DNA from: Argopecten irradians
Taxonomy: Eukaryota > Mollusca > Bivalvia > Pectinida > Pectinidae
Reading direction: 5' to 3'
DNA length: 64,000 nucleotides
Assembly (NCBI RefSeq): GCF_041381155.1
Contig: NC_091134.1
Coordinates: 38,771,338-38,835,337 of the forward strand
Shown here: positions 1 through 64,000 of the stretch, piece by piece
Position numbering within the stretch: the stretch's first letter is position 1
Layout of the letters: every line of letters begins with the position of its first letter
The notes under the pieces: generated by a model
Databases searched by the model: none
What the model saw: the letters and a program-made list of their open reading frames with translations, nothing else
Told to the model about the DNA's origin: nothing
Translations under genes and position numbers: made by a program

Positions 1-1531
1 ATTTTTGCATCATCGAGCGTTCTTTGAAGTTTATTAAGCTTCTTCCGCGTAATGTACATACGAGTCAATGCTGTGAATAACTCAAGAGTGAAGTACTTAG
101 GATTAGACGTCTTTGGTACTAGATCCATAGCAGTTGTGATATGTTTCTTCGCCGAATCAAAATCGGTTCTGAATAGGTCTTTGCTTGCGCTGAGATACCC
201 TAATATACACATCATATCAGCATTGTGTTGGTATCTTTGCTTTAATCCGGTAGAATATCGATCGAACCTGTCGTACTGGCCTTGGTTGATCATAGTGCTA
301 AGTAGATTGAACGCTACCTCTAGACGTCTATTCGGAAGAGTTCCTGGAATTAAAGATCCAGGATTTACTGATACACATAATTCCTTCGAATTTTCTGAAC
401 AATTATTAATTCCGTCTGAAGCATTTTCCGTGTGGTCAGATTCGCGGAGTTCACTTGACTTATTTTTCTTTCGATAGATTTTCTCACTCGCATCTTCTTC
501 CGAATCGCTAGAATATTGATGTGAAAAAACTTGACGTTTCCGTTTTGGTCGATGGTACTGATATTGAGAGAATGGCACTGAGTCATGTTTTGGTATGGTA
601 GCATTATCGGCTTGTGACATTTGTAATTGTTCCATTTTAGTTGACAAACCGTCAATTTCGTCCGTGTCTTCTGCCAATGATGTGAGTTGATATACTTCGT
701 TGTTAATTTTGTTGAATCTATGTGGGAACATGTCTCTAGGCGTTGATGTTTACAGAGAGAACATGAATCACATTGTTCAACGATGCTACATTCTACCGTA
801 TAGCATAGATCTTTGATTTGCAGTTCCGGTTCAGCTATCCTTGACTCGTCTACCACAACATCATCAGAAGCTTCACTATCTAATTTCTCTAAGATAAATC
901 TATATTTCCTACGTAACGACATCTTAAAAACAGTTAATACATTGCCATTTTCACATTTTGAAATCTCCTGAAGAAATAAAACCAACCTTTCCTTTCTTGT
1001 TCTTCCCGATCTGATTAAGTCACATTCATCTCTATCCAGCACAAACTCTTGGTAAAACCAATCTAAGAGATCGCATGGCTCTATATTCCCTACAAGTAAA
1101 CAGCAGTTTTTCCGTAATGTCAGCGAAAGCGCAGGATCTGAAAAACTTGTTGGAAATAGCGGTTTGCATTTTGAGCATGCACTGGAACATTTTAGTTCTC
1201 GTAAGTCATAAGTTTCACTACGTTCTATGTCCGAAGAAGTTTCTTTTCCATAAGTTAATTTATCGCCATGTAACAACTCGGCCAAATGCGGGTAAATACC
1301 CTGCTTCAGCGCTCGTTGAAAGGAACCATACGCCGTAGGTCCACGTGTTGGAAGCAATGCTAAGAGAATCCGACATCGCTCTTTGCGTGATTTTCCAGAC
1401 TTAACTTGTTCATAGTCATTTTCTGTAAGGATTCCATCGTCAAGTAAGACGTCTAGGACATCTTTAGGATCTAGGTCGTTAACTAACCGCACCTGGTTTC
1501 GGCGTAGGGTATGTTCTTGTGTTTTTTCCAT
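1..1531 (-). CDS. Tandem-CARD protein, 3' end beyond the window
   Basis: The start is taken at the ATG at 1531 (context ataaccATGG), 15 bases after a good splice acceptor (exon border near 1546), so an untranslated first exon probably lies upstream. Residues about 8-88 and about 135-222 each read as a six-helix CARD (for example DPKDVLDVLLDDGILTENDY and EPCDLLDWFYQEFVLDRDE), a fold that mediates homotypic assembly in cell-death and innate-immune signalling. The linker (CSSACSKC) and the segment after the second CARD are cysteine-rich. The frame used by the CARDs stays open to 365, but from 751 leftwards the next frame gives a far more protein-like sequence: a basic stretch (RPKRKR), an acidic Ser/Glu stretch, then helical TPR-like sequence running off the edge. 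A one-base frame change therefore lies somewhere in 365-751: an assembly indel, a real frameshift, or an intron I cannot place. A decayed or noisy copy lies at 44.6-46.5 kb. Confidence 0.7.
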
Positions 1532-1546
1532 GGTTATTTGCCCATA

Positions 1547-4500
1547 CTGTGAAAAAAAACAAAAATAAAAATCAATGCGAACAGCAGTTCGATAAATATA
1601 AGATTTGAATAACAAAAATTGTTAGGTAATTTATTTTTTGAATATCAGGCATTTATCACATCCAACAATTTATGTAATATGGAGAAATTCAACCACTACG
1701 ATATAATTAAATGGATTTTTTAGAATTACATGTAAAAAAAAACATTCAACGCAGGTATTAGACATCTTTTGTGGCAAATCATAATTTTTTTTCTATTACA
1801 TTATTTTTTTTTATTGTAAGAGCTTTAAGCTTGCTCAGTTTGCTGACGTAATACCAATACTGTTACCCTAATTAAAGGTTATAATATTCACCTTTAGTTT
1901 TATTGTTTGTTTGTTTTTTAAGCGTATTTATATAAATGTAGATAATAATATAATCAGTCATAGTAACGAGCCCACACGGACATTGTTATATAATGTAAGT
2001 GTATCACATGTGTAACACAGCTGGTGTATAGGTGGTGTATAGTTGGTGTCAAAGTCTAGCGCTAACACTTAATCCAACGGTGATGAATGAGAGCTTTATG
2101 AAGTTAAAGTTCACTGACCTGTGAATGTTTTGTTATGGTGTTTCCAATAAAAAAAATCATCTAAAACTTTTAAGAAACCTCTTGCGTAGCATTTCAATAG
2201 TTTACAGAAAAGTATAAACTGAATTGTAATGATCGGTTCTTTCTTAAACTGAAACTGATGGTTAGAATGCGCCAGCTAACCATCGAACTTATACTATGTA
2301 GTGACATTTATAATCGAACAGAATGTTTATTATTGTATGTAGATGACAATTTCAATTACATGCTGAGGCTATGCATTATTTTAACATTAATGTACATGTT
2401 ACTGATTTTAATGTGTTGATTTGTATAGATTATGAGGTTATGAATGAGTCCTAAATCTGCAGTATTAAAATATCTTTACAAGACAATCTTGAAACAGGCC
2501 TTATGAAAACTGTTATATGTTTTAAAACTCGACAATCCAGCCGGTATTTTGTAGAAAACGGATGTAAGAAAAGAAAAGTAGAAATACCAACTCGATTTGA
2601 ATTGTACCAGCTGAGTTTCAAGCGAATAAAATATAGGTAGAGCTGATTTTAGCTTTAAAATGCTCCAGCAAAGTCGAAAAACAAATCAAGCGGAACAGTA
2701 GACATACAATATTGGGGTCACGTTCCGACCTTTACACTAGCTGTATCTCTTTTTTAGAACCCGGTAAAGGCATTTCGTCTTAGCATACATATACATGTAA
2801 CTACACGTTGAACAATTTGGGACGAAGTGACTGCATCCACAACAAGGAGTCTACAGACTAAGTAAACTTGTTCGTCCACTTACAAGTTGGGCTGGACAAT
2901 CCATAAGTCTCGTGGCCCTAATTGGATTTTTCAGAACCTTTATGAAACCAAGTGAGAATGAAACCCCGTATTTTAACCACGTTGATATCATTTGTACCAT
3001 TACAACTGGTACGAACCTGCTAAAGGAACGCGCACATGGCCAATCCTATGTTCGAGTATATCATATATCATACATGTATATATATACATCAGTAAGTATA
3101 TTTGTAACGGCTGAATCTATACTATCGTTAACATGCAAAAATCTGTAAAACAGTGTCTTACCGTTCACTTTTCTGGAGATACTTCTTGAAGAAGACGTGA
3201 AAAATCATAATACCTGTATAAATTATAAGCAATCTCTGTATTCCCGGAAATTCGGGGATTTCCTTTCCATTGTATGTAAGTCAACGTAATTCGTAATGTG
3301 TATATATGTGTATGACTCACACTAAAATGGGTTATCCTGTGTGGATGGGCGAGTTGAATCACTATAGTTATTTCGATTTTGCCTCCTTTACAAGTGTACA
3401 TATCTGGTGACAGCAGTTGTATATTGTAATGATACTATGGCCTTTGAGAATGTGAACCAACATGAAACTGTAACGTAATTGATTAATTTGAAATTAATAA
3501 ACAATATGTCATGGGGATATCAATTCACGTTAATTTTAACAAAATTCAGAATTATATCACATAAGTGTCATACTGGATCAAGAAAGATATCCTATATTAG
3601 AAACAAAGAAGTTAAGTCTAGTTTTAAGAAATAAAAAAAAATGTATCTTGGTAATAGGACGCATTGACCCCAGATTACTGATTTTTCCATTCTGTAGCTA
3701 TATATAGAGCTTAGTTCTTTGCCCATAATTAATTGTTTAATTAATGTTACTTGATTAATATTTTGAAGACATCCGGGATTTTACCGATTACATCACTTCT
3801 TAAATTAGAGCTCATTATCATTCATACAATTTTGTAGATGGAACTAGGCCATTTGTTTTGTGTTGTAAACGCTTTTTATTTATTTTTTTGTGTGAACGTT
3901 TAATTGTCTGTGTTCTGTACAAACCATAACATCTATTAGATTAAATATTCGCGTGTACTTTAGGCACGTTTGGTGACATTTAGTTTTAGATTTTTTTAGA
4001 TTTAGTGTCTTTAATAATGTTACCAAGAGCAGCCAGTAGGAACCACGGTAGTCTATTTTTGAAAGTGTCACGGGAAATCTAAAACATATAGGTTTAGGGT
4101 CTACAGATGTGTACTTATGGATGGCATGCGATGTTGTTTACTGAATAGCTATACATGCACTGTGGGTCGATGTGTTAACTTCCGATAACTTCGGACCTTA
4201 CATTAAATTAACAGATTATGTTAACACTTACTATTATCCATAGAAAAATATAACTTCGATGTGACCGGAAAGTTCCTTAAATTAAAAGGTTTTCCCATTA
4301 ATTTGCCAAAAGAAGTATGTTATATTTCTCACCATATGTGAGAATTTTTGGAGTTAAAAAAAACATTGAGAAATTGTTCATAAAACTGGGCGTGCGGATC
4401 ATGAGTGGGGAATATATAGCCAACATTTTTTTTTAGTTTTTAAAATAACATTTATGTTGTGAAAACAAAAGGATCACAAAGGATAATGCAAAACTTATAA

Positions 4501-4700
4501 TTTAACATATACCACCTTTATAAAAGGCTCTTAATCCTAACATACAATGACGGTCAGATGAAGAGAAAACATACCCGACCATCAATATTAATAACATTAT
4601 ACCCCCCCCCCCCCCTACAAAATTTCATTATTATATAATCAAATCTTTTTGCTGGAACTTTATAAATTGTTATGCAAGGTGCTCTGGCACATACTTTGGT
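1547..4700. other. Intergenic stretch, no gene seen
   Basis: AT-rich sequence upstream of the CARD gene. The short open frames here have no domain signature, no splice context and no compositional bias, so I call none. There is a poly-C run of about 17 bases near 4600. Promoter elements of the CARD gene should lie here, but I cannot point to a convincing one. Confidence 0.5.
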
Positions 4701-4801
4701 TTATATGATCAGCACATAGCTCGCTGCCACATAGTATAAACGTTTCATTTTTACATCAACATTCAAGTTTCTTAAGTTATCTAGTAAACTAATTCTACCA
4801 T

Positions 4802-6420
4802 TCACATGTTATTACCTTGGAAGAAAAAATGATAGACAGTCTCACACTTATGGCCACAGATACATTTTGGACTTTTGATGATGAGGTTTACACAAAATAA
4901 ACCAAAATTTAACTGGCTACATCGATTATTATTATCTTTATTTCCTCCAAAATTGAAAATTTGTGATGAAAACAAGAAACAAAACAAAGCGATGACATGA
5001 ATTGTTGAGATTATCCAAAATAGGGATCGCATCTTTCATGAGTCTATACAAAAAAAACCACTGTTTGAGAAACTAGCGTCACGAGTTTTTTGAATTCTAA
5101 TCCAAAATTATTCATCACACATGAATTTCGCAAAAAATATAGGAAAACATGATCATTAAAAAGCATTCCACAATTTTGACATAATTCTATACAATTTGAT
5201 ATTCGTGTTGAGGGTACACAAACATTCAAAATATAATGTACATGCTTATTATATTGTGGGAACTTTACAGAGAGTTCCCAAAGAAAGTGCAACCTATTTT
5301 TAGGGCGAATACATTTGAATCTAATAAAATCTATATCATTTGACATACGTTCTAGACGTGATCTTGCATCAAATTGGTAAACATTTTTATAAACAAGTTT
5401 TTCGCCAATATTTTTTACTAGGAGAAGTACCAGATTTAATATAATTAGTAAAAGAATCATACAATAAGTATTTTCGTAATATACTTATGATGTCTGGTAT
5501 GAAACCTTGTTGTTTTTCTGCATTCAAAAAATACGTAAAAAATCTGGTGAGAAAAAATTTTGTAGAATCAAGAATCCACTATCCATGGCAATAATTCTTC
5601 TTACAAACAATTATTTTTTTAATGTCAATATACGATTCAATGGTAACCCACCCGAGCAATGAAACACACATGTCAGTCCCGATCCTCATCCTAAAGCCTT
5701 GAACACATTTGACAATAAAATTCTGCGCTCGTTCTATCATATTTTAAGACGCCACAACTTACATCCGAATAGAGCAAATTTTTGACCAATTTGGCAATAG
5801 TTGCAGGGTTAAGAGCATTAGGATGAGCACCTACTGACTTTAGAAGTGACATAATACCAGTTTTTAACTTACAACATACCCTTTTAGTTTTTTCAACACT
5901 ATTTCTGTAGTTATTTAACAATATACCAACGTGTTTGATTTCAGTAACTACTGGTAGAACACAATTGTAAAGTAAAATATTAGATACATTATACTTTGTG
6001 CGTTTATTGGAAAAAACATAATATTACTTTTAGTTGAAGAGAACGTAAACCGCCATTTCATTTATGAATAACTGTCAACAGCCAAGTTTTAGCCTAAATG
6101 TTCAAAAATTCTAGGTATCTGTTTACACATTGTTCAATACCTTGAGAAGAATATGAAGAAGAAAGGAGAGATGTATCGTCAGCAAAGTATCGTGAAAGTG
6201 TCTACAACAGCATTTATATAAATCAGAAATGATAAAGGTCCCAGAATCAATAAGAAAGTAAATAGTGATTCAACTTGAATTGTTTTAATATCAAAAATAA
6301 ATTCTTTTGCTAGCGTTTCCAATTTGTGAGAAGTGAAAAAATATAACGGTTTTGAGGTATAATGATAAGGTGCAGGCATCACATCCACTTCCGTGGAATT
6401 CTTGTATACTCTACCAACCT
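4802..6420 (-). mobile_element. Decayed LINE reverse transcriptase (non-LTR)
   Basis: Several minus-strand frame fragments in order are parts of one LINE reverse transcriptase. At about 6210-6260 there is the LGPLSFLIYIN block. At 6166-6186 the catalytic box reads FADDTSL. At about 5760-5880 the thumb region has GAHPNALNPATIAKLVKNLL. Near 4840-4870 there is a C-terminal zinc-knuckle-like CICGHKCETVYHF. The frame is broken by several stops and shifts, so this is an old, dead copy; its ends are not resolved. The family looks like the Jockey/CR1/I group, but the clade is a guess. Confidence 0.65.
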
Positions 6421-6429
6421 AAAACCTAA

Positions 6430-7811
6430 CGTCATTCCGACCACAGATAACGACCATAGTTGGTATTGAACATATCAATATTACGACATTTATCTACTAA
6501 AAAAATCATCAAATAAAAAACGGTAGTCAGGTATTCATGTTTTCAAATTATCAATCGAAATATGCTGTTTTTCATAACTTTTTAAAAATGATTTTAGTAT
6601 GTTTTCCCTATATTTCATATATATTACGGCAAAGTATTGATAATTAAGTGCCAAATTTTCAAAAATATATTACATATGAATGGAAGCCCCATTACAGGTG
6701 ATTTGGTTTGAATTTTATCATAATTAAACCTCCATAGTGACTAATTTTATACGTTATCAAACCGTGAAAGTATCGCACCCGTCAACAACGGATGGAAAAT
6801 GACAGAAACTGGAACTCTAGTGCCTTGTGATGACATTATGCATATCATTACGATAATGTGCAAAAATACGGAACTGGCATGTCGATATTATAAAAAGAAT
6901 TTCAAATATTTGACAAATAGGACACAAATCATAGTTTCAGTTTCCCATAAAATGACCCAAAAATATCCTTATAAAAATGTTTTTAGAACTCATTTCCCTA
7001 AACATATATTGAAACATTCTCTAGCTAACTTATTTGTGCCGATGAAAAAATAATAAAAACAACCTTGTTGGGAAGATAAATTGATGTTGACCCAGTATTT
7101 CAGGAGTTGTCCAGAATTATGTTGTTCATTATTTCTTTCTTTCTACCAAACACATGTATGTATTGACCTGGTTATCATAGCAACCAACATAACGGCAAAT
7201 TAAAACTTGCGTGGATATCTACACATGGTCCTCAACATTTTTTTAAGTTTTTTTGCCAAGTTTTTAATGAATTTTATTAAGTAATTAAAGAAGGAATTAT
7301 CTTGAAATCATTTTCTTGAGACAGACAGTCAGAGAGATGCATTCCACTATTCATTGATAGAGTATTTATCGAAACTAAAAGGTAATCTATTTTTTAATTT
7401 AAATTTCTGGCTGCTTAAGGAAGTATTATTACATATTTGACCTTATGACATTTGACCCCTAATTTTGACCCCACTGCATGGTAAAAAAATGACACGATCA
7501 TTTTTCCAAAAGAGGATTACCTACTGAACATTTTGGTATATGGTGTCAAACTTCATCAAGAAATGCCTACGGAACTCCCAAAACCCGATAAAAGCCAGAG
7601 GACTATTAGGACGACGGAAAGCTAAAAAAAGCTTGCCATGCAAGTAGGGCGTTAGACGTTTTACCTGCTGCCCTCATACATCATAAAAGGCGACTAAATT
7701 TAGAGTATTTTCTTTTCTCTTCTTTCTAACCACAGGCGTCTGCTTCTTGTTTGATAAAAAAGATTATAACCTACTCCTACTATATGAACAAGGTGAGACA
7801 CTCCGATACTT
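6430..7811. other. Intergenic stretch, no gene seen
   Basis: No credible coding frame. Around 7600-7740 there is a moderately GC-richer piece that reads like the end of a dispersed repeat, but it has no diagnostic motif. Confidence 0.4.
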
Positions 7812-7949
7812 CAACTGTGGAACGGAATTGGAACTCTTCAAGCGAGCAGTTGCAAGAAGCAATTTGATTGGTCAATTAATTTGATTAACCAATCAGATTG
7901 CAACTTGCAAAACTGCTTGCTTGAAAGATCAACTTCCGTTTTATAGTTG
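7812..7949. repeat. Foldback (imperfect inverted repeat) element
   Basis: The first ~60 bases (from caactgtggaacggaattgg) match, with scattered mismatches, the reverse complement of the last ~60 bases (ending acttccgttttatagttg). The arms almost touch (central gattggtcaattaatttgat), so the DNA could fold into one long hairpin. Most likely a small MITE. I could not define a target-site duplication. Confidence 0.6.
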
Positions 7950-8214
7950 ATGCATCGTCCGCTACTTGGATACTGTTTGTCCTGTTTCATATTAAAAAAC
8001 CGTAACTTCGCGACAAAAACTTACAAAATGAGGATTCTTAATTAAGGTACGATGATTAAACGAGCGGACACTCAATATTTTCGTCAAATTTGGTCTAATT
8101 TCAAAGTGAATTGGAGCGTACCCTCAACTTCCGGTTCATGGAGTGTCTCATCTTGTTTTTTTCCAAAACCAGATGCAGACGCCTGTGTTCTAACGATCGT
8201 TCTTCTACCAAACA

Positions 8215-8400
8215 TCTCCATTGACGTCGTCGTTCCGTTGAGCGCTCGCTCCTGTGAAGTAGGATCTGGGTTCTATTCCCAGGCCGAGACACATCATAGT
8301 CTATAAGAGTGGTAGTGAGTATCTATTCCTGTAAAACCCTCAGAATATAAGGAAGTGTTCGCCTGTTGTCAGTATACTGTGACTGGGTGGTAAGTGTTGC
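8215..8400 (+). mobile_element. tRNA-derived SINE-like element
   Basis: The piece has a pol III A-box-like TGAGCGCTCG near 8239 and a B-box-like GGTTCTATTCCC at 8269-8280 with typical spacing, followed by a non-tRNA body. It cannot be a working tRNA gene because the cloverleaf does not close. Ends are approximate. Confidence 0.5.
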
Positions 8401-9612
8401 ATGGTACATGATAGTGCCTCAGAATTAGAGCCCCCTATAAAAAGGGCAAAATATCCACTGTACAAGAAGGCACAGTCGTCCAGTCGCCCCACAATACGCA
8501 CCTCGCACTTCACACACGCACGACACCAAATACACGATGGGCCGTCCTTAAATGGCGCTGTTTGTTATAAGGACGTATATGTAATAAACGAAACCAAACC
8601 GAAGCTAAAAGTAATTCCTACATCAGAGCAAAGATTTTATCCTAATCTTAAAACATCCAGTTATTTCAGCAAGTCATAAATAAAAAGAATCTTGGTATCT
8701 TGATAAAAGGACATATGAGTTTTATCCATACTATATGAATTCTAAAAGAATAATGTTGTTATAGTCAACCTAGAAAGATATAAGATAGGTCTCTGGGTAT
8801 TCTGCCTCCCCTTCAAAACCTGGCACTTCCTTAGACGACCATGTCCGTTAACAGAGCATTAAACAATAAACACTGATTGCTGACTGTGTGAAGAGTTCTG
8901 ATCTCGGCAAATTGGAAAAAATATCCGTTGTCAAATCAATGACAAGAAAGGTACATGTACCTGTGTAGGAGGAGGATATGCCGTTTATCCTCTTGGAAAT
9001 TTTTTTTACATATTTCATAACACATTTAAGTCCTACCTATTTCATGAATTTATTACGAAAAACTGTTTCATTTACATTGCAGTTCACGCTAGATAGTTTT
9101 TGCAAAACGTTATTAACTGGAAAAAATGTTTGAGAAATGCGGGTTCGCATAAGAGATGTTTTACCGCAAATGACAGAATAACGAAAGTGAAATGTATTAT
9201 TTGTTCTCGGTCTATCAAGCCACTAATATGTTTGTTTTATTAAATAAAAATTAGTAACGAGACAAACACCATAATCTTATTAGACATGTCTATCTCATAG
9301 TTTGATCAAATCAGTGGAACTTTACGGATGGAAGGATCAAAGAAGTGCCTCCATTCACATGTGACCAGACGCAATAAAAATATGATAACATGATTAATTC
9401 CACTGCTGTTTTACATATGTAAGTAGTGTATTTAGTATCATACATTCCCTTTCAACTTATCATTATCTGCACAAGGCAATCATATCAGCAGTGTACATAT
9501 CAGTGAATGGGCGGGCCCTAATTGTACCCACCGATGTGTTCACTTTATCTTCCTGGTTCTAAAAGGTGATATGCGGGTAAGCAGCTTGCAAACTACCAAA
9601 AGGAAAATAACA
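8401..9612. other. Intergenic stretch; possible promoter region of block A
   Basis: No convincing gene. A 92-codon open frame at 8401-8679 has no recognisable domain. A GC-box-like GGGCGGG sits at 9509-9515, about 100 bases before the candidate first exon of the EB gene, in otherwise AT-rich DNA. Confidence 0.3.
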
Positions 9613-9660
9613 ATGGCCGCCAAAGGAAAGTTGGGGCTTATAACAGTACTCAAAATACTG
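9613..9660 (+). CDS. Candidate first exon, signal-peptide start
   Basis: An ATG in good context (aacaATGGCC) opens 16 codons, MAAKGKLGLITVLKIL, ending in phase 0 before GCAAGT, a GC-type donor. Joined to the exon at 12562, which is open in phase 0, it gives a basic start, a hydrophobic stretch and then cysteines, as in a signal peptide split by an intron. Evidence is composition and phase only; the non-canonical donor lowers confidence. Confidence 0.4.
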
Positions 9661-12600
9661 GCAAGTATACCATTATTTAATTACTGAATTAATTATTACT
9701 TAGATACTTAACAATAGCTGTAATAATGTAGCTCAAAAGTCTTTCTAGACATATAATGGCGCCGGCTTTTGAGCCAGAATTGGTGCCTATTTAAAGGAAA
9801 ATGCACATGAATTCTACAAATTGTGAAATTGACTTCTTGTGAGCGGTACGATAGATATTATCAATGATTGTTATGATTGTTTTACTAAGTATATATTTAT
9901 GCTTCTATCAGCATGAAATCATTGGAAATCTATTACAGCGTCCTTCATTACTTTCTTCTGTCAATACAGATTGTCTTAACTTGTGACGATTTGAAAATAC
10001 AGTACATGTAACGATTTCAGAAGGTTTTTATTTTATTGCAAAACGGCTACATAAAATTGGTACTCGTGAGACTGAAAAAGACTATTCATCAATTGTTTTA
10101 TTAATCCCAAAGACTTGATGAAGCTGAAACTATTCCGTTGATGGCAATGAAAAACCACGCATTCAAAATGCATAAATACGCCCTTTTACACTCTTATAGC
10201 ACAGTAGATAAGTGTGAAATACTGCGTTGTATGGTAAAAGAATTGGTACATAGTTTAAGGTATCATAACACATTTGAAATATGGACCCATCGAACTAGAG
10301 TATGGCTCAAAATGGATCTGGCAAACCAAGCTGAAATTAGTCATTCAATGGCTATGGAAAATAATGCTTTTTTTTGCACACATGTCCGTCATCTTTTTTT
10401 TCATCTACCAGAAGTAAAGCTTTATGGCGTGCGATCCACAAGTGAAATGTTTTAAGCACCATAAACTACTTAATGTATGTTCAGGACAACTTTTCAAATG
10501 TTTACCTTCAAACCTTAAATATCATGAGTTAAGGATTATTTTTAAGGATTACTTGTCGGCTATCTTGATACCGGAAGTAAGGTATTTTAGAGAGAGGACC
10601 ATATCTAAAATGCTTTTAATACCATAAGCCATGTCCATGTCAATCTAATTAAAATCAGACTTTATAATTCCGCTCCAGTACGATACTCTACGTTACGCTC
10701 AATACAAGATCTAACGATGCCCCGTTCGGGGTCACCTTAGCATGACCCCTATGGTTAGCCAATCAGCGTTTCGCCTACGGAATCTTCGGTGTGGTTGATT
10801 CATTCGGAAGTGTAAACTGATAATAATACGTCCCGAGATATTCCGATCCTAGGTCAGAGGTCATGCTGAGGTGACCTCGAACGGGGCATCTTTAGATCTT
10901 TTATTGGAGCGTAACGTAGAAGTATCGTAGTGGAGCGGAATTACAAGTCTAATTTTAATTAGATTGTGTCCATGTCAACTTTCAAGGTTTAACCATTCAA
11001 AACTGGAATTGGTTTAGGTTAGAGCTTGTTTTTTTAAGGACTCCGTGGTAGTCATATTGATTTTGTTTTTCCAGAAAAAGAAATGTTTTATCATACAATA
11101 CAATATTTCTCTGAAAATCGCTTGTTAGCTGTTGTGCTATTATACAATATTCTGATTTAGGCACAGACGACGGAAACTCGGCGGAAACATGTGAAATAAT
11201 ATCATGAATTTGTTTGTACAAAACAATTGATCTTTTCACACGTCAAGGTAAAACTCTGTTATATGTAAACATGATATCGGTACAGCTGCACTAAACTTAT
11301 GTCGACACGGCAGACACAGGTATGGTGTAGCTGAATGCCCACGTGTTGTTCACGTGATACCCACGTATGTCAACAAAACTACTTTCTGTGTGCTTTAAAC
11401 ACATCACTTTTTAGATATCGTTTTGAATTTCAGTTAAGAATTACATAGAATTATGCAGAGTCCACTTGTCTTCGGTAATGTAAAGGAAGCAATATCCTAT
11501 TTGTTACAAAGGACTAGCATAAAGGATTTTAGTTTTTATTATTTTACAGTGTTATCATTCATCAAAATAGATCACAATAACTTTCACATGCATAGTAGTG
11601 TCAAAATATGTGACGGAGTACATCACATTTCATGTTTTGTGACTAAGATTGGTAACCTCACCACTTCCACCTCATGTTAGTGAGGTGTCGGTATAGTTAG
11701 GTAGCCACTCAGAATTGCTGTCATGGTGTAGGTAAATATTTACAGAATCCATAAAACATTTTTAAATACATTAAACAAACATTTTTTTAAAAACGTCGTG
11801 TAGTTTTAGAAAATATGGGTAACAAGAGGTTGAATTAATATGCTCGCAATAAAAAGTAAGCAAAAACCACTGAATAAGGAAGACATGAATAGTTTATCAC
11901 CTCGAGGTTGAGAAAAGGGAATCTCAACCTGAGAAATAAGGTTCTTAAAAGATCTCACTTGATATACACGTTGTCTCAACCGCTAGGGGGTGAATTATTA
12001 TTTGTGTCTTACTAGTTATTCACTTAATGACTGTTAAAATTGCTGAAGTACATGTCAGCTTTGACCTGATGCAATGTGATGCCATGGTATTATTGTCGTG
12101 ACGTCATACAGTTGTTCTGTGCGTGCAGACAGTAAGATAGAGCTTATTCACCAACTCCGTCCTGTAATACGCATTTTCATTTGGAAAAAAATATCCGATT
12201 ATTATATATATGCATGTTTTAAAATGGAAAATGTAAAAACAAAATACACTCCATAGAGGTTGAAACACCCCAGTTTTAAATGCCTACAACGACTCAGTCA
12301 AACCCAAACTTGATCTAGAACATCTGAAGGTTGTGCATAAGCATAATGTTAAAAAACTTATATCATTTCAAGACAAGTATGTTGGAAAGAATAATGACGA
12401 ACTACGATGATCAAAATTGAAAATTTCTGCTTGACGGCCATACATTTTTTCAGATTGGTTTCAAATATTTCACTTTGGCAAGTGAATATCTGAAAACAAG
12501 GCCCCATTTCTTTGAGTGTTCTTGTCTACCAAAAATAAGCTTAATGCCTTTTTACCTGCAGGTATTTTGGACGTATTACTACGACACATGTTTTGCACAG

Positions 12601-15600
12601 GGTGGTTGCATGTTTAGTGGTAATCAATGTACTACAGGTAAGATATGTAAAAATAGTTTATATGTTTACTTTGTGTAACCACTAGTACTGTTCGTCGTTT
12701 GTCCGTCATGATTGGTATATATATTATGCACAGTATTCCCCTTGTATTTCTATGAGATACATTTGTGCTACTTGTAAGATAATTGCTAATAGATGTATAT
12801 ACCGTATGACCGTGAATTTTTGCAGGTATGATATTTAAAATTTTCAAGGATATTTTCGTGGTGGCAAATTTGATTCCTTAAATAATTAGTGATGGGTAAA
12901 ATATATTTCTTGTTGCAGTCAGAAAGTGATATACATGTATCAATTCCCTATCATATGTTTTTTCTGAATTTGTGGTACCACGTTGACTACGTTGCTATAT
13001 ACTTATTAAAGGTCTGCTGGGTTTAAAACTAAGAAGAAAATGAAAATGTATTCATAAGAAAGCAATCTCTTATCGTTTACGCTTCTGCGATAATTGTTTT
13101 TAATTTTAGAAGTTATTTGTATATATCTTAACTACTAAAAGTCATAATTCCAATGTAATGTACACATACATACTAAGCTTTCAAAGACTTTCTTGTTGTG
13201 GTCCAGATTCGTTATAAACTTGAAATTGGCCCCGAAAGAAAACAAACCTGCACAGATGAATATGTCCGATAAGCAAACTAATGCATAGTATATAGTATGT
13301 CAGCAATAGAGATCTGAAACTCATATGTATCCAATCGCTAAGATCTGGCTTAAATTTACCACGATCATGTTTTCATTGTATGATCTGGAAACTACGGAAG
13401 CCCTGGAGCGTAGAAACGCGTGAATGTAAATTCATTTTAGTTATTAAACATTTTTATCTATTCGTTTTCGACACCAATATATAATCTTTTTTATTGCTGT
13501 TGACAAGACAGTTTTCAGATGAATAAAAGAAATGCATATAGTAGGTATAATTCAATTAAACTGGTGTGGGCATTTACATAAATTATGTATCAAATAACAT
13601 ATCAAAATATATGCTGTAAATTAAAAAAATATCGGATCCATGTTTGTGGTAACATGAAATTAGCAATGTTAGTATATCAAGTATATGTGTCCTTGTAGAA
13701 ATAGGTGCGGGAGACACTGGTTGTAGTGCCCCTGATATTTCGTGTCCTTCTCGATCAACCTGTATAAGTAACACGTGTGTTTGTGATCAACCTGTATAAG
13801 TAACACGTGTGTTTGTGACACCGGATACTATGACAGTGGTAGTGTCTGCTCTCCAGGTAAGTGTTGGATTTAAAAATGCAATTTAAATTTGCACCGATGT
13901 ATTGAATTTCTCCTTCTGTGAATATAAATAAAACAAACATAAATTTACATCTAGTATATTTTTTATTTATTTATTTTTTTTTACATTTTTTATTTTAGTA
14001 TTGATATCACTACTTTTTTTAATATCACAAGGGTATGAAAACAATTGTTTGCAAACTGTGTGAATCTAGCGGATTCTGACAAACATACTTTTCTTGTACG
14101 ATGTTTTAAGTGATGCTTTTTCCATATCAATTAGCAAAGTCAATGTCTTTATGATGACATCACGATAACATAGGATTTTGCGCCATTCTCGGATTTTTTT
14201 TCATAAGGGATATAAAAAAATTCAAATAAATTGAAATGCCAATGTCTCTTTTGTGACGTCGCTATTTACGCGCCATTACCGGATTTTGTTCACGCAGGTA
14301 TGAAAGAATAAATCGACTATTCTCAAATTGTGTTTTGTATGAAAACAAAATTTTAATTTAGTTAAGAGACAAAAAAAAATGTATACTTTTTATAGAAACC
14401 ATATATTTACAGAAATTATGCCATGTTAAAAAACACAATAAGAAATAAAAGAAAAAAGAAAAAAAAACGCAGGGAAATTATGTTTTACCATTGCTAACAG
14501 ATACGAATATCTATATTTGCACTTGTGATACCATGAGTATCTTTAAAATAAACCTTCAGCCCACCCATCCAACCCCCCTCCCCCAACCCTTATCGAAAGA
14601 TTATACGAATAGTTTACGATTCAGTTATCAGATATTTCTTACTATTAAAAAAAGATATTTTCTAGTATATCAGAAGTTAGATGTAATTAGAAAAAGGATC
14701 ATTTTCTACCTTGAGATAGGACGAATAGAAATATGTGTCCTTTGCAGATATTCAGTACTGTATATCAACTGTTGACATGCATGGGGCTTGAGGTTAGACA
14801 GTAGGGAAAACATTTCTCTTTCCTAACCACCAAGGCTGAAGAGTCTATTATTTCATTGTTTTTCCTGCTTTTCGACTTATTTTAACAATAAGGGCTATAG
14901 TTTCTTGGATTCAAAGAACTTCTTTCCAAAATATATCCTGTGTGTTGTCTTTTCCAATGTACTTTACATGTTTCGGCTGGTGAGATACTTCTATATTTTT
15001 TGTTCCAGTTGTTGCTATATCAGCTGGAGAGAGTGGTTGCATCATTGTTGGACGGACGTGCCCTTCCAGCTCTACTTGTATTAGTAATACGTGCGTATGT
15101 AACTCCGGATACTACGACAGTGGCACGTCTTGTTCACGCAGTAAGTATTCATATTTTTGCTCAAGTATTTTAAAATTCGCCTTATTGATTCCTTTATTTT
15201 CCATATCAATATTATAAATTAAGAAGGAAAGGCATGAGCCTAACCAAATGATGAATATCCATTATGGACAAAATGTCTTGATAAACAAATCTTCGGAAAA
15301 ATAAACTTAACAAACTACAGCACTGGCTGTCCATACAATGTGAGAAAATAAGTTTGGTTTTTATGGCATAAGACATTTGTATTTTGTTTTCTGCCAGTTG
15401 TTGTAATATCAGCTGGAGAAAGCGGCTGCAGCTCCCTTGGACAGTCTTGCCCTTCCAGTTCTACCTGTGTTAGCAATACGTGCGTATGTAACTCCGGATA
15501 CTACGACAGTGGCACGTCTTGTTCACGAAGTAAGTATTCATATTTTTGCTCAAGTATTTTAAAATTCGCCTTATTGATTCCTTTATTTTCCATATCAATA

Positions 15601-16411
15601 TTATAAATTAAGAAGGAAAGGCATGGAAGAGCCTAACCAAATGATGAATATCCATTATGGACAAAATGTCTTGATAAACAAATCTTCGGAAAAATAAACT
15701 TAACAAACTACAGCACTGGCTGTCCATACAATGTGAGAAAATAAGTTTGGCTTTTATGGCATAAGACATTTGTATTTTGTTTTCTGCCAGTTGTTGTAAT
15801 ATCAGCTGGAGAAAACGGCTGCAGCTCCCTTGGACAGTCTTGCCCTTCCAGTTCTACCTGTGTTAGCAATACGTGCGTCTGTAACTCCGGATACTACGAC
15901 AGCGGCACCAGCTGTTCACAACGTAAGTTATTTATGTTCAAGTAAGTTTAAATTTGCCTCATTAATTCGTTTCTTTTTTCATATCAAGGTTATAACTAAA
16001 GAAGGATAGACATGGCCTTTTAATATGCTAAACAAAATGATTAAGAGATATATTTGTCAAATGTATTACCATATCAATCACACATGCACATTTTCTTGCC
16101 TTTCATGTAACGGTATTACACATGAATAAATGTAACCCTAAATATCTTACCCAAAGTATAAGTAAAAAAAAATCATTGAAAAAGTGAAATCATTCCTTAA
16201 AATGGCTATCTGATTAACATTCCGCAATTAACTTTTAATATTATTTTTCGTTTCACAGTGATTACATTAAGCGGGACCTGTACTAGTAGTTTAGGTGTTA
16301 CCCAGTGTCAGACAAATGGAGCTGTTTGTGCAACTGACAACAAATGCAGATGTAACCAAGGAACATTTGATAGTAACGGTTTTGGTACAGCTGATGGTAC
16401 CTGTGTAAGCA
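9613..16411 (+). CDS. EB-module gene, block A (exons 1-7; broken off at the gap)
   Basis: Spliced gene model on the plus strand: 9613-9660, 12562-12637, 13699-13856, 15009-15140, 15398-15529, 15791-15922, 16259-16411. From exon 3 on, exons are phase 1-1 and each encodes one cysteine-rich module ending in the pattern CxCxxGYYDSG...C. This resembles EB/EGF-like repeats, so a secreted or cell-surface protein is likely. Exons 4-6 arose by recent tandem duplication: they sit on a ~390-bp unit and their introns are nearly identical. Exon 3 carries a 32-bp tandem duplication that breaks the frame. The model stops 651 bases before a scaffold gap; the same DNA without the gap continues into FN3 exons in block C. 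Confidence 0.6.
9661..12561 (+). other. Putative long first intron of block A
   Basis: No exon-like segment recognised apart from a MITE at 10,642-10,967. Short open frames at 10,138-10,627 and 11,453-11,680 have no cysteine-module signature and no matching splice sites. Confidence 0.35.
10642..10967. mobile_element. MITE with long terminal inverted repeats, MULE-like
   Basis: The left end AATCTAATTAAAATCAGACT matches the inverted right end with one mismatch, and pairing extends over about 110 bases per side with small gaps. The 9-base direct repeat GTCCATGTC flanks it (10,633-10,641 and 10,968-10,976), the target-site length typical of Mutator-like elements. No coding capacity. Confidence 0.75.
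12562..12637 (+). CDS. Candidate second exon of block A
   Basis: Bounded by a strong acceptor (tttttacctgcag) and donor (gtaaga). In phase 0 it reads VFWTYYYDTCFAQGGC and continues with two more cysteine-rich turns, leaving phase 1, which fits exon 3. A second frame is also open, so the reading rests on phase agreement with both neighbours. Confidence 0.4.
13699..13856 (+). pseudogene. EB-type exon disrupted by a 32-bp tandem duplication
   Basis: Acceptor cttgtag and donor gtaagt frame a module reading IGAGDTGCSAPDISCPS and onward. Bases 13,753-13,784 are repeated exactly at 13,785-13,816. The 32 extra bases shift the frame and bring a stop; one copy alone would give a 126-base, phase 1-1 exon. 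Either the allele is broken, the exon is skipped (which keeps frame), or the duplication is an assembly fault. Confidence 0.65.
15009..15140 (+). CDS. Block A exon 4, EB-like module
   Basis: Phase 1-1, 132 bases. Reads VAISAGESGCIIVGRTCPSS, then cysteines and CVCNSGYYDSGTSC. A longer frame across the same DNA (14,940-15,173) is out of phase with the module and lacks its cysteines. Confidence 0.75.
15398..15529 (+). CDS. Block A exon 5, EB-like module
   Basis: Phase 1-1, 132 bases, acceptor ttctgccag, donor gtaagt. Reads VVISAGESGCSSLGQSCPSS and ends CVCNSGYYDSGTSCSR. Near-identical to exon 6, with near-identical intron before it. Confidence 0.8.
15791..15922 (+). CDS. Block A exon 6, EB-like module
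   Basis: Phase 1-1, 132 bases. Differs from exon 5 by a few residues (AGEN for AGES near the start; C-terminal TSCSQ). Confidence 0.8.
16259..16411 (+). CDS. Block A exon 7, 'TLSG' module
   Basis: Phase 1-1, 153 bases. Reads ITLSGTCTSSLGVTQCQTNG and on to CRCNQGTFDSNGFGTADGTC. By my count it differs from its otherwise near-identical copy at 48,828 at 11 positions, four residues. Confidence 0.8.
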
Positions 16412-16492
16412 GTAAGTTTATAAGATTGTTAAAATGATATCATCGCCTGATTTAGAACAAAACATTAACTGGTGTTTCTACTTCTTCCGAAT

Positions 16493-16526
16493 TGGTACCC
16501 TTTCCTGTATTAAAGAAAGGGTACCA
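16493..16526. repeat. Perfect short hairpin
   Basis: TGGTACCCTTTC, a 10-base loop, then its exact reverse complement. Lies in the intron after exon 7 and is kept in the second copy near 49,053. No run of T follows, so it is not called a terminator; role unknown. Confidence 0.6.
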
Positions 16527-17062
16527 GACTAAATATAAACGGGCTTCAAAAACGTTTAAACAGATATATGGCCAAAGATTTATTTGAACTGCTCTTTTCT
16601 TATTCATATGTTTTGTTTTACTATACGTCTTGTTCAGAATTTAAGTTTTAATCAGTTTCAAGAGTAATTGTGATGATCTATACTTACTAATACATTGTTC
16701 TTTATTTAAAATGTTTATATATATGCTATGTTCTATTCCCTTCAATTTCACAATTTGCTTACTTATTCCAATAGTGACGGTACTAATACTGCGTATTCTG
16801 TATTAGCTTTCCTATTATCGATTGTTACGTCTTTATTTTGTGAGCGCAATTCACGTTGTTTTCTCATAAAAGTATGACGTTACGCTCGCAAACACTCGAC
16901 GCCACAGTCGATACCTACCCACTAGGGCGGGTGACTCTGTAATTTGCAAATACCATCGCAGTTGTAGAGTGATTAGGGCATACAATATATAAGCAATAAA
17001 CTTTTGGTTGCGAATTAGCACCCACCAAATACACCTTGTAGTCGATGATTTGTCTCAGGGTA

Positions 17063-17095
17063 NNNNNNNNNNNNNNNNNNNNNNNNNNNNNNNNN
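17063..17095. other. Scaffold gap (33 N)
   Basis: A run of N separates plus-strand block A from minus-strand block B. The sequence after the gap does not match the continuation of the duplicate at 49,635, so two unrelated contigs may have been joined here. Confidence 0.95.
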
Positions 17096-17167
17096 CGCCC
17101 AATGAAATATAAAGACTACGAAATTGAAAATTTATCCTATACCATAGATATAATCTTCAGATCATTG

Positions 17168-17520
17168 ATGTACCAATGACCTTCATAGTTGACGCTGTAA
17201 ACAATATGTACCAATGATCTTCAGAGCTGACGCTGTAAACAATATGTACCATTGGCCTTCATAGCTGACACTGTAAACAATATGGACCAATGAACTTCAG
17301 AGCTGACGCTGTAAAAATTTATATATATATATGTCCCATTGATCTTCAGATCTGACACTATAAACAATATGTACTATTGATCTTCAGATCTGACACTATA
17401 AACAATATGTACTAGTGACCTTCAGATCTGACACTGTAAACAATATGAACCAATGACCTGCATGACCTGATCTCACACTGTAAATAATATGTAACAGTGA
17501 CCTTCAGATCTCACAATGTA
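17168..17520. repeat. ~38-bp tandem repeat, about nine copies
   Basis: Unit ATGTACCAATGACCTTCATA followed by an 18-base half (gttgacgctgtaaacaat). Copies differ at several positions (cttcagag/cttcagatc; gacgctg/gacactg). Starts 72 bases right of the gap; the rest to 18,127 has no further exon. Confidence 0.8.
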
Positions 17521-18127
17521 AGATAATTGTAATAACACAACTAACCATCAGAAATAACACACAAATTTCATGTAAAAACATTTTGAACAAAAATTGCCTT
17601 TAAGAGTTGATATTTCTATCCTGGTATGTACAGCAATATCAATGATCTTCAGATAGAGCTGACCAGACACTCTAATTGCCAAAGTTCAACATAGAATGCA
17701 ATATCATCTTTTTATCATCTATCACCTTCTGAGTTGTATAACATTTTATCAATGCCAATACAGACAACCTTCTGATACAACAAAACTGCAATACAAATGA
17801 CCATCAAACCTTACCATGTATAAGATATGTATCCTCTGATTTTTGTTTTTGTTCATAAGGAAAAAAAGTGTGGCTTATACACTTTAAAATATCGAATAGG
17901 TTTTTTTTTACTTCAATGCCTTGTAAAATAAGTCAAGATTATCTATTTAAAGAGCTACAAGAAGCTTTCAAATGCAATGTGTGTAAATGCCAATATCTAA
18001 TTATTGCCTATATGGTGAATGAAAAACAGTTGTTTATATAAGTTATAAGATTTGACCCATGTCACCATGAAAATCGGTTAGTAATTAATTGAGATATGAA
18101 ATTGTTAATCATTTAATAGGGACTTAC

Positions 18128-18283
18128 GTGAGGTACAGGTGCCACCTGCTGTATTATATCCATTACTGTCAAAATAACCTGTCTGACACCTGCACACATT
18201 TCCTCCAGTACACTCAGCATTGGTATCAGAACACTGGACCACACCAGTCAGGGCACTGTTACAGGAGACACTTAGTGCAAGCT
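18128..18283 (-). CDS. Block B exon, TLSG-like module (divergent)
   Basis: 156 bases, phase 1-1. Reads LALSVSCNSALTGVVQCSDT and ends CRCQTGYFDSNG...GGTCTS. Spacing matches the TLSG modules but sequence is clearly older. Confidence 0.75.
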
Positions 18284-21200
18284 CTGAAATATAAAGTGTT
18301 ACATAATCAACCCGACCACATCATGTTGTGGGTTACCTTTGTCAGCACAAAATGTTACTGCAAACTCTGAAACTAAAACAGTTCAGCTGTTGGTAACCTG
18401 TCATCCCGGCATTGGATCGGAACAGATCAGAAACATTCAGGTAACTCTGCTAATAAGAAATACATATTAAACATCATAAACCTTCATCACCTGTCAATGA
18501 TGTTCAATGTATGATAAATAAAACATTTCATGCCAGCTAGTTGTGGAGTATAGTACATTGTACCATTAGTCTTCTCCAGTCAAACTTTTAATAGAAAATG
18601 GAGTATAGTACATTGTACCATTAGTCTTCTCCAGTCAAACTTTTAATAGAAAATGGAGTATAGTACATTGTACCATTAGTCTTCTCCAGTCAAACTTTTA
18701 ATAGAAAATGGAGCATATATATTAGTACATTGTACCATTAGTCTTCTCCAGTCAAACTTTTAATAGAAAATGGAGTATAGTACATTGTACCATTAGTCTT
18801 CTCCAGTCAAACTTTTAATAGAAAATGGAGTATAGTACATTGTACCATTAGTCTTCTCCAGTCAAACTTTTAATAGAAAAGCTAATACCGTATAGCCGAT
18901 TATTTACACGGGCCTAAATATTTGAAATTTGATCTAAAAACCAGAATATTAATTTTAGCGGATTTAAATTTTCGCAACATGGGTTTAAGGGTATATATCT
19001 TTCAACTATTTCTCAATAATTTGCGGATCAAATTTTTACGATCGTGCAAAATATACCCACGAAAATATCCGACTCCATCTTATCACCAAATACACATAAT
19101 ACCTGTCAAGTGTATTTAGAATTGTATCACTTTTGAGTAAAGACAAATACAAAATGTTGATTTAATGAGTTACAATACATTTATATAAGAATAATAAAAT
19201 CTTTCTTCATAAGTGAGCTACCTCCTCTTACCTTCCCCCTTCCACCAAGTATATTGTACCACCTGCAATCAGGAGAGGACTAAGATAGGCCAATCCTATA
19301 ATTGATTTATCAACATCTTTTTGTCTTTTTTCCTTTAAAAATATTGAATACCGTGGGTATCCAAAGTATAACAGCGACACACTCCAATTTTCAATTTTAA
19401 TGATCACTGTCAGCAATTGGAAATATGTGTAGTGTTGTGTTTTTGGATTTGTTCTAAACTGAATATGCAGAACCAAGAAGACACTTCAGTTATGACTTTC
19501 TGAAAGTGTCAAAATCCCAGAAATCTACCTGTGTGGACTATTCCATTTGATATATGTCCATTCATTGAAACACTGGAGTCAAACAATAAATCAAATAGAA
19601 TGTTTTGCCTATAGTCCGGTCGACTTCAACTTATCCGTGGGTTAATTACTCTAAATTTGATTCGATCAACACATATTCTATTCATTGATTATTTACAACA
19701 TCTATGTAATTGTCACTTCAGGGTTAAGGACAGACTAGTTGTAGAGGAAAGCTGGAGTATCCAGACAAAAACCACATTATATGGTGTAGACTCGATCAGT
19801 ACCTGTCAACATGTACATGTACATTAAGAGTTTCTTAGACAGAAATAAACAACATTAAAGGGACAATTCATTCGACGAGAACATTAAAATTTGTATATAT
19901 ATCGGAAAACCCCCAGTTCTAATGGAAATTAGATCAGTCGGTTTTACTGTGATATGTCAGAACATCCCATGGTGGTGAAATGCGTGTGAAATGTTCAAAC
20001 TCACTCGCTGTCCGCCATTACACATTGTGGTCGAATATCTTGTATGCCGAACCCAGTCCCTTGCTCGTAGAGTAATGCTACTTTTTCTAGAACAGCTCAA
20101 ATCGCTCTGATAGAAGTGTGTTTACCTTCTTAGGTGAATTGTCTTGCCTAAAAAATCATTATATCACCTCCACAGTGCTTATGTAGTTCATTTGTTTAAC
20201 GTGCGTGACTTTGGCTCGGATATTGGTACAGTGTACATATTGTACCTGCTTAATCGTATTGATCAACGATTTGTAATTACAACGGTATCAATTAAAATAC
20301 TAAACAATGACGTGGAATTTGTCAATATCTTATGTTATATATTTCATAAGAAATGTAGAACAATACATTTATGCCATATTTTGCTTCTTGGTTATGTAAA
20401 AGAATTAGCGTGAGTGAATTGTCCCTTTAAGTGTTTCTTTGACAGAAATAAACAACATTAATGTAATATATCAATCACTCCAATAAATACACATTGAATA
20501 GCTTTGCTCAAATAACAAATTGTCAAACATCTTACTCAATCAAAAATAGAACATATCTACAGTTTATATTGTGTTTCAAAAAACGCCTAAAATCAGCGTA
20601 GGTTGTAGTCCATGATGTGTAAATTAATTGCTTTAATTTATTCTGTGAAGAGCATGCATGCATGACTGAACACTTATACAATGATAAATTGTATTCTATT
20701 TATTCTTGTTAACTGATCTATTATTATTAACTAAACAACATACATGGAATTATAACTACTCCATTCACTCACTTCTATCAGGTTATGTATACAACACATT
20801 CGATTATTTTTTACAGCTCTGATGTATTAAGCATTTGTATCACTTGAAATATTTTCATCATGAATTCAAATTATGTCAAAAATGTTTTGTTAATTGAAGC
20901 GTTAATCTTTCTATATAGTTAAGATCAACCTCTGTAAATGATATCATTTAATAATTCTGTTAGCAAGTTAGCCATTTCTTATCAAAACTGTTTTAAGCGT
21001 ACTTAACTATTGGATGTGTTAACTTAATTAATTGACCGATAATGAATATGTTGCCAGTTATATAATATATCAACATTATGAGTATTCGTACCTATACACT
21101 AGCTGTTTACTTTTTGTACTGTTAGTAAAATGAGTTATCTATGTATAACATGAAGTTTTTGAGAGTACATTCTTTTCCTGGTTTTGAGCTTTCAAAATAT

Positions 21201-24200
21201 CATTCGGATGGAAACAATCACAATTGGCAAAAAGTATACAGTGTATTTTGATCAATGTAGAAGACGAATTGCCTTGTATTTATATCTGTGTTTCTAAAGC
21301 CACCACAAAATACAATCAAAGTTTCTACACAATAAAAACTCCAGTTTCAAACTACAGTAGATTTGTTCAGTTGATAACAAATAAAATGCATTATTTCAAA
21401 AATGAGAGACGTCAGTATACATAAGTTGTATACAGTAGATTTGTTGGTAACAATATTTCATTAATAAAAGACCCAGTATACTTATTTTGTACGAAGTATT
21501 AATGATCAATTAAAAGCTGCAATTTGTTATCATGTTAATTAGACAATGGAGGCTTCTCCTTGTCAGTGATTCTTTATTTACCTTATGTGATCTTTAACTA
21601 CAGCATCGGTTGTTTGTTAGTAAGCCTGATCACTTATCTCCTAACTTACTTGGAGTACATGTCCCACTACTTGTTGACGGACCATCACTGTCATAGTAAC
21701 CATTGTTACAGGTACACACATTATTGGTACACATAGAGTTGTCCTTACATGCATCCCCAGGTAATGATGTACATGATACTCCAGGATTTAGTCCTGATTT
21801 GGAAGGATTTGTTTCAAACAATCAATTTGGGTTTTTTTTATGTGATAAAAGGCAAATGAAGTATTAATGACTAAAACCATAATCTATGGTTATGGATGAT
21901 ATGAAATTATTGTGAAGGTGAAGTTAAGTTTTTACTTCTATCAAATATTGTGATCAATCCACACGCAACAAAGACAATACTCTAAGATTTGTTACAATAT
22001 GATTTACTTAACAGTCATTATTATAATAGTATGAAATTTGTGTTGTATATGTGTCGTAACTTACTTAATTCACATGTAGCACCACTGTCATAGTAACCTG
22101 TGTTACAGATACATATACCCACACTACAGGTAGAAAAGGCTGTACATTCATTTAGGATGTTGTTACAGGACTCCCCGGGAAGGATCTCTGATTATAGAAT
22201 GTATATGAAACTATAAACATGTTGCCCTTTATATGTTATCCATTATTCACTCGCCCTCAAATGTAGGAGTTAAACTCCAATGTTTCACCACCTAGTTATC
22301 TCATGGTTACCAGAAACCACATTTTCTGTCATATACTTGATCAATATGGTCATCTTACTAAGGAAATGGTTTAACCATTTAACCATCTTTTACTGGAGAA
22401 GGGAAAAGACGGCTTATACATGCTAGACAATGATGTCATTATTATACATGCAGCAAACATTGCCTATGATGTCATAAACTTTGTCACGTTGCAGCATGTT
22501 TCTAAACAATTTAATTCACTAATTTTTTGTCAAAATATTGGATTGAAAAAATAAAACCCAGGTCTGTCAGTGATGAGCATTAGTGGTAACATGTCAATCA
22601 TCTCAATCCAAAAATACAGTATAACGGTCAAACACATTCAGTAAAATTTTGTTTCCATAGCAAACTTCCAAACATCTTACTCAATCAAAAAATTCATTGT
22701 CTTGACTATCTGATTTAACAACACCTGAAATAAAAATATAGCTGCAGCCATTGATATGTAAGGCCAAAAAAATATGTCTGTTTAGGGTTACATTGTCAAA
22801 AAAAATAGGGGCGGTCGGTCGGGAGGATTTTTTTTTAGTGTCTTTCACTCTAAAATGATGGTCGGAACCAGAGTCTGAGATTGAAATCCTGACTTTTTAA
22901 TTTTTTTCGTAGAAAAGTGGGAAAAAAATTATGCTCGGGGTAAAACATTAGGGTCGGTCGGGTAACCCTTTCTTTTGGCCTACTAAATTTACCCTGCATT
23001 TGTAGAACATCCATGTTTTATACATTTGTGTTAAGTTAAAACATATTATTTTTGTTATATATGGCCTATAAATAAGATTATCCAAACTTTAAAATTAATC
23101 ATTTAGAAATATGATTTTTAATAAAGGCATACAGATTTTTGTAAATTACAAACACCTTTTAATAATTCAAATCATTGTTTCTGTTAGCAAGTTAGTCACT
23201 TCTATCAAACTATTTTAAGTGTATTTACAAAGTACTGGTGTTAATTGACTAAGGACAGTTTTCCAGCTAATGTACATAAAATACAATGTATACACATTAC
23301 TATGAGAATAATCATACTTATTTTTGTACTGTTAGTGAAGTTATTTAGCTATCTAATATATAAGAATATCTAGAATCAGACATGTAGTATCTATATATAT
23401 CTAGACTCTTCTACATGTTTGATTCTATAGATACAAAAAATAATCAAGCCAAATTTTAGGGATATTTTCAATATTCCAGAGAATGGTGGCCAGTTTCATA
23501 TACAAATTATTTTGTGGTTTTGATTTTGTATAGAACCAGTTATAGCTGGCCATTGGGACAATGTGTTTCAAAAAATAAAGGTAAAAGACAAATTACATTG
23601 TACATATATATATTCAGCATGTTCATCAGTTGTACAAAATTTTAATTATTAATTAAAAGCTTGTGTCGTCATGTTTATCTGGCAATGGAGGCTTCTCCTT
23701 ATAAGTTAATTTTTATTTGCCTTGTGTCATCTTTAACTACAGCATCAGTTGTTAGTTAGTAAGCCTGATCACTTATCTCCTGACTTACTTGGAGTACATA
23801 TCCCGTTATTGGCTGACGGACCATCACTGTCATAGTAACCATTGTTACAGGTACACATATTACCAATACACTGTGAGTTGTCCTTACAGGCGTTTGTAGG
23901 TGATACTGGACATGCTACTCCTGGATTTAGTCCTGATTTGGAAGGATTTTGTTCATACAATCAATTTGTTTTTTGATGTGGTAAAAGGCAAATATCAAGT
24001 TTCTATAACTAACTTAGTAAAACAAGAATATAATGGCTGGGTTTCAATTACGTTGTGTAAAATGAAAGTGAATAATATTGTTACATATACATAATGTGAG
24101 AAATCAACATGTTACAATTTCGTTAAGAATTGTTATTTTTAGAACAATATGTTTTACTTAATGACATTTGTTTTTGATAAGAACCAGAATGAAATGATTG

Positions 24201-27200
24201 TAGTATACATGCCATAATTAACTTACTTAATTGACACGTAGCACCACTGTCATAGTAACCTATGTTACAGGTACATATACCCCCACTACAGGTAGACAAG
24301 GCTGTACATTCCTTGGGGATGTTGAAACAGGACTCCCCAGGTTGGATTTCTGATTATAAAATGTATGATACAAAATAACAAAACATAAACCTTTTGCCCT
24401 ATATATCTTATTCATTATTTGGTCTTCTTGTTCACTAGAAAGAAACCTGTGTAACCACGTTATCCTGGTTGTTATAAACAACATTGTAATTAGAAAACAA
24501 ATTCTTCCTTATTTACAAAGTGAAATAACGGTATAAGTGAGGGTTATAATTTCACCCTCGCGAGGGGGGGGGGGAACAATCCTATTCTGTTTCTCTTAAG
24601 TTAGTTCACACATTCAATTATTTTTACAATAGGTCAGATACATGTATAAATAAAATTTATAAAATTAAAGAAAAAAATTTGATTAATGTTTCTAAATTAG
24701 TAAGTTGGTCAATAGTGAATACTGCCTACATATATTTGTTACATCATTAGTGATTTATTATTATTTTAGTGAGATGTTTCAACTACATCTCGTATATGAC
24801 TTTTAAGGTTACACACAACACTGGTACAGTAGCTATGTATAGTCATTCAAAGTATCTGCAATTACAATATAAACTTTGATCTCAATTATTATAGATATTA
24901 GAAATCATATTCTACTGAACATCTGCATCTGTTTCAAGAAGTACACGTCATTTAAAAGTTCTGTTTTCCCTAGCTGTGACTCTAACTTAATCAAGTTAAC
25001 AAAAATCTTATAAAATGTACTTGCATTTTGTTAAAACCTATACGTCAAAAAAAATTCAATCTCTCAATAACAGCACTATATTAGGCAGTACTGTATATAA
25101 TTAGTTGAAATGAATATTGGTGACACCATCACGTGGACTGAAATACCTGGTAATGGTAATTAGACAATATGTGACATGCTATACAGGGTCAGTGATGTAG
25201 AGGATAGCTTTATGTAATTGTTAGTTAATGAAAAATATAGATTTGTTATCAAAAGAACATAATTATTTTATTGTAATAGTTGTGAATTTAATAGTGATTA
25301 ATTTTAAACATTTGTGGTATTATCAAAGCTTGTTTTATAATGTTTACAGGATAATGGAGGCTTCTCCTTGTCGGTGAATCTTTATTTGTTCTATGTGATC
25401 TTTAACTACAGCATCAGTTGTTTGTTAGTAAGCCTGATCAACATTTCATGACTTACTTGTTGTACATATCCCGTTATTGGCTGACGGACCATCACTGTCA
25501 TAGTAACCAGTGTTACAGATACAAAAACCATTGATACATATAGAGTTGTCCTTACATGCATCCCCAGGTAATGCTGAACATAATACCAGGATTTAGTCAT
25601 GATTTGGAAGAATTAGGTTCAAACAATCAATTTGTTTTTTGATGTGGTAGACGGCACATTACCTGAAGTATTAATGACTAATAAGCATAATGGCGCTTAT
25701 ACACATGATGTAAAGTGATAGTGAAGTGCAATATAGATTTTACTTATAAATATTGTGATCAATACTTTAAGATTTATTTCCATTATTTAAGCCATACCAA
25801 TTTGAAACATAGTTCTTTCTCGCCCCTAAAATGGAAAAGTTAGAAAATAAAATAAAAAAACATTTCCCGCCCGTATTTCAGCCGCCCGGAAATCTGAAGA
25901 ACGAAAGTCTGATTTTTCCCTTTCCGTTTCTGGTTTATGCTTTAGACATACCGAAATCCTTATCACTTAAGCGCTTGAACCGGTAGGAAAACGGAAGTAT
26001 AAGCGCAAAAGGGAACCAGATTAAGAAGAAATGAATGAAAATATGGCGGGTGTTTACGTTATGTTGCAATTGTGAGAACTTTTTACAACAGGCACTGGTT
26101 ACAAATGAAAGACATTAATGTACAGACCTTGTTCCTCCATTGTTGTCCGTGTGAGAATGACCCTGCGGTCAGCGTACGCTTTCTTTATGCAACGGGCTAA
26201 AATTAGCCGTAAATTAATGTCTTTCTTAACCCAGTAACCTCTTCACCGCAGTCAGCATCAGCTACAGTAATGCTATTGAAATACGACTTGTTAACAAACA
26301 ACTTAATTAACTTGACACTTAATGTATACATTTACTAACCGTAAATAACTTCAAAGCAATGTAAGTGTAACATTCATAAAATACATTAAACAAGTTTAAT
26401 TTGCATTTATAAATGATTTCAGTTGAAACTTAATATGTCTCTTCCATGGCAAGCTCGTGTGACTTGATTGATATAAATGACAAACACGTAAATTAGATTG
26501 AAAATGGCCGTTTTATTAAAACGACGGATACATATCACTATGTATAAACAATCTGTTTCATTTTACGTGTGAAATTACGTAATACAAAACTTAACTCTTC
26601 AAAGTTTTGTGCAAAACTATTAAACAAGTCAAAGATGGGAGTACAAAAAACGCCACAGAGATTACAAACCCTGTGTAGTCTTGTAGTATAAAAACAGAAT
26701 ACATAGGATAGAAATCTCTTCCCCCATCCGCAGCCATGGGAAAGAATTATACCAAATAAAGCAAGGTGTGAAAAATATCACACCTGTGCGAAAATGTATA
26801 CCATATGAAAAATCAGAAAAACTTTCTGACTGGGAATTCACATACAATGACAATGCCGATTTTAATTTAATATTTAATAACTTCCCGACCCAATGACCGG
26901 AAGCCAATACATAACAACATACCTCATGATAGCAAATGAAATAGAATTTGGCACGGAAGACAATTTTTATATTCGAAAACATTCAAAGGCATATTGTAAT
27001 ACTGTTAGTGAGACCCCTAATTAAGTAAACTGAACAAAATTTCTAAAGATCTATCGACCCAATGCTAATTGACCTGATAATAACACATATACACATAAAA
27101 TGCAAATGGTATAAAGCTTCAGCAAACAGATATAATACATTTAAGTAAAATTGAACAAAAATTAGATCCATCGACCCAATGCCCATAGACCTGCTAATAA

Positions 27201-30200
27201 GACATATACATGTAAATGCATATGGCACAGAGCTTCAGCAAACAATAAACCCTTTAGATCCAATGACCAACGAAAAGTTCATAAATGATGCAGCTACGAC
27301 ATGTTAAGAAAAGACTCATGAATGGATAATAACATATCGAAAACCGATGGCATGCGAATGTAACGCTTAAATGCCGTTGAATGCCATCTTCCCATTTGCT
27401 GTATATATATCATATATATATCTGTATATATCAATATGTTTTACTTAATGACATTTGTTTTTGATAAGAACCAGAATGAAATGATTGTAGTATACATGTC
27501 ATGATTAACTTACTTAATTGACAGGTAGCACCACTGTCATAGTAACCTGAGTTACAGGTACATATACCCCCACTGTTTCTGTTAGCAAGTTAGTCACTTC
27601 TATCAAACCATTTTAAGTGTATTTACAAAGTATTGGTGTTAATTGACTAAGGAAAGTTTTCTAGCTAATGTACATAAAATACAATATATACACATTACTA
27701 TGAGAAAAATCATACTTATTTTTGTACTGCTAGGGAAGTTATTTAGTTATCTAATATATAAGAATATCTAGAATCAGACATGTAGTATCTATATATATCT
27801 AGACTCTACCACATGTTTGATTCTATAGATACAAAAAATAATCAAGCCAAATTTTAGGGATATTTTCAATATTCCAGAGAATGGTGGCCAGTTTCATATA
27901 AAAATTATTTTGTGGCTTTGATTTTATATAGAACCAGTTATAGCTGGGCATTGGGACAATGTGTTTCAATAAATAAATGTAAAAGACAAATTACATTGAA
28001 CATATATATATTCAGCAGGTTCTTCAGAAAAAAATTCCATGTTAAAACAGTAGATTTGTTGGTAACAATATGAAATATTTCATTAATAAAAGTCCCCAGT
28101 ATACATATGTTGTACAAAATTTTAATTATTAATTAAAAGCCTTTGTCGTCATGTTTATCTGGCAATGGAGAATTCTCCTTGTTAGTGAATTTTTATTTTC
28201 TTTATGTCATCTTTAACTACAGCATTAGTTGTTTGTTAGTAAGCCTGATCACTTATCTCCTGACTTACTTAGAGTACATATCCCGTTATTGGCTGACGGA
28301 CCATCACTGTCATAGTAGCCATTGTCACAGGTACACTTATTACCGATACACTGTGAGTTGTCCTTACATGCGTTTGTAGGTGATACTGGACATGTTACTC
28401 CAGGATTTAGTCCTGATTTGGGAGAATTTAAATTCATGCAATGTTAGTTTGTTTTTCCTTTAAATTTGGTAAAAGTGATAACATGTAATACTGAATAAAA
28501 CAAATATTTTTCTTTATGCTAGAAAAGATTGTGAAACAAGTTTCCTTCATTTGTTGAATCAATGTATCTTAGTTCCAATGTCATAGAAACCTGAGTTGAA
28601 GGTAAATTTACTCCTATTACATGAAGAATGGTTGTGCATTCATAGCTTTAGAAGGCTCTTTGAAGGTAGAATTTCTGGTTTTGTAATGTATGATACAAAC
28701 AAAAGATCACAGAGGGATCTTGGCGATCACTACAGAATGATCTGTTTCTGACAATCGAAAGAGGTATCTATTCTCTGCTTTTTAAACTTCAACTATTAAT
28801 ATCCAAGATGGCGGTCTGTCGGCTATCTTGTTGACCGATCAGTCCCAAAATGCATTATACAAAACTAGGGCATATATATGTAGAGCCTATATACATATGG
28901 AATGAGACAGATCCTTTCAGTATTTTCTAAGGAAATGCAACAAACTTCAAACATCAAAATCCAATATGGTGGCCAGTCAGCTTTGTTGTTACCCGACTGG
29001 TCTCAAAATACAATATGCATAACAAGGGCCCTAGGTGAACCTAACTACTAAGGAAATTCGAAAATTTCTTCACTTTTTTCTGGGAAATAGTGGTAACAAA
29101 CTATCCAGATCTAAGATGGCTGCCTTGTTGGCAAACTTGTTGGCTAATCATGATCGTTCCAAAAATGGAATATGCACAACATCCTAGTGGAACCTACATA
29201 TGAAATTTGAAAAAGATCACTTTACCACTTTCTGATTAATAACTAGTGGTAAGAAACTTCAACTATGAAAAAAATCCAAGATGGCCGCTTGAACTAACCA
29301 GTCCCAAAATCCATTATGCACAACTAGGGTCCTAAGGGAGCCCTATACATATTAAAATTTGATACAGATCTGCTCAGTACTTTGACACTAATTTGAGAAA
29401 AAAAAGAGTTAACACACTACAATTATCAAAATCCAAGATGGCTTCCTGAGTTGTTCATTTTATAATGATTAATTAAAACTTGTGTTATCAAGTTTGTATG
29501 ACAATGCAGCAATGGTCATAGAATCATGATTTTTTTGTTAAATCTATTAGCACCAAGTTGTTAGTCAGCCTTTCACTCTAACTATCTGACTTACTTTCCA
29601 TACACGTCCCACTGTTGGCTGGTGCTGAACAATCACTGTCATAGTAACCATAGTTACAGGTACAAAAACCATTGGTACACACAGATTTGTCCTTACATGC
29701 GTTTGTAGGTGACACTGGACATGTTACTCCTGGATTTAGTCCTGATTTGGGAGAATTTTAATTCATGCAATGTTAGTTTGTTTTTCCTTTAAATTTGGTA
29801 AAAGTGATAACATGTAATACTGAATAAATCAAATATTTTTCTTTATGCTAGAAAAGATTGTGAAACAAGTTTCCTTCATTTGTTGAATCAATGTATCTTA
29901 GTTCCAATGTCATAGAAACCTGAGTTGAAGGTAAATTTACTCCTATTACATGAAGAATGGTTGTGCATTCATAGCTTTAGATGGCTCTTTGAAGGTAGGA
30001 TTTCTGGTTTTGTAATGTATGATACAAATAAAAGATCACAGAGGGATCTTGGCGATCACAACAGAATGATCTATGTCTGACAATTGAAAGAGGTATCTAT
30101 TCTCTGCTTTTCAAACTTCAACTATCAAAATCCATGAAGGCAGCCTGTCGGCTATTTTGTTGACCAATCTGTCCCAAAATGCATTATACAAACTAGGACA

Positions 30201-33200
30201 TAAGCCGCATTTTCCCTATTCAGAGCACCTCCTCTAATAAGGGCACCCCCACGTTTTTTGCTGAAAAAATAAACTAATTTTATAGGTTTTTTCTCGAAGA
30301 TTGTAATGATTTCTCTTTGCAGGTGCTGATAAAATACTGTTTCACATCAGTTTGATGCTAAACATATCTATTTCATCTTGTATAAGAACTCAATTTATTG
30401 CATTGGACAACTTAGGATAGCTTTGCAGAGTGTTTACGCATAGAAACAGCAAGATCGCCATGTTCAAAACAAAACGTGTCATTTGAATGTCCCATACACG
30501 TGTGTATAGAGGCTAACTGGCAACAATATTTTAGCGATGTCTATACATGTTTTATGAATACTGTATATCGATGATAAAGGTTCCTAAACAACAGTAATGT
30601 TATGATTTCTAAGCATTTTTAATGTGCTCTTGTCTATTTCCCATCTGGCACAAAACGAAAGTAGCGATCGAAAGTACCATCCACCATTTTATGTACGCAT
30701 GGTAAACAAACAGGCAAGCATGAAATGCCACATTTCTCTCAAACAGACACATTTAACCAATGTTAAATACTTCTGGTGCATACACTTCTTCATACTTATG
30801 TAATTTCAATACTTACTTGACTTAAAAACGTATGTTGGCTAAAGTTTCAGAAAAATATGAAAATAAAAGCAATATGACTATAGCCTGTTTCAGAAAAAAA
30901 CCTTATAAAAATGATTTCAAACAACGGTGCCCCCCTCGGCCAATTACCCGCACCAGACGCCCTTATTAGAGAAAATACATTAAATGTAACAGAGCCTATG
31001 TACATATGCGAAAGACTCTTTCAGTATTTTCTGAGGAAATGCAACAAACTTTCTGGGAAATAGTGGTAACAAACTTAAACTATCCAAATTTAATTAAAGA
31101 TGGCTGCCTGTCGGCAATCTTGTTGATTGATCGTTTCAAAAAAGGAATATGCACAACAAGGTCCTAGGGGAATCTTCAAATGAAATTTAAAAAATATCAA
31201 TTTAGCACTTTCTGAGTAATAACTCGTGGTAACAAACTTCAACTATCAAAATCCAAGATGGCCACTTGAACTAACCCTATTTCATATTTGCCCATTTGTC
31301 CCTGCTACCAGGTATTTTGGTGGTCAGAGTAATTATTATCGCAAAACTTGTTGCCCTAATTCAAATTTGGTTAAAATTCCATTTAGTCCTTTTAATTATT
31401 ACTAGCAGATAATGACTGATTTTAAGTTATACTTTCAAAACTTATCACCATTAGCAATTTAAATTAATTGCTTTTATTTTCTTACTGCACCTAACCCTTT
31501 CATGCAGGTAGATCGCATTACTGTTTCAATGAGCAATTTTTCGAAAATCTCATGGCTTGCAGTTACATCATGATAGGAGTATGCTAATGTAATTGTGTTG
31601 TCTAGTCCAAATTAGGCAGATTTCTGTACATATTACATCCTACTGGTATACTTACTAGCAGTACATGTTCCTCCGACATTGGTAGTATCTCCATCATTGT
31701 CATAGTAACCAGATTTACACACACATTTAGTATTACTACAGACAGCATTGGGGTCAGCACAATTACCAGCAGTACAAGTGTCACCTAGTAGACTTTCTGT
31801 AATGAAAACAAATACATAAATATTTAACATATTGAGAGTGCATAATTCATACTAAATATTACCATAATGTCTTTATATATATCAAATAATTTGCAGATCT
31901 AAACTTTTTAATAACTAACTGATTTCTTACTTGTTGTAACTAATATTGAAGATTCTGATGTTACTTCTTGATCTGCTGTCCAACTTCCAGATTCTATTGA
32001 CTTTATATAGAAGTTGTACGTTGTGGCTGACTGTAGTCCTGTCACCTGTAGAGATGTAGCTGTAGTACCAGTCCGGGTACCACCACCAGCCTCAGCCCAT
32101 ACCACATCATACCTACTGACCTGACCACTATAGGTGGCCGGAGCTGACCAGTGTATAGTCACAGAGGTGGTTCCATCATTATGGAAGCCTGAGAGTGTTG
32201 CTTTAAGAAAATTTACTGGAAAATATTTCATAAAACATAATATTTATTTTTTAGCTGAACAGATAGCAATTCTTTCAATCTTCATAAATTGATTTTTGTT
32301 TAACGATGCAATCATTTTGATAATACTTTATACCAATAATACCAAACATAAGAACTTGGCTTCTAACAAATGCATATTTTTAAATTTTGGAAGTTTGGAA
32401 GTTTAGAAATGGTTCATCATGTTATATGACTTGTAAATGATATAACTCACATCTAGCTGTGTAATAATTATAACATTTTTTAATTGATATTATTTGTTAT
32501 ATGTTAATTGTTTTAAGCATTGATTTTATTATGTTTTGACTTCATAGGGGTATGAAAGAAATTTTGTTTGCAAGCTGTGTGAATCCGCGTTTACAACAAA
32601 ATTTATTTATTAACCCTATCAAGTTAAAAATAGTTACATCAATGCTTATAATTAATTTTCAGACTATTTGATAACATAAAGTACGTTTAAACGTACGCTT
32701 TTTTTTATTTTCCAATAGAGTTTTTTCTAAACCAATGAATACGCAACGTCGACGTCTCTATTGTGACGTCAAGATTACGTCGGGTTTTCGTACCATTCTC
32801 GGGTTTTTTCTTCATAGTATATGCAAAATATAATCTGCCAATCAGAGAGGATTTAGCATGAAAACAAATAAAAATTAATTATAATGAAATAATTAAGACC
32901 TTTTGGATAAAAGGATGTGTGAGTTTATGTTAATCCTATCTTTATCACTATATCAAAATATAGAAAAGGTCTCTAACTGAAGAGATTCACACAAAATCAG
33001 TCCTAAAAGGGGCAATAAGTCAATTAGATATTATAAATTTACCGCTCACACAGGTACCACCAGCTGTACCAAACCCGTTACTATCAAATGTTCCTTGGTT
33101 ACATCTACATCTGTTGTCAGTGGCACAATCAGCTCCATTCGTCTGACACTGGGTAACACCTAAACCACTAGTACAGGTCCCGCTTAATGCAATCACTGTA

Positions 33201-36200
33201 ACATATTGATTAATTTTCAATACTTTATGCAAAATATAAATTAAATATAAGGTTCCAGATAGAGATAGATATTGTGTTTTTCTCCAGCAATATAATATGA
33301 TCTAACTGCAATGTTTATGAAAAAGTAATGATTGGCTAGACTATATATGTGCCTGAAGTTATTGCATTGACCAAGTACCTCATTTTTCCTTACTAAGAAT
33401 ATTAATGTTAAATCATTGATAGTTCTTTAAACAAGCAAATCTTCAAAGTATTGTTGCAAATTAATACACTAATAACAACAACAATAAGATAATTTGCTGT
33501 GTACTGAACATTCATAACCGATATTCGGGTAATAATAATGAATGTTGAATTTCATACAATATTATATACACTGTAGTACATGTTATCAGTTAAAAGTAAG
33601 TTTTGATGATAACATACCTGTTTGATGACATGTCTCCCTTACATTAAAGCTATCGTCTTAAATCTATTTAATATATTGCTTTTGCAATTGTTGTCAAAGA
33701 TATAGATATTCATTGATCTTAGATTTCAGATTAACGCGAAAAATGACAACACTTTGTCGGGACCATGTCAGGATCATTTCATGCAATTTTCAGCCGAATT
33801 GCACTGGTATAACAGGAGGAGAAGTTCAAAATGTATTTTCAAGATGGCGGCTGTGGTGGATTTTGGATCGACCAAAAAAATAACAATACTTTGTCGGGAC
33901 TATGTGCGGATTATTTCAGGCAATTCAAGACGTCAAAATGTGAAAAGTTTACGCACTGAGCACGACGGACGTAACATAGTGGATATAGGTCATCCTGACC
34001 CTCCGGTAGAATGTAATGAACAAAATCAAATGTTTGTCTTTCTTGTTTTTTTTTCTCTTGGGATTTTCTTTTATATTGTTTAAAATCCCTCCAACTACTT
34101 AAGGAGGGTTAAGAAAATGGTATATATGAACCCTATATATATTATAAAAGAAATTCCAGAGGTATCTTGGCGCCCACAACAGAATGAACAATGTCTGACA
34201 ATGGCAAGAGGGATCTTTTCTCTGATTTTCAAACTTTGACGACATCCTGCATATAAAATTTGAAACTTGTTCAACAATCTGAACCTTCAGTGCTTTCTGA
34301 GAAATAGCGGTAACAAACTTGAACTATCAGAATTCAAGATGGCATCCTGTCGGCCATATTTGTTCATTGATCGGTCCCAAAATGCAAAATGCACAACTTG
34401 GGCATTAGGGGAACTTGCATATAAAATTTTAGACAGATCCCTTCAGCAATTTTCTGAGAAATAGCGGTAACAAACTTCAACTATCAAATCCAAGATGACG
34501 TCCTGTCAGCCATCTTGTTGACCGATCGGTCCCAAAATGCAATATGCACAACTTGGTTCCTAGCTCATAGAGGGACCTGCATATGAAATTTGAGACAGAT
34601 CGTTTCAGTACTTTCAGAGAAATAGCGGTTACAAACTTCAACTATCAAAATCCAAGATGGCGGCCTGTCGTCCAATTGCAACTTGCTCACCGATCAGTCC
34701 CCAAAATGCAATATGCACACTTAGGGCCCAAGGAGATCCTGCAAATAAAATTTGAAACAGATCCCTTCAGTACTTTCTGAAAAATAGCGGTAACAAACTT
34801 CAATGATCAAAATTCAGGATGGCGGCCTGTCGTCCAATTGCAACTTGCTCACCGATCAGTCCCCAAAATGCAATATGCACACTAAGGGCCCGAGGGGATC
34901 CTGCACATGAAATTTGAAACATATCCTTTCAGTACTTTCTGAAAAATAGCGGTAACAAACTTCAATGATCAAAATTCAAGATGGCAGCCTGTCAGCCATC
35001 TTCTCATCCGGAATGCAATATGCCCAACTAGGGCCCTTGGGGAACCTGCATGTGAAATTTGAGACTGATCGCGGTAACAAGAATTACCAATATGGATTGC
35101 AAAGATACACCTTTTTCTGTTCGTAATAGCCAGTTGTTATTGATGGAGTATTTCCTTGAATGGCATCCCTTATTTGTTGCAAAACTATTAAATATCTTAC
35201 TTACGTGCAGTACATATTCCGTTATAGGCTAATGGACCATCACTGTCATAGTAACCATTGATACAGGTACACACACCACCAATACACACAGAGCTGTCCT
35301 TACAGGCGTTTGATGGTGATGTTGGACTTGCTAATCCTGGGTTGAGTCCTGATTTAGAAAGATAACCGCCGTACTGGTATGCTTCATCACAGAATAGAAT
35401 CAAAATTGGAATATATATTTGATTGACCTAAGTATGTAGGACCTAAATGATTCAGAAAACAAAGGCTACTAAGAAGCTATATCATCTTCTAATTATATAA
35501 TTAGTAATCAACCAATAAACTGGAAAGTTAAATATGCTTAATTTGAATAATAACACAAATGCACAATTCCTTTTTTCATGGAAATTCCATGTATTTTTCG
35601 TCCTGGTGCATATCCCTAAGTAAATGCTGTAAAACAAACCGTTGGTTTAGCATTCTCTTTCATTCGCTTTTTGTAACGTTGTAGATATATTTCCAGGTCT
35701 ATTGATTCAGCTTGCAAAGAATTCATTTGAACTTTTATTTGCATGGAAGATGATACTTTCCATTTGTTTTGATGAGTTGCAATTCCGGAAAATGCCAACA
35801 AAACAGATTGAAATTAAACTAGAAATTATCATACACAATTTAAGGGCTTTTCACTGCATTTAGTGTACAATGCTATCATTGCCAGTTAAGTTAAGTTAAG
35901 AACTGAAAATATTGTATGGAATCAAAACTTTTTTACTGTATAGATCTTGACAAAATAATTTTATCTGAATTTTCACCGAAAACGATGATTTTGCATTATG
36001 AGTCCATGATCAATCGGAAGTTGACATTTTAGAGGAAAGAGTACAATTACAAACTTTCTCCAAATACTATTCTACATTGTACACAAGAAAAACTTAAGAA
36101 ATGGGTTCAGTGATTAACGAGCTATGGCTGTCTAGGATAACTGGGAAGTGACGTCAAACAGGCATATTTGAATTTTAATCGACGCCATATTAACATTATT

Positions 36201-39200
36201 TGATTGTGATTACATAAGGAACATTTTGTGCGAGTCTGGTTTTGATCGGACTATTGGAATCGGAGAAATATTTTAAAATATATTAGACGAAATTGTCAAA
36301 ATCTCCTTCGAAAAATATTAAATACGTCCAAAAATTAGTATTGAACCAATCTTAAATTTGAAGATATCAAAATCGTCAGGACATACTGCATCGATTTAAT
36401 GCAAAATGCTGGGGGAAAATAGATAATTGAAAAAATCTAAAAATAGAAACAATTGGTAAACTTAGACCTCTAGCGAGCTTTTTAATGAGACATATTTTAT
36501 ATTAGAATAAATGATAGAACGTTATACATGGAAACTCCTTACAACAAGATATCTTCATATTTGAAATATTATTTATTTACTTTTTGAGTTATAACCGATT
36601 TTGTGATTTTAGCTTTTACGTCATGGAAGCAATATTGGATTTTTTGACCTTCTTGATTCTATTGACTGCACATCTTCAGATACATGGCTATAAAATTGAA
36701 ATTGTTTTTATGCTATGTCTTTCTATTTAACTTGTAGAGCGTGTGTTAAACATTTTGGGGGAATTTAGCAAAGATCAAAGGATTTTCAAAATGCTATAAA
36801 ACCATAACCGGAAGTGCTACCGAGAAATCAAAGACAGCCAATTCAGCAGAACGACATTCTAAATTGATCTGTAAAAACAATTTTGCAAAATAAAAAAGGT
36901 AAACTTTGACCCCATAGCGAGCTTTTTTATTTGACCTTTGTCCTAATAACGATATAAAAGAAAAAGTTGGTCTTTAATACGATCTACATAAACATCAAAA
37001 GTGTTTGCTGTATCTCAAGCGTTTATGAGTTATAGCTGTTTTAAACTTTTGAGGTATGACGTCATGGCGGCAATATTGGATTTTAGACCATCATGCAAAT
37101 GTTGCGGTCACCCCTTTAACTCGTGCTATACAACATAAATTCATTAGCATTTCTCCCATTCTTCACCGGGATATTCGCTGGTTGCTCAGTGGCGTAACTA
37201 CGACGTGCATTGTCATCAATTTTGACGCATAACGATGTTTCTGCATTCTCCAAAAAGCTGGAAACCAACTGAAATTTCGTCATTTGTTCTACTGAGTACG
37301 GGAGAAAAAGAATCAAACATGGGTCTGTAAAGTGGACAGGGATTTATCAACCCTTGTGAAAGATTTTGACCGTCAACCCTCGGCAAGCCTCGAATCTCGA
37401 TTCTTTATTTACACTTTGAACATATAATATGTCAGGTAATATGTCATATATGTTACTGGCTAGGCTACATACATGACTGAAATCACTGCAATGTATGTTT
37501 ATACCACTATTTTAATAGTTAATTAAACTGTATGTCATATATATTACTGGCTAGGCTACATATATGACTGAAATCACTGCAATGTATGTCTATACCACTT
37601 ACTTATTAGACAATTTACTCCACTCTGGTAGTGCTGTGTGTCACAAATACATGTCGAGCCATCGCAAACTTGCCGAACAGCACAGTCACCGAAATAACTG
37701 CAGGAAGTGCTAACAGCTGCCTTACACCCCCAATTGTACAACAAAACTGCCTGAACACAAAATAAATACATATCTTCAAACATATTATTATGGAACGCAA
37801 TAACTGTCTCATATACGTTCTTGGATTCAAATCGACATTTAATTGAGGTATTGATTGTATTGACATATACCAAATTGTAAAATATATGGAACGCCATAGC
37901 TGTCTCGTAAGATTTAAATATGGTATAATATATGAATTTGTGTTTTCATCATATTAGAGGGGCTTTCGTCACTCATACCTACAATGAAACAGCGCAATCA
38001 TACAATGAAATGTACATCCATACAATGATAAAGTACAATAATATAATGGAAATGTATATCATGTATGCAATAAAATATTGATGTTTTTGAATAAAGTAGA
38101 ATTATACAATGGTGAAATCAAATCAGATAAAGATGAAATCATATAATATGATATCATCTTATAAAACAATGATAAATATGAATCAAATATTTATATGTCA
38201 CCAAATCAAATAATGGCAAAATTGATTGATACAATGATAAAACATAATACCATGACAAATAAAAATAAATTAACGGTAGAAGCAAATAATACATATTTCA
38301 AATCGAATCAAATTTAGATACGGCGGCCATTACAAATGTGTGAAATAGAAGGGTCTCTGAAGTATTTCATTGGGCAGAGTTGTTTAATTTCATAAATGGG
38401 ATGTAACATGGAGGCAGTGGAGTACATAAGATCCTAATATATAGGTATGTGTACGTTTTCCCAGCATTGCATGGACAATATATTTAAAATATGCCGCTAA
38501 CGTAGCGTAGGCCAAATCTGTCCTACGATTTTACATTTTTAAGAGGTACCGCGAGCTGACTACATATTAGGCAAAAAATGAAAGAAAAAAAAACCCAATA
38601 ATAATAGGCAGGCTTAGCGGAATATAGGACCCTATGCTAGTTGCTTGAAATAAAAGTCACAAGACATCACGTTATATTTGACAAAAGAAACCTAGAGTTA
38701 TTGTACGAAAACAATAACCGAAACGAAGTCTTTTGACCAAAAACCCCATGCCAATTTAACACCTGTTAACTGATTAAGCTTCAGTTGCTCTGTGTTCTGT
38801 CCCCTGGCCGAGTCACACCAAAGTGATAGTTTCTGCTTTTGCTTAGAGCGCAGCACACCGGGAATAGGACGACTGGTTCGCCCGTTTTCAGTATAATGTA
38901 AGCGGGTGGGGTATGTTGCTTGGTGTCTTCGGCGGCATGCTTCGGTGGTGTAGGACAAAAAAGAACAAAAGCTCACTTCACAAGAAGACACAACACGATT
39001 ATACTACAGTCTCCATTACAATGACAATGACAATGACAAAGATTTTATTCTCGTAAACATACAAACAGTAGTGTAGAGAATATATAAACAGGACATATAC
39101 ATGTAAACAGCATTAACAATGAAATAGTGCAGTACATATTACACATATACTAGAATATACATATATAATATACTGGTTATATTAATGAACTGAATTAAGT

Positions 39201-41219
39201 CTGTCTTGTATAATAATTATAAATTTTGTAAGTGAAATAAGTTCAATGTTAACTACATAATTAAATAGAGTTTCAAATTTAAAAGTATTTGGTCTTTCAT
39301 AATAGTATCTAGACATAAATTTCTTTCTATTGGATACTAAGTGATCATCAGTACAGTTAAATAAATAATGGAACTCATCTCCAATTTCGTTTAAGTTACA
39401 CATGTTACACAATCGTTGTTGTCTTGGTATATTAATCCATCTGCCACATTCAACCGCTAGTTTTACATTACATGTTCTAAATTTACAATAAGCCTTCGCC
39501 AGACGTGGAGGAAGAACAATCAAGTAGTTTTCAAAAATCAGATCATGCTTATAAATTCTATAATTGGTACCTTTCGGAGAGTTGAAAACATCATTTTTCC
39601 AACTATATATAAAATTACTTTTGAGGGCATGGAAAATAACTTTTTTCAAACAATGTGAACTAGTGAATTCCCTTCTCTCGAAAACATTAACAAGATTACA
39701 TTCTTCAAAAATACTTTTAATACATTTTAACCACTGTGTATTATAATTATTAGTAATCTGGAACAGTTTAAAATTAAGCTTGATATGTGATGATTCTATC
39801 ATCCTTGCCCAATAGCCAATCATGCGGACTTTAATACTGATAGATAATGGGAATCTACCAAGTTCCCCGTATACCATGAAGTTGGGTGTTGATGTTTTCA
39901 ACTTAAGAATATGTTTACAAAATTTCAGGTGGAGACGTTCTAAAAGTTTATAATCACAAAATCCCCAAACCTCACAACCGTATAATATAACAGGTTTTAT
40001 AGCTTTATCAAAAATATCTAAATTACAATCAATAGATAGATTATGACTCCTACATTTAGCAATGGCACCATACATCGCTTTTATACCCTTTTCATATAAT
40101 TTCTTAACATTAAACTGCGTGAAGCCATTTTTGGTGAAATAAACACCAAGATATTTGAAATTTTTCACAATTTCCACGTTGTTACCATTAAAAGTGAACC
40201 TCATATCTCGAGATAGATTCCCTCTACCAAAAACCATAACTTTCGTCTTATCGATGTTAACTTTAAGGTGCCATAGCTTGGAATAATTATAAAATACATT
40301 AAGTTGCTTTTGTAAATCTTCAGCAGAGTCTGCAAGTAATATAGTATCGTCAGCATACAGTAAGACATACAATTTAAGGTAAACTTGTAATTCACTCTCA
40401 AGTTTCCCAGATAAAGCTGACAAACCTTTACAATCATGTGATTTTAAAAAAAACCGAAACGAAGTCTTTTGACCAAAAACCCCATGCCAATTTAACACCT
40501 GTTAACTGATTAAGCTTCAGTTGCTCTGTGTTCTGTCCCCTGGCCGAGTCACACCAAAGTGATAGTTTCTGCTTTTGCTTAGAGCGCAGCACACCGGGAA
40601 TAGGACGACTGGTTCGCCCGTTTTCAGTATAATGTAAGCGGGTGGGGTATGTTGCTTGGTGTCTTCGGCGGCATGCTTCGGTGGTGTAGGACAAAAAAGA
40701 ACAAAAGCTCACTTCACAAGAAGACACAACACGATTATACTACAGTCTCCATTACACGCATAGCGCACTACATGCACGCTGCACACCGCATACATGAGAG
40801 GCAGTCCTTTCAGGACCTTAGTTATTAATAGGACGCTAATTTAATCAAACAAACATTAACAAATGCACGAACATTCATCATCTCTGTTCTTTTCTATTTG
40901 ACTTGTCTCCATGTGTATCGCGTATTAAACCTATGTACAACACAGCTCACCATTACATTAGTTATTTTTGGTAAGACATGCCTCTTAGCGTACCAAAACG
41001 ATATAAACTCCAGTGTAATACTTACCATTACAGTATATGTACACACAGGTAGTGGGGCAGTGGTTCTCATTATCTGTTTTAGTTGTGTGAGAAGTTAAAT
41101 ATATGTCTTGTCCCCCAAGGTATAGTTCTGGTCACGTACTAAAACGATATAAACTCCAGTGTAATACTTACCATTACAATGTGTGTACACACACGTAGTG
41201 GGGCAGTGGTTCTCATTAT
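18128..41219 (-). CDS. EB/FN3 module gene, block B (minus strand)
   Basis: Spliced model read right to left: two 48-base exons (41,219-41,172; 41,073-41,026), an EB exon (37.7 kb), GLNPG (35.3), TLSG (33.2), FN3 (32.2), SLLG (31.8), GLNPG (29.7, 28.4), a cut ILPGE remnant (27.5), a degenerate GLNPG (25.5), ILPGE (24.3), GLNPG (23.9), ILPGE (22.2), GLNPG (21.8) and a divergent TLSG-like exon (18.2). All intact exons are phase 1-1 with gtaagt-like donors and cag acceptors. The module order repeats that of block C. Signal exon and 3' end are not seen; the next FN3 exon would be expected left of 18.1 kb but the N gap intervenes. Predicted extracellular; function unknown. Whether all exons belong to one transcript is inferred. 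Confidence 0.6.
18544..18880. repeat. 55-bp tandem repeat, six copies
   Basis: Unit begins TGGAGTATAGTACATTGTAC; copies start at 18,544, 18,599, 18,654, 18,709, 18,771 and 18,826. They are nearly identical apart from a 7-base insertion in copy four. Minisatellite. Confidence 0.9.
19855..20430. mobile_element. Non-autonomous TTAA element (piggyBac-like)
   Basis: Ends TTAAAGGGACAATTCATTC and, inverted, TTAAAGGGACAATTCACTC; TTAA at both edges is the target site of piggyBac-type elements. About 570 bases, no transposase. A 35-base host sequence (ttaagagtttcttagacaga...) is present on both sides, at 19,824-19,858 and 20,427-20,461. Confidence 0.7.
21650..21793 (-). CDS. Block B exon, GLNPG module
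   Basis: 144 bases, phase 1-1. Reads GLNPGVSCTSLPGDACKDNS, then CTNNVCTCNNGYYDSDG and ends GTCTP. Confidence 0.8.
22065..22187 (-). CDS. Block B exon, ILPGE module
   Basis: 123 bases, phase 1-1. Reads ILPGESCNNILNECTAFSTC and ends CNTGYYDSGATCEL. Confidence 0.8.
22759..22983. mobile_element. Small MITE in a block B intron
   Basis: The left edge (gtaaggccaaaa, then agggttac) is roughly mirrored by the right edge (gggtaaccctt, then ttttggcctac). About 225 bases with G/C-rich 'ggtcggtcggg' words inside; no coding capacity. Possible TA target site. Confidence 0.5.
23789..23932 (-). CDS. Block B exon, GLNPG module
   Basis: 144 bases, phase 1-1. Reads GLNPGVACPVSPTNACKDNS, then QCIGNMCTCNNGYYDSDG. 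Closest relative is the exon at 28,269. Confidence 0.8.
24227..24349 (-). CDS. Block B exon, ILPGE module
   Basis: 123 bases, phase 1-1. Begins IQPGESCFNIPKECTALSTC and ends CNIGYYDSGATCQL; one usual Asn-Asn pair is Phe-Asn here. Confidence 0.8.
24353..25456 (-). other. Block B intron, no exon seen
   Basis: AT-rich, with a G-run near 24,565. No cysteine-module frame on either strand. Confidence 0.45.
25457..25598 (-). pseudogene. Degenerate GLNPG exon
   Basis: The donor (gtaagt) and the C-terminal half of the module are kept, but the acceptor AG has become AT (aaatcatgac where relatives have aaatcaggac), and the exon is two bases short, which shifts the frame. It is probably skipped; because neighbours are phase 1-1, skipping keeps the reading frame. 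Confidence 0.75.
25602..27513 (-). other. Block B intron with a two-copy tandem repeat
   Basis: A ~118-base unit containing atcgacccaatgc occurs twice in tandem at about 27,025-27,248. Open frames at 26,662-26,982 and 27,043-27,228 show no module signature and are ignored. Confidence 0.45.
27514..27574 (-). pseudogene. Truncated ILPGE exon at a duplication junction
   Basis: The last 61 bases and donor of an ILPGE exon are intact, then the sequence jumps at cccccact into intron sequence (gtttctgttagcaag) otherwise found at 23.18 kb. This is the joint of a head-to-tail duplication. No acceptor remains. Confidence 0.8.
28269..28412 (-). CDS. Block B exon, GLNPG module
   Basis: 144 bases, phase 1-1. 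Reads GLNPGVTCPVSPTNACKDNS, then CIGNKCTCDNGYYDSDG and ends GICTLS. Confidence 0.8.
28718..29460. repeat. ~160-bp satellite-like repeat, about five units
   Basis: Repeated words aacttcaactatcaaaatcc, then 'aagatggc', then cccaaaatgc and a 'gatc...cagtactttctga' block, every 144-166 bases. Related arrays lie at 30.0-31.3 and 34.1-35.1 kb. Confidence 0.8.
29595..29741 (-). CDS. Block B exon, GLNPG module variant
   Basis: 147 bases, phase 1-1. GLNPGVTCPVSPTNACKDKS, then CTNGFCTCNYGYYDSDCSAP; one extra codon and an additional cysteine in the loop after YYDSD compared with other copies. The flank to its left (28.4-28.95 kb) is a duplicate of 29.74-30.2 kb. Confidence 0.75.
30030..31280. repeat. 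Satellite-like repeat split by a DNA element
   Basis: Units of the ~160-bp repeat occupy 30,030-30,201 and 30,986-31,280, interrupted by an insertion. The uninterrupted form of the same unit is at about 28,850-28,900. Confidence 0.65.
30202..30985. mobile_element. Non-autonomous DNA element with subterminal repeats
   Basis: Near the left edge lies TCTAATAAGGGCACC; near the right edge its inverted relative (gcgcccttattagaga-like) with tttctct words on both sides. About 780 bases, no transposase frame. Ends approximate; target duplication not resolved. Confidence 0.55.
31656..31796 (-). CDS. Block B exon, SLLG module
   Basis: 141 bases, phase 1-1. Reads SLLGDTCTAGNCADPNAVCS, then CVCKSGYYDNDGDTTNVGGTC. 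Confidence 0.8.
31931..32215 (-). CDS. Block B exon, fibronectin type III domain
   Basis: 285 bases, phase 1-1, one FN3 domain per exon. Typical motifs: VTIHWSAP, SRYDVVWAE, TSLQVTGLQSATTYNFYIKS with the conserved Trp, Leu and Tyr of the fold. The start uses acceptor attttccag, which aligns with the FN3 exons of block C. Confidence 0.85.
32460..32985. repeat. Dispersed intron repeat also present at 13.98 kb
   Basis: Words such as gggtatgaaa, gcaagctgtgtgaat, tgtgacgtca and cattctcgggttttttcttc follow the same order as at about 14,030-14,330 and 46,600-46,900, but diverged. Probably one repeat family. Confidence 0.5.
33043..33195 (-). CDS. Block B exon, TLSG module
   Basis: 153 bases, phase 1-1. 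Reads IALSGTCTSGLGVTQCQTNG and ends CRCNQGTFDSNGFGTAGGTC. Donor is gtaaat rather than gtaagt. Confidence 0.8.
33650..34090. repeat. Dispersed repeat, two related sub-units
   Basis: The word 'actttgtcgggac.atgt' occurs at about 33,750 and 33,890, each followed by 'ggatcatttca/ggattatttca'. A 109-codon open frame crosses both and is taken as chance. Confidence 0.45.
34140..35075. repeat. ~160-bp satellite-like repeat, about six units
   Basis: 'aagatggc' or a close form recurs at about 34,335, 34,489, 34,652, 34,812 and 34,973; between them the blocks tcagtactttctga and agcggtaacaaacttcaa recur. Units are closer to each other than to those at 28.7 kb. Confidence 0.85.
35205..35348 (-). CDS. Block B exon, GLNPG module
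   Basis: 144 bases, phase 1-1. Reads GLNPGLASPTSPSNACKDSS, then CIGGVCTCINGYYDSDG. The usual first cysteine (GV-C-P) is Ser here, so one disulfide may be missing. Confidence 0.75.
36120..37095. repeat. Diverged tandem repeat, two to three units
   Basis: A ~440-base unit ending in 'gagttat...tgacgtcatgg.ggcaatattggattttagacc' is seen at about 36,590-36,650 and 37,025-37,090, with a weaker version near 36,118-36,190. No gene in 35.4-37.6 kb. Confidence 0.5.
37603..37746 (-). CDS. Block B exon, divergent EB-like module
   Basis: 144 bases, phase 1-1. Reads LLYNWGCKAAVSTSCSYFGD, then CAVRQVCDGSTCICDTQHYQSGVNC. Holds the place that the VISAGE modules hold in block C. Confidence 0.7.
37905..38700. 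other. AT-rich intron or spacer, no gene seen
   Basis: Strongly A-rich with repeated 'caatgataaa' words at 38,000-38,290. No coding frame. Confidence 0.4.
38716..39020. repeat. 305-bp direct repeat, left of LINE
   Basis: Appears identical to 40,452-40,756. It starts aaccgaaacgaagtcttttg and ends gtctccattaca. The 97-codon frame inside has no known domain. Confidence 0.9.
39021..40451 (-). mobile_element. 5'-truncated LINE, reverse transcriptase C-terminal part
   Basis: One open frame (stop at 39,182) begins inside the reverse transcriptase, just ahead of the catalytic box YADDTILLAD, and continues through the thumb and a C-terminal zinc-knuckle-like stretch (CNMCNLNEIGDEFHYLFNC). The 3' end is a short tandem tail, (TTGTCA)n in the minus-strand sense, as in several CR1/Jockey-group LINEs. 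The missing 5' part is typical of incomplete target-primed reverse transcription. The frame shows no stop, so the insertion is young. The clade is not certain. Confidence 0.85.
40452..40756. repeat. 305-bp direct repeat, right of LINE
   Basis: Second copy of 38,716-39,020; abuts the truncated 5' end of the LINE and continues into unrelated DNA (cgcatagcgc). Confidence 0.9.
41026..41073 (-). CDS. Candidate 48-base cysteine-rich exon (copy 2)
   Basis: Between cag and gtaagt, phase 1-1. Reads NENHCPTTCVYIYCN. The phase matches block B, which lies downstream on this strand. Short, so tentative. Confidence 0.4.
41172..41219 (-). CDS. Candidate 48-base cysteine-rich exon (copy 1)
   Basis: Same borders and phase as the copy at 41,026; reads NENHCPTTCVYTHCN. 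The two lie in a ~146-bp tandem duplication (about 40,991-41,094 and 41,136-41,239). Three base changes, all in the last third of the exon. Confidence 0.4.
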
Positions 41220-41239
41220 CTGTTTTAGTTATGTGTTCA

Positions 41240-44200
41240 CAACAATAGATCGTCCAACCAGGAAGTCAAGTAGAACAGTAGTCTGTAAGATTGGTGTTTA
41301 GACGAAGGTATTCTGTAATTCCTGTACTTCTATCAGATAATGGAAGTTATTCAATCTATAATTCCTGATCAAGCTTCATCACACATCTTTAAAACATTGT
41401 TAGAAGAAAATGCTCTTTAGATATTGGCGTGGATTACTGCTACCCTACTGGTATCAGATATGTGTTCTGCTTCACCTGAATGAATCACATTGATTGTAAT
41501 GGACACGGTCGAAATGTTTGCAGTCAGGGGTATTTCACTTCCGTGTCATTTAACACTGTACCATTACACCTATGTCAGGCAAACGTGTGTATTTACGTCA
41601 ACTTTTTAATTTTAAAAACGTGAGAAAATAGACAAACCAACATCACATTTTTGGAACAAGTATTATTAACCAGGTATTTCATATTATTCCATCATTTGTA
41701 TCGAGAAGTTGTAATTAACCAACTTTTTAATTCATTTTATTCAATCAACAAGATGATGATGTCAAAAAATTTAATAATAGTCTTACACGCGTTACAATTC
41801 ATCTCCTTAATCTTGCATATTCTATATTGGCTTCATTCAGACTAATGCACGAGGTAAATCCTTTCGTTAACCTCTTATGGAGATTACGATATCAAAAGAG
41901 ATATCGCAGATTGTTAATGAAGTTGTGAGTGCATATCGTATCCGGAGCACAACAGGTAATACAAGATCCAGAACCACTTTATGACGAAATGTGTGTACTA
42001 ATAATTTATACATTTTTAATACTTTTTGTATCGACCAGGAAGTGAAAATAATGCTGCTATTCCACCTGTGCATATTACAGTTATCTCTCTGTGAGAGGTA
42101 ACGCATTTTGATGTCATTATTTTGTGGGCGAAATCTTTTTCTTTGAAAGGTATGACGTTATACGTTTGCAATGACGGAACAAATAATAACCATGCGGAAG
42201 GGCAGATAACTCTGTAATATACATACAATATGAAGAAATGGATATTAGGGTATTATATGGGCGTTACAATGCCATTCGTCTTATTTCAAAATTACAATGA
42301 AATATTCAGGAAAACATAAATTTCCACCTCTTTTCGCTTTGCTCTTTCAGATAATAAAACATTATCAATAAAATTTTATACGCTGAACTGCAATGTTGTA
42401 TCTAGAAAAACTTTCCATTAAGTAGACAAAAATTACCATTTTCTATTCTATATAAACGACTCCAGCGGGAATAAAAAAGGTCAATAAATAAGAATTAATT
42501 GTAGAAAACATAAATATACTAAATATGTATCTGATAGAGTATCAACCACACGCTTTAGTGAAAAGGTTCATACAGGATTATCAGTGATTGGCGATTCGTT
42601 ATTTGAGCGTGAATTATTATGACAATGATTTGTTTTACAATAAACCATAGAGTGCTGCAGCCGGGCAGCCGGCAAATCGTATTTAGTTAGACATAAAAAA
42701 ATGATTCTTTACGAGTTCGTATATTCCAGAGAGGACCAATGATATTGTTTGAGTTTGTTTTGCTTTTTACTTGTCAATATTGTGTACCTCTGATGGATCT
42801 TTAGAACTTCACATATAGCATATTAAAGAGTTTTAAAATCCATTTTGTATTTCTAGCAGTGTTAAAGTAAACTATGTTGAATTCTTTTAAACATAAATTA
42901 GATGTCAATTAATTAAGTCAGTAGCTATTAAGTGTCGTTTCAATTCAGTCCATGTAAGTGGATATTATGTTGAGATACCGGGTTAGAATGCCTTGTTAAA
43001 AGTGAAAAGGTATCAAAACATCCAATTAAATAATAAACTTTATTTAACGTCGGTGATCATTAAAGTACAACATCAGCTCTAAAGAGCTATTAAAACCGAC
43101 AAATAAAACAATACACGTTTATATAACAAATGTAACCTGTACCAATACTGTTATTGTCATGTTATTTTTAAATGGAAACTCCATAAAAGCTAAAGCTAAT
43201 ATCAATTAAACGAAAAAAAATCCAATACGTTAGCACCATTTAGTAGTCATGAAATATTAGCATTACCATATACATCCCATTGTTTAAAGTGCATGGGACA
43301 CACAGAAGAACTGAGTAAACTCTTATGTAAGTTAAAGTGAAAGCTAATTTTATCAAGGTCCGTTTTATTATTCCAATCAATGCTAATCAGTATTATCACT
43401 GTTTAAAGATGGTTTATGTGAATATCGCCGTGCAAGACGCCGCGTTACATTCAACTACATTTTTTTATTATACCATATTACCAGTTATTATCGCGGGGAT
43501 AATATTTTCGCGATTTCGCGGGACAAAGCTTTGATCACGAAAAAATTGATCAGCGAAATATTGAGAAATGAGTTATATATAGTCCGAAAGCCATATCACG
43601 AAAATTTAAATCCGCTAAAATTTATTTTTTCGTTTCAGTTAAAATCGCGATAATTTTGACCTGCGTCAATCAGCTGCTATACGGATAAAAGTAAGTGTCT
43701 GTATCATAAACAAACACTGAACGTTTTGAAACGATGTTTTCCTTACTCATCAAAGTAAAAGAATGGTTCATTAAAACATAAAAAATAAATTATATGTTAA
43801 CCATACAGTGTGTTCATTGTGGAAACATTTGAACTGTACACCTCTCTTATATTTTACAGACAAATTTAACATTTAGCGTAATCATATTCATGATCTGGCA
43901 ATTTCGTATTATAAGGCTGAAATGTGGCATACACACGTTTTCCCAAAATTTAGATTGAGTAACCTCCCTTTGAACGTGTAAGGTTTTATAGCACATTTGG
44001 ATAAAACGTTGAGTGGTTATTCGATAATATTTTCAACGGATACTCTGATGTCCATCGTCATTTAAAAAAATGTCTACAAACTTTAGCATGGAAGGAAGAA
44101 ATATTTAACCAATTATATACCGTACAGGTAGAAATTTTCGCGGAACATTGGAGTAATTGCAAAAAAAATATCCGCGAAAAAAGTAACAGTTATCATTAAT

Positions 44201-44640
44201 CACTTTTAGACAGGCTATACGGTAAAAATTCTGATATATCGCTACATAATTTGACTAGACCATCGACATTTTCCCATAGTAGTATAATCGTAAAAGTATG
44301 ATAAAGTATGAATGACTAGAACAACAAAATTATATCAATAAGTATGATCAATTATTCAATTATACGGTCGTGGTGCACGTGACTCAACGACAGAAATAAA
44401 ACATAACAGATTCTTTTTCAAATATAAAAAGTGTCACTATGAGCGTAAATTAGGAAGTACATTACCCACACAAACATGAAAATTATAAAATTTATCAAGC
44501 AAACGTAGAGATAACACAACAAATGATACAAATATAAGTATAGATCGGTTACGAGATTCCTTTCCCAAGTGAAACTTTTACATAGTAAGAAACAAGTTAA
44601 CATTAACACATTAACACATAACACAATCAGTAACTGCTGT
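41240..44640. other. Spacer, no gene seen
   Basis: Short open frames only. Two repeat-like pieces with TTTCGCGG/CCGCGAAA words are present at about 43,470-43,690 and 44,118-44,226; the second is bounded by accgta and its inverse tacggt and looks like a small MITE. Confidence 0.4.
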
Positions 44641-46477
44641 CAGCCGATTCCGTCAAAGAGAACCCACTCCGCTTCTTCTGTTGCGCCTATCTGTCCCGGA
44701 TAATATAGTTTAGGGGGTGTCTTTGTCTCAGGAAGGTGTGACTATGTGTCAACGAGCGGGATTGGTTCCAGTAATTACTCGCAGCTTTTTGTTTTTTCTG
44801 ATCGTCCGTGCGAGGGTTTAAAGTGGGGGCCGTGCCTCCGGCGAACTCCAAGGGCAGGGTGGACCATAATTACCATCGTGGTGGGTATTGAGTGTAATTC
44901 AGACTTAGACCAGTGAAAGAAAAATTGAATCTTCCATGGAGTCGTTGGTGTACAGTGTAGTTATACGTGCCGAGTGTGGCTCTCTAGGTGTGCGCAGTGT
45001 AGCCTTCCTGCAAGTTCAATGTGCTTGGCAGAGAGAGCCGGGGTTGGAGTTTAGTCATTGTCCTACCGACTATCCCCGAAACATGCAGTAAGGCAAACTG
45101 TGTCAATCTGCAAATGCTTTAGCCGAATCCTAAAAACGGGCCAGCATCTTTGCCTCCGTACTCTTTCGAAAATTGGTATTGAGATGACAACTGGGGAGGA
45201 CAATTTGCTTCGCCTGTTGCGTGGAGAGTTATGTAATTATTGTTACATATAGAAAGTTATTGTTGATGCGTATCAATTATGCATTGGCTGATAATGAGAC
45301 TGTCAGCAGGGTTCCTGGAGTTCAATTCATTATACAACCAAACTGCTAGGATGCTCGTGCATGTACAGGCGCACCGGATATGATGCTAATTGTTCCTGTT
45401 TTTGTACCAGCATCGAGCCGTTCTTTGAAGCAAATTTATTGTAGGCCTGTATTCCGGCGATAATGTACGCATACGTGGTCAGGTTGCTTGTGCATAACTC
45501 GCAAGAGGTGACGTTACTTAGGATTTGAGCGTTCTTTTGGGTACTAGGATTCTTGCATGGCGAAGTTGTGTATATAGTATTTCTTCGTCTCGAATCAAAC
45601 TCGGTTACAGATATAGGGTCTATGGCTTGCGCTGAGGATACCGCTAGATGATACAATCATATCAGCATTGTGTTGGCATCTTTGGCTTTTAATCCATGGT
45701 AGAAATCATCGTATCGTACCTTGTGTCGTACTGACCTTGGATTGTGTTCTTCAAGTGCTACGTGAGATTGAACGATACCTCTTAGACGTCCAATTCGGAT
45801 GGAAGTTCCTGGATCTAAAAATCGCTAGGATTTTAGTATGATACATCATTAATTCTCGTTCAAATTTTGCTGAAGACAATTTAGTTAAGTTCCGTGCTGA
45901 CAGCATTGTCCCGTGTAAGCTAGTGGTCCAGATTCGACCGGGAGTTCACTTGATTATAGTTTTCGTTTTCGATATATTTCTCTAGGCTACTTCGCGCGTT
46001 CTTAACTTCTTTCGCGAGAATTCGCATAGAATAGTTGAAGTGATAAACTTTGACGTTGCACGATTTTGTGTCTGCATGGTACTGATATTGTAACAGGAGA
46101 TGGCAGCTGCAGTATGTGATTTTGCATATGATCGCCATTATCAGGATTGTGACATTTGTAATTGTGCACCATTTAGATTGACAATAACCCGTCAATTTCC
46201 GTCCGTTTTGATCTGTCTGTCCAGAATGATGGGTGAGTTGATAGTGGACTTAGCCGTTGGTTGAAGTTTTGTTGGAATCTTACGTGTGGAACATTGTCTT
46301 CTTAGACGCCGAGTTGATGTTTACTAGAGGTGAACATGATTCCAACAGTCTGTTCAACTAGTGGCTAATATTCTACAGTATAGCATTTAGTTGCTTCTGA
46401 TTTTTGTCTGGTTCGGGCTTGTATTGAGTACTTCCTTTGAGCTCGTTCTAGACACACAAAAATCATCAGAAGAGCTT
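44640..46477 (-). pseudogene. Indel-ridden copy of the CARD gene 3' half
   Basis: From about 45,400 to 46,470 the sequence follows 10-870 of the window in the same order and orientation. Anchors include cgttctttgaag, catatcagcattgtgttgg, ggtactgatattg, tgtgacatttgtaattgt and gttgatgttta. Between anchors, single extra bases occur every few positions. 44,640-45,400 is unusually GC-rich and probably the matching part beyond the left edge of the window. Such an insertion-rich profile is unlike normal pseudogene decay and resembles uncorrected long-read sequence. Confidence 0.7.
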
Positions 46478-47577
46478 AAAACAAACACATAAATTTACAT
46501 CTAGTATATTTTTTTTTTTATTTATTATTATTTTTTTTTTTTTTTTTTTGACATTTTTTATTTTAGTATTGATATCACTACTTTTTTTAATATCACAAGG
46601 GTATGAAAACAATTGTTTGCAAACTGTGTGAATCTAGCGGATTCTGACAAACATACTTTTCTTGTACGATGTTTTAAGTGATGCTTTTTCCATATCAATT
46701 AGCAAAGTCAATGTCTTTATGATGACATCACGATAACATAGGATTTTGCGCCATTCTCGGATTTTTTTTCATAAGGGATATAAAAAAATTCAAATAAATT
46801 GAAATGCCAATGTCTCTTTTGTGACGTCGCTATTTACGCGCCATTACCGGATTTTGTTCACGCAGGTATGAAAGAATAAATCGACTATTCTCAAATTGTG
46901 TTTTGTATGAAAACAAAATTTTAATTTAGTTAAGAGACAAAAAAAAATGTATACTTTTTATAGAAACCATATATTTACAGAAATTATGCCATGTTAAAAA
47001 ACACAATAAGAAATAAAAGAAAAAAGAAAAAAAAACGCAGGGAAATTATGTTTTACCATTGCTAACAGATACGAATATCTATATTTGCACTTGTGATACC
47101 ATGAGTATCTTTAAAATAAACCTTCAGCCCACCCATCCAACCCCCCTCCCCCAACCCTTATCGAAAGATTATACGAATAGTTTACGATTCAGTTATCAGA
47201 TATTTCTTACTATTAAAAAAAGGATATTTTCTAGTATATCAGAAGTTAGATGTAATTAGAAAAAGGATCATTTTCTACCTTGAGATAGGACGAATAGAAA
47301 TCTGTGTCCTTTGCAGATATTCAGTACTGTATATCAACTGTTGACATGCATGGGGCTTGAGGTTAGACAGTAGGGAAAACATTTCTCTTTCCTAACCACC
47401 AAGGCTGAAGAGTCTATTATTTCATTGTTTTTCCTGCTTTTCGACTTATTTTAACAATAAGGGCTATAGTTTCTTGGATTCAAAGAACTTCTTTCCAAAA
47501 TATATCCTGTGTGTTGTCTTTTCCAATGTACTTTACATGTTTCGGCTGGTGAGATACTTCTATATTTTTTGTTCCAG

Positions 47578-47709
47578 TTGTTGCTATATCAGCTGGAGAG
47601 AGTGGTTGCATCATTGTTGGACGGACGTGCCCTTCCAGCTCTACTTGTATTAGTAATACGTGCGTATGTAACTCCGGATACTACGACAGTGGCACGTCTT
47701 GTTCACGCA
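47578..47709 (+). CDS. Block C exon 1, EB-like module
   Basis: Copy of block A exon 4 (15,009), identical as far as I can read. 132 bases, phase 1-1. Confidence 0.75.
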
Positions 47710-50700
47710 GTAAGTATTCATATTTTTGCTCAAGTATTTTAAAATTCGCCTTATTGATTCCTTTATTTTCCATATCAATATTATAAATTAAGAAGGAAAG
47801 GCATGAGCCTAACCAAATGATGAATATCCATTATGGACAAAATGTCTTGATAAACAAATCTTCGGAAAAATAAACTTAACAAACTACAGCACTGGTTGTC
47901 CATACAATGTGAGAAAATAAGTTTGGCTTTTATGGCATAAGACATTTGTATTTTGTTTTCTGCCAGTTGTTGTAATATCAGCTGGAGAAAGCGGCTGCAG
48001 CTCCCTTGGACAGTCTTGCCCTTCCAGTTCTACCTGTGTTAGCAATACGTGCGTATGTAACTCCGGATACTACGACAGTGGCACGTCTTGTTCACGAAGT
48101 AAGTATTCATATTTTTGCTCAAGTATTTTAAAATTCGCCTTATTGATTCCTTTATTTTCCATATCAATATTATAAATTAAGAAGGAAAGGCATGGAAGAG
48201 CCTAACCAAATGATGAATATCCATTATGGACAAAATGTCTTGATAAACAAATCTTCGGAAAAATAAACTTAACAAACTACAGCACTGGTTGTCCATACAA
48301 TGTGAGAAAATAAGTTTGGCTTTTATGGCATAAGGCATTTGTATTTTGTTTTCTGCCAGTTGTTGTAATATCAGCTGGAGAAAACGGCTGCAGCTCCCTT
48401 GGACAGTCTTGCCCTTCCAGTTCTACCTGTGTTAGCAATACGTGCGTCTGTAACTCCGGATACTACGACAGCGGCACCAGCTGTTCACAACGTAAGTTAT
48501 TTATGTTCAAGTAAGTTTAAATTTGCCTCATTAATTCGTTTCTTTTTTCATATCAAGGTTATAACTAAAGAAGGATAGACATGGCCTTTTAATATGCTAA
48601 ACCAAATGATTAAGAGATATATTTGTCAAATGTATTACCATATCAATCACACATGCACATTTTCTTGCCTTTCATGTAACGGTATTACACATGAATAAAT
48701 GTAACCCTAAATATCTTACCCAAAGTATAAGTAAAAAAAAATCATTGAAAAAGTGAAATCATTCCTTAAAATGGCTATCTGATTAACATTCCGCAATTAA
48801 CTTTTAATATTATTTTTCGTTCCACAGTGATTACGTTAAGCGGGACCTGTACTAGTGGTTTAGGTGTTACCCAGTGTCAGACGACTGGAGCTGTTTGTGC
48901 CACTGACAACAAATGTAGATGTCTCCAAGGAACATTTGATAGTAACGGGTTTGGTACAGCTGGTGGTACCTGTGTGAGCAGTAAGTTTATAAGATTGTTA
49001 AAATGATATCATCGCCTGATTCAGAACAGAAGATTAACTGGTGTTTCTACTTCTTCCGAGTTGGTACCCTTTCCTGTATTAAAGAAAGGGTACCAGACTA
49101 ATATAAACGGGCTTCAAAAACGTTTAAACAGAAATATGGCCAAAGATTTATTTGAACTGCTCTTTTCTTATTCATATGTTTTGTTTTACTATACGTCTTG
49201 TTCAGGATTTAAGTTTTAATCCGTTTCAAGAGTAATTGTGATGATCTATACTTACTAATACATTGTTCTTTATTTAAAATGTTTATATATATATGCTATG
49301 TTCTATTCCCTTCAATTTCACAATTTGCTTACTTATTCCAATAGTGACGGTACTAATACTGCGTATTCTGTATTAGCTTTCCTATTATCGATTGTTACGT
49401 CTTTATTTTGTGAGCGCAATTCACGTTTGTTTTCTCATAAAAGTATGACGTTACGCTCGCAAACACTCGACGCCACAGTCGATACCTACCCACTAGGGCG
49501 GGTGACTCTGTAATTTGCAAATACCATCGCAGTTGTAGAGTGATTAGGGCATACAATATATAAGCAATAAACTTTTGGTTGCGAATTAGCACCCACCAAA
49601 TACACCTTGTAGTCGGTGATTTGTCTCAGGGTACTGTCTTTTACTCCGAAAACTATGGCTAATAACCTTTGCTCGACTGCTTGGAGGAATTTTCAAATAC
49701 ATGTCTTTGAACAAGATTATTTTAGTGTTTCATTGTAGACTTAGATCTAAACCTTTTGTTGCCTTTTGAAATACAGAAAAGAGCACCAATGTTTGCTTGA
49801 TGGGCACTTAGCAACAACTTCTATTTTCGTACTCTTAGTTACTTTAATCTGAAACCAGAGTGTTGTCTTGATTATTTTCGTAATAAATTAAAATATGCTA
49901 CGATGTGTTACCTTTATCAAGTAACTATTTTTTAATTACTAAACTTTGACTTTGTTTCAGTAAGTAACATTATGGCGACATCTCTAGCCTACTCAAGTGT
50001 TGGAACCGCATCTGTGACTATAATCTGGTCAGCTCCAGCCACCTACAGTGGTCAGGTCAGAAGGTATGATGTGACATGGAGTGAGGCTGGTGGTGGTACC
50101 CGGACTGGTACTACAGCTTCATCTCTACATGTGACAGGACTACAGTCAGCCACAACGTACAACTTGTATATAAAGTCTATAGAATCTGGAAGTTGGACAG
50201 CAGATCAAGAAGTAACAACAACAACACCAATAACGGTTACAACAAGTAAGACTTCATTTAATATTTGGAATGAAAAATGTACGATATGTACCATCCTCGA
50301 TACTCCAATGATTCTGATCACTTAAGATCTCTACACCCCTGGACTATCTCAAAGTAAAATTGGAGGCAACAGAACAGAACAGGTAATTTTGTCCCTTGTT
50401 GTACATCAAAAGAGCCGTATAACGGTACACTTTGGTTGACTGTGTGGCTTTGAAGTTGGGCGTCGCTCTCTCTGTGATCTTCAAAGAAAATGTTTGCAGG
50501 CCTGGGATTGGTTCAGATTTGTTCACTTGAGCTACCTTCAGTTTTGCTATGAGATAGTCCAGGGGTGTAGAGATCGTAAGTGATCGGAATCCCTGGGGTA
50601 TCGAGGATGGATATGTACGGTACTGATAAATCACTGAAGGAGCAAAGGCGGGAAGCTATTTCGGCATATTTTACTCAATGCTTTTTTCATGCAATTTATG

Positions 50701-53700
50701 AAAAATTTTGGGTTTCTTTTATTAATTTATTCGACATCATTAATGAAAATTTATTTCAAAATTCATATCCTTACTTTCTTATTGTTTTGTACTGTTATAT
50801 CACATTAACGCATTTCTTTGGTCCGAAGGCTGCACACAGTGGTAAATCGAATGATATGTGATAATCTTTCCGGCTAAATAATAATGCATGATATTATTTT
50901 GTTCTTGATTTACCTTTGATTTAGATCTTTTAAATTACTTTTTGTCGTTACAGAAAGCCTTCTTGGAGATCTATGTGGTGTTTGTACTGACTCCAATGCC
51001 ATCTGTAGCATTTCTAAATGTGTATGTAGATCTGGTTACTATGACAATGATGGAGATACTACCAATGTCGGGGGAACATGTACTGCTAGTAAGTACTATC
51101 AATATAATCATAAATGATAAAAGTTTCAATAAATCTTCCCAGTTTTCATATTTGCACATGTATTATAATCCTATGAAGTTGCATAATAGTTTCAAAGAAA
51201 TAAGTAAACATGAAAGAGAAATAACCATATAGTTTTTAAAATCTTAAATTAAAAGCTGTTGTATTGGAGTTAAATGAAATCTTTCTAAATCAGGACTAAA
51301 CCCTTGATCATCCTGTCAGCCACATATAAAATAGTTTTGTACCCAGACCTTTAACACTGCAATATTTTTTTTTTTTTTTTTTTTTTTTGGGGGGGGGGGG
51401 GGTCGAGCGTGGGCGGATTTGGCAACCCCACCTTTAATATCTTCCTGTGACATTGTATTGGAATTTTAAAAAATATCTTTCAAAATCAGGATTAAACCCA
51501 GGAGAATCATGCCCAACCTCACCATCAAATGCATGTAAGAATAACTCTGTGTGTACTGGTGGTATGTGTACCTGTAACAACGGTTACTATGACAGTGATG
51601 GTCCGTCAACCAGTAGTGGGACATGTACAGCACGTAAGTTATGTTCCACTTAACATAAAACTTTTTGTGTTAATTATAAAAAAGTCTTTATTTTCTTAAC
51701 ATCTTCTGGAGCCGTAAGTACAATTGCCTATCAATTTATAATATATTATTGTTTATCAACATACATTTACTGCGAATATCCAAAAAATAAGTGAACTTGA
51801 TAACATACTTAAGCTCCAACCCATGAAAGAAATTACAACCAAACATTTCATGTTACTGTCAGAAGCTTAATAAAACATTAATGCACGATTGTAATATCAG
51901 GACTAAACCCAGGGGTGACATGTAATGCAGTAATACCAAATGCATGTAAGGACAACTCAGCTTGTAGTGAAGGTTCATGTTCCTGTAACTCCGGTTACTA
52001 TGACAATGATGGTTTGTCAGCTAATAACGGGATATGTACTGCACGTAAGTTTACGGTTACGCTGCATGACTATACAATACTGGTTGGCAACTCGTTATCG
52101 TGATGGACCTAATATCGTAATTTTAAATGGCGTAATTATACAAAACAAGATTTTCATACTTTTTGTGTATAGAAAGATGACGCATACCAAAATCATCAAC
52201 AACAAATCATCAACAATAAATATTTTCAAGTTTTAGAAAAAATCGATATTTAGATTAAAAAGGGCAAGTTTCAGTAAATCTTACATCACAAGAATGACAT
52301 CAGTCATGGGAAGCATGGATCGGTTTTATTTTAAGATAAATAGTACCGAATCGCATATCGTCTGCATCCTATGATGTCATACAACAGCGTTCAAAAACCG
52401 AAAGTAGGAAGGGATGACAAAATACAAGGTAGACCACTATATTGATTTTGTTGGTTATTTCAATGTTTACAGAATTAATCACCATTAATAGTGTTTTTAA
52501 ATATATTTTATACGGTTTTAGACCTTTTAAACTACAGTTAAACACCTAAATAACGAACACGCTTACAACGAATTCGTGATTATAATGTAGTATTTTTCAT
52601 TCCCCGTTAAGATTCCCATGATATATCTGCACTATCTGTATAAAAAAAATTTTAAAACGTATACTGATAACACATTTAGTCTAGTATAGAAATTTCAAAT
52701 CTCGTCGTGCTGATAGCGAGAATTAAAACATGGCTGCCTGCATGGAGGCGCGAGACCTTTCCCTCGGGACACGATTTCAAAGTCCAAGGGGTACTGAAAT
52801 GTATTGGAATCTATATGCTCACACACGTGTTATGGTTAGTAGAGCTTCTTAGGTGTACTTGAACATAATTAAGTTGATAAAGTGTATGGATCAAGCCTAA
52901 CCTTAGGTATTACCTTCGAGTCGTAGATTGTTGTGATGTTGTATTTGGGCAAAATATGCAACAAAATGTACATTTCAGGTTAGAAAGTCCATTTGGTTCA
53001 TTAAATGAAGAAAATCATTACTTAAAAATTGGATAGTTTTTAAACATTAAAAGAAATAAAATAAACATTACTCAACTATAATAAATGTAGTACCTTACAA
53101 TGAAAGGACCCCGAAAGGGTTATAGTATTACCGGCAAAGACGCATTTTGTCATGAAATGTCATGTGACCAGTTTTCCTTTATTACATAACTACATTAAGT
53201 TATATTATAAGGAATTTCACCGTCAAAATGTACCACAAAATACAGCAGTCAGCCATTTCGCCCCGCTGTCTCGAATTCTGACGTCACGTCATTATTTCGT
53301 AACTTCACTTCATTGTTTCTGTTATAACGTCATAATTGCACAGCCAATGAACAAATCTCCATATGCAAAAAAAGTTACACCAGCGAAGTCACTGGACATC
53401 AGGTGGGTAATGAAGTAAAATTTATCCAATTTACGATTGTGCATCTGGGACGTTGTTTTGATCCCAGGTGTCCTAATATGTTTAATTTAGTTAAGAAGTT
53501 CACCCGAGACAAAAATTTCATACGGCATTTTAGTATTTTAGTCATAATCTCATAACATCGTTCATCTTTACCTTTATGAAAGTATTGTCGTTTGGCCGCC
53601 GTTTTCAATTGTTAAAGCAAAGTATTATCTGATATTCCTAACTTAATTGAAATGCTGTTGCTGAAAGTTACCAAACATTTAATTGATGTTTCAGTGATCG

Positions 53701-56700
53701 CATTAAGCGGGACCTGTTCTAGTGGTTTAGGTGTTACCCAGTGTCAGACGAATGGAGCTGTTTGTGCCACTGACAACAAATGTAGATGTAACCAAGGAAC
53801 ATTTGATAGTAACGGGTTTGGTAACGCTGGAGGTACCTGTGTGGGCAGTAAGTTTATGATATATATGATGGTATAATCGCATTACTATGTTTTCGCTTGC
53901 TTCTACAATCTGAGTGTCACCTCCTTTGATTGAACCTTTGTTTCAAGTCACTGTGAACAACGAAGGCCCCCTATAACTATTTTTTGTGCCTTTTCAACTT
54001 TCGAAATGATTTAACTCAATTCAAATTTTGATAACCTTAATAATTTCTGAACAACTTCTGTTATACATGTATTGACTCTGGTCAAATGCAAAGATAAATG
54101 TGTCGAGGTAGTCAACGCTGGTGATGATACTGTTACAACTTTTGAAAATTACTTGCGGTTCCAGTGAACAACCTAATGGTGACCTTTTTAAGCTCCTCTA
54201 ATGTTGGAACCACATCTGTGACTATAAGCTGGTCAGCTCCGGCCACCTACAGTGGTCAGGTCAGTAGGTATGATGTGGTATGGACTGGTGGTGGTACCGG
54301 GACTGGTACTACAGCTACATCTCTACAGGTGACAGGACTTCAGTCGGCCACAACGTACAACTTCTATATAAAGTCTATAGAATCTGGAAGTTGGACAGCA
54401 GATCAAGAAGTAACAACGTCAATACCAATAACAGTTACTACAAGTAAGACATAAAAATGGATGACTGTATTTATTTCATGATAATATGTTAATATTGATC
54501 CTTAAATTCATTAATTTAGATATAAAGCTTGTGTGTGATAAATCGTAAGTGTATGTTTTTGAAAATATTATGAAAATACATTCGTTGCCTTAGATAATTA
54601 AACAATTAAGAGAACAAAAAAACTTTAAAATCTGCTTGAAAAATTTAGAATGAACTAGAGAATTGCTAGTTGAAACTTCGGATAAGTCCAAATGATAATC
54701 TAGGACATTGTTTCCTAGATTGAAGTTTGTGCATTTTTACGTTCAACCAATAGCTCTCGGTAAGAGAATGCCAATATTAAGTTTTCGGCGACTTAATAGA
54801 TATTGTATTTTTAACATTTGACCTCCGAAATGCATATGCATACAAATCGATTAATTTTATAAATGATTACATGATGTCATTTTCTTAATTGATATGTATT
54901 GTGACATCACCTTGGTTGGTTTTTGTTTGAATTTTTTCCATAGAAAGCCTTCTTGGTAATACATGTGGTTCCTGTGCTGACCCCAACGCCGTCTGTAGTA
55001 CTACATGTGTGTGTAAATGTGGTTACTATGACAACGATGGAGATACTACAAATGTCGGCGGAACATGTACTGCTAGTAAGTATAACAGTATAAAGAATAT
55101 ATTTAGAAGTCTCAAACAACATTACAGGACTTGGTGACATCGCGTAGGATATAGTATTGTATCGTTAAACCGACAATGAAACATACATAACAATGATTAC
55201 TTTAAAATTAATATTATTGTACACCACCGATAAATCGCCCTCGCTAATTGGTCGAAAGACGTCACGTGTGAAGGCGACAAAACATCATGTTTCACTCTGA
55301 ACGGCATGTTCGAAAATCATGTTTTCCCCATGCGAAGCCCTGTTTAGCAAGATTTGTCGTTCATGTAACGGAACTCTCCTAGGTATTCCAATAAGGGTAG
55401 CAGAGTACAGTAGATTTGAAAAATTCAGCAAAATAATGTGCAGACTTTAATTATGTACACAGCTTTTTTACCTTAAATAACACCTATATAAAAGTATATA
55501 TATTTTTAATCTACACAACATTTGCAATTGTCAGGTCTGCTTTTTATTGTTTTGTGAGCTTTAAAAAACCATGGTAATCAAATTTTGTTTTTGAAAAATT
55601 GCAATCTGGATACACTTGAATTACCAGTAACGTACAAATATTACTTACATTTACTTGTGTGACTTGTTTTCTTCTGCATAGACATTCTACCTGGAGAGCC
55701 CTGTAACAACATCCTCAATGAATGTACAGCCTTGTCTACCTGTAGTGGGGGTATATGTACCTGTAACTCAGGTTACTATGACAGTGGTGCAACATGTGAA
55801 TTAAGTAAGTTGCGACATTACATTTAACTTAATTGCCCACTGCTCATGATAATAAAGACTAATATAATACAATGAGTAAAATTGTAGCCTCTATTTTCAG
55901 GTGTTTTAAACATTTTTCTTCAAATCAGGACTAAACCCAGGAGTAGCATGCCCAGTATCACCAACAAACGCCTGTAAGGACAACTCTATATGTATTGGTG
56001 GTGTGTGTACCTGTAACAATGGTTACTATGACAGTGATGGTCCATCAGCCAATAACGGATTATGTACTCTAAGTAAGTCAGATATATGTAAAAGCTTTGC
56101 ATCAAATAATGGATGTCATTCAGGGAAACAATTTTTCAATAGCAACTGACAATTACGAACAGAAAAGGTCTATGTATGGAATTTATATCATTGGATTTAT
56201 ATGCTCATAGACAAAGAAATCCTTGTTAGAACAACATACTCATGTTTTGCAAGATATTTTCGTCTAGTAAACTAACTGCTGTTTAACTCAGTGTAACTTG
56301 TTCCCCAGAGATCCTTCCCGGGGAGTCCTGTAACAACATCGCCAATGAATGTACAGCCTTGTCTACCTGTAGTGGGGGTATATGTACCTGTAACACAGGT
56401 TACTATGACAGTGGTGATACATGTGAATCAAGTAAGTAATGAAAGTAAATATATAACTTTAAACATAAAATTGCATATGTTGACTCTGAAGCAAAACCTC
56501 TTTCACATTCTTACGGATGCGACGCCGGTTTAACACGGTCGAAAAATTACCATGAATGCATCATTACGGATAATTTTCGTCCGTGCGAAAAACTTCTACA
56601 TGTTTGTTTCTTCTCCCGGAACAAAGTGACAATTGTTTATTGTCTTTGATCAATCAGTAAAGGTGCATGCAATCATGATTTAGAAATGAAAAAAATGACA

Positions 56701-59700
56701 GATACTGCATGTATGTTGAAGGTTCTGTTCTAGATGTTTTGCGATCCAACCAAAGCCGAATATAATCTTAATATACTAGTCATATTGGTATATATATATA
56801 TATAGGAATACATTCTAACTTGGATTGATTCATAAGAAGGCCTTTGTCGATCTAGCACTGAAATTGTTCAACCATACTTTCCCTAAAACTAAAATCTGTG
56901 CAAAATGTAATTATTTTTAATCAAAAATTGACATAGGAAAGGCATGTCCTTCAACACCAACAAATGCATGTAAGGACGACTCTGTGTTTTTAGAGGTGTG
57001 TGTACCTGTAACAACGGTTACTATGACAGCTATGACTCGTCAGCTAATAGTGGGATGTGTACGGAAAGTAAGTCAGGCTGACTAACGAACAGTTAGATCA
57101 CAAAGAGTAAATAAAATTCGCTGCCTTGGAGAAGTCTCCTTGTCCTATGTACATGATATGAAAAATAAGCTAAAATTGCATCTATATTAAATCAAAATTC
57201 TTTCAAATCAGGACTAAATCCAGGAGTATCATGTCCAGTATCACCAACAAACGCCTGTAAGGACAGCTCTATATGTATTGGTGGTGTGTGTACCTGTAAC
57301 AATGGTTACTATGACAGTGATGGTCCATCAGCCAATAACGGGATATGTACTCTAAGTAAGTCAGATATATGTAAAAGCTTTGCATCAAATAATGAATGTC
57401 ATTCAGGGAAACAATTTTTCAATAGCAACTGACAATTACGAACAGAAAAGATCTATGTATGGAATTTATATCTTTGGATTTATATGCTCATAGACAAAGA
57501 AATCCTCGTTAGAACAACATACTCATAACTACATAACTCAGTGTAACTTGTTCCCCAGAGATCCTTCCCGGGGAGTCCTGTAACAACATCGCCAATGAAT
57601 GTACAGCCTTGTCTACCTGTAGTGGGGGTATATGTACCTGTAACACAGGTTACTATGACAGTGGTGATACATGTGAATCAAGTAAGTAATGAAAGTAAAT
57701 ATATAACTTTAAACATAAAATTGCATATGTTGACTCTGAAGCAAAACCTCTTTCACATTCTTACGGATGCGACGCCGGTTTAACACGGTCGAAAAATTAC
57801 CATGAATGCATCATTACGGATAATTTTCGTCCGTGCGAAAAACTTCTACATGTTTGTTTCTTCTCCGGGAACAAAGTGACAATTGTTTATTGTCTTTGAT
57901 CAATCAGTAAAGGTGCATGCAATCATGATTTAGAAATGAAAAAAATGACAGATACTGCATGTATGTTGAAGTTTCTGTTCTAGATGTTTTGCGATCCAAC
58001 CAAAGCCGAATATAATCTTAATATACTAGTCATATTGGTATATATATATATATATATAGGAATACATTCTAACTTGGATTGATTCATAAGAAGGCCTTTG
58101 TCGATCTAGCACTGAAATTGTTCAACCATACTTTCCCTAAAACTAAAATCTGTGCAAAATGTAATTATTTTTAATCAAAAATTGACATAGGAAAGGCATG
58201 TCCTTCAACACCAACAAATGCATGTAAGGACGACTCTGTGTTTTTAGAGGTGTGTGTACCTGTAACAATGGTTACTATGACAGCTATGACTCGTCAGCTA
58301 ATAGTGGGATGTGTACGGAAAGTAAGTCAGGCTGACTAACAAACAGTTAGATCACAAAGAGTAAATAAAATTCGCTGCCTTGGAGAAGTCTCCTTGTCCT
58401 ATGTACATGATATGAAAAATAAGCTAAAATTGCATCTATATTAAATCAAAATTCTCTCAAATCAGGACTTAACCCAGGAGTAGCATGCCCAGTATCACCA
58501 ACAAACGCCTGTAAGGACAACTCTATATGTATTGGTGGTGTGTGTACCTGTAACAATGGTTACTATGACAGTGATGGTCCATCAGCCAATAACGGATTAT
58601 GTACTCTAAGTAAGTCAGATATATGTAAAAGCTTTGCATCAAATAATGGATGTCATTCAGGGAAACAATTTTTCAATAGCAACTGACAATTACGAACAGA
58701 AAAGGTCTATGTATGGAATTTATATCATTGGATTTATATGCTCATAGACAAAGAAATCCTTGTTAGAACAACATACTCATGTTTTGCAAGATATTTTCGT
58801 CTAGTAAACTAACTGCTGTTTAACTCAGTGTAACTTGTTCCCCAGAGATCCTTCCCGGGGAGTCCTGTAACAACATCGCCAATGAATGTACAGCCTTGTC
58901 TACCTGTAGTGGGGGTATATGTACCTGTAACACAGGTTACTATGACAGTGGTGATACATGTGAATCAAGTAAGTAATGAAAGTAAATATATAACTTTAAA
59001 CATAAAATTGCATATGTTGACTCTGAAGCAAAACCTCTTTCACATTCTTACGGATGCGACGCCGGTTTAACACGGTCGAAAAATTACCATGAATGCATCA
59101 TTACGGATAATTTTCGTCCGTGCGAAAAACTTCTACATGTTTGTTTCTTCTCCCGGAACAAAGTGACAATTGTTTATTGTCTTTGATCAATCAGTAAAGG
59201 TGCATGCAATCATGATTTAGAAATGAAAAAAATGACAGATACTGCATGTATGTTGAAGGTTCTGTTCTAGATGTTTTGCGATCCAACCAAAGCCGAATAT
59301 AATCTTAATATACTAGTCATATTGGTATATATATATATATAGGAATACATTCTAACTTGGATTGATTCATAAGAAGGCCTTTGTCGATCTAGCACTGAAA
59401 TTGTTCAACCATACTTTCCCTAAAACTTAAAATCTGTGCAAAATGTAATTATTTTTAATCAAAAATTGACATAGGAAAGGCATGTCCTTCAACACCAACA
59501 AATGCATGTAAGGACGACTCTGTGTTTTTAGGTGTGTGTACCTGTAACAACGGTTACTATGACAGCTATGACTCGTCAGCTAATAGTGGGATGTGTACGG
59601 AAAGTAAGTCAGGCTGACTAACGAACAGTTAGATCACAAAGAGTAAATAAAATTCGCTGCCTCGGAGAAGTCTCCTTGTCCTATGTACATGATATGAAAA

Positions 59701-61530
59701 ATAAGCTAAAATTGCATCTATATTAAATCAAAATTCTCTCAAATCAGGACTTTACCCAGGAGTAGCATGCCCAGTATCACCAACAAACGCCTGTAAGGAC
59801 AACTCTATATGTATTGGTGGTGTGTGTACCTGTAACAATGGTTACTATGACAGTGATGGTCCATCAGCCAATAACGGATTATGTACTCTAAGTAAGTCAG
59901 ATATATGTAAAAGCTTTGCATCAAATAATGGATGTCATTCAGGGAAACAATTTTTCAATAGCAACTGACAATTACGAACAGAAAAGGTCTATGTATGGAA
60001 TTTATATCATTGGATTTATATGCTCATAGACAAAGAAATCCTTGTTAGAACAACATACTCATGTTTTGCAAGATATTTTCGTCTAGTAAACTAACTGCTG
60101 TTTAACTCAGTGTAACTTGTTCCCCAGAGATCCTTCCCGGGGAGTCCTGTAACAACATCGCCAATGAATGTACAGCCTTGTCTACCTGTAGTGGGGGTAT
60201 ATGTACCTGTAACACAGGTTACTATGACAGTGGTGATACATGTGAATCAAGTAAGTAATGAAAGTAAATATATAACTTTAAACATAAAATTGCATATGTT
60301 GACTCTGAAGCAAAACCTCTTTCACATTCTTACGGATGCGACGCCGGTTTAACACGGTCGAAAAATTACCATGAATGCATCATTACGGATAATTTTCGTC
60401 CGTGCGAAAAAACTTCTACATGTTTGTTTCTTCTCCGGGAACAAAGTGACAATTGTTTATTGTATTTGATCAATCAGTAAAGGTGCATGCAATCATGATT
60501 TAGAAATGAAAAAAAGACAGATACTGCATGTATGTTGAAGTTTCTGTTCTAGATGTTTCGATCCAACCAAAGCCGAATATAACCTTAATATACTAGTCAT
60601 ATTGGGTATATATATATATAGGAATACATTCTAACTTGGATTGATTCATAAGAAGGCCTTTGTCGATCTAGCACTGAAATTGTTCAACCATACTTTCCCT
60701 AAAACTAAAATCTGTGCAAAATGTAATTATTTTTAATCAAAAATTGACATAGGAAAGGCATGTCCTTCAACACCAACAAATGCATGTAAGGACGACTCTG
60801 TGTTTTTAGAGGTGTGTGTACCTGTAACAATGGTTACTATGACAGCTATGACTCGTCAGCTAATAGTGGGATGTGTACGGAAAGTAAGTCAGGCTGACTA
60901 ACGAACAGTTAGATCACAAAGAGTAAATAAAATTCGCTGCCTCGGAGAAGTCTCCTTGTCCTATGTACATGATATGAAAAATAAGCTAAAATTGCATTTA
61001 TATTAAATCAAAATTCTCTCAAATCAGGACTAAATCCAGGAGTATCATGCCCAGTATCACCAACAAACGCCTGTAAGGATAACTCTGTGTGTATTGGTGG
61101 TGTGTGTACCTGTAACAATGGTTACTATGACAGTGATGGTCTATCAGCCAATAACGGATTATGTACTCTAAGTAAGTCAGATATATGTAAAAGCTTTGCA
61201 TCAAATAATGGATGTCATTCAGGGAAACAATTTTTCAATAGCAACTGACAATTACGAACAGAAAAGGTCTATGTATGGAATTTATATCATTGGATTTATA
61301 TGCTCATAGACAAAGAAATCCTTGTTAGAACAACATACTCATGTTTTGCAAGATATTTTCGTCTAGTAAACTAACTGCTGTTTAACTCAGTGTAACTTGT
61401 TCCCCAGAGATCCTTCCCGGGGAGTCCTGTAACAACATCGCCAATGAATGTACAGCCTTGTCTACCTGTAGTGGGGGTACATGTATCTGTAACACAGGTT
61501 ACTATGACAGTGGTGATACATGTGAATCAA
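47578..61530 (+). CDS. EB/FN3 module gene, block C (26 exons seen)
   Basis: Plus-strand exons in order: three VISAGE EB modules, TLSG, FN3, SLLG, GLNPG, GLNPG, TLSG, FN3, SLLG, ILPGE, then GLNPG-ILPGE-KACPS repeated four times and a fifth GLNPG-ILPGE. Apart from three KACPS exons that are 131 bases long, every exon is phase 1-1. The domain plan is a long extracellular rod of small disulfide-rich modules with FN3 domains, the kind seen in adhesive or recognition proteins. No signal exon is present in this copy (block A has the candidate) and no transmembrane or stop-bearing last exon is seen before the LTR element, so the 3' end is probably right of the window or missing. Function unknown. Confidence 0.7.
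47967..48098 (+). CDS. Block C exon 2, EB-like module
   Basis: Copy of block A exon 5. VVISAGESGCSSLGQSCPSS start, CSR end; phase 1-1. Confidence 0.8.
48360..48491 (+). CDS. Block C exon 3, EB-like module
   Basis: Copy of block A exon 6; phase 1-1, 132 bases. Confidence 0.8.
48828..48980 (+). CDS. Block C exon 4, TLSG module
   Basis: 153 bases, phase 1-1. Reads ITLSGTCTSGLGVTQCQTTG, then CRCLQGTFDSNGFGTAGGTC. Several of its differences from the block A copy agree with the TLSG exon at 53,695. Confidence 0.8.
49961..50245 (+). CDS. Block C exon 5, fibronectin type III domain
   Basis: 285 bases, phase 1-1. VTIIWSAPATYSGQVRRYDV, then TSLHVTGLQSATTYNLYIKS-type core. Same length as the block B FN3 exon. 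Confidence 0.85.
50279..50623. mobile_element. MITE with ~75-bp terminal inverted repeats
   Basis: The left arm (gtac.atatgtaccatcctcg, then ctacacccctggactatctc) pairs with the inverted right arm with a few mismatches. About 345 bases, in the intron 33 bases after the FN3 exon. No transposase; target duplication unclear. Confidence 0.7.
50954..51088 (+). CDS. Block C exon 6, SLLG module
   Basis: 135 bases, phase 1-1. SLLGDLCGVCTDSNAICSIS, then CVCRSGYYDNDGDTTNVGGTC. Confidence 0.8.
51365..51402. repeat. Poly-T/poly-G tract
   Basis: About 24 T followed by 14 G in an intron; length is likely unreliable. Confidence 0.8.
51490..51633 (+). CDS. Block C exon 7, GLNPG module
   Basis: 144 bases, phase 1-1. 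Reads GLNPGESCPTSPSNACKNNS (acceptor aaatcag; the Leu codon is tta), then CTGGMCTCNNGYYDSDG. Confidence 0.8.
51901..52044 (+). CDS. Block C exon 8, GLNPG module
   Basis: 144 bases, phase 1-1. GLNPGVTCNAVIPNACKDNS, then CSEGSCSCNSGYYDNDG. Confidence 0.8.
52045..53694 (+). other. Block C intron, no exon seen
   Basis: 1.65 kb without a module-like frame; open frames at 53,152-53,418 lack cysteine patterns and splice sites. Confidence 0.5.
53695..53847 (+). CDS. Block C exon 9, second TLSG module
   Basis: 153 bases, phase 1-1. IALSGTCSSGLGVTQCQTNG, then CRCNQGTFDSNGFGNAGGTC. Starts the second super-module. Confidence 0.8.
54165..54443 (+). CDS. Block C exon 10, second fibronectin type III domain
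   Basis: 279 bases, phase 1-1; two codons shorter than the other FN3 exons (VVWTGGGTGTGT where they have AEAGGGTRTGT). VTISWSAPATYSGQVSRYDV core. Confidence 0.85.
54944..55075 (+). CDS. Block C exon 11, second SLLG module
   Basis: 132 bases, phase 1-1. SLLGNTCGSCADPNAVCSTT, then CVCKCGYYDNDG: an extra cysteine replaces Ser before GYY. Confidence 0.8.
55682..55804 (+). CDS. Block C exon 12, ILPGE module
   Basis: 123 bases, phase 1-1. ILPGEPCNNILNECTALSTC, then CSGGICTCNSGYYDSGATC. Outside the tandem array. Confidence 0.8.
   Translation, partial: TFYLESPVTTSSMNVQPCLPVVGVYVPVTQVTMTVVQHVN
55929..56072 (+). CDS. Array unit 1, GLNPG exon
   Basis: 144 bases, phase 1-1. GLNPGVACPVSPTNACKDNS, then CIGGVCTCNNGYYDSDG. 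Confidence 0.85.
56309..56431 (+). CDS. Array unit 1, ILPGE exon
   Basis: 123 bases, phase 1-1. ILPGESCNNIANECTALSTC, then CSGGICTCNTGYYDSGDTC. Confidence 0.85.
56937..57067 (+). pseudogene. Array unit 1, KACPS exon, frame-shifted
   Basis: 131 bases. Splice sites are good and the first half reads KACPSTPTNACKDDSV, but GTTTTTAGAGGTGTG holds two bases more than the in-frame copy at 59,475, so the module's second half is out of frame. Skipping the exon would keep the frame. Confidence 0.75.
57212..57355 (+). CDS. Array unit 2, GLNPG exon
   Basis: 144 bases, phase 1-1; GVSCPVSPTNACKDSSICIG variant. Confidence 0.85.
57559..57681 (+). CDS. Array unit 2, ILPGE exon
   Basis: 123 bases, phase 1-1; same sequence as unit 1. 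Confidence 0.85.
58191..58321 (+). pseudogene. Array unit 2, KACPS exon, frame-shifted
   Basis: 131 bases; same two-base difference as unit 1, so the shift predates the copying of these units or spread by conversion. Confidence 0.75.
58466..58609 (+). CDS. Array unit 3, GLNPG exon
   Basis: 144 bases, phase 1-1; protein as unit 1. Confidence 0.85.
58846..58968 (+). CDS. Array unit 3, ILPGE exon
   Basis: 123 bases, phase 1-1; as unit 1. Confidence 0.85.
59475..59603 (+). CDS. Array unit 3, KACPS exon, in frame
   Basis: 129 bases, phase 1-1. KACPSTPTNACKDDSVFLGV, then CTCNNGYYDSYDSSANSGMC. It has GTTTTTAGGTGTG without the two extra bases. One cysteine of the usual C-x-GG-x-C pair is replaced by Phe, so the module lacks a disulfide partner. 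Confidence 0.75.
59748..59891 (+). CDS. Array unit 4, GLNPG exon
   Basis: 144 bases, phase 1-1; begins LYPG instead of LNPG. Confidence 0.85.
60128..60250 (+). CDS. Array unit 4, ILPGE exon
   Basis: 123 bases, phase 1-1; as unit 1. Confidence 0.85.
60753..60883 (+). pseudogene. Array unit 4, KACPS exon, frame-shifted
   Basis: 131 bases, with the same two extra bases as units 1 and 2. Confidence 0.75.
61028..61171 (+). CDS. Array unit 5, GLNPG exon
   Basis: 144 bases, phase 1-1; GVSCPVSPTNACKDNSVCIG, then NGYYDSDGLSANNG (Leu for Pro). Confidence 0.85.
61408..61530 (+). CDS. Array unit 5, ILPGE exon
   Basis: 123 bases, phase 1-1; GGTCICNTGYYDSGDTC variant (Thr and Ile changes). Last host exon in the window. 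Confidence 0.85.
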
Positions 61531-61914
61531 GTAAGTAATGAAAGTAAATATATAACTTTAAACATAAAATTGCATATGTTGACTCTGAAGCAAAACCTCG
61601 TTCACATTCTTACGGATGCGACGCCGGTTTAACACGGTCGAAAAATTACCATGAATGCATCATTACGGATAATTTTCGTCTGTGCGAAAAACTTCTACAT
61701 GTTTGTTTCTTCTCCGGAAACAAAGTGACAATTGTTTATTGTCTTTGATCAATCAGTAAAGGTGCATGCAATCATGATTTAGAAATGAAAAAAAATGACA
61801 GATACTGCATGTATGTTGAAGTTTCTGTTCTAGATGTTTTGCGATCCAACCAAAGCCGAATACAACCTTAATATACTAGTCATATTGATATATATATATA
61901 TATAGGAATACATT

Positions 61915-64000
61915 TGTTGTGCGTAATGAGAGACTTGAAAAAGCCGTGTTAGTTCATGGTTTATTCGTTCTACAAGTAATAACGTTACAAACGTGACGTC
62001 ACAAAACTATGACGTTACAATGCATTATGGCGCGCAAAGGCATACACAATGTTAGTGAAATATCTGCGACATACTGGGGCCGGCAAAAGTGCATTGATTT
62101 AATAAGGTTACGAAACTAAAGTTATTGTTCGCGTTGTGTAATTTTTTATGATTTGGTCAGTCTCTCACTTCTTCTTGGTTCCTTTACATTTATTTCTAAA
62201 GGAAACAGTTTTGTGATTGGTCTGTTAGTTCTCCCGCTACGTGTTTTCACTATAGCAGCTCTCGCGTGTCCGTCGCCTCCAATGATAAGGTCCTCCACTA
62301 CTCCCAATTTCCAATAGATCCGTTTTGTATCGTCGTGAATTTGTACCACATCACCAATCTTAATCGTTTCTTTGACGGTACCAGATGCGCGTTGGAATTC
62401 TCGTAGAGATGTGAGATATTCCTTCTTCCACCGTGTCCAGATATGTTGCAGTATTTCCGTTTTACGAGAATACTGGTTGTTTAAAGTTACATGTGAAACT
62501 GGCCCATGAGGAGTCTGTCTTTTATCGGGATACACGGGTGATGATATTCTGCGTCCGTAAAGTAAGTGTGACGGAGTGAGTGGTTCTGGATCTCTGTTGT
62601 CCACGGACACGTGTGTTATAGGACGGTCATTGATGATCATCTCGACTTCTGAGATGAGTGTGGATAACTCCTCCACAGTAATGTAGGCTGATCCAAGTAC
62701 TTTGAATATAGTTGTTTTGACTATTCCTATTAAACGTTCCCAGAACCCGCCAAACCAAGGGGCTCTCTTTGGGATGAATTTCCACTCTGTTCCATGCTCT
62801 TGTAGTTTTTCCTTAACAACCCGTGAATTTGTAATGGATTTAACTGTCTCCGCCGCAGCCAAAAAAGTCGTTCCATTATCGGAAATCATTGTTTGTGGGG
62901 TAGACTTCTTGCTGACAAAACGACGAAAAGCCATAATGAATGAATCCTCGGTCAAATCTGACACAATTTCAAGATGTATGGCACGTGTACTAGCACAAGT
63001 AAATAGGCAAATGTACACCTTTTTGTCCCTCGAATTCTTCATTTTCACATGTATAGCTCCGGTAAAATCTACTCCTGTAACTGTAAATGGTGTCTTTCAA
63101 TCTGTCTTTAGGTAGTGGTGGCGGGTCTGGTGCAAGAAAACTTTTCCCTGTCACTTTCCTACACGGAACACATTTGCGTAGACAATTTCGTACTTCTTGT
63201 CGAATGCTTGGTATCCAAAACTTCTCCCTCAATGTCACGATCGTTGCCTCTGGTCCACAATGCAGATTCCGTCGATGTGTATCTTCTATAATGAGTTTAG
63301 TAAACGCATGTGACTTGGGTAAGAGGAGAGGAAACTTTGTGTCGTCCGGTAATGGTGCGTTATGTATCCTACCTTGATATCTGATCAATCCATTGGAATC
63401 CATGAACAACTTTAACTGTCTGATTAAGTGGTTCCGTTTAGTGTTGTTCAAACTTTCCTTTACATCTCCATAGCTTTCTTGTTGGACAACTTTGATCCAG
63501 TATTTTGACGCCTGGTTTAGTTCCTGCGAAATGATGTCGCCACAGATCCGATCATTTTTGCTCTGTCTACAGTTGTTTGCGAACCGAAGTATGAAAGCAG
63601 TGATCCGTAGCAGTTTCTGGTAAGAACTGTAGTTCGATAGGGTAAGGATATGAGGTACTGCTTGTTCACATTCCTCTTGTTGAATTTCCTCCTCTACCCC
63701 GTGCTCTTTGACCTGCGAGATCATCAATTTTGTCGTGCTATTTGGGTCCCATATAGGCCATTCGGGTTGATTAATTATCCACTTAGGTCCATGAATCCAT
63801 AGTGGATTGTCCAACAACTCTTTGGCTGATATCCCCCTTGTTTGGAGATCCGCTGGATTACTGTTTGTGGGTACATATCTCCATGAATGTTTTCCCGTCA
63901 GTTCTTTTATCTGTGTCACTCGGTTTGAAATGAACTTTTTCAGCGGTTTATCCGATTTCAACCAGTGTAGCACTATCTGACTGTCACACCAAAGTGTTAT
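61915..64000 (-). mobile_element. BEL/Pao LTR retrotransposon fossil, 3' part
   Basis: The minus-strand coding region resembles the end of a BEL/Pao polyprotein: an RNase H-side segment (SWRYVPTNSNPADLQTRG), the integrase zinc-binding region, the integrase core (ISDNGTTF) and a C-terminal domain. The rest lies beyond the right edge. The left edge begins TGTTGTGCG at 61,915, a typical LTR end; the inner edge of that LTR, before the coding region, is not resolved. The element appears broken, with about one break in the visible part. The pre-insertion site (ggaatacattctaac) survives in the four other array units, so the insertion is younger than the array. Confidence 0.85.

Follow-up and report, generated by a model that had tools for sequence, protein, structure and literature searches.

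A recent tandem array of EB-module exons, with a mostly frame-broken third exon per unit, in a putative extracellular protein gene of Argopecten irradians

We analyzed a 64,000-nt stretch of A. irradians DNA (contig NC_091134.1, positions 38,771,338 to 38,835,337, forward strand), here called the window; its numbering is also used for features that run past its end. The gene described here is represented by a series of domain exons followed by a tandem exon array (Table 1). All 12 of the upstream domain exons that were checked are open with phase-1 splice sites, phase 1 having been imposed in the search. Judging by these exons and those of the array, the gene product is probably a long, cysteine-rich extracellular protein composed of EB modules and fibronectin type III (FN3) domains.

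The array spans positions 55,929-69,314 and has the composition (G-I-K)6 followed by a terminal G, where G, I and K stand for the GLNPG, ILPGE and KACPS exons. Its homology bounds are 55,916/55,919 on the left and 69,327 on the right. Inside the window there are five G, five I and four K exons of the array, in addition to an older I exon at 55,682; a further two G, one I and two K exons lie beyond the window end. According to self-alignment, units of ~1.28 kb are 96-99% identical over kilobases, which rules out a chance origin of the repeats, and introns differ by 1.1% on average among the six units. The sequence-only reading had correctly recognized near-identical units of this size and exon content starting at 55,929. 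However, it counted only four to five of them and placed the array end at 61,914, which turned out to be the last base before an LTR element that splits unit 5. A whole-genome DNA search, in which the best candidates were scored, revealed no second copy of the array elsewhere in the assembly, which represents one allele. Rfam gave zero matches in 55,000-64,000.

Table 1. Exons of the gene and the inserted element within the window (window numbering).
Feature	Position	Strand	Remarks
EB-module exon, ISAGE type	47578..47709	+	phase 1-1; splice sites sought in phase 1
EB-module exon, ISAGE type	47967..48098	+	phase 1-1
EB-module exon, ISAGE type	48360..48491	+	phase 1-1
EB-like exon, LSGTC type	48828..48980	+	phase 1-1
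Fibronectin type III exon	49961..50245	+	phase 1-1
EB-like exon, LLGD type	50954..51088	+	phase 1-1
G-type EB exon	51490..51633	+	phase 1-1
G-type EB exon	51901..52044	+	phase 1-1
EB-like exon, LSGTC type	53695..53847	+	phase 1-1
Fibronectin type III exon	54165..54443	+	phase 1-1; PF00041 E 1.9e-9 (first few residues of the query inexact)
EB-like exon, LLG type	54944..55075	+	phase 1-1
I-type EB exon adjoining the array	55682..55804	+	older copy, 89-91% to array I exons
Unit 1 G exon	55929..56072	+	144 nt, intact; left array end, homology from 55,916-55,919
Unit 1 I exon	56309..56431	+	123 nt, intact
Unit 1 K exon	56937..57067	+	131 nt, frameshifted
Unit 2 G exon	57212..57355	+	intact; mosaic of first and last G
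Unit 2 I exon	57559..57681	+	intact
Unit 2 K exon	58191..58321	+	131 nt, frameshifted
Unit 3 G exon	58466..58609	+	intact
Unit 3 I exon	58846..58968	+	intact
Unit 3 K exon	59475..59603	+	129 nt; sole in-frame K, yet without the third cysteine
Unit 4 G exon	59748..59891	+	intact
Unit 4 I exon	60128..60250	+	intact
Unit 4 K exon	60753..60883	+	131 nt, frameshifted
Unit 5 G exon	61028..61171	+	intact; mosaic
Unit 5 I exon	61408..61530	+	intact
LTR retroelement, window part	61915..64000	-	integrase and DUF5641 at 62,149-63,096, minus strand

The element in unit 5 is 5,595 bp long (61,915-67,509) and sits in the I-K intron. It is bounded by 157-bp LTRs with one mismatch between them, has TG...CA ends and is flanked by a 5-bp target duplication (ACATT). 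The integrase (rve) match of 30.7 bits is slightly below the cut-off of 32.6. Thus two LTRs, the ends, the target duplication and an integrase with DUF5641, the features tested for BEL/Pao elements, were all found, making the insertion a putative member of this group; DUF5641 is a domain that we take to mark BEL/Pao.

The exons of the unit differ in the state of their reading frame. All seven G exons (144 nt) and all six I exons (123 nt) are intact and in phase 1-1, so that each unit provides an in-frame pair of modules (267 nt, 89 aa), and G-I pairs can be gained or lost with the frame unharmed. The K exons of units 1-6 measure 131, 131, 129, 131, 131 and 122 nt, that is, the frame is shifted in five of the six; the in-frame K of unit 3 differs by one 2-base deletion. 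If every K is included, translation stops after 175 residues. If K is omitted, 14 modules starting with the exon at 55,682 are read without a stop, and 25 consecutive exons remain open. Since K is frame-broken, introduces a stop when included and leaves an open frame when omitted, the most likely gain per unit is two modules (89 aa), not three. K itself is probably a broken, hitch-hiking dead exon that is skipped. The splice score does not single it out, since the K acceptor is at the 11th percentile among 56 local acceptors and the two scored I acceptors, at the 11th and 14th, rank no better. The initial proposal of frame-neutral modules, whose number could vary without harm to the protein, therefore applies to G and I and breaks down for K. 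Likewise, the notion of a young tandem array of symmetric, extracellular-type modules is justified for the G-I pairs, given how little the introns have diverged.

A G-I-K-G composite matches the EB module (PF01683) with 61.9 bits (cut-off 24.3); an I exon alone still exceeds the cut-off (30.2 bits), a G exon alone falls slightly below it (23.0 bits), and the in-frame K alone gives no PF01683 match. The six-cysteine EB pattern is present in the array G and I rows of the alignment. The third cysteine is missing in all six K copies, whereas the 21 other modules among the 22 aligned have it. A G-type row at 35209-35346 of the window lacks the first cysteine. When pooled, G exons show a dN/dS of 0.38 among 14 other copies and 0.37 between the array and those copies. 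For I exons the value is 0.59, a weaker sign of constraint. The in-frame K compared with G yields 0.35, suggesting that K was constrained during most of its history. The predicted structure of the G module had a mean pLDDT of 65.8, too low for a fold search, and no match among solved structures was found at E 0.1.

The ends of the array bear on its origin. Self-alignments that reach the ends start 10-13 bp 5' of the first G exon and run to 13 bp 3' of the last one; outside, matches drop to background within 15-20 bp at either end. With five further G exons of the family, the array has little in common beyond the exon and its splice sites. The first and the last G are 91% identical and are separated by 13 sites. 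At these sites, the letters of the last G occur five times in G2, five times in G6 and four times in G5, but never in G3 or G4. Moreover, among the six units 12 of the 144 columns in G exons are variable, compared with 20 of 1,062 in the rest (Fisher p = 1.5e-4). Such an excess is expected if the diversity of G exons is older than the array. Both array ends at islands of G-exon homology, together with three mosaic inner G exons, suggest that the array was probably founded by unequal crossing-over between two G exons. In this scenario, two older G-type exons would have flanked an I exon together with K, a G-type exon in decay. Misalignment of the flanking G exons followed by unequal crossing-over would give (G-I-K)n-G, and later exchange of whole units may have enlarged the array to six. 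K, already dead by then, would have been carried along and would have to be skipped or shortened for a protein to form. We moderately favor this overall explanation, a recent exon array that arose by G-to-G crossing-over and expands by two modules per unit with the dead K skipped.

The mechanism is not general. We dropped the idea that exon-bounded ends are a cluster-wide rule, since the ends of a three-copy 5.9-kb array, also in the cluster, do not coincide with exons. In the IQAGE and ISAGE arrays, end overlaps cover stretches that include an exon. We also rejected the possibility that the intron downstream of K is a relic of G-exon introns, as in all seven comparisons the alignments were no better than the best of 200 shuffles.

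The most serious rival, though in our estimate a doubtful one, is that the array resides in a 3'-truncated, nonfunctional gene copy and has grown by neutral repeat dynamics without any effect on a protein. Between 69.3 and 96 kb, the + strand downstream of the array contains no family exon (of the 461 + strand ORFs at 69.3-97 kb, 124 had a match in the stretches read, and those with 12 or fewer matches were inspected). The gene may therefore lack its 3' part, whereas a related gene at C1:42.01 Mb continues after three G exons with an LALSV-type EB exon, FN3 and more exons. The frame-broken K exons would also suit a truncated copy, as would the much rearranged state of the cluster, evident from the 46.5-49.0 kb segment (part of the start of the gene), whose close copy lies at 13.9-16.4 kb. 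However, all 12 upstream domain exons checked and all 13 G and I exons of the array are open and in phase 1-1. Because the array is so young, its intact exons are weak evidence; the more divergent upstream exons are better evidence. A receptor tyrosine phosphatase or kinase was also considered as the C-terminal part. The one phosphatase domain near the cluster among the matches listed (150 of 396 candidates scored) is at C1:39,030,834-39,032,977, near FN3 exons at the far end of the cluster and ~190 kb from the array, and has no tie to the gene. For kinases (147 of 733 candidates scored), the matches listed included none near the cluster.

The remaining rivals concern K and the assembly. Splicing at an internal acceptor (TTTTTAGAG; in unit 3, TTTTTAG) might keep part of K in the transcript. 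The resulting 72-nt mini-exon would be in frame, with phase 1-1 in units 1 and 3, and an array with six shortened K exons reads without a stop. Yet the local acceptor matrix gave the internal AG no positive score in any unit, and the piece would hold just three cysteines. We regard such usage as improbable. That the number of units or the frame state of a single exon is an artefact of assembling a repetitive region seems quite improbable: the substitutions and indels that distinguish the G-I-K units are consistent, the K frame lesion is common to five of the six units, and the retroelement with its target duplication is clean in unit 5. This has to be set against the neighboring IQAGE array, where small insertions private to one unit, 13 in one and 19 in another of the five complete units, resemble residual base error, and against the in-frame state of the unit 3 K, which depends on a single small deletion. 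Finally, K could be a poison exon, its regulated inclusion shifting the frame and lowering expression. The early stop upon inclusion of all K exons is compatible with such a role, as is the fact that four of the six units have the 131-nt form, with which the 122-nt K of unit 6 agrees in frame. On the other hand, the broken form shows no sign of conservation, K has lost a cysteine, and its relatives outside the array (best candidates of the whole-genome DNA search) are exclusively G-type, with 69-81% identity. We consider this role very improbable.

Arrays of this kind are known, and the present one is a further member. LPA KIV-2 units contain two exons in 5.6 kb and number from 1 to about 40 in people, their gain or loss altering protein length (PMC11462820, PMC6314250), and the SRCR domain count of DMBT1 varies from 7 to 21 in people (PMC9038570, PMC4851238). 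Similarly to LPA KIV-2, our units are intragenic, near-identical with introns included, made up of short exons separated by long introns, and encode repeated cysteine-rich extracellular modules. In contrast to it, the modules are EB, and the unit is 1.28 kb and includes a broken third exon. DMBT1 likewise has tandem exons for cysteine-rich extracellular domains in variable number. However, the domain is another one, and the length polymorphism and microbe binding demonstrated there are a guess here. For the zinc-finger exon array of Piccolo in teleost fish, the gain and loss of exons has been proposed to result from unequal crossing-over of homologous exons (PMC3484663), the mechanism that we suggest here as well; Piccolo, a synaptic protein, changes in single-exon steps of a zinc finger, whereas our array has three exons per unit, one of them dead. 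An array of this type would keep its frame at any copy number if its unit had only symmetric exons, which applies to G and I but not to K in five of the six units. Among the titles and starts of abstracts listed, the literature search found no comparable array; it also found no study pairing the EB module with oyster.

With introns differing by so little, length polymorphism between individuals is plausible; the adhesion or recognition role suggested in the sequence-only reading would be speculative. A bolder and rather unlikely extension is that the entire cluster is a hypermutable receptor-like locus. Its cassettes (G-I-K, IQAGE, ISAGE and FN3 elsewhere on the chromosome) would have been amplified repeatedly, in many cases through unequal crossing-over between exons, and ectodomains would vary in length and module order among individuals, perhaps for recognition. 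Skipping is tolerated where the exons of a cassette are symmetric, so dead exons could then ride along. Regardless of that extension, the substrate from which the array was presumably born, two paralogous exons acting as homology islands, is still legible at both ends of the array and in its mosaic exons. Furthermore, the broken exon within the amplified unit allows a direct test of splicing silencing and unit variation. If K is silenced and the number of units varies, modular extracellular proteins would be able to grow fast despite incomplete frame neutrality.

One more relative of the cluster is found on contig C1061. We rejected it as a second allele because its last 6.1 kb are 68-88% identical to the cluster (40 longest matches listed, many in repeats). 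It looks like a paralog rather than an allele, with an I-type exon and an FN3 exon that are 90% identical to the cluster.

Reading the sequence downstream of the window (C1:38,771,338-38,835,337, in a 75.5-Mb contig of the 846-Mb assembly) revealed that the array continues to 69,314 in window numbering. Over its entire length it comprises 7 G (GLNPG), 6 I (ILPGE) and 6 K (KACPS) exons, arranged as (G-I-K) x6 followed by a final G. The sequence-only reading had correctly recognized tandem units from 55,929 on (successive lengths 1,283, 1,254, 1,282 and 1,280 bases). However, its count of four to five falls short of the actual six plus a terminal exon, and 61,914, taken for the array end, is where an LTR element begins. 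The observation was therefore confirmed in part, and its interpretation as a structure suited to a length-polymorphic extracellular protein is partly supported. The LTR element is bounded by TG...CA, its 157-bp direct terminal repeats differ at one position, and a 5-bp target duplication (ACATT) flanks it. Its minus strand matches DUF5641 (65.5 bits) and integrase (30.7 bits, under the cut-off of 32.6). Since unit 5 alone carries the element, in its I-K intron, we infer that it was inserted after this unit had formed.

The three exon types differ in how they treat the reading frame. All G (144 nt, 7/7) and array I exons (123 nt, 6/6) are phase 1-1, so for these two the proposal of a frame-neutral three-exon unit holds. 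It fails for K, which breaks the frame in five of six copies (131 nt in four units, 122 nt in unit 6, 129 nt in unit 3). K is related to G exons outside the array (up to 79% identity), has a shorter start than they do, and in all six copies lacks the third cysteine, which all 21 other sequences of a 22-sequence alignment have. The most similar units are 1 and 3, separated by 3 substitutions that all lie outside K, and yet they differ in the K lesion; therefore, the in-frame K of unit 3 would most simply be due to a subsequent loss of 2 bases or to an error in the assembly.

To characterize constraint, we used pooled Nei-Gojobori dN/dS values, for which pairs are not independent and no significance test stands behind the numbers. 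For 14 G exons from elsewhere than the array (91 pairs; a hand-picked set, 138-nt core) the value is 0.38; comparing array G with these 14 gives 0.37, array G exons with one another 0.23, nine I exons (three from the array gene) 0.59 and the in-frame K with G 0.35. These values suggest that G and I are coding modules and that K was formerly coding too. When exons were conceptually joined, beginning with the I exon at 55,682 and ending with the last G, inclusion of all K led to 50 stops, the first of them after 175 residues. No stops occur with only the in-frame K retained (666 residues), with every K omitted (623 residues) or with a 72-nt internal portion of K used in its place (764 residues). 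Upstream, all 12 domain exons at 47,578-55,804, examined singly, are open and flanked by both an acceptor and a donor in phase 1; as phase 1 was requested in the search, this shows only that such sites exist. None of these exons ends in T at its donor, so no exon junction creates a stop. Without K, 12 upstream and 13 array exons (25) share one frame. In the neighbouring gene A, phase-1 splice sites were found in four of five exons checked, the exception being the exon at 13,701.

How the array arose may be read from its ends. Self-alignments reaching them have their outer limits at 55,916-55,919 on the left and at 69,327 on the right, 10-13 bases beyond the first and the last G exon, respectively; the remaining ones begin or end at the retroelement. 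To the left of the first G, and likewise to the right of the last, the match to the corresponding flank of the next unit is lost within 15-20 bases, and five other family G exons have little in common with the array beyond exon and splice sites. The first and last G are 91% identical, with 13 separating sites, at which G2 and G6 each carry five last-G letters, G5 four, and G3 and G4 none. Variable columns are concentrated in G, at 12/144 versus 20/1,062 across I, K and introns (p = 1.5e-4, after exclusion of gapped columns and of a messy 14-column stretch with 5 variable columns). Mean pairwise differences among units are 3.8% for G, 1.1% for introns, 0.7% for K and 0.5% for I. The ends, G mosaics and G variability fit a founding event in which two older G exons underwent unequal crossing-over; exchange between units would have come later. 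Teleost Piccolo provides a published precedent for unequal crossing-over (PMC3484663). The kind of array is itself known, length-polymorphic exon arrays being described for LPA KIV-2 (PMC11462820) and DMBT1 (PMC9038570); here length polymorphism is putative, and the array is set apart by the one broken exon (K) in its amplified unit.

Repeats and possible duplications around the array gene (window numbering)
Feature	Position	Strand	Description
LTR element	61,915-67,509		5,595 bp; in I-K intron of unit 5
IQAGE-type EB array	103,279-111,242		six exons; units 1.46-1.53 kb
ISAGE repeats			three exons, two occurrences
ISAGE/LSGTC stretch, present twice	13,955-16,426 and 46,523-48,995		2.5 kb; three ISAGE and one LSGTC exon
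5.9-kb block array	158,794-176,666	minus	three copies, about 99% alike, four EB exons each

A 293-kb stretch around the window, together with 20 kb at C1:42.01 Mb, yielded 117 EB, FN3 and EB-N type domain matches after removal of overlaps, some split or frame-broken copies included. Genome-wide, G-type exons (at least 38 matches, counting K and I copies) were found at just three places: this cluster, C1:42.017-42.020 Mb and, as weak matches, contig C1061. The 42.01-Mb gene, ordered FN3, EB, three G, LALSV-type EB, FN3, EB, FN3, EB, FN3, FN3, may represent the fuller domain order. Caution about the array gene is due mainly because exons of the second half of this order were not found within 27 kb downstream.

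Several other repeats accompany the family. In the IQAGE array, indels affect three of six exons, and small private insertions, which may be base errors, number 13 and 19 in two of the five complete units. The ISAGE/LSGTC copies, 32.57 kb apart and 94-100% identical within aligned blocks, reflect either a recent duplication or an assembly effect. In the 5.9-kb block array, a G-type exon at 172,793 is out of frame near its end. A satellite (about 45 bp per unit, 150,000-153,588) adjoins an EB exon. The cluster's far end carries a tyrosine phosphatase domain that spans several exons in the vicinity of FN3 exons (C1:39,030,834-39,032,977), and some family members may be receptor phosphatases. A much longer FN3 exon array lies outside the window on the same chromosome (C1:62,656,494-62,697,742; 34 of 55 FN3 matches listed); of these 34, 23 show a steady ~921-bp spacing (62,677,216-62,697,491) and the remaining ones are mostly ~1.8 kb apart. 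The minus strand of the window also encodes a 418-aa open frame with CARD domains in two stretches (PF00619, E 1.2e-25; 368-1,621) and a reverse transcriptase fragment (PF00078; 39,185-40,501) that looks like a LINE-like remnant.
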